Below are positions 1 through 54,854 of a stretch of 54,854 bases of DNA, piece by piece. The stretch lies in assembly GCA_017544835.1 (NCBI GenBank), contig JAFYDI010000108.1, positions 1-54,854 on the forward strand, in the 5' to 3' direction. Below the pieces are notes generated by a model. The model was not told the DNA's origin. It saw only the letters and a program-made list of their open reading frames with translations, and did not search any database. Each line of letters starts with the position of its first letter. Position 1 is the first letter of the stretch. This DNA comes from Lachnospiraceae bacterium. Lineage in GTDB: Bacteria > Bacillota > Clostridia > Lachnospirales > Lachnospiraceae. The position numbers and the translations under genes were made by a program.

Positions 1-477
1 GCGGGGGTCCGGGATAAAAGTATCACATCCGCACTCACCTAAATTTCGGTTCTTGCCGCAGACGGGACACAATCCCTTGCATGTCTCCTTACACAAAACC
101 TTCATAGGCAGGCTCATAATCATTTCATTGTCGATAAGAGTCTCGACATCCATTTCATAACCGTTCATGAAGTACTGCTCGTCTTCATCAATTTCATGAT
201 AACCGTCAGGCTTCACTACAGTTAACACAAAGGATAAAGAAACCGGAACATCTACAGGCTCGAGGCATCGACTGCACTCACCGCCAAGAACAACGTTCAT
301 ACTTCCCTTAATCTCTAACTTGCCGTCTCCGATATTGTCTATCGAAAGCTTCAAGTTCTCGCGTGATTTAATGTCGTAATCTTTGAATCCGTCATTAAAG
401 GTCTCCGCTTCATAAGGGACTTCGATTTCAGCATGTCTACCCTTAACTTCAAAGTACTCAGTTAGGTTAATTAACAT
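1..477 (-). CDS. yceD: YceD/DUF177 family protein, C-terminus cut by the window edge
   Basis: The protein starts at ATG 477 behind an AGGAG site and reads open through 159 codons to the window edge, so only its last few residues are missing. The family is linked to 23S rRNA accumulation in plants and E. coli and is usually encoded just before rpmF (ribosomal protein L32) and plsX. Near the C-terminus there is a cysteine cluster of the family type, CKGLCPVCGKNRN followed by GECGC, preceded by ECSRC in the middle of the protein. A consensus promoter lies directly upstream, between this gene and pta, so it probably begins its own transcript. Downstream rpmF is expected but lies outside the window. 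Confidence 0.85.
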   Translation of the reverse strand, partial: MLINLTEYFEVKGRHAEIEVPYEAETFNDGFKDYDIKSRENLKLSIDNIGDGKLEIKGSMNVVLGGECSRCLEPVDVPVSLSFVLTVVKPDGYHEIDEDEQYFMNGYEMDVETLIDNEMIMSLPMKVLCKETCKGLCPVCGKNRNLGECGCDTFIPDPR

Positions 478-504
478 ACTCTCACTCCTATCCACACTCA
501 AGAG

Positions 505-533
505 ATTATATCTATGTCTTAAAGAAATGTCAA
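505..533 (-). promoter_or_regulatory. Consensus sigma-A promoter for yceD
   Basis: Read on the minus strand, TTGACA (528-533) is followed by a 17-base spacer and TATAAT (505-510). Both hexamers and the spacing match the housekeeping consensus exactly. The start codon of yceD is 28 bases further on, leaving a short leader with an AGGAG site. A strong constitutive promoter suits a gene normally joined to rpmF. Confidence 0.85.
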
Positions 534-541
534 TAGGATTT

Positions 542-1543
542 TTAATTTAATTGTGCCTGAACTGCTGTAAGTGCAACTACACCTACAATATCTTCCCATG
601 AGCATCCGCGGGAAAGATCGTTAACAGGCTTGGCAATACCCTGAAGCATGGGACCGTAAGCTTCTGCCTTACCGAGTCTCTGTACAAGTTTGTAGCCGAT
701 GTTACCTGCATCAAGGTTAGGAAATACCAATACATTGGCATGGCCCGCAACTTCCGAACCGGGAGCCTTGGACTTGGCAACTTGAGGAACGATTGCCGCA
801 TCAAGCTGCAATTCACCGTCAAGGCAAAGTGAAGGATACTGCTCATGTGCAATATTGGTAGCCTCTACAACCTTATCTACAAGCGCATGCTTGGCGCTGC
901 CTTTGGTGGAGTGAGAAAGCATAGCAATAATGGGCTTGGCTCCTACCAAAGTCTTAAAGCTCTTAGCACTGGTATCTGCAATTGCCGCAAGTTCTTCGGC
1001 GTTGGGATCCTGATTAAGACCGCAGTCTGCAAAAAGGAAAGTTCCGTTCTCGCCGTACTTACAATCCGGCACATCTAAGATAAAGAAACCGGACACAAGC
1101 TTAACGCCGGGTGCTGTATGGAGAATCTGAAGAGCGGGTCTTAAAGTATCTGCCGTGGCATGACAGCAGCCTGCCACCATACCGTCAGCGTCATTGGCCT
1201 TAACCATGATGACACCGAAAGTAAGATAGTCAGTCAAAAGAATCTCTCTTGCCTTCTCCTCGGTCATCCCCTTAGCCTTACGGGTTTCATATAAAAGATT
1301 TGCATATTCGTCAAATTTATCTGTGGTCTTGGGATTAACAACTTTAACTCCGGAAAGATCTACTTCAAGCCAGCCGGCGCCATCCATAATCTTTTCTTCA
1401 TCACCTACCATAATGATATCGGCAATGCCTTCTTCCATGATATGAGCAGCGGCAATAAGCACGCGCTTATCATTAGACTCGGGAAGTACGATTGTCTTCT
1501 TGTCCATTTTTGCTTTTTTCTTAATTCCGTCGATGTAAGACAT
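542..1543 (-). CDS. pta: Phosphate acetyltransferase (phosphotransacetylase)
   Basis: Interconverts acetyl-CoA plus phosphate and acetyl phosphate plus CoA, the first step of acetate formation with ATP gain. The 333-residue length fits the short cytoplasmic form that lacks the extra N-terminal domains of the E. coli enzyme. Conserved stretches are TIVLPESNDKRVL near the N-terminus and the C-terminal GPMLQGIAKPVNDLSRG. The start is supported by a perfect AGGAGG seven bases upstream. The next gene on the strand is yceD, not acetate kinase, which is the usual partner at this place in relatives. A Rex-like operator overlaps the promoter region, so redox control is likely. The assignment is firm; a butyryl or other acyl preference cannot be excluded by eye. 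Confidence 0.95.
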   Translation of the reverse strand: MSYIDGIKKKAKMDKKTIVLPESNDKRVLIAAAHIMEEGIADIIMVGDEEKIMDGAGWLEVDLSGVKVVNPKTTDKFDEYANLLYETRKAKGMTEEKAREILLTDYLTFGVIMVKANDADGMVAGCCHATADTLRPALQILHTAPGVKLVSGFFILDVPDCKYGENGTFLFADCGLNQDPNAEELAAIADTSAKSFKTLVGAKPIIAMLSHSTKGSAKHALVDKVVEATNIAHEQYPSLCLDGELQLDAAIVPQVAKSKAPGSEVAGHANVLVFPNLDAGNIGYKLVQRLGKAEAYGPMLQGIAKPVNDLSRGCSWEDIVGVVALTAVQAQLN

Positions 1544-1588
1544 ATATATATCCTCCTAAATATGTGAGTGTTAATATGTGTCGAAAGA

Positions 1589-1606
1589 TTGTCAATTATA
1601 TAACAA
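1589..1606. promoter_or_regulatory. Rex-like redox operator over the pta promoter
   Basis: TTGTCAATTATATAACAA matches the Firmicutes Rex consensus (TTGTTAA, four bases, TTAACAA) at 12 of 14 defined positions. It sits inside a longer inverted repeat, AAAGATTGT (1584-1592) and ACAATCTTT (1603-1611). On the minus strand the space between those arms contains TATAAT (1595-1600), so a bound repressor would cover the probable -10 element of pta. Rex is the NADH/NAD+-responsive repressor of fermentation genes in clostridia. Confidence 0.6.
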
Positions 1607-1735
1607 TCTTTTATCTGTACATAAAAAACTAAAAATGTGTATCTTGTATACACTCTTCTCTCATTATTGGATTATAGCTGAATGTAAGCACTTCTACAAT
1701 ACCCGTTAATGTACTAAATTAAGTACAATCTTTGA

Positions 1736-1753
1736 TTGTTAAATCCAAAACAA
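1736..1753. promoter_or_regulatory. Second Rex-like site near the tmcAL start
   Basis: TTGTTAAATCCAAAACAA also matches the Rex consensus at 12 of 14 defined positions. It lies 40 bases before the tmcAL start codon. It partly overlaps a separate inverted repeat, ACAATC-TTT-GATTGT (1725-1739), that reuses the arm sequence found around the pta site. It may act on tmcAL or help repress pta from a distance. Confidence 0.4.
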
Positions 1754-1793
1754 TGTGTTAAACTTTTATCAAAGCACCCGGAGGTAAATAATA

Positions 1794-2984
1794 ATGAGCA
1801 TTGCTGCCGTTATATGTGAATACAATCCTTTTCACACCGGTCACAAATATCAATTTGAAAAAATCAGGGAAGAACTCGGTGTCGATTACATAATCTGTCT
1901 TATGAGCGGAGATTTCGTACAGCGAGGTGAGCCTGCAATATATTCCAAGGAAATTCGTACCCGCCACGCTCTTGAAAACGGTGCCGATGCGGTTTTCCTT
2001 CTTCCGCTTTCATACGCTTGCGGCAGTGCGGATTTATTTTCTTTAGGAGCCGTATATATTCTCAATAAGTTCAATTGCGTCGATTATTTGTGCTTTGGTT
2101 CTGAATGTGGCGACATTACTTTGTTAAAAGAATGTGCTACTAAGCTTATGACTGAAGGTGCAGTCGAGGCGCCCGCCATTCAGAAGCTTATGAAGGAAGG
2201 CAATACCTATCCTAAGGCGAGATGCCTTCTTTTTCCGGAATATGAAGAAATATTAAATCAGCCCAATAACGTTCTTGCTTTAGAATACATTATGGCCATT
2301 AACCGTTTGCACAGTAAGATTGTGCCTTATACGCTTAAACGTGAGGGGCAGTCTTATGAGGATGCGGCTTTTGATGAAAGTGCAGAGTTTTTGAGCGCAA
2401 CAGCCATAAGAAAGGCTATTCTTACCGGTGGCGGAACATCTGCCAAGAAGTTTTTACCTTACGATTTTCTGTCCATAATGGAACGTCCCATCGGTCCCAA
2501 TGCCGTTTCAGGTGTATTGTTCTATTCGCTTATAACGCAACAGGATGACTTTAGCAGTTTCCTTGAATTAAGTCCCGATCTGGCAGACAGAATCAGAAAT
2601 CTTCTGCCCGAGTTTAAAACTTTTACAACCTTCACCGAGGAAGTCAAGGCCAAAAACTACACGTATTCAAGAGTTTCGAGAGCGCTTCTTCATATAATGT
2701 TAAGGCTTCAGGGAAGCGCTGTATTCCACAAGGAGCGTTTGTTTAAGCTTACGGGTATACGGTTGTTAGGATTCAGGGAATCGTCTTCCGCTCTTTTATC
2801 AAAGATTTCCGATTCGTCGGAGCTTTCGATTATTACGAAGGTTCCCGCGGTATATGACAGCCTCGATACCGCCACCAAGGAAATGCTTGATGAGGAGCTG
2901 TTTGCATCAACTCTTTACGATAAGAATAAAGGCATAGAAACGCCGGAGTATTCCAAGCAAATAATAATAGTTAAAGACAAGTAA
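1794..2984 (+). CDS. tmcAL: tRNA(Met) cytidine acetate ligase (TmcAL, YlbM family)
   Basis: In Bacillus, TmcAL makes N4-acetylcytidine at the wobble base of elongator tRNA-Met from acetate and ATP. The N-terminus carries the nucleotidyltransferase signature ICEYNPFHTGH (HxGH at residues 14-17), followed by the family stretch LMSGDFVQRGEPAIYSK. At 396 residues the length is normal. GGAGG lies nine bases before the ATG. The gene is divergent from pta, an arrangement common in clostridia and fitting for an enzyme that uses acetate. It is followed by hairpins and a two-way terminator shared with the convergent UPF0210 gene. Confidence 0.9.
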   Translation: MSIAAVICEYNPFHTGHKYQFEKIREELGVDYIICLMSGDFVQRGEPAIYSKEIRTRHALENGADAVFLLPLSYACGSADLFSLGAVYILNKFNCVDYLCFGSECGDITLLKECATKLMTEGAVEAPAIQKLMKEGNTYPKARCLLFPEYEEILNQPNNVLALEYIMAINRLHSKIVPYTLKREGQSYEDAAFDESAEFLSATAIRKAILTGGGTSAKKFLPYDFLSIMERPIGPNAVSGVLFYSLITQQDDFSSFLELSPDLADRIRNLLPEFKTFTTFTEEVKAKNYTYSRVSRALLHIMLRLQGSAVFHKERLFKLTGIRLLGFRESSSALLSKISDSSELSIITKVPAVYDSLDTATKEMLDEELFASTLYDKNKGIETPEYSKQIIIVKDK

Positions 2985-2987
2985 TCA

Positions 2988-3013
2988 CCGGAATTCTTAA
3001 TGATGAATTCCGG
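2988..3013 (+). other. Perfect inverted repeat just after tmcAL
   Basis: CCGGAATTC and GAATTCCGG form a 9-bp stem with an 8-base loop, starting four bases after the tmcAL stop. No T-run follows, so it is not a standard terminator. It may protect the 3' end of the mRNA. Confidence 0.6.
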
Positions 3014-3034
3014 GATTGTATGCGGTCGCCAAAT

Positions 3035-3059
3035 GTCTGCCCGAGCAAGCTCGGCAGAC
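3035..3059 (+). other. Strong GC-rich hairpin between convergent genes
   Basis: GTCTGC(C)CGAG, loop CAAG, CTCGGCAGAC: ten base pairs with one bulged C. No U-tract follows. It is the second of three hairpins in the 150-bp space between tmcAL and the convergent UPF0210 gene. Confidence 0.6.
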
Positions 3060-3078
3060 GCTTGGCTCGTCGCTACAC

Positions 3079-3122
3079 AAGAAAAAGCCTGTCACGGTAA
3101 CTTCCGCGGCAGGCTTTCTTAA
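3079..3122. terminator. Two-way terminator between tmcAL and the UPF0210 gene
   Basis: AAGCCTG (3085-3091) pairs with CAGGCTT (3110-3116), with an A-run on the left and a TTTCTT run on the right, so it can end transcription from both sides. The UPF0210 stop codon lies 19 bases to the right of the stem. Confidence 0.75.
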
Positions 3123-3135
3123 AATATTCATGTGT

Positions 3136-4500
3136 TTAGTTCTTAAAGCTGTGAATCGGTGCGGGAATGCGTCCCTTACGATTGATAAACGCGTCACAGG
3201 AGAAAGAATTGACAGGCATTACGGGTGCATATCCGAAGAGTCCGCCGAATTCAACCACGTCGCCTTCTTTCTTGCCGACTGCGGGAATGAGTCTTACAGC
3301 CGTAGTCTTCTGGTTAACCATACCGATAGCCATTTCATCGGCAATTATTCCCGAAATTGTGGTAGCCTTGGTGTCACCGGGAATCGCAATCATATCAAGT
3401 CCCACTGAGCATACACAAGTCATGGCTTCAAGCTTCTCAAGAGTAAGGGCTCCGGCCTGAACCGCATTAATCATTCCCTGATCTTCGCTTACGGGAATAA
3501 AAGCTCCGCTGAGTCCTCCTACGTATGAAGAAGCCATTACGCCACCCTTCTTAACCTGGTCGTTAAGAAGTGCAAGCGCTGCCGTAGTACCGGGTGCACC
3601 GGCATGCTCAAGACCAATCTCGCAGAGAATATCTGCCACAGAATCTCCGATTGCGGGAGTAGGTGCCAAAGAAAGATCCACAATACCGAAAGGTACATTA
3701 AGGGCCTTGGAAGCCTCTCTTGCAACAAGCTGGCCCACTCTTGTAACCTTGAAAGCCGTCTTCTTTATAGTCTCGCAGAGAGTTTCAAAATCGGCGCTGC
3801 GAACGGATTCAAGAGCATTCTTGACAACTCCGGGACCGCTTACGCCGACATTTATGATACAGTCAGCTTCGGTAACGCCGTGTAAAGCACCTGCCATAAA
3901 GGGGTTGTCATCGGGAGCGTTACAGAATACCACAAGTTTCATGCAGCCTGCGCTGTCATTGTCCTTGGTAAGTTCTGCAGTTTCCTTGATTATCTCGCCC
4001 ATGAGGCGTACGGCATCCATATTGATACCGGTCTTGGTAGAGCCTACATTAACGGAAGAACATACACGTCCCGTTTCCTTAAGGGCTCTCGGAATCGAGC
4101 GGATAAGAAGTTCTTCCGAAGGAGTCATTCCTTTGGATACAAGTGCACTGAAACCTCCGAGAAGGTTAACGCCTACATCGGTAGCCGCCTTATCGAGAGT
4201 CTTGGCAACTTTTACATAATCATCAATTGTCTTACAAGCGGAAGCTCCGATAAGAGAAACGGGAGTTACGGAAATACGCTTATTGACAATCGGAATACCG
4301 AATTCGTGAGATATCTCTTCTCCCACTTTAACAAGGTTACGCGCCTTGTCGGTAATCTTCTTATAAACCTTGTCGCAAAGAGCATCCACATTGGAATCTA
4401 TACAGTCAAGAAGACTGATGCCCATGGTGATGGTACGCACGTCAAGGTTTTCTTTTTCAATCATTTCGTTGGTCTCTTTGACCTCGAATATATTAATCAT
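3136..4500 (-). CDS. UPF0210 / PFL-family (DUF711) protein
   Basis: This 454-residue protein belongs to the widely conserved UPF0210 family, which has a fold related to pyruvate formate-lyase barrels but no established reaction. The N-terminal stretch [16 protein letters not shown] and the glycine-rich [12 protein letters not shown] and [16 protein letters not shown] segments are typical. There is no signal peptide, so it should be cytoplasmic. It starts 15 bases after the ACT-domain gene with GAGG nine bases before its ATG. The pairing of UPF0210 with a small ACT protein is conserved across Firmicutes and points to control by a small ligand, perhaps an amino acid; that is inference from context. 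Confidence 0.85.
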
Positions 4501-4515
4501 TGACAGTAACCTCGC

Positions 4516-4788
4516 TTAAATTCTGTGCATGGAATTAAAGATGTCTTCCTGCTGGCACTTGATAATAACGCCTATTTCCTTACCGAGCGCTTCAAGTTCA
4601 TCTGCAATTGTACCGAATTTCTTGTCGGTTTTGTTCATGTCAACAATCATCATCATGTTGAAATAATCCTGAACGATTGTCTGGGAAATATCCAGAATAT
4701 TAATGTTGTTGTCGGCAAGATAGGTACAGGTCTTAGCGATAATACCAACCGTATCTTTACCTACTACCGTAATAATAGTCTTCTTCAT
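4516..4788 (-). CDS. ACT domain protein (UPF0237 family)
   Basis: A 90-residue single ACT domain, beginning MKKTIITVVGKDTVGIIAK. ACT domains bind amino acids or similar small ligands and control partner enzymes. The start is set at 4788 because AAGGGAG lies a normal distance before this ATG and the family begins at MKKxxITVVGxD; an in-frame ATG ten codons earlier has no such support. It sits between the YycJ-type hydrolase and the UPF0210 gene, to which it is probably a regulatory partner. Confidence 0.85.
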   Translation of the reverse strand: MKKTIITVVGKDTVGIIAKTCTYLADNNINILDISQTIVQDYFNMMMIVDMNKTDKKFGTIADELEALGKEIGVIIKCQQEDIFNSMHRI

Positions 4789-4818
4789 TTTGTCTCCCTT
4801 TGTAAGCTTTTCTTGCAA

Positions 4819-5616
4819 TTATATTTCAATCGGCGCCATAGGGCAATCTCTTTTTGCAACTAAAATAGGGAAATCGCCGCCATGATATTTGTTGTCCGCC
4901 GCTTCAATTTCAAGTCTTACCGTTTCATAGGCAAGTTCGGGAAGATTGTTTTCAAGGCTTAAATGTCCGAGAATAACCGCTTTCATGTCATCATGTAACA
5001 GCCTTGATATCATGCGTCCCGAATTGTCATTGGAAAGATGGCCTCTGTCCGAAAGAATGCGTTGCTTAAGGTAATACGGGTAAGGTCCCACCTGAAGCAT
5101 TCTCACATCGTGATTGGCCTCGGCCATGAGAATATCCATTCCCTTTAAGGATTCAACGGTGTATTCGTCGTAATTGCCAAGGTCGGTGATAACCGCTGCT
5201 CTCTTACCCTCACAGAACACTCTGTATGCTACCGGATCCGCAGCATCGTGTGAAATATGCATGGGATTTATGAGCAAATCCTTAATGCTTACCGGAACAT
5301 CGCTCTTAACAATATTGAAGAGCGCATCGTCTATGGGCTTAGACCCCGATGCACTCTTAATTCCTTCAATGGTGCCGCCTGTGGCATAAATCGGTATATT
5401 GTACTTTCTTGCAAGAACGCTTATGCCTTTTATGTGGTCACTGTGTTCATGTGTTACAAATATGGCATCAAGATCTTCGGGGCACACATCAAGCCCCCGA
5501 AGACCTTCGATTGTTCTCTTGGCACTTATACCCGCATCTACCAATATACTCGCCGTATCCGACCCAATATAAATACAATTGCCGCTTGAGCCGCTTGCGA
5601 TACTGCAAAATCTCAT
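4819..5616 (-). CDS. Metallo-beta-lactamase fold hydrolase, YycJ/WalJ type
   Basis: 265 residues with the metal-binding signature THEHSDH at 55-61 and further histidines and aspartates (NPMHISHD, ITDLGN, EANHDV, LGHLSLEN), as in YycJ/WalJ. The Bacillus protein is an exonuclease-like enzyme linked to DNA repair and cell-wall signalling. There is no signal peptide. GGAGG lies ten bases before the ATG. It follows the FtsA-like gene by 18 bases and precedes the ACT gene, so it is part of one leftward transcript starting at the zf-HC2 gene or polA. No WalRK two-component genes are nearby, so the walJ symbol is not assigned. Confidence 0.8.
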   Translation of the reverse strand: MRFCSIASGSSGNCIYIGSDTASILVDAGISAKRTIEGLRGLDVCPEDLDAIFVTHEHSDHIKGISVLARKYNIPIYATGGTIEGIKSASGSKPIDDALFNIVKSDVPVSIKDLLINPMHISHDAADPVAYRVFCEGKRAAVITDLGNYDEYTVESLKGMDILMAEANHDVRMLQVGPYPYYLKQRILSDRGHLSNDNSGRMISRLLHDDMKAVILGHLSLENNLPELAYETVRLEIEAADNKYHGGDFPILVAKRDCPMAPIEI

Positions 5617-5634
5617 GTAATAAAACCTCCGGAA

Positions 5635-7587
5635 TCAATCCTTCCAGTAAATTTCGAGCACGTCACCGTCATTAAGCGGTTCCATATACTTGGCATTCTC
5701 GCCGTTGTGAAGGGTTACGATACTCTTTCCTTTGGGATCGTTTAAATCAAAGTCGATATAGTCAAATACATCGATGAAAATATAATAATACTTGCCTTTA
5801 AGCGTTACGGGGCTGCCGTTGACATTAACGGTAATAACCGCGCCTTTCTGCTTTTCTTTCTGTACCTGGTCGGCTTCTGAAGGCTTCTCTTCAACTTTAG
5901 ATACATTTACGGTATCAACCTTGCTCGCATCATTGGTATCAAGAACTTCCATAAGCTGTTCCTTGGTGCATGTATCAAGAACTTCGATATGGTCGCCTTC
6001 ATTAATCTCATACGCAGGTGTAACCTTCTGACCGTTGGCAAAAACAGGTCTCGTAAATTCCACTACCTGACCGTCCACAAGAAGCTTCAATCCTTCTTTG
6101 AACTCGGGAAGGTCGGAAATCTTCGACTTAGCCTTCATGCCGGCTGTGGATTCGATTATGACAACTCTGTCATTAGAATTAACCTTTGTGGTAATGTCTG
6201 CAGGCTCGCCGTTAACCGTAATCATAGCGGCTTCACCAAGCTCACCCTTTATAATCTTAGACTTACCGTTAACGGAGAAAGAAAGTGCCTTCCCGCGCTT
6301 AGGGAACAATCCGTCATTGGGGAATCCCGCCTGCATGGCAACATCAACAACAGCCACATGACCGTTGTCGTAAAGCTTCATTCTGGTTCCGTTAAAGAAT
6401 ACATATATAAGGTTATTGTTGTTCTCGTAATAGTTAAGGCAGATACCTATGGGTGTAACCATAAGAGGTGATTTGGAAAGGTCTTCTTCTTCAAAATCAA
6501 TCTTACCGAGAACGTCGCTGCCTCTTAATGCAACTCTTTCATGCATAAGTCCGAGCTTGTCCGCAAGAGCATCCGTATAACCTTTGGCAAGACCGCCACC
6601 GCCGACTACAAATACTGCGCTTACTGACTTATCGCCGTTAAGACGCTTAATCTCGTCAGCCACATAAGTGGTCATTTCATCTATCTTGCCGGCCATAGCC
6701 TGTGCGGCATCCTCGCTGGTAATAGTCTGCTTGATGCCCATGATATCTTCGTATTCAATGCTGTCCGAAGTTCCTGCAGTTCTCTTAATCTTCTCTGCCT
6801 GATAAAAGTCCGCAAGATAATGTCTCGCAAGATGGTCTGTAAGAGCATCGCCGGCCATGGGAATCATACCGTAACCGATAATACTTCCGGCATCGGTAAT
6901 GGAAATATCGCTTGTACCTGCGCCCACATCCACAAGCGCAAGATTTAACATTCTGAAACGTTCGGGAATAGCAACCGACATGGCCGCAATAGGCTCGAGT
7001 GTAAGGTTAAGAACCTCAAGCCCCGCGAAATCAACAGCCTTATACAAACCGTCCACAACATCGTCGGGAAGGAATGTAGCTATCATATCTGCGGAAATAT
7101 GCTTGGCTTTATGGCCTACAAGATTAAGAATCGGGAGCTTGTCCATGTAATATTTAATTACAGAATAGCCCACACAATAGAATTTAATATCGGTGTTGTT
7201 GCCGGCCTGAAACTCCTTGTAAGCCTTCTCAACACCAAGTAACTGAAGATTTGTAACATCCTCAGGCTTAGTCTCTCTTTCTTCTTCAAAAATCATGTCG
7301 ACATGAGTCTTGACAGTCTTAAGAACACGACCTGCGGCTGCTATGCATACATGCGTCAAAGGCTCTCCGATAACCGCCTCACACTGTTCTTTAACTTCCT
7401 TGATAGTCGTTGCAACTCTGGGAATATCGTGAATCTGTCCGTCAATCATGGAACGTGTCTCATGCTCTATGGAACGCTGGCAAACCACCTTAAAACGGTC
7501 ATCATCGAAGTATCCAACCGTTCCTACGACGCTCCTTGTACCGATATCCAGTCCGAAAACATATTTCTCATTGTTTTGGTTGTTCAT
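5635..7587 (-). CDS. FtsA-like actin-fold ATPase with a long C-terminal extension
   Basis: 650 residues. The first 380 form an FtsA/PilM-type ATPase: phosphate-1 loop GLDIGTRSVVGTVG (12-25), phosphate-2 loop VDVGAGTSDISI and adenosine loop FVVGGGGLAKGY. The remaining 270 residues are small beta-rich segments with no Cys or membrane helix, including EGDHIEVLD and GDVLEIYW stretches that look like beta-grasp or SLBB-type modules. FtsA proper is about 420 residues and ends in a membrane amphipathic helix, which is absent here. The start overlaps coaE by 20 bases, which suggests coupled translation. It is a recurrent Lachnospiraceae neighbour of polA-coaE; the biological role is unknown. Confidence 0.75.
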   Translation of the reverse strand: MNNQNNEKYVFGLDIGTRSVVGTVGYFDDDRFKVVCQRSIEHETRSMIDGQIHDIPRVATTIKEVKEQCEAVIGEPLTHVCIAAAGRVLKTVKTHVDMIFEEERETKPEDVTNLQLLGVEKAYKEFQAGNNTDIKFYCVGYSVIKYYMDKLPILNLVGHKAKHISADMIATFLPDDVVDGLYKAVDFAGLEVLNLTLEPIAAMSVAIPERFRMLNLALVDVGAGTSDISITDAGSIIGYGMIPMAGDALTDHLARHYLADFYQAEKIKRTAGTSDSIEYEDIMGIKQTITSEDAAQAMAGKIDEMTTYVADEIKRLNGDKSVSAVFVVGGGGLAKGYTDALADKLGLMHERVALRGSDVLGKIDFEEEDLSKSPLMVTPIGICLNYYENNNNLIYVFFNGTRMKLYDNGHVAVVDVAMQAGFPNDGLFPKRGKALSFSVNGKSKIIKGELGEAAMITVNGEPADITTKVNSNDRVVIIESTAGMKAKSKISDLPEFKEGLKLLVDGQVVEFTRPVFANGQKVTPAYEINEGDHIEVLDTCTKEQLMEVLDTNDASKVDTVNVSKVEEKPSEADQVQKEKQKGAVITVNVNGSPVTLKGKYYYIFIDVFDYIDFDLNDPKGKSIVTLHNGENAKYMEPLNDGDVLEIYWKD

Positions 7588-8179
7588 GAGTTTTCCCTAA
7601 CCTTTCACAGATTTGTCTGTAGCTTGCCTCACATGCCCCTGAATTATCAATCTCAAAATCTGAATTTAGTCTGAATTCTTCTTCGCTTAACTGGCTGCTC
7701 ATAATATCATCGATTTTCTCATCGGAGTAGCCTCTCGATGCCTTCAGCCTTTCTCGCCTTACTGCCTCATTAGTATAAATATACCACAGTTCGTCGACAA
7801 TGTCCTTATATCCGTCCTCAATTAAGAGAGCCGCTTCTATAAAAAGAAAGTCTGTGGTCTTTTTTCGCCGTAAATACGCGATTCTTTTAAGAATAAATTT
7901 TTTAACGCCCGGGTGAATTATTCCGTTAACCTTGGCGCGTAAATCATCGTCATTGAATATCATCTGTGCCATGACACGTCTGTCAATTTCCTCATCCGTA
8001 CCAAGGACTTCTTTGCCCAGAAGCTTAATTAAAGGCTTGTAGCACATTTCACCCTTGCGGCACAGGTCTTTGGCCAGGTCATCGGCCATGATGATTTCGC
8101 AATTGTAGTTGTCTTTTAGGAAGTTAAGTATCAGGGACTTGCCCGAACCCACGCCTCCGGTTACACCGATTACTTTCAT
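7568..8179 (-). CDS. coaE: Dephospho-CoA kinase
   Basis: Catalyses the last step of coenzyme A synthesis, phosphorylating the ribose 3'-hydroxyl of dephospho-CoA with ATP. The P-loop GGVGSGKS is at residues 8-15, and the family stretches ADDLAKDLCRKGE and GIIHPGVKKFI follow. At 203 residues it has full length. AGAGAG precedes the ATG, 12 bases after the polA stop. The C-terminus overlaps the next gene. The polA-coaE order is common in Firmicutes. Confidence 0.92.
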   Translation of the reverse strand: MKVIGVTGGVGSGKSLILNFLKDNYNCEIIMADDLAKDLCRKGEMCYKPLIKLLGKEVLGTDEEIDRRVMAQMIFNDDDLRAKVNGIIHPGVKKFILKRIAYLRRKKTTDFLFIEAALLIEDGYKDIVDELWYIYTNEAVRRERLKASRGYSDEKIDDIMSSQLSEEEFRLNSDFEIDNSGACEASYRQICERLGKTHEQPKQ

Positions 8180-8191
8180 CTTAATCTCTCT

Positions 8192-10786
8192 TTATTTGGC
8201 ATCGTACCAGGTTAATCCGTCATGTGCCTCTGCAACAAGGTTTACGGACAATGAAGCAGCCTTCTCCATTTCCTCGGATACGAGTTTCATAACCGTATCC
8301 TTCTCCGACAATTTGGTCTCTATAAGCACTTCGTCGTGAACCTGAATAAGCATTTTTGACTCAAGTTTCTCAGCCTTCATGCGATTGAATATGTTAATCA
8401 TCGCAATCTTCATAATGTCGGCCGCGGTTCCCTGAAGAGGCGCATTCATGGCAACTCTCTCGCCAAAAGAACGCTGCATGAAGTTGCTTGACTTAAGCTC
8501 GGGAATGGGGCGGATACGACCGAAAAGTGTGGTGGTATAGCCGTCTTCCTTGGCTTTTTTAACCGTATCGTCAAGATACTGCTTAATCTTCGGGAAGTTG
8601 CCGAAATAGTCTTCCTTGTACTTTTTGGCAGCCTTCATGTCTATGCCTATATCTCTGCTTAATCCAAAATCGCTTATGCCGTAAATGATGCCGAAGTTGA
8701 CTGCCTTGGCGCTTCGACGCTGCTCTGAGGTAACCTCGTCAAAAGGAGTATTGAACACATGGGAAGCTGTACTCCTATGTATGTCCTTACCCTCTCTGAA
8801 AGCCTCAAGCATCTTCTCATCGCCCGACATATGAGCCATAAGACGAAGCTCAATCTGTGAATAATCCGCATCCACAAAGGTAAAACCTTCCTTGGGATAA
8901 AATACCTTTCTGAGTTCACGTCCGAGTTCTGTTCTTATCGGAATATTCTGAAGGTTGGGATCGGTAGAACTGAGCCTTCCCGTCGCCGTAATAGTCTGGT
9001 TAAAATGTGCGTGAATTCTGCCATCTTCGCTTATATAGTTCTGAAGGCCTTCGGCATATGTTGAATTAAGCTTTGAAAGCGTTCTGTATTCCAAAATATC
9101 GTTGACTATCGGGTAATCCACGGAAAGCTTCTCAAGCACATCCGCAGCAGTCGAATATCCGGATTTTGTCTTCTTGCCGCCCGGAAGCTTAAGCTTTTCA
9201 AAAAGAATCTCTCCAAGCTGCTTGGGCGAATTGATGTTAAACTCGGTTCCCGCTTCTTCATAAATCTTCTTTTCAAGGCGGCCGATGCCTTCAAGACATT
9301 TATTACTGTATTCCTTGAGCGCATTCCTGTTAACAAGTACACCTTCACGTTCCATCGAATACAATACGTAAGACAAGGGCATTTCTATTTCTTTGTAGAG
9401 TTTAAGCATTTTAAGCTTATCTACTTCCGCTTCAAGAACTTTGCATAACTCGCAGCTCACAGACGCCTTAATTGCAGCATACTTTTCGGTATCTTTAATA
9501 AGCTCTTTCTCATCGCCGAAGAACTTGTTAAGATAGCGCTCGCAAAGATATGTAAGGGGATATTCCCCTTTTAAAGGATCTATTAAATATGCAAGTATCT
9601 CGCAATCATTAAAGCCCGCTCTATACTCGCCTGCGTAGTCGTAGATATCTTTAATTCCTATGGTTGCAACATTTGTGACATTTTTAAGTGCGTTTGCCAC
9701 GGCATTCTGCATATATTCTTGCGTCACAAAGCCATAAAACTTTATAAAATAAGTATTTTCTGCCAAAGAAACCGCAACACCGGTATCCGTTACCGCTACA
9801 CCGGCTTCTCCTGCCTTGGACAGCTTACTGATTATTTCTTCCGTTCTGTTAAAGTCTTCGATAGCCTCGTAACTTAATTCTTCCAGCCTGTTTTCTTTGA
9901 CCGCGGAGGCCTCACTGCCACCGATATTCTCAAGCTTATTAATGACGCTCTTAAGCGAATACTTAAGCAGTACTTCCATAGACGAATCGTTGAGCATCTT
10001 TTCAAATTTTGAAGCTTCAAGATTAAGCTCTATGGGAGCATTAACCTCGATTCTTGAAAGCGTTCGGCTAAAGAAAGCCATCTCCTTATCATTTACAAGA
10101 TTTTCGTGGAGTGCTTTCTTGGTGATTTCATCAATATGGTCATATAAGTTCTCAAGCGTATGATATGTTGCGATAAGTTCAGTCGCCGTCTTGGGGCCCA
10201 CCTTGGATACGCCGGGAATATTGTCGGAAGAATCGCCTTGAAGCGCCTTAACCTCGATAAATTCTGTAGGCGTAACTCCGTATTCTCTTACAACGTCGTC
10301 TGCATAATAATTAAAGGTTTCTGTCTTGCCGCCGGTAGTCTTGGGGATTGAAATCTTTATCTTGTCAGAAGCAATCTGAAGTAAGTCTCTGTCTCCTGAC
10401 AGAAGTGTCACATCGAGTCCTTCTCTCTCCGCCTTTCCCGCAAGGGTTCCCAGCAAATCATCAGCCTCATATCCTTCCATCTCAACAATATTAACCTGCA
10501 TGGAAGAAAGCACCTTCCTGATAATCGGAAGCTGCATCTTTAACTCCTCGGGCATAGGCTTTCTGGTGCCTTTGTAGCCTTCGTACATCTTATGTCTGAA
10601 TGTGGGAGCATGAACGTCAAAAGCAACCGTAAGATAATCCGGTTTCTCATCTTCGGTCACTTTAAAAAGAATATTAAGAAAACCAAGCACTGCATTGGTA
10701 TAGATTCCGTCTTTGTTACTAAGAAGCGGAAGGCCGTAGAAGCCTCTGTTTAATATCGAATAGCCATCAACAAGTAAAAGTTTCAC
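8192..10786 (-). CDS. polA: DNA polymerase I
   Basis: 864 residues. An N-terminal 5'-3' exonuclease (LLVDGYSILNRGFYG, EADDLLGTLA, GDSSDNIPGV) is followed by a middle 3'-5' exonuclease-like domain at about 310-470 and a polymerase domain with DADYSQIELRLMAHMSGDE (motif A), the RRSAKAVNFGIIYG helix and VHDEV (motif C). The middle domain lacks the DxE metal-binding motif, so proofreading is probably lost, as in Bacillus and Thermus enzymes. Translation begins at GTG 10786 with AAAGGGG upstream. It acts in Okazaki fragment processing and repair. Confidence 0.95.
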   Translation of the reverse strand: MKLLLVDGYSILNRGFYGLPLLSNKDGIYTNAVLGFLNILFKVTEDEKPDYLTVAFDVHAPTFRHKMYEGYKGTRKPMPEELKMQLPIIRKVLSSMQVNIVEMEGYEADDLLGTLAGKAEREGLDVTLLSGDRDLLQIASDKIKISIPKTTGGKTETFNYYADDVVREYGVTPTEFIEVKALQGDSSDNIPGVSKVGPKTATELIATYHTLENLYDHIDEITKKALHENLVNDKEMAFFSRTLSRIEVNAPIELNLEASKFEKMLNDSSMEVLLKYSLKSVINKLENIGGSEASAVKENRLEELSYEAIEDFNRTEEIISKLSKAGEAGVAVTDTGVAVSLAENTYFIKFYGFVTQEYMQNAVANALKNVTNVATIGIKDIYDYAGEYRAGFNDCEILAYLIDPLKGEYPLTYLCERYLNKFFGDEKELIKDTEKYAAIKASVSCELCKVLEAEVDKLKMLKLYKEIEMPLSYVLYSMEREGVLVNRNALKEYSNKCLEGIGRLEKKIYEEAGTEFNINSPKQLGEILFEKLKLPGGKKTKSGYSTAADVLEKLSVDYPIVNDILEYRTLSKLNSTYAEGLQNYISEDGRIHAHFNQTITATGRLSSTDPNLQNIPIRTELGRELRKVFYPKEGFTFVDADYSQIELRLMAHMSGDEKMLEAFREGKDIHRSTASHVFNTPFDEVTSEQRRSAKAVNFGIIYGISDFGLSRDIGIDMKAAKKYKEDYFGNFPKIKQYLDDTVKKAKEDGYTTTLFGRIRPIPELKSSNFMQRSFGERVAMNAPLQGTAADIMKIAMINIFNRMKAEKLESKMLIQVHDEVLIETKLSEKDTVMKLVSEEMEKAASLSVNLVAEAHDGLTWYDAK

Positions 10787-10798
10787 ACCCGTTCCCCT

Positions 10799-11140
10799 TT
10801 ATAAGATTGCAAAAAGAATTGCAAGAATCACAAATCCCACAGTTACAAACACAAGAAACGACACAAAAAAGACGCCGATGTCATAATTTCTTATCTTCTT
10901 ATACGACGCTTTCATCTTATCTTCCAGACCCCTTAACAGATTGTACTGGTTATTAAGCTCAGCTTTATCAAGGCCCTCCGATACCATGTATCGAATGGTC
11001 AGCTCTTCCTTACAGTCCGGGCAATTCTCGATATGTTCCAGAAACATTCTCATCTCTCCCGCCGAAAGTTCGTTATTCAAATACTGTGGAATTTCCTTCT
11101 CGATTATCTTGCAATCGATTTTGTTTTCATTCTTTTTCAT
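10799..11140 (-). CDS. Small membrane protein with zf-HC2 zinc finger (anti-sigma-like)
   Basis: 113 residues. The N-terminal half carries C10 and H36-x3-C40-x2-C43 (HIENCPDC), the zinc-binding pattern of zf-HC2 anti-sigma factors. A single C-terminal membrane helix spans about 91-112 and nothing follows it, so it has no outside sensor domain. No sigma factor gene adjoins it. It begins the leftward housekeeping transcript 12 bases before polA, just after a strong terminator. It may be an orphan anti-sigma factor or a membrane-anchored zinc-finger protein with another partner. Confidence 0.7.
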   Translation of the reverse strand: MKKNENKIDCKIIEKEIPQYLNNELSAGEMRMFLEHIENCPDCKEELTIRYMVSEGLDKAELNNQYNLLRGLEDKMKASYKKIRNYDIGVFFVSFLVFVTVGFVILAILFAIL

Positions 11141-11168
11141 CCTCTTTAGTGTATCATAAATGACCTGT

Positions 11169-11200
11169 CAAAAAAAGCGGTGAAATTAAATCACCGCTCT
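11169..11200 (-). terminator. Strong terminator ending the efflux-GH43-paralogue run
   Basis: AGCGGTGA (11176-11183) pairs with TCACCGCT (11191-11198). On the minus strand it is followed by seven T residues. It lies ten bases after the stop of the last gene of the run and before the zf-HC2 gene. Confidence 0.9.
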
Positions 11201-11210
11201 TTTCATAATT

Positions 11211-12098
11211 CTATTTTCTGATCTTATTTAAAATGCTCGTAAGCTTTTCTCTGATGAACTCTCTCTCATCGTCCTTAACAAGATAATACATGTAAGAATC
11301 GATAACCAAAGACTCGGGAAGGCCTCTTCCCACCAGTTTAAAGTTCACAAAGCCTCTGTCAATATACGAGCCTATCTCCTCATTAGAAATAAACGCAGGC
11401 CTCTTCATCGCATCGGCAAAAGAAGGCGTCTTCTTATAATTGGGACAGGGAAAGGGCTTACCCTTGTCAAACTCAAGCTGCTGACGCGACTCTGTAAGAT
11501 AATGCTGCGTACGCTTCGGACAATTCGGGAAGCACACTTCATCGGCAAGGATTTCCACTCTTGATGCATTAGGCTCAAGTTCTTTAAGAACCTTCTCGTC
11601 ATGATTAAGATCATAATCAAGAACTGCCATGAAATAATCTTTCTCAAGCTCGGCTTCAAGCTCCTTGAGTGTTTTGATGCGCTTTGTGGTAGATGAAACG
11701 TATTCAAAATTCGGATACTTATCTCTCAAATAAGCCTCAAGTACTGCGGAATTACACAATACCTGATTCTTGCCGTTGTCAGCAAGTCTCATAATAAGGT
11801 TGCAATAAGTATCACTTAAATGTTCTTCATCGATTAATGAATTGGTCCAGGTGAATCTGACAGGAGCGTCAAATCTTTCATACGTATCAAGAATAGCCTT
11901 CATATTGCTCTGCGGCATACAACCGATAACCGCTCTGCCGCCATTCCAAATTGCTCCCGGAAAAGTACCGTATACACTTCCGACAGTATATCCGTCTCTG
12001 AATTTATCAGGATATTCTTTCATAAGGTTTATGATAACCTGATTCACGTAGAAGTGAACGCAGAAACCCGGCAAATGCCAATACACCTTCTTAGCCAT
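11211..12098 (-). CDS. Unrecognised protein A with a CxxxC-R-HY motif (tandem paralogue)
   Basis: 295 residues when started at ATG 12098, which has AGGAGAAG at normal spacing; the open frame reaches an upstream GTG but that would place the ribosome site inside the gene. I do not recognise a characterised family. It shares with its neighbour the motifs LPG near the N-terminus, WNGGR, TNSLI, YCN, KYPNF-SST-K, a VLDYxxN stretch and C189-x3-C193-xxR-xxHY, plus C218. The cysteines could hold a metal or Fe-S centre. There is no signal peptide or membrane helix. The layout of alternating strands and helices recalls TIM-barrel proteins such as U32 peptidases, but this is only an impression. It is co-transcribed with protein B and a GH43. 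Confidence 0.6.
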   Translation of the reverse strand: MAKKVYWHLPGFCVHFYVNQVIINLMKEYPDKFRDGYTVGSVYGTFPGAIWNGGRAVIGCMPQSNMKAILDTYERFDAPVRFTWTNSLIDEEHLSDTYCNLIMRLADNGKNQVLCNSAVLEAYLRDKYPNFEYVSSTTKRIKTLKELEAELEKDYFMAVLDYDLNHDEKVLKELEPNASRVEILADEVCFPNCPKRTQHYLTESRQQLEFDKGKPFPCPNYKKTPSFADAMKRPAFISNEEIGSYIDRGFVNFKLVGRGLPESLVIDSYMYYLVKDDEREFIREKLTSILNKIRK

Positions 12099-12119
12099 AA
12101 AATCTTCTCCTATCACTAA

Positions 12120-13076
12120 TTAAGGCCACTGACCCGGACGAGGCCTTGAAACCGTAATTACATGAGCCTTCTCAAGATTGCGAAGAAGCAAAAGTCTAGC
12201 CTCGCCTGCCTTCTCGGGCTTAAGCATGAAGAAACAATATGTATCGATAAGGGAGAATAAGTTACCGGTTCTTCCTTCAATCTTAAAGTTATTGATACCT
12301 GCAGGAATGTACTTCTCCCAGATATCTTCGGGTGAAATAAATGTAGGATAATCCTGAATAGTATGTACACAGTTGTACTCGCCGTAATCGCAGTGCCAAT
12401 GCTTGATGGGAATCTGCTTATCAGCCGGAAGCGTACGATTAAGGAGCATAGTCTTTTGATCCTTGGCAATCTGTCTGTAATGCTCGCCGCGACGTTTACA
12501 TCCGGGCTCGCAAAGAGTATTAACCAAAACTTCGAGCTTATCCTTACGCTCAATCTTATCAAGAATGTCCCACTTATTGTTAAAATTATAATCAAGGACT
12601 ACGTACTTATAATCGCGTTCCATCTCACGATTAATCTCATCAACATCCTTAATCTCTTTACAGGTAGAGCTGTTGTATGCGAAGTTAGGATACTTCTCAC
12701 GAAGATATTTCTCCAAAATAGGTGAGAAAATCATTACCTCATTCATGCCGTTGTCAGCCGCCTGCATAAGATAATTACAGTAAGGATCTTTACAGTCATG
12801 CTCATTAAGCAAAGGATTGGTAAACGTATATCTTACCGGAATGCCCTTATCGTTAACAGCCTTAATAACGCCTTCCACAAAGGCCTTATCGCACTGATCG
12901 TACGCAGGAGTAAGTCTTCCTCCGTTCCAAAGTGCCATGGGAAATACGCCAAAGAAAGAGCCTATCTCGACTCCCTCTCTGAAATACTCGGGATGCTCCT
13001 CAAGTAAGCTTACCCAAAACATATTAAGGGGATAATTGTATCTAAGTCCCGGTAAATGAAATCTTGCAGGTAACAT
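12120..13076 (-). CDS. Unrecognised protein B with a CxxxC-R-HY motif (tandem paralogue)
   Basis: 318 residues, clearly homologous to the next gene: RFHLPGLR, MALWNGGRL, VRYTFTNPLL, DPYCNYLMQAADNG, LREKYPNFAYNSST and LEVLVNTLCEPGCKRRGEHY. The cysteine pair is again C189 and C193, and two more (C229, C235) could complete a four-cysteine site, whereas protein A shows only one in the matching region. Predicted cytoplasmic. It begins 26 bases after the GH43 stop and ends 21 bases before protein A, so all three should share one mRNA. The link to a GH43 hints at sugar metabolism, but no reaction can be proposed from sequence alone. Confidence 0.6.
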   Translation of the reverse strand: MLPARFHLPGLRYNYPLNMFWVSLLEEHPEYFREGVEIGSFFGVFPMALWNGGRLTPAYDQCDKAFVEGVIKAVNDKGIPVRYTFTNPLLNEHDCKDPYCNYLMQAADNGMNEVMIFSPILEKYLREKYPNFAYNSSTCKEIKDVDEINREMERDYKYVVLDYNFNNKWDILDKIERKDKLEVLVNTLCEPGCKRRGEHYRQIAKDQKTMLLNRTLPADKQIPIKHWHCDYGEYNCVHTIQDYPTFISPEDIWEKYIPAGINNFKIEGRTGNLFSLIDTYCFFMLKPEKAGEARLLLLRNLEKAHVITVSRPRPGQWP

Positions 13077-13102
13077 GTTTAAATTAATACCCTCCCAAAA
13101 GT

Positions 13103-14671
13103 TTAGTCCTTAATCACGGGCTCGAAACGCTCGTAAGAGAAAGATTTAAATCTTGCATATACAGGCTCTTCTCTGTCATCTCCGTCGGTAGCAAAGATAC
13201 CTACGGTACATCCCACAAATCCGCCCGCAACTTCGGTTGAAAGCGAAGAAATATCCAAATCTCTTACAAAAGGCTGCATACCTCTTTCATTAAGTGAGTA
13301 TACAGACAATGATGTTCCCGAAACCTTCATGATTATGGTAGCGGGGCTTTCTCTTAATGCATCCTCTGCAATAAGATCTTCCTTACCGCCGTTTACCAAA
13401 ACTACGCGACCTCTGTTCTCGGTAATCTCGAAACGTACATGGAAGCCTTCGCTCTGGAACAGGCATAAGCCCGCTCTGGTACCCATCATAAGGTTGTCCG
13501 TGTAGAATGTGGCTCTTGCTTCAAAGAACTTGGAATCCTGTCTTACGCATACATAAGAGGGCACTCCCGTTCCCGAAAGATTATCTGTGCCACATTTCAA
13601 TAATAAACCATCTTCATCAAATTTAACAGCGTCATTAAGAGGAGCTCTTAAAGTCATGAACTCAGGGCCGAAAGAATCCATTTCCTTAAATTCATATTTC
13701 TTGCTGACATTGGGCCAGGTTGTCTCTGGAAGTTCAGGCTTCCAATCATCAAGTCTGATATTAAGATTGTCAGACAAAACTCCGAGTCCCGGGTTAACTA
13801 CAGGCCACTCATCTTCAAAAATAACTCGTGCAAGGAAAGTCTCTCTTCCCATTGTTGTAAAGCCCTTGGTAGGTCTTACAGCAAGCATTACCATATACCA
13901 GTCACCGTTAACCGCCTGGAATAAATCAGCGTGGCCGACATACTGGATAGGGTAAATCTTGCCAAGATGTCTGTGGGTGAAAATAGGGTTTCTTTTGCAG
14001 CCTTCGTAGGGACCGAATACGTCTTTGGAGCGTGCTACGCTTATAGCGTGCTCGGGGCCCGTACCGCCTTCTGCATGAATAATGTAGTACCAATCCCCTA
14101 TCTTATAAAGATGAGGGCCTTCAGGCCAGTGTACGCCTCTTAAAGCGCCGTTCCAAGCCTCTACACGCTTGCCTACAAGCTTAAACTCTTTATAATCGAA
14201 TTCCTGAATATAGATAAAGTAATCTCCGTCATATCTGCAGCCGTCTACATTTGGATGAGTGCCGATATAATAGCACTTTCCGTCATCGTCAAAGAAAAGG
14301 CTCGGGTCGATTCCGTCAGCTCCCTCAATATAATGAGGCTCGCTCCAGGGTCCTTCGGGGTTCTCAGCAGTTACCACGAAGTTGCCGCCAAAAGAAACAT
14401 TCGTGCAAATAACATAGAACAATCCGTCATAATAACGAATCGTAGGCGCAAAAAGTCCTCTCGATACGCCCGCATCCTGAAGAGGTAACTGCGAAGGACG
14501 GTCGAGTACATTGCCTATCTGCTCCCAGTGAGCCAGATCCTTACTATGCATAACGGGAAGTCCCGGGAAGTATGCAAAAGAAGAATTCACAAGATAGTAA
14601 TCATCATTAACTGCACAAATCGAAGGGTCGGGATAGAATCCCGCCAATATGGGGTTTTTAGCTACAGACAT
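13103..14671 (-). CDS. Intracellular GH43 glycosidase (xylosidase/arabinofuranosidase type)
   Basis: 522 residues from ATG 14671, chosen because AGGAGAAG precedes it; a TTG one codon earlier is the only alternative. The five-blade GH43 propeller shows the catalytic set: D15 (base, YPDPS), D122 (GIDPSLFFDDDG) and E184 (HWPEGPHLYK). A C-terminal beta-sandwich from about 320 matches the accessory domain of 500-plus-residue beta-xylosidases and arabinofuranosidases. There is no signal peptide, so it acts on imported oligosaccharides. It follows an efflux-type ABC gene by 39 bases with no terminator between them, an unusual pairing. The exact substrate cannot be settled by eye. Confidence 0.85.
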   Translation of the reverse strand: MSVAKNPILAGFYPDPSICAVNDDYYLVNSSFAYFPGLPVMHSKDLAHWEQIGNVLDRPSQLPLQDAGVSRGLFAPTIRYYDGLFYVICTNVSFGGNFVVTAENPEGPWSEPHYIEGADGIDPSLFFDDDGKCYYIGTHPNVDGCRYDGDYFIYIQEFDYKEFKLVGKRVEAWNGALRGVHWPEGPHLYKIGDWYYIIHAEGGTGPEHAISVARSKDVFGPYEGCKRNPIFTHRHLGKIYPIQYVGHADLFQAVNGDWYMVMLAVRPTKGFTTMGRETFLARVIFEDEWPVVNPGLGVLSDNLNIRLDDWKPELPETTWPNVSKKYEFKEMDSFGPEFMTLRAPLNDAVKFDEDGLLLKCGTDNLSGTGVPSYVCVRQDSKFFEARATFYTDNLMMGTRAGLCLFQSEGFHVRFEITENRGRVVLVNGGKEDLIAEDALRESPATIIMKVSGTSLSVYSLNERGMQPFVRDLDISSLSTEVAGGFVGCTVGIFATDGDDREEPVYARFKSFSYERFEPVIKD

Positions 14672-14710
14672 CAATCTTCTCCTTTATATCACAATAATAA
14701 GCACACGCTT

Positions 14711-15589
14711 TTAGGGCTTGGTAATAATAATCTCGTTGTCTCTGTAAGAAATCTTAACCTTATTGTCCGTAAGGCCTAACTTCTCAATAAGCTCGTGGGG
14801 CACCTGCAAACGATTTGCACGGTCAAGTACCACATATTCCTCCTGAGAATCAATCTCTCTCCAGTCGATGTTAGACTCTTTAAGTCTGTCGGCAAACTCT
14901 TCCTTAAGCACACGCTCTGAACTTATCTTACCGTCTCTGATTGCGATAACACGCTTAACCTTCTTGGAAAGCGCAATATCATGTGTAACGATAAGAATAG
15001 TCTGGCCGTTCTTATTAAGTTCGGTAAATACATCAAAAATATAATCCGCAGTCTTAAAGTCAACAGAACCCGTAGGCTCATCGGCAAGCAAAAGCTTCGG
15101 TGAATTGGCAAGTGCGATTGCAATTGCAACTCTCTGCTGTTCACCACCTGAAAGCATGTTCATTCGGCTGTTCTTCTTATGGCTCATACCTACCATTTCA
15201 AGAAGCTCAATAGCCTTATCATGTTTATGCTTGGTGCTTGATAAGTTCATAGGCATCATAACATTTTCAAGTGCCGAAAGGAAGGGCAACATGTTACGTC
15301 CGTTGTTCTGCCATACAAATCCTACCGTATCTCTCTTATAAAGAACAAGCTCCTTCTCAGACATGGTAAATAAGTTCTTACCGTCTACGAACAATGAACC
15401 CGCGCTGGGCTTATCAAGTCCGCCTATCATGTTAAGGAAAGTGGACTTACCTGAACCTGAGTTACCGATTATAGCAGTAAGCTCGCCGGTCTCAACCGTA
15501 AGGTCAAGTCCCTGAAGCGCAAGTACTTCCGTCTCCTTAGTCTTATAAATCTTTACGAGGCCGTCAGCCCGAATCATTTCATCAGCCAT
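14711..15589 (-). CDS. ABC transporter ATPase with C-terminal AbrB-like domain
   Basis: 292 residues. Residues 1-220 are a complete LolD/MacB-type ATPase: P-loop GNSGSGKST (42-50), signature LSGGEQQRV, Walker B LLLADEPTG and H-loop VTHD. LolD-type ATPases usually end near 230. Here a linker leads to residues 250-292, which read VVLDRANRLQVPHELIEKLG and then a short beta-hairpin, closely resembling the swapped-hairpin AbrB/SpoVT DNA-binding domain. The gene overlaps the previous ATPase by 8 bases. It powers the FtsX permease encoded upstream, probably as a heterodimer with the other ATPase. The tail may sense or regulate, or be only a structural module. Confidence 0.85.
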   Translation of the reverse strand: MADEMIRADGLVKIYKTKETEVLALQGLDLTVETGELTAIIGNSGSGKSTFLNMIGGLDKPSAGSLFVDGKNLFTMSEKELVLYKRDTVGFVWQNNGRNMLPFLSALENVMMPMNLSSTKHKHDKAIELLEMVGMSHKKNSRMNMLSGGEQQRVAIAIALANSPKLLLADEPTGSVDFKTADYIFDVFTELNKNGQTILIVTHDIALSKKVKRVIAIRDGKISSERVLKEEFADRLKESNIDWREIDSQEEYVVLDRANRLQVPHELIEKLGLTDNKVKISYRDNEIIITKP

Positions 15590-16268
15590 TTATTCTCACC
15601 CCGTTCTCAAGTTCTATTATCATGTCGGCAGCACCCATAAGACCTACGTCATGAGTGGTCATAAGGATAGTGATGCCTTCTTTTCTGGTCATTTCCTTGA
15701 ATATCTCTGTGACCTTGGCCGCCATCTGTGAATCAAGTTCCGCAGTAGGCTCATCGGCAAGTATCAGCTTGGGACCGTGTGCAAAAGAACGTGCTATTGC
15801 AACTCTCTGCTGCTCACCACCCGACATCTCGGAAGGCATATGATTCATACGATTTCCAAGGCCTACAAGTCTTAAGCATTCTTCGACACGCTTGTCTCTT
15901 TCTTTGGACGGCTTAATGCCTGCCATGCGCATGGAGAACTCAACGTTCTGGAATGCATTGAGCGAAGGAATAAGTGAAACCGACTGGAATACAAATCCGC
16001 AATCGCGCCTTCTTAAATTCTCACGCTCATGTTCAGACATGTTCTTGATGGGAGTACCGTTTAAATATACCGCACCATCGGTAGGGTCGTCCAAAGTACC
16101 GATAATATTCATAAGTGTGGTCTTACCGGAACCGGAACGTCCCTTTAATATAGCAAAAGTACCTGCGGGCACTTCCGCGTTTATTCCTTTAAGAGCGGTA
16201 AACTCGCCACCCGGCACCGGGAAGACTCTGGTTACGCCGCTTACCTTAATTACGCTTTCATTACTCAT
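15582..16268 (-). CDS. ABC transporter ATPase, LolD/MacB type
   Basis: 228 residues, the standard size. P-loop GRSGSGKTT, Q-loop FQSVS, signature MSGGEQQRV, Walker B LILADEPTAE and H-loop TTHD are all intact. The start codon overlaps the last base of the permease gene's stop and its end overlaps the next ATPase, so the three are translationally coupled. It should drive conformational changes of the FtsX-type permease to move a substrate out of the membrane or periplasm-equivalent space. Confidence 0.9.
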   Translation of the reverse strand: MSNESVIKVSGVTRVFPVPGGEFTALKGINAEVPAGTFAILKGRSGSGKTTLMNIIGTLDDPTDGAVYLNGTPIKNMSEHERENLRRRDCGFVFQSVSLIPSLNAFQNVEFSMRMAGIKPSKERDKRVEECLRLVGLGNRMNHMPSEMSGGEQQRVAIARSFAHGPKLILADEPTAELDSQMAAKVTEIFKEMTRKEGITILMTTHDVGLMGAADMIIELENGVRING

Positions 16269-19066
16269 TATTCTTCACCTAACTTAAGAGCCTTTGTAAC
16301 ATTCATTCTAAAGAGTATAAATACAAGTACCAAAAGTACCACAATCATTACCGTTGCAATAACACCGTACAATCTGTACATATCCGATGCCACCGTAATA
16401 AGTCTCATCGGAAGTGCCTGATTCTCGGATGAATATGCCTGCTGAAGTATCGGTACGAATAATTTGGAAGTAAGCTTACCGATTCCGATACCTGCAAATA
16501 TCGATAATACTCCGGAGAATACCTGCTCATTTAAAAGCATGTGGAATATCTCGCCCTTATGGAAACCGGTTGCTCTCAGTACACCGAATATAAGCTCACG
16601 CTCTCTTATGGACATTACCCAGTAAATAAGGTAACCTACCGCGCAAAGCACAATCGTAACAACAAAGCCCATAGTAAGCACACCGTTGGTACCCTGAAGC
16701 AGCGGATCTCCCATGGTAGCCTTCAAATCAAGCTCACGGTTCTCATATTTCTTAACGCTTAACTTGTGCTCATCTACCCAATTATACACGTCAAGTGCGG
16801 TAGCATCTTCATTAAGCTGAATCCATACTTCGTAGGGATATGTGCCCCATTTGTTGGACAAATAATCGTAGTTGGCAACTATAAGGTAGTTTTCCTTGGA
16901 AAAAGCAGTTCCGTCGGGGTTAAGTCCGTTAGTCATCGGCGCATAACTCGGGAAGTAGTCAAAGAAACCTACAATCTTACAAGTCGCCGGCTTTTTCTTT
17001 GAATTACTGAATATAATACTGTCGCCGATATTGTAACCAAGCTTGGTGTTAAAGTTCTTCGAAAGAAGTACGCCGTCCTCAACTACCGCAAGGTCGTTTA
17101 AATACTCATAATAATGTTTCTCAAGGAATTCCTTGCTGACCATTGTCTGTGCGCCGAATTCCTTCGTATTAATTCCGAGAATCTGTGTAGTAATTGCGTC
17201 AGTGTTGCTTCCCACACGGCCTTTCTCTTCGTTAAATACTCTTGTATAACTCTTGGCGGCTGTAAGCGTATTGTACTTGGAGTAATCAGGCACAATATAG
17301 TCGCCGGTATATGAACCGTATCTGTCGGTAATCTCCGTCCATACTTCCTTGATAATAACGTCAGTTGCATCAAGGTACTCTGTATTCTCAACCGCATTGT
17401 CAAGAATGGTACGAGCTACCGTAGCATGATACATACCAAGAGAAATCGTCATAATAAGGAACAGCATAATAAGCTGCTGCTTACGACCGTTTTTGATATT
17501 CTCCATGAAGGATACGTGGCTGGCCGGTCCCCACCATTTTTTACCGATCTTGTAGATTAAAGATACAAGATGAGGCTGAATACGTAAAAAGAACATGCCT
17601 GCGCCCACAATAAACAGTGATGAACTGATATAAAGAAGCGGGTCTAAGCTCTCACCCGACAAAACTGTGCCGGATAAATCCTTCATATTCTTGTTAAAGC
17701 TATAGAAGCCGTACAAGGAAACTCCGAGGAGTAAAATATCAATAAATAACTTCTCCCACCAGCTCTTCTTCTTAAGCGCATTGCTCTGCTTAAGGTTAAC
17801 GATTGTAACCTTACTGTGCTTAAAAGAAGGAATCGTGATGCTAAGCAAGCATACGCCGATTGCAACCAGCGCATATATAAATGATTCCTTGGTATATGAA
17901 ACATTCAAGGATTGAGAGAAATCAAACTCCAGGAAGTTTCTGGTGGAACCAAGTACCCTTGCAAATAATGCGCCAAGAGGCATACCAACTACAGCGCCCA
18001 CAAGTGTAAGTACAAGTCCCTGGTAGAAATACAACCTGATAATCTGTCCGCTTGAACTACCACGGCTCTTGATTACAGAAATCTCACTTTTCTCCATCTC
18101 GTACATCTGTCCGGAAATCATGAACAGGAATGCAGCAAGCATCGCAAGCACGGGAACCTGCAAGATAATCAAGGTTGCAGATATTCTTGTAAGTTTCTTA
18201 TTGTATTCATCAAAAATCTTAATATAATCGGGCTCTTTGAGGACGCTCTTAAAAGCGCTCTCTTCTGTATAATACTTAGTATCTGCGTAGATTCTGTCTA
18301 CATCGCCCGCTTTAACCGACTCATAATCAAACATCGGAACGATATAACTGGTGATTGTATACTTGCCGACATTATCGCCCATAAATGTTCTTCTGAACAC
18401 GTCTTCACGACAAAGAATAGTGTCGTTAAGTTTTTCAGGCTTAATCTGCCAGAAATAGTTAAGTTCGTCGGCCGAATCATAAACACCCTTTACGTATACT
18501 CTGAGTGCCTTTCCATCGGGAGCCTTTATATCGTCAAAAGTAAAATACTCATTAACCAAAAGTCCCTTGTCAACCATACAAGACTGGCTTATTAATACTT
18601 CTATTGCACCGTCTTCCGTCACTCCGGCTTCCGAATACATTTCTCCGGCAAGTAACTTAATATGGTCTGTCATATCTCCGATTGCCGCAAGTTTAATTGC
18701 AAGTGCCTGAGCATCGCCTCTTCCCGTTTCCGAACTCATGGGAGTCGAGGCCAAAGAAAGTTCACGGAAAGTTGATGTCTCAGTAACCTTTAAGCGGTCA
18801 TAGAAGCCCTGTGCAAACTCGTCCATTTTCTTAAGGGTTGCACCGCCTTTTTCTTTTCTCGATACAACTGTGGCACTGATTAATGTAGGCCATTTACCCT
18901 CAGTTGATATGTAGTTCTCAAATTCATCATTTATCATTCGATCGTAAGCGGCCGCTCTGTAAAGAGGAAAGCTTACGACGGTGGCAGTAAGAAGGATGCA
19001 TCCCAAAAGAAGGCAGATATTCATCCATTTCTTATGCCACATTTTTTCAAGCATTATTCCAAGCAT
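16268..19066 (-). CDS. Large FtsX/MacB-type ABC permease with two FtsX domains
   Basis: 932 residues. An N-terminal membrane helix (about 15-35) leads to a large outside domain up to about 290. Three helices follow (ISATLIILQVPVLAMLAAFL, LVLTLVGAVVGMPLGALFA, YALVAIGVCLLSITI), then a further pair, a second outside domain (about 560-760), and three C-terminal helices ending VIVVLLVLVFILFRM. This is the double-FtsX layout of large Gram-positive permeases. It exports or extracts lipids, peptides or antibiotics in characterised relatives; the substrate here is unknown. It lies between the adaptor genes and the two ATPases, overlapping both by a few bases. Confidence 0.85.
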   Translation of the reverse strand: MLGIMLEKMWHKKWMNICLLLGCILLTATVVSFPLYRAAAYDRMINDEFENYISTEGKWPTLISATVVSRKEKGGATLKKMDEFAQGFYDRLKVTETSTFRELSLASTPMSSETGRGDAQALAIKLAAIGDMTDHIKLLAGEMYSEAGVTEDGAIEVLISQSCMVDKGLLVNEYFTFDDIKAPDGKALRVYVKGVYDSADELNYFWQIKPEKLNDTILCREDVFRRTFMGDNVGKYTITSYIVPMFDYESVKAGDVDRIYADTKYYTEESAFKSVLKEPDYIKIFDEYNKKLTRISATLIILQVPVLAMLAAFLFMISGQMYEMEKSEISVIKSRGSSSGQIIRLYFYQGLVLTLVGAVVGMPLGALFARVLGSTRNFLEFDFSQSLNVSYTKESFIYALVAIGVCLLSITIPSFKHSKVTIVNLKQSNALKKKSWWEKLFIDILLLGVSLYGFYSFNKNMKDLSGTVLSGESLDPLLYISSSLFIVGAGMFFLRIQPHLVSLIYKIGKKWWGPASHVSFMENIKNGRKQQLIMLFLIMTISLGMYHATVARTILDNAVENTEYLDATDVIIKEVWTEITDRYGSYTGDYIVPDYSKYNTLTAAKSYTRVFNEEKGRVGSNTDAITTQILGINTKEFGAQTMVSKEFLEKHYYEYLNDLAVVEDGVLLSKNFNTKLGYNIGDSIIFSNSKKKPATCKIVGFFDYFPSYAPMTNGLNPDGTAFSKENYLIVANYDYLSNKWGTYPYEVWIQLNEDATALDVYNWVDEHKLSVKKYENRELDLKATMGDPLLQGTNGVLTMGFVVTIVLCAVGYLIYWVMSIRERELIFGVLRATGFHKGEIFHMLLNEQVFSGVLSIFAGIGIGKLTSKLFVPILQQAYSSENQALPMRLITVASDMYRLYGVIATVMIVVLLVLVFILFRMNVTKALKLGEE

Positions 19067-21159
19067 ATCTTTGTTCCTTCCGAAAGCCCATCGGCAACCC
19101 AGTAATTAAAGTTGTCGCTTCCACCTGCGATAAAGCTCTTAAGTGTAGGCTTATTATTTTCGTCAAGTATAGTTACGTAAGTCACTCCGTTTTCAACGGT
19201 AACGGCACCCCTGGGTACGAGTACTACATTGTCCATTGAACGCACTTCAACAGATACGTCAAAGTGACTTCTCATCCACCATCCGTCGTAACCTCTGTTG
19301 GATGCTGCCATCTTGGCGAAATCTTCTTTTGAAACTTTTATTACATTGTAGCCGGAATCAAGGTCTGAGCTTACAGCGCAGTTGGATACCATTACTACTT
19401 CTCCGATTGCCTCAGCCTTTTCTCCCGCCTCATCGTCATACTTTATTACCGCTTCGTTGCCGTATGTAATCTGTCCTGCTTTGTCTTCAACAACTATGTA
19501 GCAGTTGTTTTCGTCAGCAAGTTTGCAGACATTGGCGTCGCGCTGAAGGATATCTCCTTCCTCAAATGTACTGATTTCCGTGATGATTCCCGAAAAAGGA
19601 GCCTTTATTACGGTTGTAGCCGCATCTTTCTTCATATCGCTTATAAGCTCCTGAAGGTCGGCTATCGAATCCTGCTTAATCTTAATAAGCTTTTCGTTCT
19701 TTTCTTTGTCCTTCTCAAGGTCTGCAAGGTCTTCCTGTAATCTTAACAGGCTTCTTTCGTTACGCTTTATATTGATGTCATCGCCGCTTACTCGAATCTT
19801 GGCAATTACCTGACCTTTTTCAACTCTTTCGTAACGCTTTACACAAACCTCAGAAATATATGTAACACCATATTTGATTGGATTGTTGATATACTCGCTC
19901 TTGGGGTAGAAAATGTATCCTGTTTCATTAAACTGAACACAAATCTTGCCCTTTGAAACTGCTTCGGTCTTGGATTTTTTCTTGACCTTAAACTCGGATA
20001 CCACTCTGTCACCCTCGTTAAGTCCCGATAAGATTTCCGTATAAAAACCGTTCTTAATGCCTGTTTTTACGGGGGTTAAAGAAGTGCTCTCTCCATCATA
20101 AACATATACATAAGCTCCGTCGGAGTCAGCCTTTATCGCATCTGTGGGAACGCAGAGCGCACCATCTCTCTTATTGCTTATTACAATTATTGTTGCAAAA
20201 TCTCCGGCTTTGATTTCACCCGAATCATCCTTAATCAAGAAGGTAGAATAGCTGCTGGAGGTTTCCGTCGATGTAGCCGCTCCGGAATCAGCCGTCTCAG
20301 GCTCTACAAACTCAACTTCATAACGTTTGCCGTTTATAATCGCATAATAGTCTACCGCGCGCTTTATTTCGCTCTTGTAAACCATTTCACTTCTGATTCG
20401 CAAATCGTTTAAATCGCCTACAGCCGCCACGGAAACATCTTTGGAAATGTAATTGTTCCAGTCAAAGAGGCCGATGGACACTACTGTTCCCGCGTCCTTG
20501 GCATTGGCAAGAACGTTTTTGCGTTCGGTGTTAAGCTGTCTTAAACACAAAGTGTCATAATCTCTGTCAACCTGGTAGAGTTCTCTGGTCTCCTTGGCCT
20601 TTTCTTCGCTTTTCTGAAGTGATGCTGTCGCGTTGGCAAGAAGATATTTGTATCTTGCATATGAACCAGAGCTTTCATAGGCAGCTCTTTCTGTACTACT
20701 TAAAGCTTCTATATTTTTGACTATTTGCTCGTAATACTCGACGTTCCATTCATTCTCATAATATGATTTATCATATATGTCTTTAATGGCTTCTTCATAT
20801 TTCTCATCGTTGGTGGCGATTTTTTCTTTTAACGTTTTAATCTTCTTATCGATATCTTCAGTTGAAGCATAAACTACGGTATCGCCCTTACCTACTGTAT
20901 TGCCGGGAAGAACCCCGTATCTGTCAAAACGCTGATTGGTGGAAAAAGAAATCTCCGTAACCTTCGGAACAACCTTGCCGCCATAGGTCTTATAAGTGAC
21001 AAGATCTTGTCTTGAAGCAACCGCATAATTGGCTGTAACGCCGACGGGCTCAACAAGTTCTATTCCTTCGCTTAAGTCCGTTTTGTCGGAGCAACCTGCA
21101 AGCGTAGACAGGACAAGCGTAGATATCATTAATACAATAACTGATTTTTTAATACTCAT
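19054..21159 (-). CDS. Double-length membrane-fusion adaptor lipoprotein
   Basis: 701 residues, about twice the usual HlyD/MacA adaptor. A lipobox STLAGC (Cys23) anchors it outside the membrane. Residues 40-395 form one adaptor: beta-barrel, long charged coiled coil (about 105-205), then GDFATIIVISNKRDGALCVPTDAI and LSGLNEGDRVV. Residues 400-701 form another: KVSGD-type lipoyl half, coiled coil (about 465-515), TVIKAPFSGIITEIS, VVLVPRGAVTVENGVTYV and DGLSEGTKICLE. Each half therefore has its own coiled coil and terminal barrel. It overlaps the permease gene by 13 bases and the first adaptor by 4, so it works with them as one export complex. Confidence 0.8.
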   Translation of the reverse strand: MSIKKSVIVLMISTLVLSTLAGCSDKTDLSEGIELVEPVGVTANYAVASRQDLVTYKTYGGKVVPKVTEISFSTNQRFDRYGVLPGNTVGKGDTVVYASTEDIDKKIKTLKEKIATNDEKYEEAIKDIYDKSYYENEWNVEYYEQIVKNIEALSSTERAAYESSGSYARYKYLLANATASLQKSEEKAKETRELYQVDRDYDTLCLRQLNTERKNVLANAKDAGTVVSIGLFDWNNYISKDVSVAAVGDLNDLRIRSEMVYKSEIKRAVDYYAIINGKRYEVEFVEPETADSGAATSTETSSSYSTFLIKDDSGEIKAGDFATIIVISNKRDGALCVPTDAIKADSDGAYVYVYDGESTSLTPVKTGIKNGFYTEILSGLNEGDRVVSEFKVKKKSKTEAVSKGKICVQFNETGYIFYPKSEYINNPIKYGVTYISEVCVKRYERVEKGQVIAKIRVSGDDINIKRNERSLLRLQEDLADLEKDKEKNEKLIKIKQDSIADLQELISDMKKDAATTVIKAPFSGIITEISTFEEGDILQRDANVCKLADENNCYIVVEDKAGQITYGNEAVIKYDDEAGEKAEAIGEVVMVSNCAVSSDLDSGYNVIKVSKEDFAKMAASNRGYDGWWMRSHFDVSVEVRSMDNVVLVPRGAVTVENGVTYVTILDENNKPTLKSFIAGGSDNFNYWVADGLSEGTKICLE

Positions 21160-22235
21160 TTCTTTAATACCTTTTCTCCTTCTGAAAGACCGCTAAGTAC
21201 TTCTACTTTTTCGTCTCCCATAAGTCCTACCTCAATATAACGAATCTCACGTACGTTTTCTGCCGACAACGTGTATACGAAAGCTTTGTCGCCTGCAACG
21301 TGCACAGTGTCCTTAGGAACCGATAATACATGTTCTTTCTTGGCAATTTCTACAGAAATTGTTCCCATAACGCCCATATCGATTTCCGAATTATCAGGGC
21401 CGTCGTAAATACTGAACAGCATCTGATCGTTCCAGGATTCCATTTCATAAGGCATTACAAGATAATCACCTGCGGCACTTGAGTAAATAATCTTCATGTC
21501 AACAGCTTTACCTTCTTCAAAAAGGTTCTTGTATTCAATAGCCGTTGAAGAGAACAAGCAGTTTGTGTCATCTACTATAGTCATAATTACAGTTCCTGCT
21601 TTGGATGTAGAGCCTTCAAGATTCTGCTTTAACTTGTATACCTTTCCGTCCATGTTGGCGTATAATCTGCTGGCACGAAGCTCTTTCTGCTTCTTCGCTA
21701 GTTCTTGTCTGTCAAATTCAAGAGAATCATTTAACAGTTCGCGCTCTCTCGCATACTGGCTCTTGATATTTTCAATATCCTTTTCAACATCTTTGGTGTC
21801 AGCATTTTGAAGGATATTGCTAATCCATCTGTCCTGAACTGCAAGTTCTTCATTGGTCGCGGAATACTGCAAAAGAAGTTCATTGCGCTTAATCTTATAA
21901 CTTAATTCATCAATAGACTTCTGCAATGCATCGGAAGATAATTCGCATAAAAGCGTTCCCTTCTTAACCTTCTCGCCTTCCTTAACATATACTTTGTCGA
22001 CATACTTGCCGGTCTGGTTAAAAGAAACCTCCTGGGAATTGGTCTGCACATAGGTGCAATCAATCTTTCCGCTTTGAACAACATCATCATATGTAACAGG
22101 AATCAGATTGAAAGACATAACATCTTCTTCCGAATCAACTATTACGAGAGGTACCTCTTCATTTTTAGTACATGCAGACAATGCAAGTGTTGAAGCAACA
22201 AGCAATACTGCACATAATCTAATTCGTTTTTTCAT
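21156..22235 (-). CDS. Membrane-fusion adaptor lipoprotein (HlyD/MacA-like)
   Basis: 359 residues from ATG 22235, which has GGAG upstream and gives a clean lipoprotein signal ending LALSAC (Cys22). An earlier in-frame ATG would disrupt the signal peptide. The order is a barrel strand, a lipoyl half (VYVKEGEKVKKGTLLCELSS), a coiled coil (about 112-195), the second lipoyl half (YANMDGKVYKLKQNLEG) and a C-terminal barrel ending EVLSGLSEGEKVLKK. It starts the export operon and precedes the double-length adaptor. In MacAB-like systems the adaptor presents substrate to the permease; in Gram-positives such adaptors act without an outer-membrane channel. Confidence 0.85.
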   Translation of the reverse strand: MKKRIRLCAVLLVASTLALSACTKNEEVPLVIVDSEEDVMSFNLIPVTYDDVVQSGKIDCTYVQTNSQEVSFNQTGKYVDKVYVKEGEKVKKGTLLCELSSDALQKSIDELSYKIKRNELLLQYSATNEELAVQDRWISNILQNADTKDVEKDIENIKSQYARERELLNDSLEFDRQELAKKQKELRASRLYANMDGKVYKLKQNLEGSTSKAGTVIMTIVDDTNCLFSSTAIEYKNLFEEGKAVDMKIIYSSAAGDYLVMPYEMESWNDQMLFSIYDGPDNSEIDMGVMGTISVEIAKKEHVLSVPKDTVHVAGDKAFVYTLSAENVREIRYIEVGLMGDEKVEVLSGLSEGEKVLKK

Positions 22236-22508
22236 AGTAAATCTCCAATATTTCAAATTACAAATGACATTGTACTTTATGATAATGCATAATTCCTATT
22301 ACTTTTTGCTTTTTTTAAGTAAAAATGTGCTAATTTTACAAAAAATAACTAGCGAGAAAAAGGGAGTTTTGAAGAAAAATATGCGAAGTGCGATTTTTAA
22401 CGCGAAAAATAGTTTCCTGAAAATGCTTATAAATTCAATTAAATTATATAAAAGATAATTTCAGTTTTTTAATATGCAAAAACGGCTATTTGCATATATA
22501 TAATTACA
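22236..22508. other. Gene-free AT-rich leader region of the export operon
   Basis: No plausible gene on either strand. The region is very AT-rich. It contains one clear symmetrical element: ATATGCAAA (22472-22480) and TTTGCATAT (22489-22497), a 9-bp inverted repeat with an 8-base centre, which may be an operator or hairpin. TATAAT-like boxes occur on the minus strand but none has a convincing -35, so the promoter of the export operon is not placed. Confidence 0.5.
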
Positions 22509-22543
22509 TAAAAAAGGACGATGCCCGGAAAACATCGTCCTTT
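22509..22543 (-). terminator. Terminator ending the sugar-uptake locus
   Basis: AAAGGACGATG (22513-22523) pairs perfectly over 11 bases with CATCGTCCTTT (22533-22543). On the minus strand the stem runs into a T-rich tract. It lies 25 bases after the stop of the binding-protein gene. Confidence 0.9.
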
Positions 22544-22568
22544 GATACTATTTAGTTAAACCAATATC

Positions 22569-24038
22569 TTACTGGTTAGCTTCGTCGATGTACTGCTTGT
22601 ACATGTCGCGGCATCCATCCATAATGGTAGATACAGGATCACAGTTAGGTCCGAACTTCCACTGGAAAGGAGCACCCATATCAAGGTTAGGAATAACTGC
22701 CTCTAACTGAATCTCAGAGTTCTTAGACATAAGCGGAACAGTTTCCTCACATGCTCTCTGGTCGAAGTTACCGGTACGTGTGGTATTTACGTAAGGGTTG
22801 TAATCTTCATAACCGGGAACGAACTCGTTGTAAAGGCTGTATGCAAATGCACACTTCCAAGCTCTGTCAGCATCGTAGCAAGCAGGGATAATGCAAACGT
22901 TATCCTGTGCGGTCTGAACAAGCTTACCCTTAGGTCCCTTCGGGAACATTACGAAGCCAAGACCATCCTCGGTCTCAGGCTGCTCGTAGAAAAGGTTACC
23001 GGGTGTTGCGCAGTACTGCTGATCGCAAACGAATGCGCATCCGCCGTTCTGGAACTGACCCTGATAGTAATCCCATGAAGGAGCGCTGCCGTCTTCGCCT
23101 TCGGGACCATTCCAGTCGTACTTGGTGAAGATATCGCGAACCCATTCAAGAGCTTCAAGAGTTTCAGGAGATTCGAATTCGTAGGTGTACTTGCCGGAAG
23201 CATCCTGACCAACGTACTTACCGCCGTTAGAGAATACAGCTGCTGTAACCATAACGCCTTCGTTAACACCAAGACCCCAGATATCGGTGGTACCATCGTT
23301 ATCGGTATCCTGCTGAACCTTCTCAAGGATCTCTTCGAATGCTGCCCATGTCCAGGTATCATTCTTCTGCATATCGTAAATAGAATCGGGATCAACACCG
23401 GCTTCTCTTAAGATCTTCTTGTTGAAGTATAAACCGGTTCTGGGCTCTGCCCAACCTGCACGGAATGCATAAATGCCACCGTTAACAGTGTAAAGTTTGT
23501 GAACGCCGTTAGCCCACTTAGCTTCGGAGAAGTCAAGGCAATCAAGAGTAGAAAGGTCATAAACAAGACCATTGTCGATTGCTGAAAGAAGTGTGCCATC
23601 ACCTGAGTGAAGGGTGAATACGTAGTTCTTGTCGTCGCCGCCTGCTGTAGCGTAATCAACGAAGTCCTGAGCTACTGTTCCCCAGTCACCGATGGTTTCT
23701 GCGTGAATTTTGAAGTTGTAGGTTTCCTGAATCCAATCCTGGTAAGCGTACTGAGCTTCTTCGAACTCGGTCTTAGCTTCGTCTCTCTCTGCTTTGGAGA
23801 ACCAGTCACGGATAATAATTTCAACACCGCCAAGATCGTAGGTGTTGCCGTTAGCGTCCTTTAATACGGTATAAGGGCTAACTTCTTCTTCAACTGACTC
23901 AGATACAACGGGTTCTGTTGAAGCGGGTGCTGCAGACTCGGAAACAGACGCAGGGGCCTTTTCGCAAGCTGCAAAACTCATGGTCATAGCGGCTGCCATA
24001 GAAGCTGCTAAAACCTTCTTTGCCATAGGCTTTCTCAT
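22569..24038 (-). CDS. Extracellular solute-binding lipoprotein (ABC sugar type)
   Basis: 489 residues. A signal peptide ending MSFAAC (Cys25) is followed by a Ser/Ala/Glu-rich linker and a family-1 type binding fold, with typical stretches GLYFNKKILREAGVD, WTWAAFEEILEKVQQDTDNDG and FVMFPKGPKGK. It should capture xylo- or arabinoxylo-oligosaccharides for the permeases encoded just upstream. AGGAGG lies nine bases before the ATG. A separate promoter and paired direct repeats occur in the 162-base gap before it, so it can be made in excess of the permeases, as usual for binding proteins. A strong terminator follows. Confidence 0.88.
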   Translation of the reverse strand: MRKPMAKKVLAASMAAAMTMSFAACEKAPASVSESAAPASTEPVVSESVEEEVSPYTVLKDANGNTYDLGGVEIIIRDWFSKAERDEAKTEFEEAQYAYQDWIQETYNFKIHAETIGDWGTVAQDFVDYATAGGDDKNYVFTLHSGDGTLLSAIDNGLVYDLSTLDCLDFSEAKWANGVHKLYTVNGGIYAFRAGWAEPRTGLYFNKKILREAGVDPDSIYDMQKNDTWTWAAFEEILEKVQQDTDNDGTTDIWGLGVNEGVMVTAAVFSNGGKYVGQDASGKYTYEFESPETLEALEWVRDIFTKYDWNGPEGEDGSAPSWDYYQGQFQNGGCAFVCDQQYCATPGNLFYEQPETEDGLGFVMFPKGPKGKLVQTAQDNVCIIPACYDADRAWKCAFAYSLYNEFVPGYEDYNPYVNTTRTGNFDQRACEETVPLMSKNSEIQLEAVIPNLDMGAPFQWKFGPNCDPVSTIMDGCRDMYKQYIDEANQ

Positions 24039-24057
24039 AGTATTTTTCCTCCTATTA

Positions 24058-24086
24058 TCTATATACTATAGTATCAACATTGACAA
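24058..24086 (-). promoter_or_regulatory. Probable promoter of the binding-protein gene
   Basis: On the minus strand TTGTCA (24081-24086) and TATAGA (24058-24063) are separated by 17 bases, and the start codon lies about 20 bases further on with AGGAGG between. It would give extra transcripts of the binding protein within the larger operon. Confidence 0.45.
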
Positions 24087-24118
24087 TTGAACTCTTCCGG
24101 GAGTATCAATGTCGATAC
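24071..24118. promoter_or_regulatory. Direct repeats GTATCAA and an inverted repeat near the promoter
   Basis: GTATCAA occurs at 24071-24077 and 24103-24109, the same way round and 32 bases apart, or three helical turns. The second copy also forms an inverted repeat with GATAC (24114-24118). Same-face direct repeats are typical of AraC-family operators, and an AraC gene lies in this locus. Confidence 0.35.
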
Positions 24119-24200
24119 ATAATACATACTAACTTAAACGATTACTTAATCATTTTACTACAGACTGGATAAATATGGAAGTAAAAAAACGATTTTTTTG

Positions 24201-25217
24201 TTACATTTTTATACCGGTACTTGAAATACTTTCTACAAACGCTCTCTGTGCGAAGAGATACACTACAAGTATCGGGAAAACAATCATCAATGTACCTGTT
24301 GCAAGTATAGCATTTGAATACTGTGTGGATACACCTACCTGAGCATTGGCACCGCCACCCATCTCTCTGGCTACATATACACCCAAGCTGTCTACAAGTC
24401 TTGAAAGTTCGGTACTTACCAAGGTGTTGTTACCAAGGAAGAGCTTGGAGTAGAAACCGTCAGTCCACTGCCATACAAGCGAGAACAGGAAGCATGATGT
24501 AATAATCGGCTTAGCTTCGGGAAGCATAATGCGTACAAATGTCTTCATCATACCGCATCCGTCAACGTATGCTGCTTCTTCAAGGTCAATAGGAATGTTT
24601 CTGAAGAACTGTCTTACAAGGTAAATGTATAAGCCGTTCTTAAGACCACAGCATGTGAAACTCATCATGAAGTAAGGAATTGCACTGCCTCGAAGGTTGA
24701 TTCCCTGACCCTTGATAAGCTTAACGATACCAAGGAAATCCCACATGTTAAAGTGAAGGTAAAGTGAGCTTGAAAATGCCTGCGGAGGAATAATAATCAT
24801 TCCAAGCACAAATGCAAACCACATATTCTTAAGCGGGAACTTAAATCTTGCGAATCCGTATCCTACGATTGTACACATAGCGGTCTGAATAATCGCAAGT
24901 GACAATGAGAAAATTATGGAATTCTTAAGTCCCACACCGTATTTCATAATTCTTGCGGCAAGCTGGTAATTCTCACCGGTGAAATGAAGCGGAACCGATA
25001 CAACTATAGGATTATATAAGTCTTCCTGCTTCATGAAGCTTACTGAAATCTTATTAAACAAAGGAATAAGAATCAGGAAGCAAAGACCGAATAAAAGGAT
25101 AAATCTGCAAAGCTTTACAAGTACATCTGTAACATCTTTTCTAAAGAGGTATCCGCCGGACTTTCTATTTCTGTCCCAGTAGGTACTGTATTTTTGAACT
25201 TTTACTTTTTTAGTCAT
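24201..25217 (-). CDS. Carbohydrate ABC permease, MalG type
   Basis: 338 residues with six membrane helices and the cytoplasmic EAA loop EEAAYVDGCGMMKTFVRIMLP, which docks the ATPase. The length exceeds the usual 280 because of an insert after the first helix and a longer periplasm-side loop (NLRGSAIPYFMMSF region). It overlaps the upstream MalF-type gene by 8 bases and starts with a GGGGG site. With its partner it forms the first of two permease pairs in this locus. No ATPase is encoded nearby; a shared MsmX-like one is presumably used. Confidence 0.88.
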   Translation of the reverse strand: MTKKVKVQKYSTYWDRNRKSGGYLFRKDVTDVLVKLCRFILLFGLCFLILIPLFNKISVSFMKQEDLYNPIVVSVPLHFTGENYQLAARIMKYGVGLKNSIIFSLSLAIIQTAMCTIVGYGFARFKFPLKNMWFAFVLGMIIIPPQAFSSSLYLHFNMWDFLGIVKLIKGQGINLRGSAIPYFMMSFTCCGLKNGLYIYLVRQFFRNIPIDLEEAAYVDGCGMMKTFVRIMLPEAKPIITSCFLFSLVWQWTDGFYSKLFLGNNTLVSTELSRLVDSLGVYVAREMGGGANAQVGVSTQYSNAILATGTLMIVFPILVVYLFAQRAFVESISSTGIKM

Positions 25218-26118
25218 AGTAGTAAACCCCCTTAGAAATGAAGAAGGATGTAATTCCTATAAATGCTGTAACTATTATAAAGTATGCCCAAGCCATCGCT
25301 GAGGACAGACCATAGTTAAGCTGTACGGTAAGTACCGTTTGAATCTTGTCCATAACGTCGTTGTCAGATCTCATGGAGTAGTCAACAACGGTATAAATCC
25401 AGTTTACTAAGAAGATTGAACTGATCATGGGGAAAGTAATCTTCCAAAGGCTCTCCCACTTAGTACATCCTTCGATGTCAGCGGCTTCATACATACTGCT
25501 TGAGATTGTCTGAAGGCCTGACAGGAAGATAATAATCTGAATACCTGAAGCAATTGCGATATCATAAATATTAGCAATAATTTCAAATACCCATTCATAT
25601 GCTCTTACACCAACGCCTGCAGTTCTCAAAACTTCCTGAAGTCCTGCCGTAATGTCAATATTCGAAACAGATGAATCAACGGTTGTGGCAATCTGCGCCA
25701 TAAGGGAGTTGTTCTCTTCAAGTCCTAAGATGACACCGGATGAAATAATTACCGGAAGGAAGAACACGGCTCTTACGAGTGCACGGCCTCTGAATTCCTG
25801 GTTAAGTATCAAAGCTACAAAGAAGCTGAATACTATAATACCGAAGGAATAAAGAACCATCTGTCCAAGGGTCTCTCCCAGCATTCTCATGTAATCGGGA
25901 TCGGTACGGAAAGCATCGTAATAATTCTTAAGTCCAATCCATTCCATTTCAACGGAACCGGCACCGAGTTTAACGTTGCTGAAGCTCATGTACAAAGACT
26001 GAAACATAGGCTTAAGCATAAAAAGCAGGAAACCGAGTATAAAAGGAAGTATGAACAGATAACCCGCAATCGCTTTTCTCTTCTGAAGACCCGCTAATTT
26101 GTTTTTTTGTTTCTTCAT
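25210..26118 (-). CDS. Carbohydrate ABC permease, MalF type
   Basis: 302 residues, six membrane helices, beginning with the basic N-terminus and AIAGYLFILPFILGFLLFML. The EAA loop is YEAADIEGCTKWESLWKITFP. An outside loop of about 50 residues (SSGVILGLEENNSLMAQIA onward) is larger than in MalF-type permeases of simple sugars and may contact the binding protein. It is joined by an 8-base overlap to the MalG-type gene and follows the DUF5696 gene by 36 bases. Confidence 0.88.
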   Translation of the reverse strand: MKKQKNKLAGLQKRKAIAGYLFILPFILGFLLFMLKPMFQSLYMSFSNVKLGAGSVEMEWIGLKNYYDAFRTDPDYMRMLGETLGQMVLYSFGIIVFSFFVALILNQEFRGRALVRAVFFLPVIISSGVILGLEENNSLMAQIATTVDSSVSNIDITAGLQEVLRTAGVGVRAYEWVFEIIANIYDIAIASGIQIIIFLSGLQTISSSMYEAADIEGCTKWESLWKITFPMISSIFLVNWIYTVVDYSMRSDNDVMDKIQTVLTVQLNYGLSSAMAWAYFIIVTAFIGITSFFISKGVYYYD

Positions 26119-26154
26119 AATAAAAACTTACCTCTCACAAAATTGGTATATCTA

Positions 26155-28761
26155 CTATCTAACTACCAGATAATCTCTGGCGGGAATCTTTACTCCGTTA
26201 TAATTAAATGTCTCATAACCGTAGTTAACGTACACTTTGGTGCCGTCTTCGTAAACGGTCATTCTCACATCATTGTTAATCATGACATGATCTTTGATTT
26301 CCTGACTGAATACGTGTCCGAGCTCTTTGTTGTAGCGTGAGTAGATTGATTTCATTTCTTCTTCCCACTCTTCAAAATCGGAACCGTAATACTTGGTGTA
26401 AAGAGTCTTCTGAAGTGTAAAAGATGACTCTTTCATAAATGTAAAGTAAAGGCCTGCACCATATTCTGCGGAAGTAAGAAGTTCTTCTTCCTGGTTACCG
26501 CATACATTGATGGGTGCTCCTGCGTAATCCTTGTATCCGTGAATTGCTATCTGATAGAAAGGAACGCATGCATCAAGGATGGTATATTCGCTACCCTTAA
26601 GGTCCATGGAAGTAATGAAGTCAGCATAAGGAAGCGCATATGCGTTACCGCTGTTAATCATAACTTTCTGACCGCTTTCCTTAATCTTCTTAAGTTCTTC
26701 AACCTGAAGATTCATAGCTTCTTCTCTTGAAGTATAATCTTTTCTCCAATAGTCAGAAGAAAGCTCATTACCTACATCGAGGAAGGAAACGTTTGCATTG
26801 TACTTGGCAGCTGTTTCAGCCAACTTACCCATAAGTGAAGGAATGATGTCTCCGTGCAATAAGAAGTAACTGTCGAGTCCTTCACGTGCTGTATAAGTAA
26901 TTGCACTGTATTCGTAAAGCTCTGCTCTCTTACGGCTTAAGAACTTAGCAGCGTCTCTGTATGAGAAGAATCCGTTAAAGATATTTGAATCTTTTTCGTA
27001 CTCAACCATACCGTCAAGGTAAAGGTTGATTCCCAATTCATTTGCCTTGGCTGTAAGTTCTTTTAAATCTGAGTAAGAACCAAGAGCAGTAATCTTCTTT
27101 ATCTTCTTTAAGTATTTCTGCTTAACACCACCGTTACACCATCCGGTGTACTTAACGGAAAGATTGTCGATACCATCCTCTTTGAGCTCGGAAAGAAGCT
27201 CGGCTGCCTCATCGTAAGTGGTAAGTGCAAGAGGTCTTGACACTGGAATACCGACTATCTGTTTAACCTTATCAACCGCACCGACTACTTCCACAGCTAC
27301 AGGAGTATTGGAATCTGTAACCTTGGTCATGTACTCGGGGTATTTGTTCAAAAGGTAACTTCTGTAATCCTTAGCCATATCAACATAGCTTCCGGAATTT
27401 ACAAAGCTGTATCTCTGAGAAAGTGTCTCATCGGGAAGGTTCTCAAGATATACGTAAACGTCTTTGTTGGAGTTGGCACCAAGGTCAAACTTTTCTCTGG
27501 GCTTAATGGTATATACTGCGTTAGCATAGTTGTAACTTGAAGCTCTTCCGCTTATATCTGCACGAACTGCCGCATATGAAGCACCGCCCTCGATAACACA
27601 GATAAAGGAATCTTTCTTATCCGAAATACCGAATACGTTCATATTTGCAATTGTGGTATGAACAACGTCTTTTCTCTCTATAGCCATATCCCATCCGTAA
27701 AGGTTGGAATAGTAAATAGCCTGAGAGGATTTACCGTTGTTAAAATTCATAACTGAACCGCCGCCTTCGGGAACAAGCATATAACCGTCTTCTTCGGTAT
27801 TGCCTGCTCCAAAATAAGGAAGCACGCATAAATTAGTTACAGGATACTGTGAAGGGCTATCTATTGAAGAAAGCGGAACTTCTACTACAAGATCGTCACC
27901 GTCAAGTCTGTAAATAACCGATACATTAAATACAGGGTTGCTGTTTGTGGCTTCGAGGGTACTCAATTCTTTGTCTTCAAGGTACTCTTCATATGTATAG
28001 CCGGCTTCTTCAAACACCTTCTGCAAGTGTGCTTTAGCACTGTCTTTCTGTCCTTCGCGAAGGACATATATTACTTCAGTTGCAAGAATAGGATAAGACT
28101 CAAGAAGCGTATCTTTGTTTTTCTTATCAGCTGCGCTTAACTTATTGATATCAAGCTTTTTGTATAACTGTTTAACATTTTCTCTGTCTGATACAGACAT
28201 GGTGCTGCAAAGTTCATCAAGTCTGGTTGCTTTAATAGCCGGAGGAATAACGAATTCCTTGGCAACCTTACCGATTGAATAATCAACCTGAACAAAATCA
28301 TCACCGGTTGTAATCTCATATATACCATTTGCGGCACTTAATGAATAACTGTCATATGTGGTATCAAGACCTGCGTCTGTTCCGTAAGTAAGCAATACAG
28401 TAGACTGAAGTTTGTTCTTCTCTTCTAAGATTGCAAGCGGATCGTCAGCTCCGCCTGCGGGAACTGAATGCCAAACCTTACCTGAACTCTTAACTGTAAG
28501 GTCAAAAGTTGTAAGCTTGGGATCCATCTCGAATTTCAAGCTCTTATTTTCCATAACGATAGGTGTATCGTCACCGGCATAAGCTCGTACCTCTATAGGT
28601 TCCTCTTCAACCTCTTTATTCTGATATTTCATAATAAAGATAACCAGACCTGCGAAAATGAGAAGCATAATCGTAGGGAATATCAAGGCTTTCAGTTCCT
28701 TGATGATGTTCATCTTTATCTCTTGTTTTCTTTCTTCACTGATAGGATTATATTTGCTCAT
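26155..28761 (-). CDS. Membrane-anchored DUF5696 protein of the uptake locus
   Basis: 868 residues. A single helix at about 29-46 (FPTIMLLIFAGLVIFIM) anchors a large outside region. The first part is beta-rich, as in the N-terminal domains of glycosidases (SLKFEMDPKLTTFDLTVKSS). From about 520 a TIM-barrel-like region follows with SVKYTGWCNGGVKQ, LGINLYLDGMVEYEKDS and SFLDVGNELSSDY. This is the pattern of DUF5696 proteins, which recur beside sugar ABC permeases in Clostridia and have no assigned activity. The GNEL and DGMVEY stretches could hold glycosidase acidic residues. It lies between the two permease pairs. Confidence 0.75.
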   Translation of the reverse strand: MSKYNPISEERKQEIKMNIIKELKALIFPTIMLLIFAGLVIFIMKYQNKEVEEEPIEVRAYAGDDTPIVMENKSLKFEMDPKLTTFDLTVKSSGKVWHSVPAGGADDPLAILEEKNKLQSTVLLTYGTDAGLDTTYDSYSLSAANGIYEITTGDDFVQVDYSIGKVAKEFVIPPAIKATRLDELCSTMSVSDRENVKQLYKKLDINKLSAADKKNKDTLLESYPILATEVIYVLREGQKDSAKAHLQKVFEEAGYTYEEYLEDKELSTLEATNSNPVFNVSVIYRLDGDDLVVEVPLSSIDSPSQYPVTNLCVLPYFGAGNTEEDGYMLVPEGGGSVMNFNNGKSSQAIYYSNLYGWDMAIERKDVVHTTIANMNVFGISDKKDSFICVIEGGASYAAVRADISGRASSYNYANAVYTIKPREKFDLGANSNKDVYVYLENLPDETLSQRYSFVNSGSYVDMAKDYRSYLLNKYPEYMTKVTDSNTPVAVEVVGAVDKVKQIVGIPVSRPLALTTYDEAAELLSELKEDGIDNLSVKYTGWCNGGVKQKYLKKIKKITALGSYSDLKELTAKANELGINLYLDGMVEYEKDSNIFNGFFSYRDAAKFLSRKRAELYEYSAITYTAREGLDSYFLLHGDIIPSLMGKLAETAAKYNANVSFLDVGNELSSDYWRKDYTSREEAMNLQVEELKKIKESGQKVMINSGNAYALPYADFITSMDLKGSEYTILDACVPFYQIAIHGYKDYAGAPINVCGNQEEELLTSAEYGAGLYFTFMKESSFTLQKTLYTKYYGSDFEEWEEEMKSIYSRYNKELGHVFSQEIKDHVMINNDVRMTVYEDGTKVYVNYGYETFNYNGVKIPARDYLVVR

Positions 28762-28784
28762 GACAACTCCAATTTCTTAAAAGT

Positions 28785-29441
28785 TTACATTCGATACAGC
28801 AATTCTTTGGCAATAGATACAAAGTATGCAACACCTTGAGATATCATGCTGAAGAACAACATCAAAAGGAATATCATAACAAGCATTGCAAATACTGTGG
28901 CAATCAGGAAAAGAATGTTCTTACCGAAAGAATATTCATGAACCTGGCTCATGCCCAAAATTCCTATGAAAGCCACCCAAATCAGTGCTATCATGCTTAC
29001 AACCGAGTAAAACTGCGCTTCATCGGTTGTGATGAAATTACTGAAAATCATCAAGGGAACGTTTATAAGAATGTAAGGGGTAAGTGCATAACACGTAGCC
29101 ATGTATACTTGCCCGAGGCGTCCTTTACCGTCAAACAGTGTTGTGAGCGCCCAGTTACCTACTACAAACAAGCCCAGGGGAATCAGAATACTTGCCACAT
29201 AGGTCAAAATATTAAGGTCTTCCCAGTATACCTGAATAAAGATGAAACTTGTATATTTTAATCTGAGTATACGAGTAAGAATAGTTAAAAATAATATTGT
29301 ATTGGCGCCTGCATATGTTCCGCGTCTCTCATGAGTCAAATCCCAGAATCCGTCAATCGGATGAGTGGTGCAGTACAATGCAAACTTAAGGCTCTTTATA
29401 TAGCGCTGCCATTTTTCCTTACTGAACAATGAAGCAAACAT
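28785..29441 (-). CDS. Yip1-family membrane protein
   Basis: 218 residues with five predicted membrane helices after a polar N-terminus containing CTTHPIDGFWDLTHERRG, typical of bacterial Yip1-domain proteins. Their role is unknown; they are repeatedly found with NHL and DUF5696 genes in sugar-uptake loci of Clostridia. GGAG lies eight bases before the ATG. Spacing to the neighbours is about 20 bases on each side, so it is part of the same operon and probably of the same membrane complex. Confidence 0.75.
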   Translation of the reverse strand: MFASLFSKEKWQRYIKSLKFALYCTTHPIDGFWDLTHERRGTYAGANTILFLTILTRILRLKYTSFIFIQVYWEDLNILTYVASILIPLGLFVVGNWALTTLFDGKGRLGQVYMATCYALTPYILINVPLMIFSNFITTDEAQFYSVVSMIALIWVAFIGILGMSQVHEYSFGKNILFLIATVFAMLVMIFLLMLFFSMISQGVAYFVSIAKELLYRM

Positions 29442-29461
29442 GCTGATTTCTCCGTTATCTT

Positions 29462-30982
29462 TTATACTTTAAAAATATCTGCGGTTGCAAATTCGTATTT
29501 AATGGACTTAACCTTGCCGATAATCATGGGAACAAGGAAAAGAACAAGAAGTACTATTACTATAACCACTATGTTCTCTTCTACCCAAATCTTACGATAC
29601 TGTCTGTAAGCCTTTGAATAGTTCTCGTCATCGTATTTAAGTTTGAAATACTCCATTGCGGTTTTGTATTCTTTCTGTCTTAAATAAGCACGACCGATTC
29701 CGATGTAAGCCAAATCATAGTTACCGTCATACTTGATAACTTCATTCCAGCTTTCAAGAGATTCATCATATCTGCCGGCGTCAAAGTCTTCCATAGCAGA
29801 GAATACAAGCTCGCCGAAATTTGTAAGTGTAAATACGGTAATGGCACAGTCAAGCTGGTCCAAAACGTAAATGTCATATCCTATATGATCAAGAGCGATG
29901 GGGTTTCTGAAGTAACCGTCCATGTTACCGTTACCGCCACAGCAGAATAAAAGTCGTCCCTGATTGTCATAAGAGAAAAGACGTCCTCTGTTCTTATCAA
30001 GACATACAAAAACTTCATTAGGGAAGGATGTAACATCTATAAACTGAGAAGGACCGGACATACCTCCGCCGGAACCCATGTAAAGGTCGCCGTATACGGG
30101 GAACTTACCGTCATAATATACACCGTTTCTTACTAAGATATCTGACCCCAAGAGGTTAAGAAGTCTGACGTTCTGAACTGTGGCGCCCTTCAAATCTTCT
30201 TCTCCTACGGAACCTGCAACGGCATAAATGAATCCGTCTTCATTAATGTAGCAGTTACTGTACTCGGTAGGAACGAAGGACTCCATCTTCATGAGCTGTT
30301 CCTGAGATGCGAACTTCTTCCAGATATAATCTACGAAGTTGTATGCTGCCGGAGGTGCTCCGTGGAAGTTTGTAAATGTTCCGTCACTTTCATACTTAAG
30401 TAAACCTTTGTTAATACCTGTAGCAACAGCGTATACACGTTCTGCAGTATCAACTACAAGCTTGGAAGGTGCAAAAGCAAGATCCTTATCGAGTGATGAA
30501 TCAGTAGGCTTTCCAAACTCCATCAAGTAATTGAAGTTGCTATCAAGCTTGAGGATTCTTGCATTACCTTTATCTGCGATAAAGATGTTTCCGTCTTCGG
30601 AAATTGCAATATCAGTAGGCTGATTGAATGTATTATCCGAACTCTTACCGCCAAAATGGTCGTAAATCTCTACCACTTCAAGGCTTTCTCTTGTATTTCT
30701 CTTAAGCTTTATGATTCTGTTATTACCGGAATCACAAAGATAAAGGAAGTCACCATAAGCGGTAAGACCCTGAGGGTTAGAAATCTTCTTGTCAAGATTT
30801 AAATCCTTCCATGTAAAGGTCTTACAAGGTTCATAGAAGTCAGGAGAATCCTGAACATCTCCCCAGTAGTCGTAGTTGTATGAATAACTGCGATCTACAG
30901 CATATGAACTTAAGCTAACAGAACCTGCAGCAATGACGCTGGCAAGCGCCAATGCACCGACTCTTAAAAACAGTTTTTTCAT
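29462..30982 (-). CDS. NHL beta-propeller and TPR membrane protein
   Basis: 506 residues from ATG 30982, which has GGAG upstream and begins a signal peptide (ALALASVIAAGSVSLSSYA). An NHL propeller occupies about 50-385, with repeats such as NPQGLTAYGDFLYLCDSGNN and QPTDIAISEDGNIFIADKGN. A short TPR segment follows (NYDLAYIGIGRAYLRQKEYK), then one membrane helix at about 470-490 and a 15-residue inside tail. The propeller therefore faces outward. NHL propellers bind proteins or glycans; here it may organise or sense with the transporter. No catalytic signature is visible. Confidence 0.75.
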   Translation of the reverse strand: MKKLFLRVGALALASVIAAGSVSLSSYAVDRSYSYNYDYWGDVQDSPDFYEPCKTFTWKDLNLDKKISNPQGLTAYGDFLYLCDSGNNRIIKLKRNTRESLEVVEIYDHFGGKSSDNTFNQPTDIAISEDGNIFIADKGNARILKLDSNFNYLMEFGKPTDSSLDKDLAFAPSKLVVDTAERVYAVATGINKGLLKYESDGTFTNFHGAPPAAYNFVDYIWKKFASQEQLMKMESFVPTEYSNCYINEDGFIYAVAGSVGEEDLKGATVQNVRLLNLLGSDILVRNGVYYDGKFPVYGDLYMGSGGGMSGPSQFIDVTSFPNEVFVCLDKNRGRLFSYDNQGRLLFCCGGNGNMDGYFRNPIALDHIGYDIYVLDQLDCAITVFTLTNFGELVFSAMEDFDAGRYDESLESWNEVIKYDGNYDLAYIGIGRAYLRQKEYKTAMEYFKLKYDDENYSKAYRQYRKIWVEENIVVIVIVLLVLFLVPMIIGKVKSIKYEFATADIFKV

Positions 30983-31015
30983 AAATGTCTCCATCCCGTC
31001 TTAGAAAATTTCCAA

Positions 31016-31915
31016 TTAATCTTTAAGTCCAGAGCTGGCCATTGTTTCAAGAATCTGGCTCTCTGAGAAGACGAATATAATAATCGGAACTATCATAACG
31101 ACTACAAGTACTGCAGCCTGCTGACCGGTACGTGCGATACCGCCGAGACCGATCTGGTTAAGAGCATAAACAAGTGTCTTCTTCTCTTCTGAGTAGATAT
31201 ATGTTGCTGCTCTGTCGTTCCAAAGTCTTTGTACCGAGAAGATGATAAGTGTCATCCAAGCGGGCTTAACGTTAGGCATAACGATGTTTGAGAATACTCT
31301 CCACTCACTTGCACCGTCAATCTTAGCTGCCTCAATAAGAGAGGTGGGAAGTCCTTCCATGAACTGCTTCATAAGGAAAAGACCGATGGGTGCTGCGAAT
31401 GCGGGAATGATAATTGCCCAGTATGTATCAATCCATCCAAGCCAGTTAAGAATTAAGTAGTTAGGAATCTGTGTTGCCCAACCTGTGAACATAAGGGCGG
31501 TTGTCGCAAGTTTGAAGAATCCCTTTCCACCGGGGAATTCATACTTAGCAAGTACGAAGGATGCCATTGACGCGATGATAAGGTGTCCTGCGGTACCTAC
31601 AAATGTAATGAATACCGTATTTAAGAGGTATCTGGAAAATGATACCCATGATTTACCCATTGTTATGAACAAGTCTGAAAAGTTGTCCATTGTGGGGTGC
31701 TGCGCAAATATTCTCGGAGGGAATCTGAACAATTCATCCAAGGGCTTAAGCGCATTGCTTACCGCGAAGATAATCGGGAAAGCCATAATGTAAGCCATGA
31801 GGATAAGGAAGATATAAAGAAGTACGTCACCGGCAATTGAGCGGTTAGGCTTTCTTCTCTTTATCATCGGCTTTTTATATTCTTTTTCAACTTCTATCTT
31901 TTTTCTTTTACTCAT
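31016..31915 (-). CDS. Carbohydrate ABC permease, MalG type (second pair)
   Basis: 299 residues, six membrane helices and EAA loop IEAAKIDGASEWRVFSNIVMP. The length is standard. It begins at ATG 31915, directly after the TGA of the MalF-type partner, with AGGAA in the end of that gene. It is only distantly similar to the MalG-type gene at about 24-25 kb, so the two pairs are unlikely to be a recent duplication. It belongs with the giant binding protein upstream. Confidence 0.9.
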   Translation of the reverse strand: MSKRKKIEVEKEYKKPMIKRRKPNRSIAGDVLLYIFLILMAYIMAFPIIFAVSNALKPLDELFRFPPRIFAQHPTMDNFSDLFITMGKSWVSFSRYLLNTVFITFVGTAGHLIIASMASFVLAKYEFPGGKGFFKLATTALMFTGWATQIPNYLILNWLGWIDTYWAIIIPAFAAPIGLFLMKQFMEGLPTSLIEAAKIDGASEWRVFSNIVMPNVKPAWMTLIIFSVQRLWNDRAATYIYSEEKKTLVYALNQIGLGGIARTGQQAAVLVVVMIVPIIIFVFSESQILETMASSGLKD

Positions 31916-31916
31916 G

Positions 31917-32855
31917 TCAGGTTCCTACTCTTCTTAACAGACTCTGAATTGCTTTATTACATAAGATCATCATTAAGAACAAAATGGTTGCTATTGCACA
32001 CGCATAACCCATTTCAAATCTTGAATAACCGTAGTCGAAAAGGTGAGTTACTATCGTACGTGCTGCGTAGTCGGTACTAGGGTATCCACAAAGCGCCATT
32101 GTTACGTCGCAGACACCGAAGGACTGTGTAATGGTCATAACGGCACCGAACAAAAGCATGGGCTTCATGTTGGGAAGTGTGATGTACCAAAGTTCCTGCC
32201 AACGGTTCTTGATACCGTCCATGTAACCTGCTTCGTACTGAGAACCGTCGATACCCTGAAGACCTGCTACGAAGGAAAGGAATCCTGTACCAAGACTCAT
32301 CCAGAGGATAACCACCATACAGATAGGTAACATGTACTGAGGGTTAATCAGCCAAAGGATGGGGGTGTCGATAACACCGATATTCTGTAAGAAAGCGTTT
32401 ACATATCCGTAAGCATCGCCTCTGAAGAAAATCGAGAAAATCGTGTAACATGTACCGGCGATTGACGGTGCGTAGAATATGATAACCGCAACGGAACGAA
32501 CCATTCTGGGAAGCTCGTTAATCAGCCATGCGAAAAGGAATGACATGATGTATCCGAGAGGTCCCGTTACTATCGCTATAAGAAGTGTATTCTTAAGACC
32601 GATAAGGAAAACGTCGTCCTGAAGTATCAGGTTAATGTAGTTTGTAAATCCGAGGAATCTCGGAGCTTCCAAAATGTTGTAGTAAGTAAAGCTGAAATAA
32701 ATCGAAGCTACAACAGGGAAGATGTAAAACATTGCAAACAGTATTGCGAAGGGCAAAAGGAAGAGGTAGCAGTTCTTGCTTCTCTTTGCCTTCTTCCAGG
32801 CAACCTGCATATTGTGTTTTCGTAATGTAATATATTTACTGAAAAACTCTTTCAT
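31917..32855 (-). CDS. Carbohydrate ABC permease, MalF type (second pair)
   Basis: 312 residues, six membrane helices, with the EAA loop YEAGYMDGIKNRWQELWYITLP. A long polar N-terminus precedes the first helix (YLFLLPFAILFAMFYIFPVV). It starts 15 bases after the giant binding protein and has GGAG at normal spacing. The pair and the binding protein form a complete import unit apart from the ATPase. Confidence 0.9.
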   Translation of the reverse strand: MKEFFSKYITLRKHNMQVAWKKAKRSKNCYLFLLPFAILFAMFYIFPVVASIYFSFTYYNILEAPRFLGFTNYINLILQDDVFLIGLKNTLLIAIVTGPLGYIMSFLFAWLINELPRMVRSVAVIIFYAPSIAGTCYTIFSIFFRGDAYGYVNAFLQNIGVIDTPILWLINPQYMLPICMVVILWMSLGTGFLSFVAGLQGIDGSQYEAGYMDGIKNRWQELWYITLPNMKPMLLFGAVMTITQSFGVCDVTMALCGYPSTDYAARTIVTHLFDYGYSRFEMGYACAIATILFLMMILCNKAIQSLLRRVGT

Positions 32856-32870
32856 CTGCTCTCTCCTGCC

Positions 32871-35819
32871 TTAATAGTCTATGCTCAAGCCAAATTCTTT
32901 ACGCTTTTTGATAATCTCTTCATCAATCTTTACAGCGTAGTCGATGATGGTCTCACGAGAATCGTCTTTATCATTGATACACTTTCTGATTGCGTTGGAG
33001 ATATGACGACCTGTGTAGTATCCGCCGGGAACCTCTCTGATTCCGACTGTCTGATCCCACTGATCGTTTAATACCTTAATATCATCAACACTCCATGAAA
33101 GTCTGGAGAATGCATCTCTGTTGGCAGTTGCGTAACGAGCTGAAGAACCGAGAAGTGCTTCTATCTCACGTCCGAAACGAACCTGTACATCGGGTGTAGC
33201 CCACCACTTCATGAACTCCCATGACTTCTGCTTAAGGCTTTCATTGTCAGTCTCAATCATCATGGTGGCCGCGCCGGCTATGAAGTCGGAACGATCGATG
33301 TATGTATTACCGTTCTCATCAACCTTCTCTGTACCGGGGATAAGGGTGAAGTCCCAAAGTCCTCTGATTTCGGGTGCCGATACCATAAGAGTGTTGTATG
33401 CGGAGTATGCCTGAATACCGATAGGCATTTCACCGGAACGGAAACGGCTTACAAAGTCATAAATTGTGGGAAGACCGTAATCGTTAAAGTACTTAACGTA
33501 GTCATCGAATGCCTTGATAGCTTCTTCGGTATCTACTGTGGTCTTGTTACCTGCTTCATTGTACATGTCACCGCCGTACTGGAACAAAAGAGAGAAGTAC
33601 ATGTTAAGGTCAGGCATGTTACTCATGGTAGATGTAGCTGCGGAACCGGCACTGCTGGAACCTGCTGCTGTAGGAATACCTACCGATAAGTTGTTACCCT
33701 GGATGGTAGGAAGAATCTCGATGAATTCTTTCCAGGTGTTGGGAACTTTAAGGCCCAATTCATCAAGTACATCTTTACGATAGAACATAACGGTGAAGGT
33801 CTGAGTCTCAGGTACGCCGTAGATGTGATCGTCAAGTCTGTACTGCTCATAAGAACTGGGTGAATAATGTGATAAAACTTCTTTGTAATCGGGGAACTGC
33901 GTAATATCTACGGAAGCTCCACGAAGTGCATAGTCAACAGGGATGTTGGAACCAACAGAAAGAACTACGTTAGGTCCTCTTCCTGCAAGCACCGCATTAA
34001 GTAATGCATCCTGTGTAATAACTTCAACATTAACCTTGATTCCGGTATTAGGAATGAAGTCATCGTCAATCATTGCCTTAAGAATGGTACCCTGGTCACG
34101 ACCGGTAAGCACCCATACCTTAACAACTTCTTCCTCTTTACCTTCGTATACGTCGCCGACTGCATTGTAGTCTACGAAGAAGGAAGCAACGAATGACTTA
34201 ATCTCATGCCATGCCTTGGTAAAGAAATTAGCCTTCTCATGCTTAACCTTGGCTTCGGTACCGGATACTGTTATGTAGTCGATATCGAGCTTGGTCTCAC
34301 TCATGTTAAGCTGAGCTGTACCAAGTGAAGTAATGTTATCTTTAAATGTAATGAACTCTACTGTAATCTTCTGAGGTTTCTTACAGAATCTTTCGAGCTG
34401 TGTTGCAACTGTCTGAGCCGTTGCAATCTGATCAGCCTTCTGTCCGGAGTAATCAACCATGTCATCGACAATCTTGTACAACTTTCTGTACTCAAGATCG
34501 AGAGCTTCCATGATTTCGGGATAGTTGGTGTTAATTCTATAATCACGGTATTTATCAGGGTTAGCTCCTGTGTAAACAAGAAGCTTTCTGTAAATCTGAT
34601 TAAGTCTGTATGTAGACTCTTCAAGGTCTGAAAGGATAGGTCCTACGCCACCGAGTGTAGCTTCAAGTCTGATGGTGTGCTTACCTTTTGTAAGGTAGAA
34701 GTTGTAAGGGTTACCATCCGCATCCGCTACGTCTCTGCAAATCCAGTCGTTGGCATATTCGAAAGAAATCTCCTGCATTTCTTCGAAAGGAACTTCACCG
34801 TCGATGTAAATCTTACGGTTTGAAACTGAACCTCTCTGATAGTTCTGACGACCCTTAACCATAATATTATAGAAACCGTCTGCGGGAACTTCAAATTCCC
34901 ATTCAATCCACTGACCTGTTGTCTTCCATGCGTCACCGCCTACGTAGTTAAGAACGGTTGTGGTTACGCTGTTAGGCTGAGTGGTAGGTGAGGATCTGTC
35001 GTATTTAGCATAAAGTGAAGATTCTGAACGATAAGTGGACTCTTCGCCCTGAATAACAGTTACGAAATCTCCCGTGGAAGGAGCATTTGTGGGCTGCTTG
35101 GCGATGTACTCATCGTAAGTATCGATATGAACAACGGGAACAATCTGAAGCTTTCTGATTGCCATGGGCTCGTTGATTGCGTTAATGGTAATCTTGTTCT
35201 CGCCTTTTTCAAAATAGAATTTGAAGGGATTCATTTCATATCCGAGCTTGTCGGAAAAATAAGATGACTGCCAGTCATAGTGTTCAACCTGAGAGGGACG
35301 AATTTCGTTGCCCTGGTTGTCGATACGCTTCTCTCCGCCGTCGGTCCAGATACGTGTGAAGTTTAAGTTAAGCGCATCATCAAAAGGAAGTTCACCGTTA
35401 ATGTAGAAAGCACGCTCTGCAGCAACGCCTCTTGACTCGGTGATGAGGTACTCCATATAAACATTGTAAAAACCCGCTTCGGGAACATCAATAGTATAGG
35501 TAATCACAGACTCGATATCTGTGAAAAGGCACTTAGCCTCGTCATGGAAATTGGTATATACGGAAACATTGCCGTCAGCTTCGTAAGAATAAAGATCTAC
35601 ATCGATAGTCTTCTGGGGCTCCTTGGCATCCGCATGATTCTTAAGATAACCCTTATAGGTACCGGTTCTCTCAAGTCCCACTACGTCTCTGTTTAAATCA
35701 ACGCCTTCGTATTTGTCGGAATAATTCTTAACTCCGCGTAAAGACAAAAGAACACAGAGCACGACTATTGCCGCAACAATTGAAAGAACTGTGATAAGGG
35801 TTTTCAGGTTTTTACTCAT
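32871..35819 (-). CDS. Giant membrane-anchored sugar-binding protein with two jelly-roll modules
   Basis: 982 residues, about twice a normal ABC binding protein. A non-cleaved N-terminal helix (about 8-28) replaces the usual lipobox. Two homologous carbohydrate-binding-like modules follow, at about 70-230 and 260-430. Both carry the same frame: GFYN, a basic segment, R-x-Y/F-I-N/D-G-E-x-P-F and NPF/NPY-x-FYF/FYL-x-KG. After a helical linker, a family-1 binding domain runs from about 590 to 930 (WVLTGRDQGTILKAMIDDDF, YRKDVLDELGLKVPNTWKEF). The modules may hold polymer near the permease. It follows the GH10 xylanase gene and precedes its permeases. Confidence 0.85.
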   Translation of the reverse strand: MSKNLKTLITVLSIVAAIVVLCVLLSLRGVKNYSDKYEGVDLNRDVVGLERTGTYKGYLKNHADAKEPQKTIDVDLYSYEADGNVSVYTNFHDEAKCLFTDIESVITYTIDVPEAGFYNVYMEYLITESRGVAAERAFYINGELPFDDALNLNFTRIWTDGGEKRIDNQGNEIRPSQVEHYDWQSSYFSDKLGYEMNPFKFYFEKGENKITINAINEPMAIRKLQIVPVVHIDTYDEYIAKQPTNAPSTGDFVTVIQGEESTYRSESSLYAKYDRSSPTTQPNSVTTTVLNYVGGDAWKTTGQWIEWEFEVPADGFYNIMVKGRQNYQRGSVSNRKIYIDGEVPFEEMQEISFEYANDWICRDVADADGNPYNFYLTKGKHTIRLEATLGGVGPILSDLEESTYRLNQIYRKLLVYTGANPDKYRDYRINTNYPEIMEALDLEYRKLYKIVDDMVDYSGQKADQIATAQTVATQLERFCKKPQKITVEFITFKDNITSLGTAQLNMSETKLDIDYITVSGTEAKVKHEKANFFTKAWHEIKSFVASFFVDYNAVGDVYEGKEEEVVKVWVLTGRDQGTILKAMIDDDFIPNTGIKVNVEVITQDALLNAVLAGRGPNVVLSVGSNIPVDYALRGASVDITQFPDYKEVLSHYSPSSYEQYRLDDHIYGVPETQTFTVMFYRKDVLDELGLKVPNTWKEFIEILPTIQGNNLSVGIPTAAGSSSAGSAATSTMSNMPDLNMYFSLLFQYGGDMYNEAGNKTTVDTEEAIKAFDDYVKYFNDYGLPTIYDFVSRFRSGEMPIGIQAYSAYNTLMVSAPEIRGLWDFTLIPGTEKVDENGNTYIDRSDFIAGAATMMIETDNESLKQKSWEFMKWWATPDVQVRFGREIEALLGSSARYATANRDAFSRLSWSVDDIKVLNDQWDQTVGIREVPGGYYTGRHISNAIRKCINDKDDSRETIIDYAVKIDEEIIKKRKEFGLSIDY

Positions 35820-35847
35820 ATCATCCTCCGAAAAGGTATAAAATTGT

Positions 35848-35870
35848 ACATAATAACAAACGCATTATGT
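35848..35870. promoter_or_regulatory. Inverted repeat before the giant binding-protein gene
   Basis: ACATAAT (35848-35854) and ATTATGT (35864-35870) with a 9-base centre, about 30 bases before the start codon and GGAGG site. It has the shape of an operator. I did not find a convincing promoter in the 164-base gap, and no terminator follows the GH10 gene, so read-through from GH10 is possible. Confidence 0.35.
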
Positions 35871-35983
35871 CACTTATACACAAAAGATTAAACGTTTTAG
35901 TAAATTTCTTCTTGTGATATTGTGCTTTTTTTTTCTCAAAATTTGCTTTTTTGTATAAAAGGTGCAAAATGTGCTAAATATGA

Positions 35984-37405
35984 TTATTTGGCAAATACGT
36001 AGAAACAAGGCTTGGGCTCGTAGTTCTCATCAAAGAGAAGAGGCATCTGAGGAAGTCCTGTAGTGTTGCCTCCGCCTACGTTTGAACGGGACTGAAGCCA
36101 TGAATAATGGTCAACCGTTCCCCAGAAAGTAATGCCGTCGAAATTAACGCCTTCTTTCTTCATGGCTGCGGTAATTGCGAAGTTAATCATGTTGTAACGC
36201 TTCTTAAGCTTCTCGTTCTCTTCGTCCTTCTGACTCGCATCACCTGTATAATCGGAGCTTGCGGAAATGTCGACTTCGGTCATCTGAACGTGGCCGACTA
36301 CCTTGCAGTAAGACTTAATCGCAGCTTCTATATTATTATAAGAAGGATTGTCCATTCCGTAGTGACCCTGCATACCCATTGCGGATATTCTGGTGCCCAC
36401 ACCGGGTTCACCCTCTTCGTCCTTAACAGCCTGAAGGAGCTTAACGATTCCCTGAGTCTTATCTAAATTGGAATCATTGTAATCATTGTAGTAAAGTTCC
36501 AAATCTGCGGGCGCATATTTATTGGCATATTTAAAAGCGTTAATAATGAACTCATTGCTCTCGTATACATGCCACCAGCTTGAGTTGCTGCCGTGTCTGT
36601 CTTCGGAAAGCTTCTCGTTGGGATTCTCGTTGTCACTTCTGTAAGTGCATGTTCCGTCACTTATTGCTTCATTGACTACGTCCCAACCGTAGAACATACC
36701 CTTCCACTCGCTGTCTTCGCCGGTGAAATGAGAAAGTACGGTGCAGATGTACCACTCAAGTCTCTTGTTCATGGTATCCTTGTCAACATAAGGCTTAGTC
36801 TTGTCGTAGTCCTCATGGAAGAACCATTCGGGAGTCTGTGAATGCCACACAAGAACATGTCCTCTTACCTTAATTATATTGTCGGGATTCTCATCGTTCC
36901 ATTTCTTGATCTTCTTAAGCATTCTCTCCGCTCTTGAATAATCCATTCTGGGAACAAGAAGGTCCTCGCCGTTAAAAGAAACCGTCTGGGTACCCGAGGG
37001 CTTTGAAAGGCTGTAATTAAACAGCGCATCGGGCTTAAGTTCATTGCCGAATGTTATCGCATTAAAATGCTTCGTAATGATATCCCATACCTTGGGATCT
37101 GCAAGCTCATTCTCTGTAGCAGCGCATCCTACGAAACATCCGAGATTCTTCTCAACGCAATCCTTCAAAACAAGGTCTTCTGCCGCTGTCTCCTCTTTAA
37201 CTTCCGCCGTAGAAGTCGAAGTCTCGGAAACGGAAGCCTCGGAAGTCTCACTGCCTTCTGTCTCAACCGACGCCTCAACACTGCTTACTGTAGCAGAAGT
37301 TGCAGAGCTGTTATTGTTTTGTACATCTTTACCACCGCATGCAGCTAAAAGAAGAGTTGCCGAAAGCATAAGTGATAAAGTAATAGTCAATTTTTTGTTA
37401 ATCAT
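35984..37405 (-). CDS. GH10 endo-1,4-beta-xylanase lipoprotein
   Basis: 473 residues. The signal peptide ends LLLAAC (lipid site Cys23). A 55-residue Ser/Thr/Glu linker follows, then one GH10 barrel. The acid/base is E246 in WDVVNEAIS and the nucleophile E377 in TEVDIS; substrate-binding NELKP and RGHVLVWHSQTP are also intact. It has no carbohydrate-binding module. Being lipid-anchored it would cut xylan at the cell surface, and the products would pass to the transporters encoded just downstream. The ribosome site (AGGCAGG) is weaker than in neighbouring genes. It is divergent from the AraC regulator, which suggests shared control. The enzyme class is firm. Confidence 0.95.
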   Translation of the reverse strand: MINKKLTITLSLMLSATLLLAACGGKDVQNNNSSATSATVSSVEASVETEGSETSEASVSETSTSTAEVKEETAAEDLVLKDCVEKNLGCFVGCAATENELADPKVWDIITKHFNAITFGNELKPDALFNYSLSKPSGTQTVSFNGEDLLVPRMDYSRAERMLKKIKKWNDENPDNIIKVRGHVLVWHSQTPEWFFHEDYDKTKPYVDKDTMNKRLEWYICTVLSHFTGEDSEWKGMFYGWDVVNEAISDGTCTYRSDNENPNEKLSEDRHGSNSSWWHVYESNEFIINAFKYANKYAPADLELYYNDYNDSNLDKTQGIVKLLQAVKDEEGEPGVGTRISAMGMQGHYGMDNPSYNNIEAAIKSYCKVVGHVQMTEVDISASSDYTGDASQKDEENEKLKKRYNMINFAITAAMKKEGVNFDGITFWGTVDHYSWLQSRSNVGGGNTTGLPQMPLLFDENYEPKPCFYVFAK

Positions 37406-37510
37406 ATTAATACCTGCCTCTGTTGCACAAATTTACGAGTGTATTACCATTGTATTTATAAAAATTGTATAAAACCAACCATTTTTTGCTTATAATTGTT
37501 CATGTCTTGC

Positions 37511-37539
37511 TTTTCAAACTTCTCATTCTTTGCTATAAT
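37511..37539 (+). promoter_or_regulatory. Probable promoter of the AraC gene
   Basis: TTTTCA (37511-37516), a 17-base spacer and TATAAT (37534-37539). The leader is about 85 bases. It contains the direct repeat GGGTTTAA (37562-37569 and 37590-37597, start points 28 bases apart), a candidate site for self-regulation. Confidence 0.5.
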
Positions 37540-37631
37540 CTCACTTGGAGAGATGACATTTGGGTTTAAACGAAAGCAACTTTTCGTGAGGGTTTAAGTA
37601 TAATTGCCTTTCGTTACTTCGGAGGTAAGTT

Positions 37632-38573
37632 TTGTCTACAAAAAGCGATTTTAAAGAGAATTTTAACTACTATCAGATAAATGCCGACTGGAACGGTTCC
37701 CGTAATCTTCACGACACCGAGGAACTTGTGGACTTTTGGCAGAACACTTCTCATCGTATATGGATGAATGAGCAGACGTATTCTTTTGCCCCGCACTGGC
37801 ATACCGCCATGGAGATTATTTCTCCTGTGGAGAATTACTACGATGCCAAGGTTAATGGCGAGGAATTCAGGCTCAATCCCGGCGATATTCTTATAATTCC
37901 CCCCGGTGAAGTTCATGAGCTTACCGCTCCCGAATGGGGCAAGCGGTTTATTTTCCTTATGAATATTACGCTCATAAGCAGACTTAAGGGTTTCTCGGGA
38001 ATTCAGAGTATACTCTCCCACCCCTTGCATATTACCAAGGAAACTTTTCCGAAAATCTATGAAGACATTTATCAGATTTTGCTACAGATAAGAAACGAAT
38101 ATTTCAACAACAACGATTATGCGGAGCTCACTATTCAATCGCTTCTTCTCAACATGTTTGTGAAAATCGGCGAGAACCACAACAACGCAGACGAGCTCTT
38201 CCCCAATGTTCGCTTATACAAGCAGAAGGAATACGTTCAGAAGTTTAATCAGGCTCTTGAATATATAGACAGCCACTACATGGAAGACGTCTCTCTTGAA
38301 GACGTTGCCGACCAGATAGGCTTCAGTAAGTACCACTTTTCAAGACTTTTCAAGCAATATACCGGCTACACTTTCTGCGACTATCTTACCTTCAGACGTA
38401 TCAAGGTTGCGGAGGATTACCTGGCAAGTCCCGATTATTCCATTACCGAAGTGGCCATGCAAGCAGGCTTCTCCAGCATTTCAACCTTTAACCGATTATT
38501 TAAGCAACAGAAAAACTGCACACCGAGTGAATACCGCTCCAAGAACAGCGGTTCCAAAAAAAGAACGCACTAG
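37632..38573 (+). CDS. AraC-family regulator with N-terminal cupin
   Basis: 313 residues. The N-terminal sugar-sensing cupin shows APHWHTAMEIISP and PGDILIIPPGEVHEL; the C-terminal double helix-turn-helix shows VSLEDVADQIGFSKYHFSRLFKQYTG and ITEVAMQAGFSSISTFNRLFKQ. Translation starts at TTG 37632, six bases after a perfect GGAGG; no ATG fits. It is flanked by the divergent GH10 gene and the convergent intracellular xylan operon, so it is the natural candidate to activate both. Its stop codon is inside the stem of the following terminator. The effector is unknown, but xylose, arabinose or a short oligosaccharide is likely. Confidence 0.9.
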   Translation: MSTKSDFKENFNYYQINADWNGSRNLHDTEELVDFWQNTSHRIWMNEQTYSFAPHWHTAMEIISPVENYYDAKVNGEEFRLNPGDILIIPPGEVHELTAPEWGKRFIFLMNITLISRLKGFSGIQSILSHPLHITKETFPKIYEDIYQILLQIRNEYFNNNDYAELTIQSLLLNMFVKIGENHNNADELFPNVRLYKQKEYVQKFNQALEYIDSHYMEDVSLEDVADQIGFSKYHFSRLFKQYTGYTFCDYLTFRRIKVAEDYLASPDYSITEVAMQAGFSSISTFNRLFKQQKNCTPSEYRSKNSGSKKRTH

Positions 38574-38596
38574 AATCCCTAGTGCGTATCTTTTTA
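38558..38596. terminator. Two-way terminator overlapping the AraC stop codon
   Basis: ACGCACTAG (38565-38573) pairs with CTAGTGCGT (38579-38587) around a 5-base loop. TATCTTTTT follows on the plus strand and an A-run precedes it, giving a T-run for the opposing GH43 transcript. The TAG stop of the AraC gene is the end of the left arm. Confidence 0.85.
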
Positions 38597-40138
38597 TCAT
38601 GTATTGTATCTGTAATCAAAATCCGTAAACACGGCACTTCCGCCGCATTCTCTTGTCGAATATACGAACAATCCGAATCTTGCGCCACAGAAATGATCAA
38701 GTCTAAACTTAAGATTGTGCGCAGGTCCCACCTTAGTCCATCTTCTGTCCTTAAGGTAAAAGAAATCGAGCTTATCCTGCATATCTTCAAATACAGCCTT
38801 AAGGCAAAGCGATACAACCGGTCCCGAAAGCTTAATCTTCTCGGTTACGGTGCCCGGCATATAGTCATTGCTGTTGTCCATACGCTCTTTTTCGGGTCTT
38901 ACAATCTTAACGAGGAAGTATTCTCCCGTCTCCTTGGTAATACCGATAAGTCCGTAAAGTCCCTGCAATGCGCAAATTCCGGCAACGTCGCCTTCCTTAA
39001 GTCCGCTTGCATCGACAGTAACCTCAGCCTCACACTTAGGATACATCATACGCTGAGTAAGCGTATTGGATGCATGTGTTACGTTTATGGAAAGCTTATC
39101 GGTCTTAATCTTTAAGCCGCCTTCTGGAAGTATGCTCCAATATTCATCATGCGGCTTGTGATTCCACTGCCACTGAACTTTAAGCTTAGGATGTCCGTCT
39201 TCAGAGTCTTCATATTTAAAAGAATCCGAAGTATATACAGGCTCATATCTGTAGTAGGGTCTGCTGCTTGCAATTTCCATATTGGCAGGAACCTTACCGC
39301 CTACGCCGAATACAGGGAAATCGTTCTTCCAGGTTACGGGCACGATTACGGGAATACGTCCTACCGCACCGTTATCTCTGAAGAGAATCGCATACCACTT
39401 GCCTGCGGGAGTATCTACGATACCGCCCTGTGCGACGCCCATATTGAAAAAGCCCATATCATCATTAAGTACTTCTCCGCCTTTAAACTCACCATCAAGA
39501 GAATCTGCCGATAGACACACCTCCGAGCGTCTGCCGATGCCGGGCTTCTCCCAATGGATCAGGAATAAGTAGTACTTACCGTTAATCTTATAGAAGTGCG
39601 AACCCTCATAACCAAGGCCGTCAACAGGGTCAACAGCTATGATTCTGTCAAGTCCGCCGGCCTTAGGCCCCGTAAGCTCACTGTCAAGCTCAGTCAAATG
39701 TATCTCACGATTGCCGTATACGATATACACTCTTCCGTCATCATCAAAAAGAAGGGAACAATCGTGATAATAGCCCTTAATCACGCTCTTCTTCCATGGA
39801 CCGTTAATGTCACTTGCCCTGAAAAGATAAGTCTTCTTGGTGCCATGACTTACAAAAACAGCGTAAAAAGTACCGTTATGAAACCTCAAACACGGAGCCC
39901 ACATTCCGCGTCCGTAATTGGTAAACTCATGATCCAAACGTTCCTCCGGCGTACCGTCAAGTTCGTCGAAAAGATGCCCGATGGGCTCCCAATTAACCAA
40001 GTCATATGATCTTAAAAGCGCACCGCCGGGGAAAAAATGCATGGTGGTGCTGAGCATATAATATGTATCCCCCACGCGAATCACGTCGGGATCGGGATAA
40101 TCTGATTTAATTATTGGATTAAAATCACATTCTCTCAC
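38597..40138 (-). CDS. Intracellular GH43 beta-xylosidase-type enzyme
   Basis: 513 residues without signal peptide. The catalytic set is D16 (YPDPDVI), D126 (YHDCSLLFDDDG) and E178 (GYEGSHFYK). The N-terminal NPIIKSDYPDPDVIRVGDTYY and TTMHFFPGGALLRSYDLVNW resemble GH43 subfamily 10, and a C-terminal beta-sandwich from about 320 fits. It should release xylose or arabinose from imported oligosaccharides. It is the last gene of a leftward operon after GH8 and the SGNH esterase, beginning 17 bases after the latter. Confidence 0.88.
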   Translation of the reverse strand: MRECDFNPIIKSDYPDPDVIRVGDTYYMLSTTMHFFPGGALLRSYDLVNWEPIGHLFDELDGTPEERLDHEFTNYGRGMWAPCLRFHNGTFYAVFVSHGTKKTYLFRASDINGPWKKSVIKGYYHDCSLLFDDDGRVYIVYGNREIHLTELDSELTGPKAGGLDRIIAVDPVDGLGYEGSHFYKINGKYYLFLIHWEKPGIGRRSEVCLSADSLDGEFKGGEVLNDDMGFFNMGVAQGGIVDTPAGKWYAILFRDNGAVGRIPVIVPVTWKNDFPVFGVGGKVPANMEIASSRPYYRYEPVYTSDSFKYEDSEDGHPKLKVQWQWNHKPHDEYWSILPEGGLKIKTDKLSINVTHASNTLTQRMMYPKCEAEVTVDASGLKEGDVAGICALQGLYGLIGITKETGEYFLVKIVRPEKERMDNSNDYMPGTVTEKIKLSGPVVSLCLKAVFEDMQDKLDFFYLKDRRWTKVGPAHNLKFRLDHFCGARFGLFVYSTRECGGSAVFTDFDYRYNT

Positions 40139-40155
40139 TAGTTTAACTCCGCAAT

Positions 40156-41877
40156 TTATCTAACTATACCGAATCCAAGAATTGTGAAGTTCTTGGAAGG
40201 GTCATTAACCTTAACCTCAATGTGTCTCTTCTTAAGCTCTCCGCCCCTGAACACAATTACAGCATTGCTGTGGCACCAACCCACAACGTGAGGGTCGTAA
40301 TCCAATACTTTCTCGCCATCAACCAAAACGCTTGCCGTGCCGTCTGCAGGGTCAGCCGAATCCTTAACCACAATAAAGAGCGCCGAGCTCTCTACGTCCA
40401 TGGAAAAAGGCGTATCGTCGGGATTGGAACCTTTATGCATCCAGTTATTGACGTAAACCTTGGTATGGGTAACATCAAGGTCCATTTCAACCGCCTGAAT
40501 TACCTCATCGGTATCGGTAAAAGAACCTGCATCTACACTCACATAATCAGCCTCTGAAGCTCTGTCGTACAACAATGTGCTTTCAAATTCACCACCAATC
40601 GGAGCCTTGATTGAATTAATGTCAACTTCAGCCGCATTGCAAGCTTCGGCATCCGCTTTCTTAAGATAATTAATGATGCCGTCGGCCATAATACGATGTC
40701 CGATGTTGGTAGGATGATAGCAGTCATAAAAGAACTGACTCTTCTTGACAACTCTGTCCGCACCCTTAAGCGCAAACTGATCCACAACACTGTTTAAAGT
40801 GCTGACCATCGGAAGGTCGTATGCATATCCCACAGGGCTTAATCTGTCCTGAAGGTTCCAGTCATTGGAGAATACGGCAAATATCAGGATAACAGCAGGT
40901 GAGCCCGGTCCGTTATAAATCTTACGTACCAAAGAATCGTAGCACTCTCCCTTGGTCTCATCCCCTTCATCGTTAACGGCAAATTCAACAACCACCACAT
41001 CGGGCGTAACCTTACCGTTTCTTAAAATATCTCTCTCATATCTGCAAAGGCCGAGCTCGGAAGGAGTACCTCCGATACCGCCCTTTACAAAATGAACGTT
41101 GTCATCATAACCTCTGCCGGTAATGTCGCAGAAGCCTTGAAAAGTCTTGTAAGCATAGCACTCTGTATTAATCGGTACAGCGCCGGCACCCTGTGTTATG
41201 GAGCCTCCGATAAAGCCGATAGTGACATCTTCACCTTTACGAGCCTTATCAAGAGCCCTCTTAATACGAACGTTATTACCCATGTTCATAAGAGACTTCT
41301 CAATTATTGCGGCATACTCGGGCGAATCAAATCTTACGGGAGCGTCTTCCTCCTCAGCGGGAGCACTGAAACCGTCGTTTAAGTAGAAGCGCACGGTAAC
41401 ATTGCCGAAATCTCCGCCCTTCTTAAAGTGGAATCTTATCTGTCCGGGAATATTATCATCATCGGACCAATTTACTTCCGACAAAGGAATAACAGTCTCC
41501 ATTCCGTCACCCGACACTACAGCTTCAATGCTGGTGCCCGATACGTAAGGATTGGTCTTGCCATACATCTGAAATACGAATTTAACGTCCTCTCTGTCAT
41601 CGGACTCAATGGTCACACCGATAGAGTGAACAAGTTTCTTCATGGACTCTACGGTCTTAAGCAAATCTATTACGCTTTCGTCCGTAATTCCGCCTACGAG
41701 TCTTGCGGAATCAAGAAGTCTTCCGTCACTTTCGAATATAAAGCATACACCGCTGCCGTCGGGCTGAGGCGAAGCCGATATTCTCTTATTACGCATAATG
41801 CAAAATGCTGGACGTTTCTTGGTCGGATCCTTGGGAGCCTTAGGCCCTCCGTTTCCCCCTTTAACTATATCTGTCAT
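40156..41877 (-). CDS. Intracellular SGNH-hydrolase, probable carbohydrate esterase
   Basis: 573 residues. An N-terminal beta-sandwich (about 20-190) precedes the SGNH domain: catalytic S226 in IGGSITQG, block III EFAVND and D385/H388 in DCYHPTNIGH. A second beta-sandwich covers about 430-573. There is no signal peptide. Between a GH8 oligoxylanase and a GH43, it most likely removes acetyl groups from imported xylo-oligosaccharides so the other enzymes can act. The three-part layout is known among SGNH esterases of rumen bacteria. The ribosome site is weak, and a start at ATG codon 28 is possible, although the first is kept for its spacing to GH8. Confidence 0.8.
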   Translation of the reverse strand: MTDIVKGGNGGPKAPKDPTKKRPAFCIMRNKRISASPQPDGSGVCFIFESDGRLLDSARLVGGITDESVIDLLKTVESMKKLVHSIGVTIESDDREDVKFVFQMYGKTNPYVSGTSIEAVVSGDGMETVIPLSEVNWSDDDNIPGQIRFHFKKGGDFGNVTVRFYLNDGFSAPAEEEDAPVRFDSPEYAAIIEKSLMNMGNNVRIKRALDKARKGEDVTIGFIGGSITQGAGAVPINTECYAYKTFQGFCDITGRGYDDNVHFVKGGIGGTPSELGLCRYERDILRNGKVTPDVVVVEFAVNDEGDETKGECYDSLVRKIYNGPGSPAVILIFAVFSNDWNLQDRLSPVGYAYDLPMVSTLNSVVDQFALKGADRVVKKSQFFYDCYHPTNIGHRIMADGIINYLKKADAEACNAAEVDINSIKAPIGGEFESTLLYDRASEADYVSVDAGSFTDTDEVIQAVEMDLDVTHTKVYVNNWMHKGSNPDDTPFSMDVESSALFIVVKDSADPADGTASVLVDGEKVLDYDPHVVGWCHSNAVIVFRGGELKKRHIEVKVNDPSKNFTILGFGIVR

Positions 41878-41892
41878 ATCACAATCTTTCCT

Positions 41893-43023
41893 TTACCAAA
41901 TTCTGTAATTGCCGCTTAACGCAAGAAATGCGAACATGTAGAGGCAATTGTCATAATATCTTCTCTCGCCCTTTCTCATAGGCATATTGAAGAACTTCTT
42001 AACCCATTCTTCCGCAACGTTGTCAAGTTTGGAAGCAAGTACGCTTTCTGCAACCGTAGCAGTTATTCCGTAAGGATGAAGTGCCTTCTCGCCGGCGATT
42101 CTTCCGTCTACTTCATATATGTGATAAGTATCTGCTCTCATATCGTCAAGCAACGCTCTCTGAATATTGCCGGCAGCCTTAGTCTGACCTACATCAATCT
42201 TATTCCACTCATAATCAAGACCGATATTCGCAACGGTTCTGTAGGAATCTGAATAGAACCAGTCATGGCGGTCTTTACTCCAAGGAAGCTTCATCTTAAG
42301 AGGGCTTCCGTCAAACTCGGCATATTCTGCCGAAAATCCAGTTATGGGATGACAAGCCTTCACAAGATACTCTCTTGCAACGGTGCTGGCCTTGGCCCAG
42401 AACTCTCTGTCGGCCTCAGGACCCCACTCCGCAAACAGCTTATAAAAATGAGGAAGGTGGTAAGAAGGATCCGTAAATCCGATGCCGGGCACAAAGAGAA
42501 TCTGATAATTGTCAGAATTCATCATGGGCGCGCCCGCTCTGTCTCCCTTTCCCTTATGAATCATAGCCGTTAAAATATCGCAAGCTTCCTTGCTGTAATT
42601 AAAGATGCCCTCTCCGTCGCCCCATCTGTGTGATGCAAAAAGAAGAGCCATCGCAAAATACTCTTCGCCGTCGGGAGCCGGTCCGTAAGCGTTCTTCTTA
42701 CCGTCAAGAGCGCAGGACCACGCAAAGTATCCCTCGTTCTCACCTTCGGACATCCACATGTAAGTCTTGGCCCATTTCCAGATACGGTCAAACTCTTCGT
42801 GCATATCAAGCTGCACGCACATCATCATGCCGTAAGACATACCTTCAGTACGCGCATCGTTATTACCGGTATCTACGATATATGCCATATCGCTTCCCGT
42901 CTCGAAATATACTCTGTCTTCGCCAAAGAAAAACTCCTGCTTAATTTCCTCAAGTCTCGATTTAACCTCGTTCTCGGTGAAACCGACTTCAGCAAAAACA
43001 TTTCTGTAACCATGCATATCCAT
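41893..43023 (-). CDS. GH8 reducing-end xylose-releasing exo-oligoxylanase
   Basis: 376 residues, no signal peptide. It matches the Rex enzyme group of GH8 (EC 3.2.1.156) in length and motifs: ARTEGMSYGMMMCVQLD with acid E60, AWSCALDGKKNAYGPAPDGEEYFAMALLFASHRWG, and DRHDWFYSDSYRTVANIGLD with the base Asp. It removes single xylose units from the reducing end of imported xylo-oligosaccharides of three or more units. First gene of a three-gene intracellular operon with the SGNH esterase and GH43. An alternative ATG two codons later is equally possible. Divergent from the GH43 lipoprotein. Confidence 0.9.
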   Translation of the reverse strand: MDMHGYRNVFAEVGFTENEVKSRLEEIKQEFFFGEDRVYFETGSDMAYIVDTGNNDARTEGMSYGMMMCVQLDMHEEFDRIWKWAKTYMWMSEGENEGYFAWSCALDGKKNAYGPAPDGEEYFAMALLFASHRWGDGEGIFNYSKEACDILTAMIHKGKGDRAGAPMMNSDNYQILFVPGIGFTDPSYHLPHFYKLFAEWGPEADREFWAKASTVAREYLVKACHPITGFSAEYAEFDGSPLKMKLPWSKDRHDWFYSDSYRTVANIGLDYEWNKIDVGQTKAAGNIQRALLDDMRADTYHIYEVDGRIAGEKALHPYGITATVAESVLASKLDNVAEEWVKKFFNMPMRKGERRYYDNCLYMFAFLALSGNYRIW

Positions 43024-43058
43024 ACTCTACATCCCTTCATCTTCGGAGGTCTGCGAAA

Positions 43059-43068
43059 ACGTATACGT
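43059..43068. promoter_or_regulatory. Palindrome ACGTATACGT in the GH8/GH43 divergent region
   Basis: A perfect 10-base palindrome 36 bases before the GH8 start. On the minus strand it covers a TATACG box with ACTTGA 17 bases before it, so it may be an operator over the GH8 promoter. No clear promoter was placed for the GH43 gene on the other side. Confidence 0.35.
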
Positions 43069-43218
43069 AGACCGATTGTAAATCAAGTTTAAACCAAGCA
43101 AAAATATCTTATCTCTTTACATCTTGCCAAAAACTTGTCATATTTTGCCAATTATGAAAATAGTGAAGACAAAAAAAGAAACCTCTGTTATTATGGTCAA
43201 TTAGGAGGTAAAATAGAT

Positions 43219-44832
43219 ATGAGAAAAAACGTTTTTCTGCCTCTTTCTTTTGCACTGGTATTACTGCTGTCCGCATGCGGCGGCACCCAGGCTGTGACGG
43301 TTTCAAGCTCCGATTCGGATATTTCCGCTTCCGAAACCGTTAATCAATCAACTGATACAATAGTGCAGGAGGAAACAACGACTGATTCAGAGGATATGAC
43401 TATGGATGACATTTTTGAACTCACAAAAGGATATAAGACCCGTGGCAACACCAATCCCATCATGACTCAGGAATTCGGTGCGGATCCTTTTGCCTTGGTA
43501 GTGGATGACGAAGTTTACATCTACATGACAGCAGACGCTTTTGAATATGACGAAAAAGGCGAGTTAAAAGAAAACACATACAGCAAGATTAAGACCATTC
43601 ACGTGGTTTCCACGAAGGATTTTAAGAACTTTACCGATCACGGTGAGATTCCCGTTGCGGGCAGTAACGGCATTGCCAAATGGGCTCACAACTCCTGGGC
43701 TCCCGCTGCCGCTATGAAGGAAGTTGACGGTAAGATGAAATACTTCTTGTATTTTGCCGATAACGGCGGCGGAATCGGCGTACTTGAAGCAGACTCTCCC
43801 GCAGGTCCTTTCATCGATCCGCTCGGCAAGGCTTTGATTGACAGAAACGTTCCTACATGCGATAAGGTTTTATGGCTCTTCGATCCCGCAGTACTTGTTG
43901 ATGATGACGGTTCTGCTTACATCTACTTCGGCGGCGGTGTTCCTCAGGGCAAGGAAGAGTTTCCCGGAACAGCCCGCGTTGCGAAGCTTTCCGATGATAT
44001 GATTCATCTTGCTTCCGACCCTGTTTTGATTGATGCACCCTGCCTTTTCGAGGATTCAGGCATTCATAAGTACAACAATAAGTATTACTACACATATTGC
44101 ACCAACTGGAACGTATCTCCCGAAAGCACTCAGAAATATGGCTTCACCAACGGCGAGATTGCTTGCATGATGAGCGATTCCCCCATGGGACCTTTTACAT
44201 ACGTTAATAAGATTCTTGAGAATCCCGGTACCGCTTGCGGTCTTTACGGTAACAACCATCACGCAATTTTTGAGTTTAACGGCCAGCAGTACATCTGCTA
44301 CCACTCACGTTGCCTCGAGCGCCATATGGGCTTAGAGCACGGCTACCGCGCTACATTCATTAACGAAGTAACCACTAACCCCGACGGCACCATTAAGCTT
44401 ATCCGACAGTCCAAAGAAGGCATCGACCAATTATTCCCCAAGGACGCTTATGCTGTTAATTCCAGTGTCTGCGTATCTCAGATGGTAGGCACCAATTCCG
44501 TTCCGCTTGATAAATCATTGGGTTATAAGGACATGGCTCTCGGCGAGCTTAACACCGGTGACTTTACCGAGACAACAGGCGTAGACTTCTCAGATGTTGC
44601 ACCCCGGTCCGTTACCGTTACGGCCAAGGCCGACAAGGGCGTCAAAGGCTCGATTTATTTAAGAATCGACTTCCCCAACAAGCCCAACGTATGCCGTATC
44701 GATATCGAGGGCACAGGCGAGTTCACATCATACACCGCCGACCTTCGTGAAGAAGTTACTGGTGTCCACTTCTTATACTTTGTCTTCTATGGTGAAGGCT
44801 TTGAAGTTAAAGACTGGCAGTTCAACAAGTAA
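43219..44832 (+). CDS. GH43 lipoprotein, arabinoxylan arabinofuranosidase type, with C-terminal CBM6-like domain
   Basis: 537 residues from ATG 43219, which follows AGGAGG and begins a lipoprotein signal ending LLLSAC (Cys20); the longer open frame upstream has no such support. After a Ser-rich linker the GH43 propeller shows GADPFALV, LFDPAVLVDDDGSAYIYFGGG and FEDSGIHKYNNKYYYTY, resembling XynD-type arabinoxylan arabinofuranohydrolases. From about 415 a jelly-roll resembling CBM6 follows, ending VHFLYFVFYGEGFEVKDWQF. It would strip arabinose from xylan outside the cell, complementing the surface GH10. It is divergent from the intracellular operon. Confidence 0.85.
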   Translation: MRKNVFLPLSFALVLLLSACGGTQAVTVSSSDSDISASETVNQSTDTIVQEETTTDSEDMTMDDIFELTKGYKTRGNTNPIMTQEFGADPFALVVDDEVYIYMTADAFEYDEKGELKENTYSKIKTIHVVSTKDFKNFTDHGEIPVAGSNGIAKWAHNSWAPAAAMKEVDGKMKYFLYFADNGGGIGVLEADSPAGPFIDPLGKALIDRNVPTCDKVLWLFDPAVLVDDDGSAYIYFGGGVPQGKEEFPGTARVAKLSDDMIHLASDPVLIDAPCLFEDSGIHKYNNKYYYTYCTNWNVSPESTQKYGFTNGEIACMMSDSPMGPFTYVNKILENPGTACGLYGNNHHAIFEFNGQQYICYHSRCLERHMGLEHGYRATFINEVTTNPDGTIKLIRQSKEGIDQLFPKDAYAVNSSVCVSQMVGTNSVPLDKSLGYKDMALGELNTGDFTETTGVDFSDVAPRSVTVTAKADKGVKGSIYLRIDFPNKPNVCRIDIEGTGEFTSYTADLREEVTGVHFLYFVFYGEGFEVKDWQFNK

Positions 44833-44847
44833 TTCAGAGCATAATAG

Positions 44848-44888
44848 AACGGCAAGTTACCAAGTTGTAACTTGCCGTTTTCTTTATC
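44848..44888 (+). terminator. Strong terminator after the GH43 lipoprotein gene
   Basis: AACGGCAAGTTAC (44848-44860) pairs over 13 bases with GTAACTTGCCGTT (44867-44879), followed by TTTTCTTT. It also faces the end of the convergent LysR gene, whose stop overlaps the T-tract. Confidence 0.9.
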
Positions 44889-45777
44889 TGTTCTTCATAT
44901 CATTGTACGCCTTAACAATTGAATCTATTATTGCGGGATGTTCGAAATCCTTTTGGTATACTATATTAATCTCTCGCATCATACTCAAGTTCTCTATCTG
45001 AAGTAGTTTAAGCTTACCCTTCTTGGCTTCGTCGATACAAGCACTCTTGGCAAGTACCGATACACCGAAGTCACGTCTTATAAGGTCCTTGATGGTCGCA
45101 ATGCTGTCAATTTCCATCGCTATATTGAAATCGTTAATATTTAGGTTCTGGCTCTCAAGTGACGCTGTAAAAAGGCTGCGCGTATTTGAGTTCGGAAGTC
45201 TCAATATCAGCTTTTCTTCTTTTAACTGATTAATGGTAATTAAACTCTGCGATGCAAGCTTATGTGTCGGCGATACCGCAAGCACCAGGCAGTCGGTATC
45301 AAGCATTGCGTACTTAAGCTCGGGGTCGTTGGTCTTGCCTTCCACAAAAGCAAAGTCCACTTCGTAATTCTTAAGGCTCAAATAGAGCTTGTCCGTTGTG
45401 TACGTAAATATCTTAAGATTAAGTCCGTCTATAGTCTTGGCATAAGCCGCCAATGCTTCGATTATGGCGCTTGACTCAGCCGTATGAGTAATACCTACAT
45501 TGAAAGAGCTCATGGTGCCCTTTTCGTTCTTAAGCTCCTCTTCCATCTTGGAATAAAGAGCCGCCATTCTGCGTGCGTAAGTCACCACAATCTCGCCTTC
45601 ATGAGTAAGGCTGAATTTATTATGTGCGTAGTCAAAAAGCTTAACTCCCAGGCTGCTCTCCAATTGCTTAACATGCTGACTCACAGCCGGCTGTGACAAA
45701 GAAAGTTCGGCCGCTGCCTTGGTAAAGCTTCCCGTTTCCGCTATTTTGATAAGTGACAATAATCTGTTGTCTATCAT
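44884..45777 (-). CDS. LysR-family transcriptional regulator
   Basis: 297 residues. The N-terminal winged helix reads LLSLIKIAETGSFTKAAAELSLSQPAVSQHVKQLE, followed by an effector-binding domain with FNVGITHTAESS and DLIRRDFGVSVLAKSACIDE. It begins 22 bases after the MATE gene with AAGAGG upstream, so the two are co-transcribed. The usual arrangement would have the regulator divergent from its target; here it is downstream, suggesting self-control of the MATE-LysR operon. Two inverted repeats suitable for LysR-type binding lie upstream of the MATE gene. The effector is not predictable. Confidence 0.9.
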   Translation of the reverse strand: MIDNRLLSLIKIAETGSFTKAAAELSLSQPAVSQHVKQLESSLGVKLFDYAHNKFSLTHEGEIVVTYARRMAALYSKMEEELKNEKGTMSSFNVGITHTAESSAIIEALAAYAKTIDGLNLKIFTYTTDKLYLSLKNYEVDFAFVEGKTNDPELKYAMLDTDCLVLAVSPTHKLASQSLITINQLKEEKLILRLPNSNTRSLFTASLESQNLNINDFNIAMEIDSIATIKDLIRRDFGVSVLAKSACIDEAKKGKLKLLQIENLSMMREINIVYQKDFEHPAIIDSIVKAYNDMKNR

Positions 45778-45799
45778 GTTAACCTCTTAATGTATTAAC

Positions 45800-47191
45800 C
45801 TATGCCGTAATTTCTTCTTTGGCTGTGGGCTTCATAAGTTTACGTATAAATGCCGTAAACATTATATTGGCCGCTATACAGCAAATTGCATCGGCAATCG
45901 GTGTTGCCATTACTATACCATAAACAGGTATGAAAGTGTTAAGTATAAACATAAGCGGTATATCTATAATGCCTTTTCTTAAAAGTGCCAGTATAAATGA
46001 CTTTCTGCCCTCTCCCGTTGCCTGAAAGAAAGTGATAATCGTATATGCACCTGCGGAAAAAGGTCCACCGATACAAAGGATTCTTAAGAAAATGCTGCCG
46101 AATCTGATGGAGTCGGTACCGCTGTGAATGAATATACCGATTAACGGGCGTGCAAAAATAAGACTGATAATCATGCACGCGCCTGCCACTATTACAGCTA
46201 TAAAACTTGAGTAAAAGAAAGCCTTGCGCATTCTTTTGATATTACCCGCAGCGAAATTGTAACCTATAAGCGGAAGTGAGCCTTGTGCTATGCCTCGAAC
46301 TATGCAGTGCGCAAGCATATTGACCTTCTTGGCAACGCCTATACCTGCCTGATATGTGATGCCCCATACCGACATAAGGTTATCAAGTATTGCGTACGAA
46401 ATGTTTTCAAAAAGTGTCATCACGCAAGCCGGAATGCCTGCGTTAAATATCTCCCGGGGAACATTATCGTCAAGCATCTTGGACGAAAATCCGAAATACA
46501 GCGATGACCTTTTTTTTATGACAATTAAGACCGCCACAAAGTATATAAGCGATATAACATTTGAAAGCGTGGTAGCTATTGCGGCACCCATGGCTTCTTT
46601 GCCGGCAGGAAGAATTACAAACATGAACAACGGATCTAGAGCGATGTTCATAAGACCGCCGATTGCTATACCGACGCTTGCGTGAACCGATCTTCCTTCA
46701 GACCTTATAAGGTGCGCCATAAAGACGTTCAAAGAAGTTACAAGGCCGCCCAGAATAACGGTGACCATAAGATACTCTACCGCATTCCTGTGGGCCTCGG
46801 AATTGGTGCCGCCGAGAATATCTACAAAGAAGTCTTTAAAAAGAAAAGCAAGTGCGGAATAAATAAGTGTTACGACAATACAGCCGTAGAAAGCATAAGA
46901 CGAAGCATTCTTGACCTTTTTACAGTCCTTGGCACCCATGGCCCTGGAAATTACGCTGGCTCCGCCTACGCCGAAAAGATTGGCAATGGCCGACAAAAAC
47001 ATAAATGCGGGCATGCAAACCGTAACGGCCGTAAGCATGGCATCATTACCGGTAAGTCCCACATAAAATGTATCTGCCATATTATAGATAACTAAAATAA
47101 TCTGTCCGACAACCGTAGGAAAAGCCAAAGTAAAAATAGCTTTCGAAACGCTACAGTTTTCAAACAGTTCGCGTTCTTTTTCTGTATTCAT
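45800..47191 (-). CDS. MATE-family multidrug/metabolite exporter
   Basis: 463 residues with twelve predicted membrane helices. Typical MATE stretches are FPTVVGQIILVIYNMADTFYVG in the first half and IARGIAQGSLPLIGYNFAAGN-like VRGIAQGSLPLIGYN in the second. It exchanges Na+ or H+ for organic cations or metabolites across the cell membrane. It starts behind AGAGGGG. It is co-transcribed with a LysR regulator and has a long leader with a terminator-like hairpin and two inverted repeats. Confidence 0.92.
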   Translation of the reverse strand: MNTEKERELFENCSVSKAIFTLAFPTVVGQIILVIYNMADTFYVGLTGNDAMLTAVTVCMPAFMFLSAIANLFGVGGASVISRAMGAKDCKKVKNASSYAFYGCIVVTLIYSALAFLFKDFFVDILGGTNSEAHRNAVEYLMVTVILGGLVTSLNVFMAHLIRSEGRSVHASVGIAIGGLMNIALDPLFMFVILPAGKEAMGAAIATTLSNVISLIYFVAVLIVIKKRSSLYFGFSSKMLDDNVPREIFNAGIPACVMTLFENISYAILDNLMSVWGITYQAGIGVAKKVNMLAHCIVRGIAQGSLPLIGYNFAAGNIKRMRKAFFYSSFIAVIVAGACMIISLIFARPLIGIFIHSGTDSIRFGSIFLRILCIGGPFSAGAYTIITFFQATGEGRKSFILALLRKGIIDIPLMFILNTFIPVYGIVMATPIADAICCIAANIMFTAFIRKLMKPTAKEEITA

Positions 47192-47222
47192 AAATCCCCT
47201 CTGAAGAATCCTTTAATCCTGA

Positions 47223-47253
47223 TAAAAACAACAAGCCTGCGTAACAGGCTTTG
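47223..47253 (-). terminator. Terminator-like hairpin in the MATE leader
   Basis: AAGCCTG (47233-47239) pairs with CAGGCTT (47245-47251), and on the minus strand the stem is followed by GTTGTTTTTA. No gene on that strand lies between it and the well-terminated ung gene, so it probably sits in the MATE leader as a possible attenuator rather than an end-of-gene terminator. Confidence 0.5.
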
Positions 47254-47311
47254 TATGGTAGTATTTTATGGTCTTATTATTGCAAAAGCAAATTAGACAT
47301 ATACATCCGAT

Positions 47312-47352
47312 TATAAGCGTTGCTTATAGTCAAGCCACTATAATTGTTATAG
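47312..47352. promoter_or_regulatory. Two inverted repeats upstream of MATE, candidate LysR sites
   Basis: TATAAGC-GTT-GCTTATA (47312-47328) and CTATAA-TTG-TTATAG (47338-47352). Both are perfect, with 3-base centres. Their centres are about 25 bases apart. LysR-type regulators bind such AT-rich dyads, and the LysR gene is in the operon controlled from here. Confidence 0.45.
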
Positions 47353-47508
47353 CGTATGTAAAACCACTTACAACGTTAATTTTTCAGAATTTTCTTATAA
47401 CATTTCATTATTGACTTACAATAAATTGTTATATCCTTTGTTAATCATCCTACTCATATCCCTTAAAAATGCGTTAACAAACAGTCCCAATTTATATGTA
47501 ATAAACAC

Positions 47509-47537
47509 TTGCAACAAGTGCCTGTTTATGGTAATAT
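47509..47537 (+). promoter_or_regulatory. Promoter of tRNA-Leu
   Basis: TTGCAA (47509-47514), a 17-base spacer and TAATAT (47532-47537). Transcription would start about 12 bases before the mature tRNA. Confidence 0.65.
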
Positions 47538-47555
47538 TCTTTTTGTCGCGAAGAC

Positions 47556-47638
47556 GCCGGCGTGTCGGAATGGCAGACGAGGCAGACTCAAAATCTGTTG
47601 TTGGCAACAACGTATGGGTTCAAGTCCCATCGCCGGCA
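47556..47638 (+). tRNA. tRNA-Leu (anticodon CAA)
   Basis: An 83-base type II tRNA. The acceptor arms GCCGGCG and CGCCGGC pair over seven bases and the discriminator is A. The anticodon loop is CTCAAAA, giving anticodon CAA for UUG codons. A long variable arm (GTTGTTGGCAACAAC) and the T-arm ATGGGTTCAAGTCCCAT are clear. CCA is not encoded. Confidence 0.95.
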
Positions 47639-47642
47639 TATT

Positions 47643-47675
47643 AAAAAAGCTTATGCATTACGCATAAGCTTTTTT
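47643..47675. terminator. Two-way terminator between tRNA-Leu and ung
   Basis: AAAAAAGCTTATGC (47643-47656) pairs with GCATAAGCTTTTTT (47662-47675), loop ATTAC. The A- and T-runs let it end both the tRNA transcript and the convergent ung transcript. Confidence 0.9.
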
Positions 47676-47680
47676 GTTGT

Positions 47681-48349
47681 CTAAATATTCTCTATCTGCC
47701 AGTCTATCGGTTTGATACCGTTACTCTCCAGAAATTCATTGGCCTTTTTAAAGTGACCGCAGCCAAAGAAACCGTTGTAAGCCGATAACGGGCTTGGATG
47801 AACCGTTTCAAGTACCAGGTGCTTAGGGTTATTTATAAGTGCTTTCTTGGCTCTTGCATTGGAACCCCAGAGCAGATACACTACAGGCCTGTCCTGAGCG
47901 TTTACGGCTCTTATTACGGCGTCTGTAAACTGTTCCCAGCCTTTTCCCTTATGAGAGTTGGCAGCGCCGTTTCTGACGGTTAATACCGCGTTTAACAAAA
48001 GCACTCCCTGGTCCGCCCACTTAATAAGATATCCGTTATTGGGAATATAGCACCCAAGTTCGGTATTAAGCTCCTTGTACATATTCTGAAGCGAAGGAGG
48101 CGTCTTAACTCCCGGCAGTACCGAAAAGCTCATACCGTGAGCCTGCCCGGGTTCGTGGTAAGGGTCCTGCCCTATTATTACCACCTTAACGTCCTTAATC
48201 GATGTATGCTCAAGTGCGGAAAATATCTTATCCGAAGGCGGAAAAATAACATGATTCGTATATTCTTCCTTAACAAAATCATAAAGCGTCTTGTAATAAG
48301 GCTTGGCAAATTCAGGCTTTAAGTAGGGAAGCCATTCATTCTCAATCAT
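47681..48349 (-). CDS. ung: Uracil-DNA glycosylase, family 1
   Basis: Removes uracil from DNA as the first step of base-excision repair. 222 residues. The catalytic Asp62 lies in GQDPYH (61-65 region) and the second active-site motif [17 protein letters not shown] is intact. Family-1 length is normal. Its start codon shares one base with the hisF stop, so it is the last gene of the acidic-protein/hisH/hisF/ung transcript. A strong terminator follows. Confidence 0.95.
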
Positions 48350-49116
48350 TAAAGCTTCCTCCTGACTGAGATGCCCATATCGCTTAAGTATGCCTTCAAA
48401 TCTTCTATTGCAAGCTCTTTAAAGTGGAATAAGCTTGCAGCAAGCGCTGCATCTGCGTGACCGTCCGTAAATGTGTCATAGAAGTCTTTTTTGGAGCCTG
48501 CGCCGCCTGAAGCTATGACGGGAATATTGACAGAGTCGGAAACAAGTCTTGTAAGTTCATTGTCAAATCCGTTTTTGGTACCGTCTCTGTCCATGCTGGT
48601 AAGAAGAATCTCTCCCGCACCGAGCTTACAAGCCTTAACTGCCCATTCAAGGGCATCAATGCCCATATCCACTCTTCCGCCGTTTTTGTATATGTTCCAG
48701 CCCGAACCATCCTCACGTCTCTTGGCATCAATGGCCACCACAACGCACTGGCTTCCAAACTTAAGAGCCGCTTCCGAGATAAGTTCGGGGTTCATAATCG
48801 CTGCGGAATTGACCGCAACCTTGTCGGCTCCGGCCCTTAGAATCTTTTTAAAATCATCAACAGTTCTGATGCCGCCGCCTACGGTAAAAGGAATGAAGAG
48901 TTTCTCTGCCACTCTCTCAACCATATCAACCACGGTATCTCTCTTATCGCTTGACGCGGTAATGTCAAGAAAGACAAGCTCATCCGCACCCTCGCGGTCA
49001 TAAAGTATTGCCTGTTCCACGGGATCTCCCGCATCTATCAAATTAACAAAATTAACGCCCTTGACCACTCTTCCGTTATTAACATCAAGGCATGGAATAA
49101 TTCTCTTCGTATACAT
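48349..49116 (-). CDS. hisF: Imidazole glycerol phosphate synthase, cyclase subunit
   Basis: Forms imidazole glycerol phosphate and AICAR from PRFAR with ammonia delivered by HisH, in histidine synthesis. 255 residues from ATG 49116: [20 protein letters not shown], with catalytic Asp11, and IDAKRREDG with Asp130. The open frame extends five codons to a TTG, but those codons are the end of hisH and the family starts here. It begins one base after the hisH stop, with GGGG in the end of that gene. The rest of the his pathway is not in the window. Confidence 0.95.
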
Positions 49117-49117
49117 A

Positions 49118-49723
49118 TTAAAGCCCCGCAAAATTTTTTAGTATCTTAAGTCCTACATCCGAGCTCTTCTCGGGATGGAACTGGCATCCGAATATGTTGC
49201 CTCTTTCGCAGGCCGCATGAACGGTTACACCGTATTCGGTCGTGGCCGATACGTCACTGCTTTCTTTTGCCGAAATGTAATATGAATGGACGAAGTATAC
49301 AAATGCGCCTTCGGGAATTCCTGCCATGAGCCTTGAATTATTGGGAAAGCTAAGTGAATTCCAGCCAATCTGGGGCACCTTAAGTCCTTTATCATCAGGA
49401 ATCTTAATACACCTTCCCGGAAGAAGCGAAAGTCCTTTGACTCCGGGGCTTTCCTCGCTTTCTTCAAAAAGAAGCTGCATGCCGAGGCATATTCCTAAGA
49501 ACGGCTTGCCCGCCTCAACGCATTCTTTAATAATGGGTTCAAGTCCATACTTTCTTAAATTGTCAACTGCGTCTTTAAAACACCCTACCCCGGGAAGTAC
49601 AAGCTTGTCAGCCTTTAAAAGCTCGTCTCTGTCTCTTGTAAGAATTACGTCCTCACCCAAGAACTGAAACGCTTTGACAACGCTTAGTATATTCCCCGCA
49701 TCATAATCAATAATAGCTATCAT
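49118..49723 (-). CDS. hisH: Imidazole glycerol phosphate synthase, glutaminase subunit
   Basis: Class I glutaminase that releases ammonia for HisF. 201 residues with the nucleophile Cys79 in GICLGMQ and the His183/Glu185 pair in CQFHPEK. The oxyanion loop LVLPGVG is normal. It starts directly after the acidic repeat protein's stop codon and is followed at once by hisF. The hisHF pair standing apart from the other his genes, behind an unrelated acidic protein, is unusual. Confidence 0.95.
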
Positions 49724-52516
49724 TTAATTTCCTTCTTCGTCTAAAATGTCGCCCGAGCCGTCAGTGTCCTCGATAAGTTCGCTATCCGGCTCCACAAACG
49801 GTGCAGGAAGCGGAGCTGTCGGATCGATATATTCTGTGCCGGTTACAATCGAGTGTACCATGAGAGAATATTCTTCATCGGTCGATAGCGCATTTATTTC
49901 CTTGGCTGTATTCTCAGTAAGCCCATAGAAACTAAGCAACGCGCCCAGACACTTATTATATGCATCATTAAACTCCGCAGTGGCTCCGCAGCTTTCCGCC
50001 GCAATAAGCCACGGCTCGTAGTTACTAACGGCCTGAAGGAGCTGATCGAGCGCTTCCTCCTGCATGTTTATCTTATTATATGTCTTAAATGCATCATATT
50101 TATGAAGCATCTTAAGCACTATTTCGGAACGCTTGAATATAATAGCGTCGCTGTCGCTAAGCTTCTTTTCGCCAAAGAAAGAATTGTACGCGGTCTCGTA
50201 GTCTCCTCTGTAGTAGGCTTTTCTTGCCGTAGAGTTAACTATAACCTTGGGAATCAAAGTGCATACAAGGATGATTGCCAAAAGAAGGGTTGCCGCAAGC
50301 ACTGCCACAAGCTTGATATTGCGCTTGGATAAAGGCTTGCCGGTATCGATGTCGAGTTCGAGGGGCTTTCGTTCTTTCTTTTCCTTCGGAGGCTTTTTCT
50401 TTTTCTTGCCTTTCTTGTCTCCGCCTTCTTCGGATTCTTCGTCCTCTTCGCCTTTATCGTCTCCGCCTTCGGCGTCTTTGCCTTTTTTGCCCTTTTTGTC
50501 TTTTTTCTTCTTTTTCTTCTTGCCCTTGGAGTCGTCGCCTTCAGCGTCTATTTCTTCAAGAATTTCTTTGTTCTCGCCGGTTGCGGCTTCACCTTCTGCC
50601 GCGTCAACAGGCTTGATGAGTGCTTCTTCCTCTTCGTCTTCTGCTGTTAAGAAGTCAAGAAGCTTGCTGAATTTGGACTTTTTCTTGTCCGGTTTAGGCT
50701 CTTCGTCACCTTTGTCCTTTTTCTTAAGGAAAGAGAACAGGCCTTTCTTCTTGCCTTTTTTGTCCTTTTCAAGTGCTTCGGCAGCTCTTTCGGCAGCCGC
50801 TGCTTCTTCTCTTGCCTCGGCTTTGGCCTTGGCAGCGGCCTCGTCTTCCGCTTCCTGCTTGGATACGGCTTCATTGAGCATTTCAAGCATTTCGTCGGAA
50901 TTGTCGGCATCGTTATTATCAATTGCAGCAAGAAGGCTTGAAATCTCGGCAAGTTCGCCGCTGTCTCCGCCTAAATCAGCATCGGAAAGTCCTTCTGTTA
51001 TATCATTCTTGTCATAAATGCCAAGCTCGCCTTCCATTGCGGCTATGTCGTCCAAATCTACCGCAATTTCGCCTTCCTGAGCAGCCTCGCTTACGCCTAC
51101 GTCAGCTGCTTCGTTAAGCATCTTCTCTATATCTTCACCGGACATATCAAGAGCTTCTGAACTTTCTTCGGTAAGGTTCTGCGTGCTCTCGGCTTCTTTC
51201 TGCGCAAATTCTTCTGCGCTTTCAAGAAGCGAGCTTACATCGGGAATGTCTACCTCGCCGGCAAAATCGCTGCCTAATAAATCGTCAATGTTTTCGGTAG
51301 CTTCTTCTGCAGCCGCATCGCCTGCCTCTTCTGCGGGAATTTCTTCTTCCTTAGCTTCACCAAGTAAGTCGGCAGGGATATCCGCAAGGGCATCTGTAAC
51401 TTCATCAGCAGGCGTTTCCTGAAGTAAGTCCGCAGGGATGTCTGCAAGGGCGTCTGTAACGTCTTCTACAGGTGCTTCCTCAAGTATATCTGCAGGGATA
51501 TCCGCAAGAACGTCTGTAATTTCCTCTGCAGGTGCTTCTTCGAGTATATCTGCAGGAATATCTGCAATGGCATCTGTAACTTCCTCTGCGGGTGCCTCTT
51601 CGAGTATTTCTGCAGAGATGTCTGCAAGTGCGTCGGTTACGTCCTCTACAGGTGCCTCTGCTGCTAAATCTGCAGGTATGTCTGCAAGGGCATCAGATAC
51701 GTCTTCAGTAACTTCTTCTGTGGGAATGCTTTCAAGCAAATCAGCCGGAATATCCGCAAGCGCGTCAGATACGTCCTCTGCAACTTCTTCTGTAGGGATA
51801 CCTTCGAGTAAATCTGCCGGGATGTCTGCAAGAGCGTCGGTTACGTCCTCTGCAGGAGTCTCTTCAGCGGGTACTTCTGTGGGAATTTCTTCAAGTGTCT
51901 CTGCAGTAATCTCTGTCGTTTCTTCAGCAATCGGTTCTTCAACGACAGGTTCTTCGGAAGCAGGTTCCTGAATAGCGGGTTCTTCTGCGACAGGTTCTTC
52001 TGCGACAGGTTCTTCTGCGACAGTAACTTCCTCTGCAACAGCCTCAGTTATTGTCTCTGCAGGTGCAGATTCTTCTATTGGTTCTTCGACAACTTCTGCC
52101 GCTACAGGTATATCGGCAGGCATTTCTACAGGTGTTTCTGCAGTTTCAGCCTGTTCTTCTACAGGTTCGGAAACGGTTTCTTCAATATCCGATAAGCCCT
52201 CAATGATATCATCCGAAAGTCCATCGGCTTCCATAGGAAGTTCTACTTGAGAGAGTTCAGCCAAAATATCTTCAGCGCCTTCAACCGACTCATCTAAAAC
52301 GCTTCCGGCACTATCCGTCGTAATTTCTTGTATTGTTACATCCAAAGAATCAGAAACAGCCTCGGATAATTCTTCATCCGCGGCTTCTGTCGGTTCCTCT
52401 ATTGATTCTTTGGGCGTTTCTCTTTCAATTTTACGTACCTTATTAATGGCGGAATTGGGGTTGTCCTCCGCAACCGCCGCTCTAAGCAGGCTGTCTAAAT
52501 AATCCTCATTATTCAT
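49724..52516 (-). CDS. Highly acidic repeat membrane protein of unknown function
   Basis: 930 residues from ATG 52516 (GGGGG upstream; an ATG two codons earlier lies too close to it). No family is recognised. In order: an acidic N-terminal 200 residues rich in EEP, including VAEEP repeats; eight near-identical DALADIPADLL units at about 218-386; an acidic/Ala region; a Lys/Glu coiled stretch; a poly-lysine tract at about 675-725; one membrane helix (about 735-762, LVAVLAATLLLAIILVCTLI); and a 170-residue outside domain with TPR-like helices (KAYYRGDYETAYNSFF). Topology puts the charged part inside. It heads the transcript containing hisH, hisF and ung. Confidence 0.7.
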   Translation of the reverse strand: MNNEDYLDSLLRAAVAEDNPNSAINKVRKIERETPKESIEEPTEAADEELSEAVSDSLDVTIQEITTDSAGSVLDESVEGAEDILAELSQVELPMEADGLSDDIIEGLSDIEETVSEPVEEQAETAETPVEMPADIPVAAEVVEEPIEESAPAETITEAVAEEVTVAEEPVAEEPVAEEPAIQEPASEEPVVEEPIAEETTEITAETLEEIPTEVPAEETPAEDVTDALADIPADLLEGIPTEEVAEDVSDALADIPADLLESIPTEEVTEDVSDALADIPADLAAEAPVEDVTDALADISAEILEEAPAEEVTDAIADIPADILEEAPAEEITDVLADIPADILEEAPVEDVTDALADIPADLLQETPADEVTDALADIPADLLGEAKEEEIPAEEAGDAAAEEATENIDDLLGSDFAGEVDIPDVSSLLESAEEFAQKEAESTQNLTEESSEALDMSGEDIEKMLNEAADVGVSEAAQEGEIAVDLDDIAAMEGELGIYDKNDITEGLSDADLGGDSGELAEISSLLAAIDNNDADNSDEMLEMLNEAVSKQEAEDEAAAKAKAEAREEAAAAERAAEALEKDKKGKKKGLFSFLKKKDKGDEEPKPDKKKSKFSKLLDFLTAEDEEEEALIKPVDAAEGEAATGENKEILEEIDAEGDDSKGKKKKKKKDKKGKKGKDAEGGDDKGEEDEESEEGGDKKGKKKKKPPKEKKERKPLELDIDTGKPLSKRNIKLVAVLAATLLLAIILVCTLIPKVIVNSTARKAYYRGDYETAYNSFFGEKKLSDSDAIIFKRSEIVLKMLHKYDAFKTYNKINMQEEALDQLLQAVSNYEPWLIAAESCGATAEFNDAYNKCLGALLSFYGLTENTAKEINALSTDEEYSLMVHSIVTGTEYIDPTAPLPAPFVEPDSELIEDTDGSGDILDEEGN
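51361..51864 (-). repeat. Eight tandem 60/72-base repeats in the acidic protein gene
   Basis: Five 60-base units (51361-51660), two 72-base units (51661-51804) and one 60-base unit (51805-51864) encode DALADIPADLL-type repeats. The period is a multiple of 12 bases and stays in frame. Third-position differences between units show that they are not all recent copies. The extra 12 bases in the 72-base units add TEEV-type residues. Confidence 0.9.
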
Positions 52517-52585
52517 ATACATCCCCCGAATGAGTTTATTACGTAAAAACTTTACCTTACTAATACAATCTTAACATAGGCATAT

Positions 52586-53164
52586 TTAATTCTCAATAAG
52601 CCACTTTACGGAATTTTCCTTAACGCTCATTCCTTTTTCCTTAAGCTCTGCCGCTATCTGCGGAAGTTTTTCGTTAACACGTAAAAAGAAAGCCTTATTA
52701 TTAAGCATAGCTATTCTTTCAAACGGCCACCTAATAACCTGAGGAAGCTTCATTGAAACTCCCAGCTCGCAGATATATAAGGATTTGTTGAGTGTTCCGG
52801 TAAGCCAAAGCTTGTGCTTTTCCCACATTGGAAGGTAGCCTTGCTCGATATAATTTTCTGCAAGAATATTGTTATATATAAGCTTCTTGCCGCAAATGGG
52901 ACAATTCTCTTCTGTCACTTCATAAAGTGCATTTTCACAGGCATCGGGACATTGTTTCTTTCTTTTGCCGCCGAGGGGTGTAACTATTCTGTCGTGATTT
53001 AAGTTACTGTTATAAATTACATCGTCCATGCATAATGATACGATAAAGTAATTTTTTCCTGTTAAATCCTCTGCCAGCTTATTATATGCGCTAAGGGCAT
53101 CGTGAGACTCTTCAAACTCTTCTCCTATGCCTATCAAAACCATTTCATACCCTTCTAAATTCAT
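52586..53164 (-). CDS. Short SIR2-like zinc-binding protein
   Basis: 192 residues. Four cysteines, C72-x3-C76 and C88-x2-C91 (ENCPICGKK), form a zinc ribbon as in sirtuins. The C-terminal half (WLTGTLNKSLYICELGVSMK, IRWPFERIAMLNNKAFFLRVN) resembles the NAD-binding end of SIR2-like proteins. The N-terminus has GIGEEFEESHDA but no clear NAD-binding GAGxS, and the protein is shorter than the 240-300 residues of active sirtuins. It may be a diverged or non-catalytic member. An internal ATG at codon 8 has an AAGGG site and is an alternative start. It follows the cheV terminator and precedes the acidic protein gene. Confidence 0.45.
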   Translation of the reverse strand: MNLEGYEMVLIGIGEEFEESHDALSAYNKLAEDLTGKNYFIVSLCMDDVIYNSNLNHDRIVTPLGGKRKKQCPDACENALYEVTEENCPICGKKLIYNNILAENYIEQGYLPMWEKHKLWLTGTLNKSLYICELGVSMKLPQVIRWPFERIAMLNNKAFFLRVNEKLPQIAAELKEKGMSVKENSVKWLIEN

Positions 53165-53184
53165 ATGTACCTCACTTAATAAAC

Positions 53185-53217
53185 ATAAATAAAGGGCCGT
53201 AAATCACGGCCCTTTTA
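53185..53217 (-). terminator. Terminator after cheV
   Basis: AAAGGGCCGT (53191-53200) and ACGGCCCTTT (53206-53215) form a perfect 10-base stem with a 5-base loop. On the minus strand it is followed by ATTTATG, a weak T-tract, and it comes 11 bases after the cheV stop. Confidence 0.8.
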
Positions 53218-53226
53218 AGGACTTTG

Positions 53227-54126
53227 TTATTTGTTAAGTACCAGTCCGTCGATAATCTGAACAAGCTTACCGATTTCAGGCTTAGATAACTGAGCATCAG
53301 CTCCGAGTGCCTCGCCCTTACGTCTCATTTCTTCATTAACCAAAGATGAGAAGATAACAATCGGAATATCCTTGGTAGCGTCATCCGACTTAACAAGCTT
53401 TGTAAGTCTGTGACCGTCCATCAAAGGCATTTCGATATCGGTTACGATACACTGTACATGATCTTTTAATGTACCCTTAGCCTTGCAGTCACAAATAACA
53501 TCGTAAGCTTCCTGGCCGTTTTCGGTATGGATAAGATTCTCGTAACCGGCTTTCTTAAGCGAGTCAACAATGAGCTTATTAAGAAGAACTGAGTCTTCAG
53601 CGATAAGAATCGGAATTGAATTACGAGGTCTTTCACCAATAGCGTCTATGTCGGAAACCTTAAGACCGGTTTCAGGGTTAATATCTGCAACAATCTTCTC
53701 GAAGTCGAGAATGATAATAAGCTTATCATTCATCTTAATGATACCGGTTGAAACGCCTTCTTCTGTTGTTGAAATCGTAGTACCGGGTTTAATGATATCT
53801 GCCCAGGAGACTCTGTGAATACCAAGAACCTGATCTACGTGGAATGCTATATCAAGCTTATTGAAGTTTGTAACGATGAAAAGGCCGCCGGGCTCGGATT
53901 TGCCTCTTTGTAAGCAATTCTTTAAATCGATTGCGGTAATCATCGTATCACGCGGCATAAATATACCTTCGATACTGGGATGAGCATTGGGTACCGGAGT
54001 AACCTCTGCATAAGGAATAATCTCTCTAATCTTGGCTACGTTGATACCATAGGAATGATCATCAAGAACAAATTCAAGAACTTCCAATTCATTAGTGCCG
54101 TTCTCCAAAAGAATCTTAGTATCCAT
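53227..54126 (-). CDS. cheV: Chemotaxis coupling protein CheV (CheW plus receiver)
   Basis: 299 residues from ATG 54126, chosen for AGGAG seven bases upstream and because the earlier in-frame start adds a non-conserved stretch. Residues 12-155 are a CheW domain (LEVLEFVLDDHSYGINVAKIREII) that couples receptors to CheA; residues 170-299 are a receiver with E177/D178, phospho-acceptor D230 (TDIEMPLMDG) and K282 all present. CheV helps adaptation. It has its own promoter and terminator and no other chemotaxis gene adjoins it. It indicates a motile organism. Confidence 0.9.
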   Translation of the reverse strand: MDTKILLENGTNELEVLEFVLDDHSYGINVAKIREIIPYAEVTPVPNAHPSIEGIFMPRDTMITAIDLKNCLQRGKSEPGGLFIVTNFNKLDIAFHVDQVLGIHRVSWADIIKPGTTISTTEEGVSTGIIKMNDKLIIILDFEKIVADINPETGLKVSDIDAIGERPRNSIPILIAEDSVLLNKLIVDSLKKAGYENLIHTENGQEAYDVICDCKAKGTLKDHVQCIVTDIEMPLMDGHRLTKLVKSDDATKDIPIVIFSSLVNEEMRRKGEALGADAQLSKPEIGKLVQIIDGLVLNK

Positions 54127-54179
54127 CCAATATCTCCTATCTGTGCGTGGGCACATTTTTACTTTTCAAATATAAGAAA

Positions 54180-54207
54180 ATTATACCATATTGTATCTAA
54201 AAATCAA
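54180..54207 (-). promoter_or_regulatory. Promoter of cheV
   Basis: On the minus strand TTGATT (54202-54207), a 16-base spacer and TATAAT (54180-54185). The pattern is that of the housekeeping sigma factor, not of the flagellar one. Confidence 0.65.
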
Positions 54208-54345
54208 ACAATATTCTGAATTTTGTAGATAATTTTTGGTTAATTTCCACGCAAAGCCCATCGAAAGGGCTCCGATAGAATTATTGTATGAAAACAAAAT
54301 TAACCTACAATTTAAATAATTGAATTATTTGCAGAGCCAGACCTT

Positions 54346-54411
54346 ATATGCAAGATTGAACAACTGTCTTTTCGAGAGTACCTCAACGACATCGGAACGC
54401 TCCGCGTGAAA
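54346..54411 (-). repeat. Structured 66-base repeat, copy 1 (beyond the rRNA terminator)
   Basis: About two thirds identical to the copy at 54490-54555 and of the same length. It ends in CGGA-ACGC-TCCG, a small hairpin, and contains TGTC and GACA arms where the other copy has CCGTTG and CAACGG. It lies after the rRNA operon's terminator in the direction of transcription. No coding capacity. Confidence 0.6.
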
Positions 54412-54415
54412 TACA

Positions 54416-54440
54416 TTAAAAAAAGACGCTTTCGCGTCTT
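54416..54440 (-). terminator. Rho-independent terminator of the rRNA operon
   Basis: On the minus strand AAGACGC, loop GAAA, GCGTCTT and then a T-run. The stem is 54423-54429 with 54434-54440. The tetraloop and the T-tract make it a strong terminator. Nothing resembling a 5S gene lies between it and the 23S gene. Confidence 0.92.
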
Positions 54441-54489
54441 ACAAAAAAGAAACAAATATAGCGGTTACCCGCTTTAAATGAATTTAAGC

Positions 54490-54555
54490 ATATCGCAAGA
54501 TTGAGCAACCGTTGTTCGAAAAAACCTCATCAACGGCGGAACGCTCCGCGTGAAA
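54490..54555 (-). repeat. Structured 66-base repeat, copy 2 (between 23S and the terminator)
   Basis: Shares CAAGATTGA, AACCTCA-like and GGAACGCTCCGCGTGAAA segments with copy 1. Its own arms CCGTTG and CAACGG can pair, and GCGGA-ACGC-TCCGC forms a small hairpin. It lies inside the transcribed rRNA trailer. Confidence 0.6.
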
Positions 54556-54608
54556 AGTTGTTTAAAGCTACAACTTTTCATCACGATTTCAAAATACAAA
54601 ATCGTGAT
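54553..54608 (-). other. Two long stems in the 23S trailer
   Basis: AAAAGTTGT with ACAACTTTT (54553-54561 and 54570-54578), and ATCACGATTT with AAATCGTGAT (54580-54589 and 54599-54608). They are nine and ten base pairs, both perfect. They may be processing signals for the rRNA transcript. Confidence 0.6.
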
Positions 54609-54671
54609 TCCTAAGACTTGAACACTTAATACAAAACAGAAGAACTTTCAATCCTAGGATAACTTTCACCT

Positions 54672-54854
54672 TCAAGTGAAGCTCTCGACCTATTAGTAAC
54701 CATCAGCTGAGTACATTACTGTACTTACACCTTGGCCCTATCTACCTCGTCGTCTTCAAGGGGTCTTACGTATTACTACAGGGATATCTCATCTTGAGGG
54801 GGGCTTCACGCTTAGATGCCTTCAGCGTTTATCCCTGCCGGACACGGCTACTCA
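54672..54854 (-). rRNA. rrl: 23S ribosomal RNA, 3' end only
   Basis: On the minus strand the conserved 3'-terminal part of 23S is plain: GGCATCTAAGCGTGAAG, CCCCTCAAGATGAGAT and CTAATAGGTCGAG. The gene enters from the right edge of the window. The exact 3' end is uncertain by several bases. The 5S gene that normally follows is not found before the terminator. Confidence 0.93.

Follow-up and report, generated by a model that had tools for sequence, protein, structure and literature searches.

Divergent U32-like barrel proteins encoded in tandem in a Lachnospiraceae genome, candidate oxygen-independent hydroxylases or oxidases

The gene pair and its surroundings

In the window, the 54,854-nucleotide stretch of a Lachnospiraceae bacterium that was analysed here, two adjacent genes on the minus strand encode protein A (295 aa, 11211..12098) and protein B (318 aa, ATG start, 12120..13076), which we assign below to the A and B lineages of a divergent group of U32-like TIM barrels. 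As start of A we took the ATG behind a GGAGA sequence (12098), the mechanical ORF beginning six codons upstream. This ATG lies 21 bp beyond the end of B, and the start of B lies 26 bp beyond the stop codon of a GH43 gene. The initial annotation had regarded both genes as adjacent paralogues, which was borne out: both ORFs are real, and the BLASTP alignment of the two proteins covers 301 columns at 37% identity (184 bits, E 7e-61), compared to a maximum of 26.2 bits for A against 500 letter-shuffles of B. On reading both N-termini no signal sequence was apparent, and A and B are probably cytosolic. Behind A, a terminator-like hairpin with a T run (11170..11197, minus strand, read by eye from the sequence) suggests that no further gene follows A in the transcript. 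A small zf-HC2 (anti-sigma-like) protein is encoded between A and polA (10799-11140), polA being located two genes behind A.

Upstream of B, all on the minus strand, lie the GH43 gene with a C-terminal beta-xylosidase domain (Pfam PF04616 and PF17851; 13103..14674), an ABC exporter ATPase (Pfam ABC_tran; 14711..15589) that is also found near B in several genomes, a further ABC exporter ATPase (15582..16268), an FtsX-like permease (Pfam FtsX; 16268..19066), two HlyD-like membrane fusion proteins (Pfam; 19054..22256) and an ABC importer, consisting of a solute-binding protein and two permeases, with a DUF5696 protein (Pfam; 22569..28761). In several genomes the DUF5696 gene (26155-28761) is found with two permeases, in most cases along with a solute-binding protein. 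The region looks like one for xylan use and transport, to which the A/B pair is not bound.

Family assignment and conserved cysteines

In hmmscan, the Pfam family Peptidase_U32 (PF01136) matched B with 20.6 bits, below its cut-off of 22.4, and did not match A; in a genome search, B together with its adjoining pieces reached 22.6 bits (cut-off 22.4). Fifteen of 28 members matched this family at E<=1, the best with 6e-5. NCBIfam returned no match for A or B and no U32 family in the 28-member scan, PHROGs gave weak matches for A only (including phrog_36869), and sequence searches of the PDB, run with B and also with the A1 profile, produced matches at chance level. Since these direct sequence-library searches yielded next to nothing, the U32 assignment rests on profile comparison, a bridging clade and the fold. 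The A1 profile aligned with a canonical U32 profile of eight proteins, including E. coli UbiU, UbiV, TrhP and RlhA, with a probability of 94.5 (E 8e-8) over 206 columns, reaching the KIEGR loop. A3, a second clade of 11 proteins, bridges both: in hhalign profile comparison A1 matched A3 with 99.8 (5e-30), and A3 matched canonical U32 with 98.9 (3e-17). Moreover, Pfam U32 matches 10 of the 11 A3 members, the first with 49.5 bits. The top structural match of both the A and the B model is Mk0906 (PDB 5D88), the best fold match, yet at 10-12% identity and with modest Foldseek TM-scores (0.46/0.57). Profiles and models identify A and B as (beta/alpha)8-barrel proteins on a divergent branch within the U32 superfamily. 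The branch is largely missed by the Pfam cut-off and by NCBIfam, and has a cysteine spacing of its own. The earlier statement that the pair matches no known family thus holds for NCBIfam and is not supported by profile and structure searches of both proteins.

Matches to GH84/GH20-like barrels could instead indicate that A and B are TIM-barrel glycosidase relatives partnering the GH43 enzyme. We regard this as extremely improbable, as 5D88 ranks 3 to 5 Z units above these matches for both models, as the profile evidence points to U32, and as GH43 stands beside B in few of the loci surveyed below.

The motifs that had been described as common to both proteins are all present in A and B: WNGGR (A residue 51, 11934..11948; B residue 50, 12915..12929; both minus strand), YCN (A 98, B 99), KYPNF (A 127, B 128), VLDYxxN (A 159, B 160) and C189-x3-C193-x2-R196-x2-H199-Y200 (A, 11499..11534; B, 12477..12512; both minus strand), with the cysteine pair indeed at residues 189 and 193 in each. 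In a 67-row alignment free of fragments <270 aa and of identical sequences, the W, GG and R of WNGGR are invariant in 67/67 members. Conservation was further assessed on 123 non-redundant members (35 A, 38 B and a third type, C, with 50), excluding those <270 aa and those of ambiguous subtype, ten of which were counted apart. Here, E182, N165, C189, C193, R196, K254, G257 and R258 are invariant (123/123), so that the conservation of the cysteine pair, on which the earlier metal proposal depended, is confirmed. Of 90 members scanned, among them some duplicates, 87 had a KIEGR-type pattern around K254, G257 and R258; the search pattern was loose and at times matched an adjoining site. In the A and B models, strand 7 contains E182, and the KxxGR motif lies partly within strand 8 and partly behind it.

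Two further columns complete a candidate ligand set. The first, A C99 (11802..11804) and B C100 (12777..12779), is Cys in 121/123 members (A 34/35, B 38/38, C 49/50) and lies 89-90 residues upstream of C189. The second contains A C218 (11445..11447) and B C229 (12390..12392), all four codons being on the minus strand; it is Cys in A 34/35 and B 38/38 in the 123-row alignment, C218 and C229 having fallen in separate columns in the older 67-row alignment. C99/100, C189, C193 and C218/229 are kept in both lineages and hence form a four-cysteine set common to A and B. C-type members have Ser, Ala or Phe at the 218 position in 49/50, with no Cys counterpart, and Cys in place of His at 199 in 50/50; C62 and C139 are specific to B (38/38 each). 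Behind the 189/193 pair, A has one cysteine (218), as noted before, and B has three (229, 236, 281) and not two. The suggestion, derived from these unequal numbers, that one copy would be catalytic and the other structural does not hold, as C218 of A aligns with C229 of B.

According to passages of PMC6747719, UbiU and UbiV form a heterodimer in which each protein binds a [4Fe-4S] cluster on four cysteines, the first ligand of UbiV lying far upstream (CXnCX12CX3C), and four conserved cysteines occur in 8/10 U32 families, usually as CX6CX15CX3/4C. Of 12 published U32 groups, PepU32#5 and #6 do not have the usual cysteines. The canonical motif is absent from A and B, in which C189-X3-C193 is followed by C218 or C229. 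In the alignment of the A1 with the canonical U32 profile, E182 and C189 fall on UbiU E161 and C169, and C193 is not placed on the second U32 cysteine. TrhP requires E162, C170 and C177, in the portions of PMC6599085 consulted. Given these parallels and the invariant C189 and C193 within a four-cysteine set, the earlier proposal of a metal or Fe-S centre gains support, and each of A and B likely carries a [4Fe-4S] cluster. The radical SAM motif is CX3CX2C; in all 123 members its third Cys is replaced by Arg.

The U32 name, and the annotation of a relative in phage Marfa as 'peptidase', would make A and B true peptidases. This we deem very unlikely in view of the absence of an apparent signal sequence, the cluster binding by UbiU and UbiV (sections of PMC6747719) and the link of the conserved Cys/Glu set to hydroxylation in TrhP and RlhA (sections of PMC6599085).

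Lineages, distribution and A-B pairing

A 47-protein tree built on 302 columns splits 9 canonical U32s from 38 others, A and B included, at 100/99. A, B and C each form one clade (100/100) common to several genera, which identifies A and B as old paralogues; a recent tandem duplication is ruled out by the same lineages. Finer placement is unsure due to the long branches of UbiV, L082, L165, L080, L161 and own_U32c, and distant cousins from nonribosomal peptide synthetase (NRPS), radical SAM and Marfa loci cluster weakly together (55/36).

The window's genome (2.87 Mb) contains four members in two places, the second, on another contig, comprising an A-like gene (51%) and a C-type gene. The 19 named relatives are labelled Lachnospiraceae or Butyrivibrio and, where a source is given, mostly derive from gut or rumen samples. 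Matches to the B query, subtypes pooled, were found in 34/144 relatives, and matches to the A1 profile in 49/344 genomes sampled from the order and in 8/398 phylum genomes (four strong, two in the radical-SAM-linked clade and two weak ones in long U32 frames). The corresponding A3 search of the phylum (213/398) retrieved mostly canonical U32s and is no measure of branch size. The branch with this distinct cysteine spacing thus occurs in many Lachnospiraceae.

B-type genes are present in 12 of the 144 relatives and all 12 have A as well, side by side in 11 and 12 kb apart in G058. Likewise, the 17 genomes that were found via the A query and searched whole all have B, non-adjacent in 8. Among 22 adjacent A-B pairs, with some genomes counted twice, the ORF gap spans -10 to 283 bp, and both genes invariably share a strand. 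Subtypes were assigned in 40 genomes of the order sample, leaving out 8 of the 48 positive ones besides the window's own (four of a distant clade, four weak in long frames): B occurs in 11, A in 5, and every A is accompanied by B. The sole member in G810 and, among the 144 relatives, in G048 is ambiguous, being closest to A or B. Of the 11 B genomes of the order sample, 6 have B without A, the completeness of the six being 99-100%. An obligate heterodimer can thus not be the general arrangement, and strict interdependence of A and B is ruled out. It seems that A needs B and that B does not need A.

Proposed function and genomic contexts

Like UbiU-UbiV, the anaerobic ubiquinone hydroxylases of E. 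coli, A and B are side-by-side paralogues with a U32 barrel and conserved cysteines, and their candidate first ligand lies far upstream, as does the first ligand of UbiV (PMC6747719). In contrast to A and B, UbiU-UbiV belong to the canonical clade beyond the 100/99 split and have another cysteine spacing; the two pairs are not orthologous, and B can stand alone. TrhP and RlhA, which carry out prephenate-dependent RNA hydroxylation, share with A and B the U32 barrel core, the motif glutamate, the first Cys and the KIEGR loop, whereas they have CX6C instead of CX3C, carry C-terminal extensions that A and B lack, and fall in the canonical clade.

We moderately favour the reading that A and B are oxygen-independent hydroxylases or oxidases of a divergent U32 branch, with one [4Fe-4S] cluster each and paired where both are present. 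In this mechanism, each protein would hold its cluster on C99/100, C189, C193 and C218/229, and both would act together as in the UbiU-UbiV heterodimer, B being the core member and A its B-dependent partner. They would hydroxylate or oxidise a substrate without O2 in strict anaerobes, perhaps with prephenate as oxygen donor. Counting against this reading are the CX3C spacing in place of the U32 CX6C with C193 off the second U32 cysteine, the missing canonical motif, the distant cousins that lack the glutamate or are spaced otherwise, the C types without Cys at 218, the genomes with B and no A, the want of a constant neighbour of B and the modest TM-scores to 5D88. By analogy with UbiU-UbiV, the chances that A and B work as a pair where A occurs are about even, and the analogy with known U32 enzymes makes oxygen-independent hydroxylation or oxidation roughly as probable as not. 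Prephenate was reportedly described as donor in a 2024 PNAS paper; for A and B we propose it tentatively, and chorismate mutase is present in the window's genome. For U32 oxidases in general, few reactions are known, and direct evidence of catalysis, the role of the cluster and the oxygen donor chemistry are still described as open in passages of PMC11574389. At about 300 aa, A and B offer compact test cases for air-free oxygen insertion by Fe-S proteins.

The genes around B were surveyed at 28 B loci, of which the window and L035 are near-identical; as flank lengths differ among them, absence of a neighbour is weak evidence. In 12/28 loci B has exporter genes (FtsX permease, ATPases, HlyD-like) next to it, either immediately or past GH43, and in 7/28 a sugar ABC importer lies upstream of B; 11/28 have neither within the examined stretch (in one of these, L134, a different ABC permease and ATPase are present). 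GH43 adjoins B in six loci (the window, L035-L038 and L147), and a GH10-like gene (Pfam GH10) adjoins A in L037 and L140. No neighbour is conserved throughout the 28 loci. A GH43 partnership as a general rule, and with it a conserved GH43 neighbourhood, is thereby ruled out. The sugar chemistry that the initial annotation had derived from the GH43 linkage retains some ground in the GH43, GH10-like and importer genes and is weak; in other genomes the pair's genes lie elsewhere.

A narrower form of the hydroxylase/oxidase reading is that A and B tailor a secreted peptide, glycan or small molecule that is moved by the adjoining exporter or importer. Next to the transporter counts, it finds support in an FtsX permease of at least 58% identity in all 12 B genomes among the 144 relatives, and in the cousins within NRPS clusters, twice as pairs, described below. 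The exporter link is strong in the genus and in G058, and an exporter beside B was not found in most other genera. Against tailoring and transport stand the 11 loci with neither transporter and four less complete genomes (62-82%) that have the FtsX permease at 54-70% identity and no B match of that type. Moreover, in Butyrivibrio, where six separate B loci were compared, B is preceded by a 328-aa gene in five; this gene is a diaminopimelate dehydrogenase in L228 (Pfam) and, by reading, in L231, and is known by length alone in L229, L230 and L233. L049 likewise has a similar gene ahead of B. Altogether, we consider such tailoring possible and rather doubtful.

Several B genes and C-type genes have no neighbours in common, which would fit a lineage-specific analogue of TrhP and RlhA, i.e. 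A and B as RNA or nucleotide base hydroxylases with incidental sugar and transport neighbours. TrhP and RlhA act on RNA (from the consulted part of PMC6599085), and a gene of Klebsiella phage Marfa, gp040 (L107 5839-6999, the relative annotated 'peptidase'), lies between thymidylate kinase and thymidylate synthase genes. This gp040 resembles B (26.8%, E 8e-3) and falls on the same side of the tree, yet differs from A and B in being a phage gene with ten residues instead of three between its cysteines; it could perform a base-hydroxylation step in phage DNA modification. Nevertheless, we judge base hydroxylation by A and B unlikely: the C-terminal portions found in TrhP and RlhA are missing from both, the window's genome contains three other U32 genes scoring above the Pfam cut-off that could serve that purpose, and the cousins located inside NRPS clusters or adjacent to radical SAM genes suggest other substrates.

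These CX3C cousins share CxxxC and KxxGR with A and B and match A1 with 99.8 in hhalign; they differ in their length of about 320-430 aa and in that most carry an additional CxxxCxxCxxC-like motif at the C-terminus and are without a C99 counterpart. The pattern E-x(5-7)-C-x3-C failed in 6 of 14 distant cousins; by reading, five have no glutamate and the sixth, the Marfa protein, deviates in its cysteine spacing. At L128, L130, L131 and L167, cousins lie between or beside genes for condensation, AMP-binding and carrier domains (NRPS), in L130 and L131 as pairs, and at L160 an AMP-binding gene (Pfam) and a carrier-like gene (by reading) are near. Those at L129, L132, L161, L165 and L166 have other neighbours. 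In L100, L101 and L162-L164 (three genomes of one genus), two radical SAM genes surround a U32-like gene and a Tyr/Asn-rich repeat protein, the gene families at these loci having been searched in two genomes. Phage-type contigs also carry branch members. The contexts of the cousins suggest that these proteins modify peptides, nucleotides or surface proteins and are silent on the role of A and B. Among the matches listed for the open-access literature, titles and abstract starts mention neither a CX3C U32 branch nor NRPS clusters that contain U32 genes. Being physically linked with genes for peptide synthesis, such cousins are new tailoring-enzyme candidates for anaerobic natural products.

A wider, rather unlikely reading is that the CX3C branch would form a separate class of O2-independent, often paired tailoring enzymes acting on peptide-like or secreted products in anaerobes (NRPS, radical SAM and export or sugar-uptake contexts), some acquired by phages for nucleotide or tail modification, with A/B as a paired hydroxylase for a new substrate class.

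Some further observations were made at the cousin loci. The order radical SAM, U32-like, Tyr/Asn/Trp-rich repeat protein and second radical SAM is fixed in five loci (U32-like genes at L100 9043-10227, L101 9446-10633, L162 7879-9081, L163 7141-8343 and L164 7582-8775), and Tad-like pilus genes (by reading) adjoin L100, L101 and L163; this gene set may be an undescribed protein-maturation system. In L131, an NRPS-type protein with a B12-binding domain (10991-15301) is encoded beside the U32-like pair, along with a carbamoyltransferase-like gene by reading. MT836087, deposited as bacteriophage, has a bacterial-type polA behind its U32-like gene (L108 2624-6090) and was, because of that polA, dropped as phage evidence. 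A U32-like gene at L165 (7686-8645) comes shortly after type III CRISPR (cmr)-like genes (by reading), a proximity that is probably due to chance as the close homologue at L166 has no cmr genes. Finally, in L082 and L083 (5899-6849), a U32-like gene lies among tail-like phage genes (by reading), immediately 5' of a carbamoyltransferase gene (Pfam, L082).
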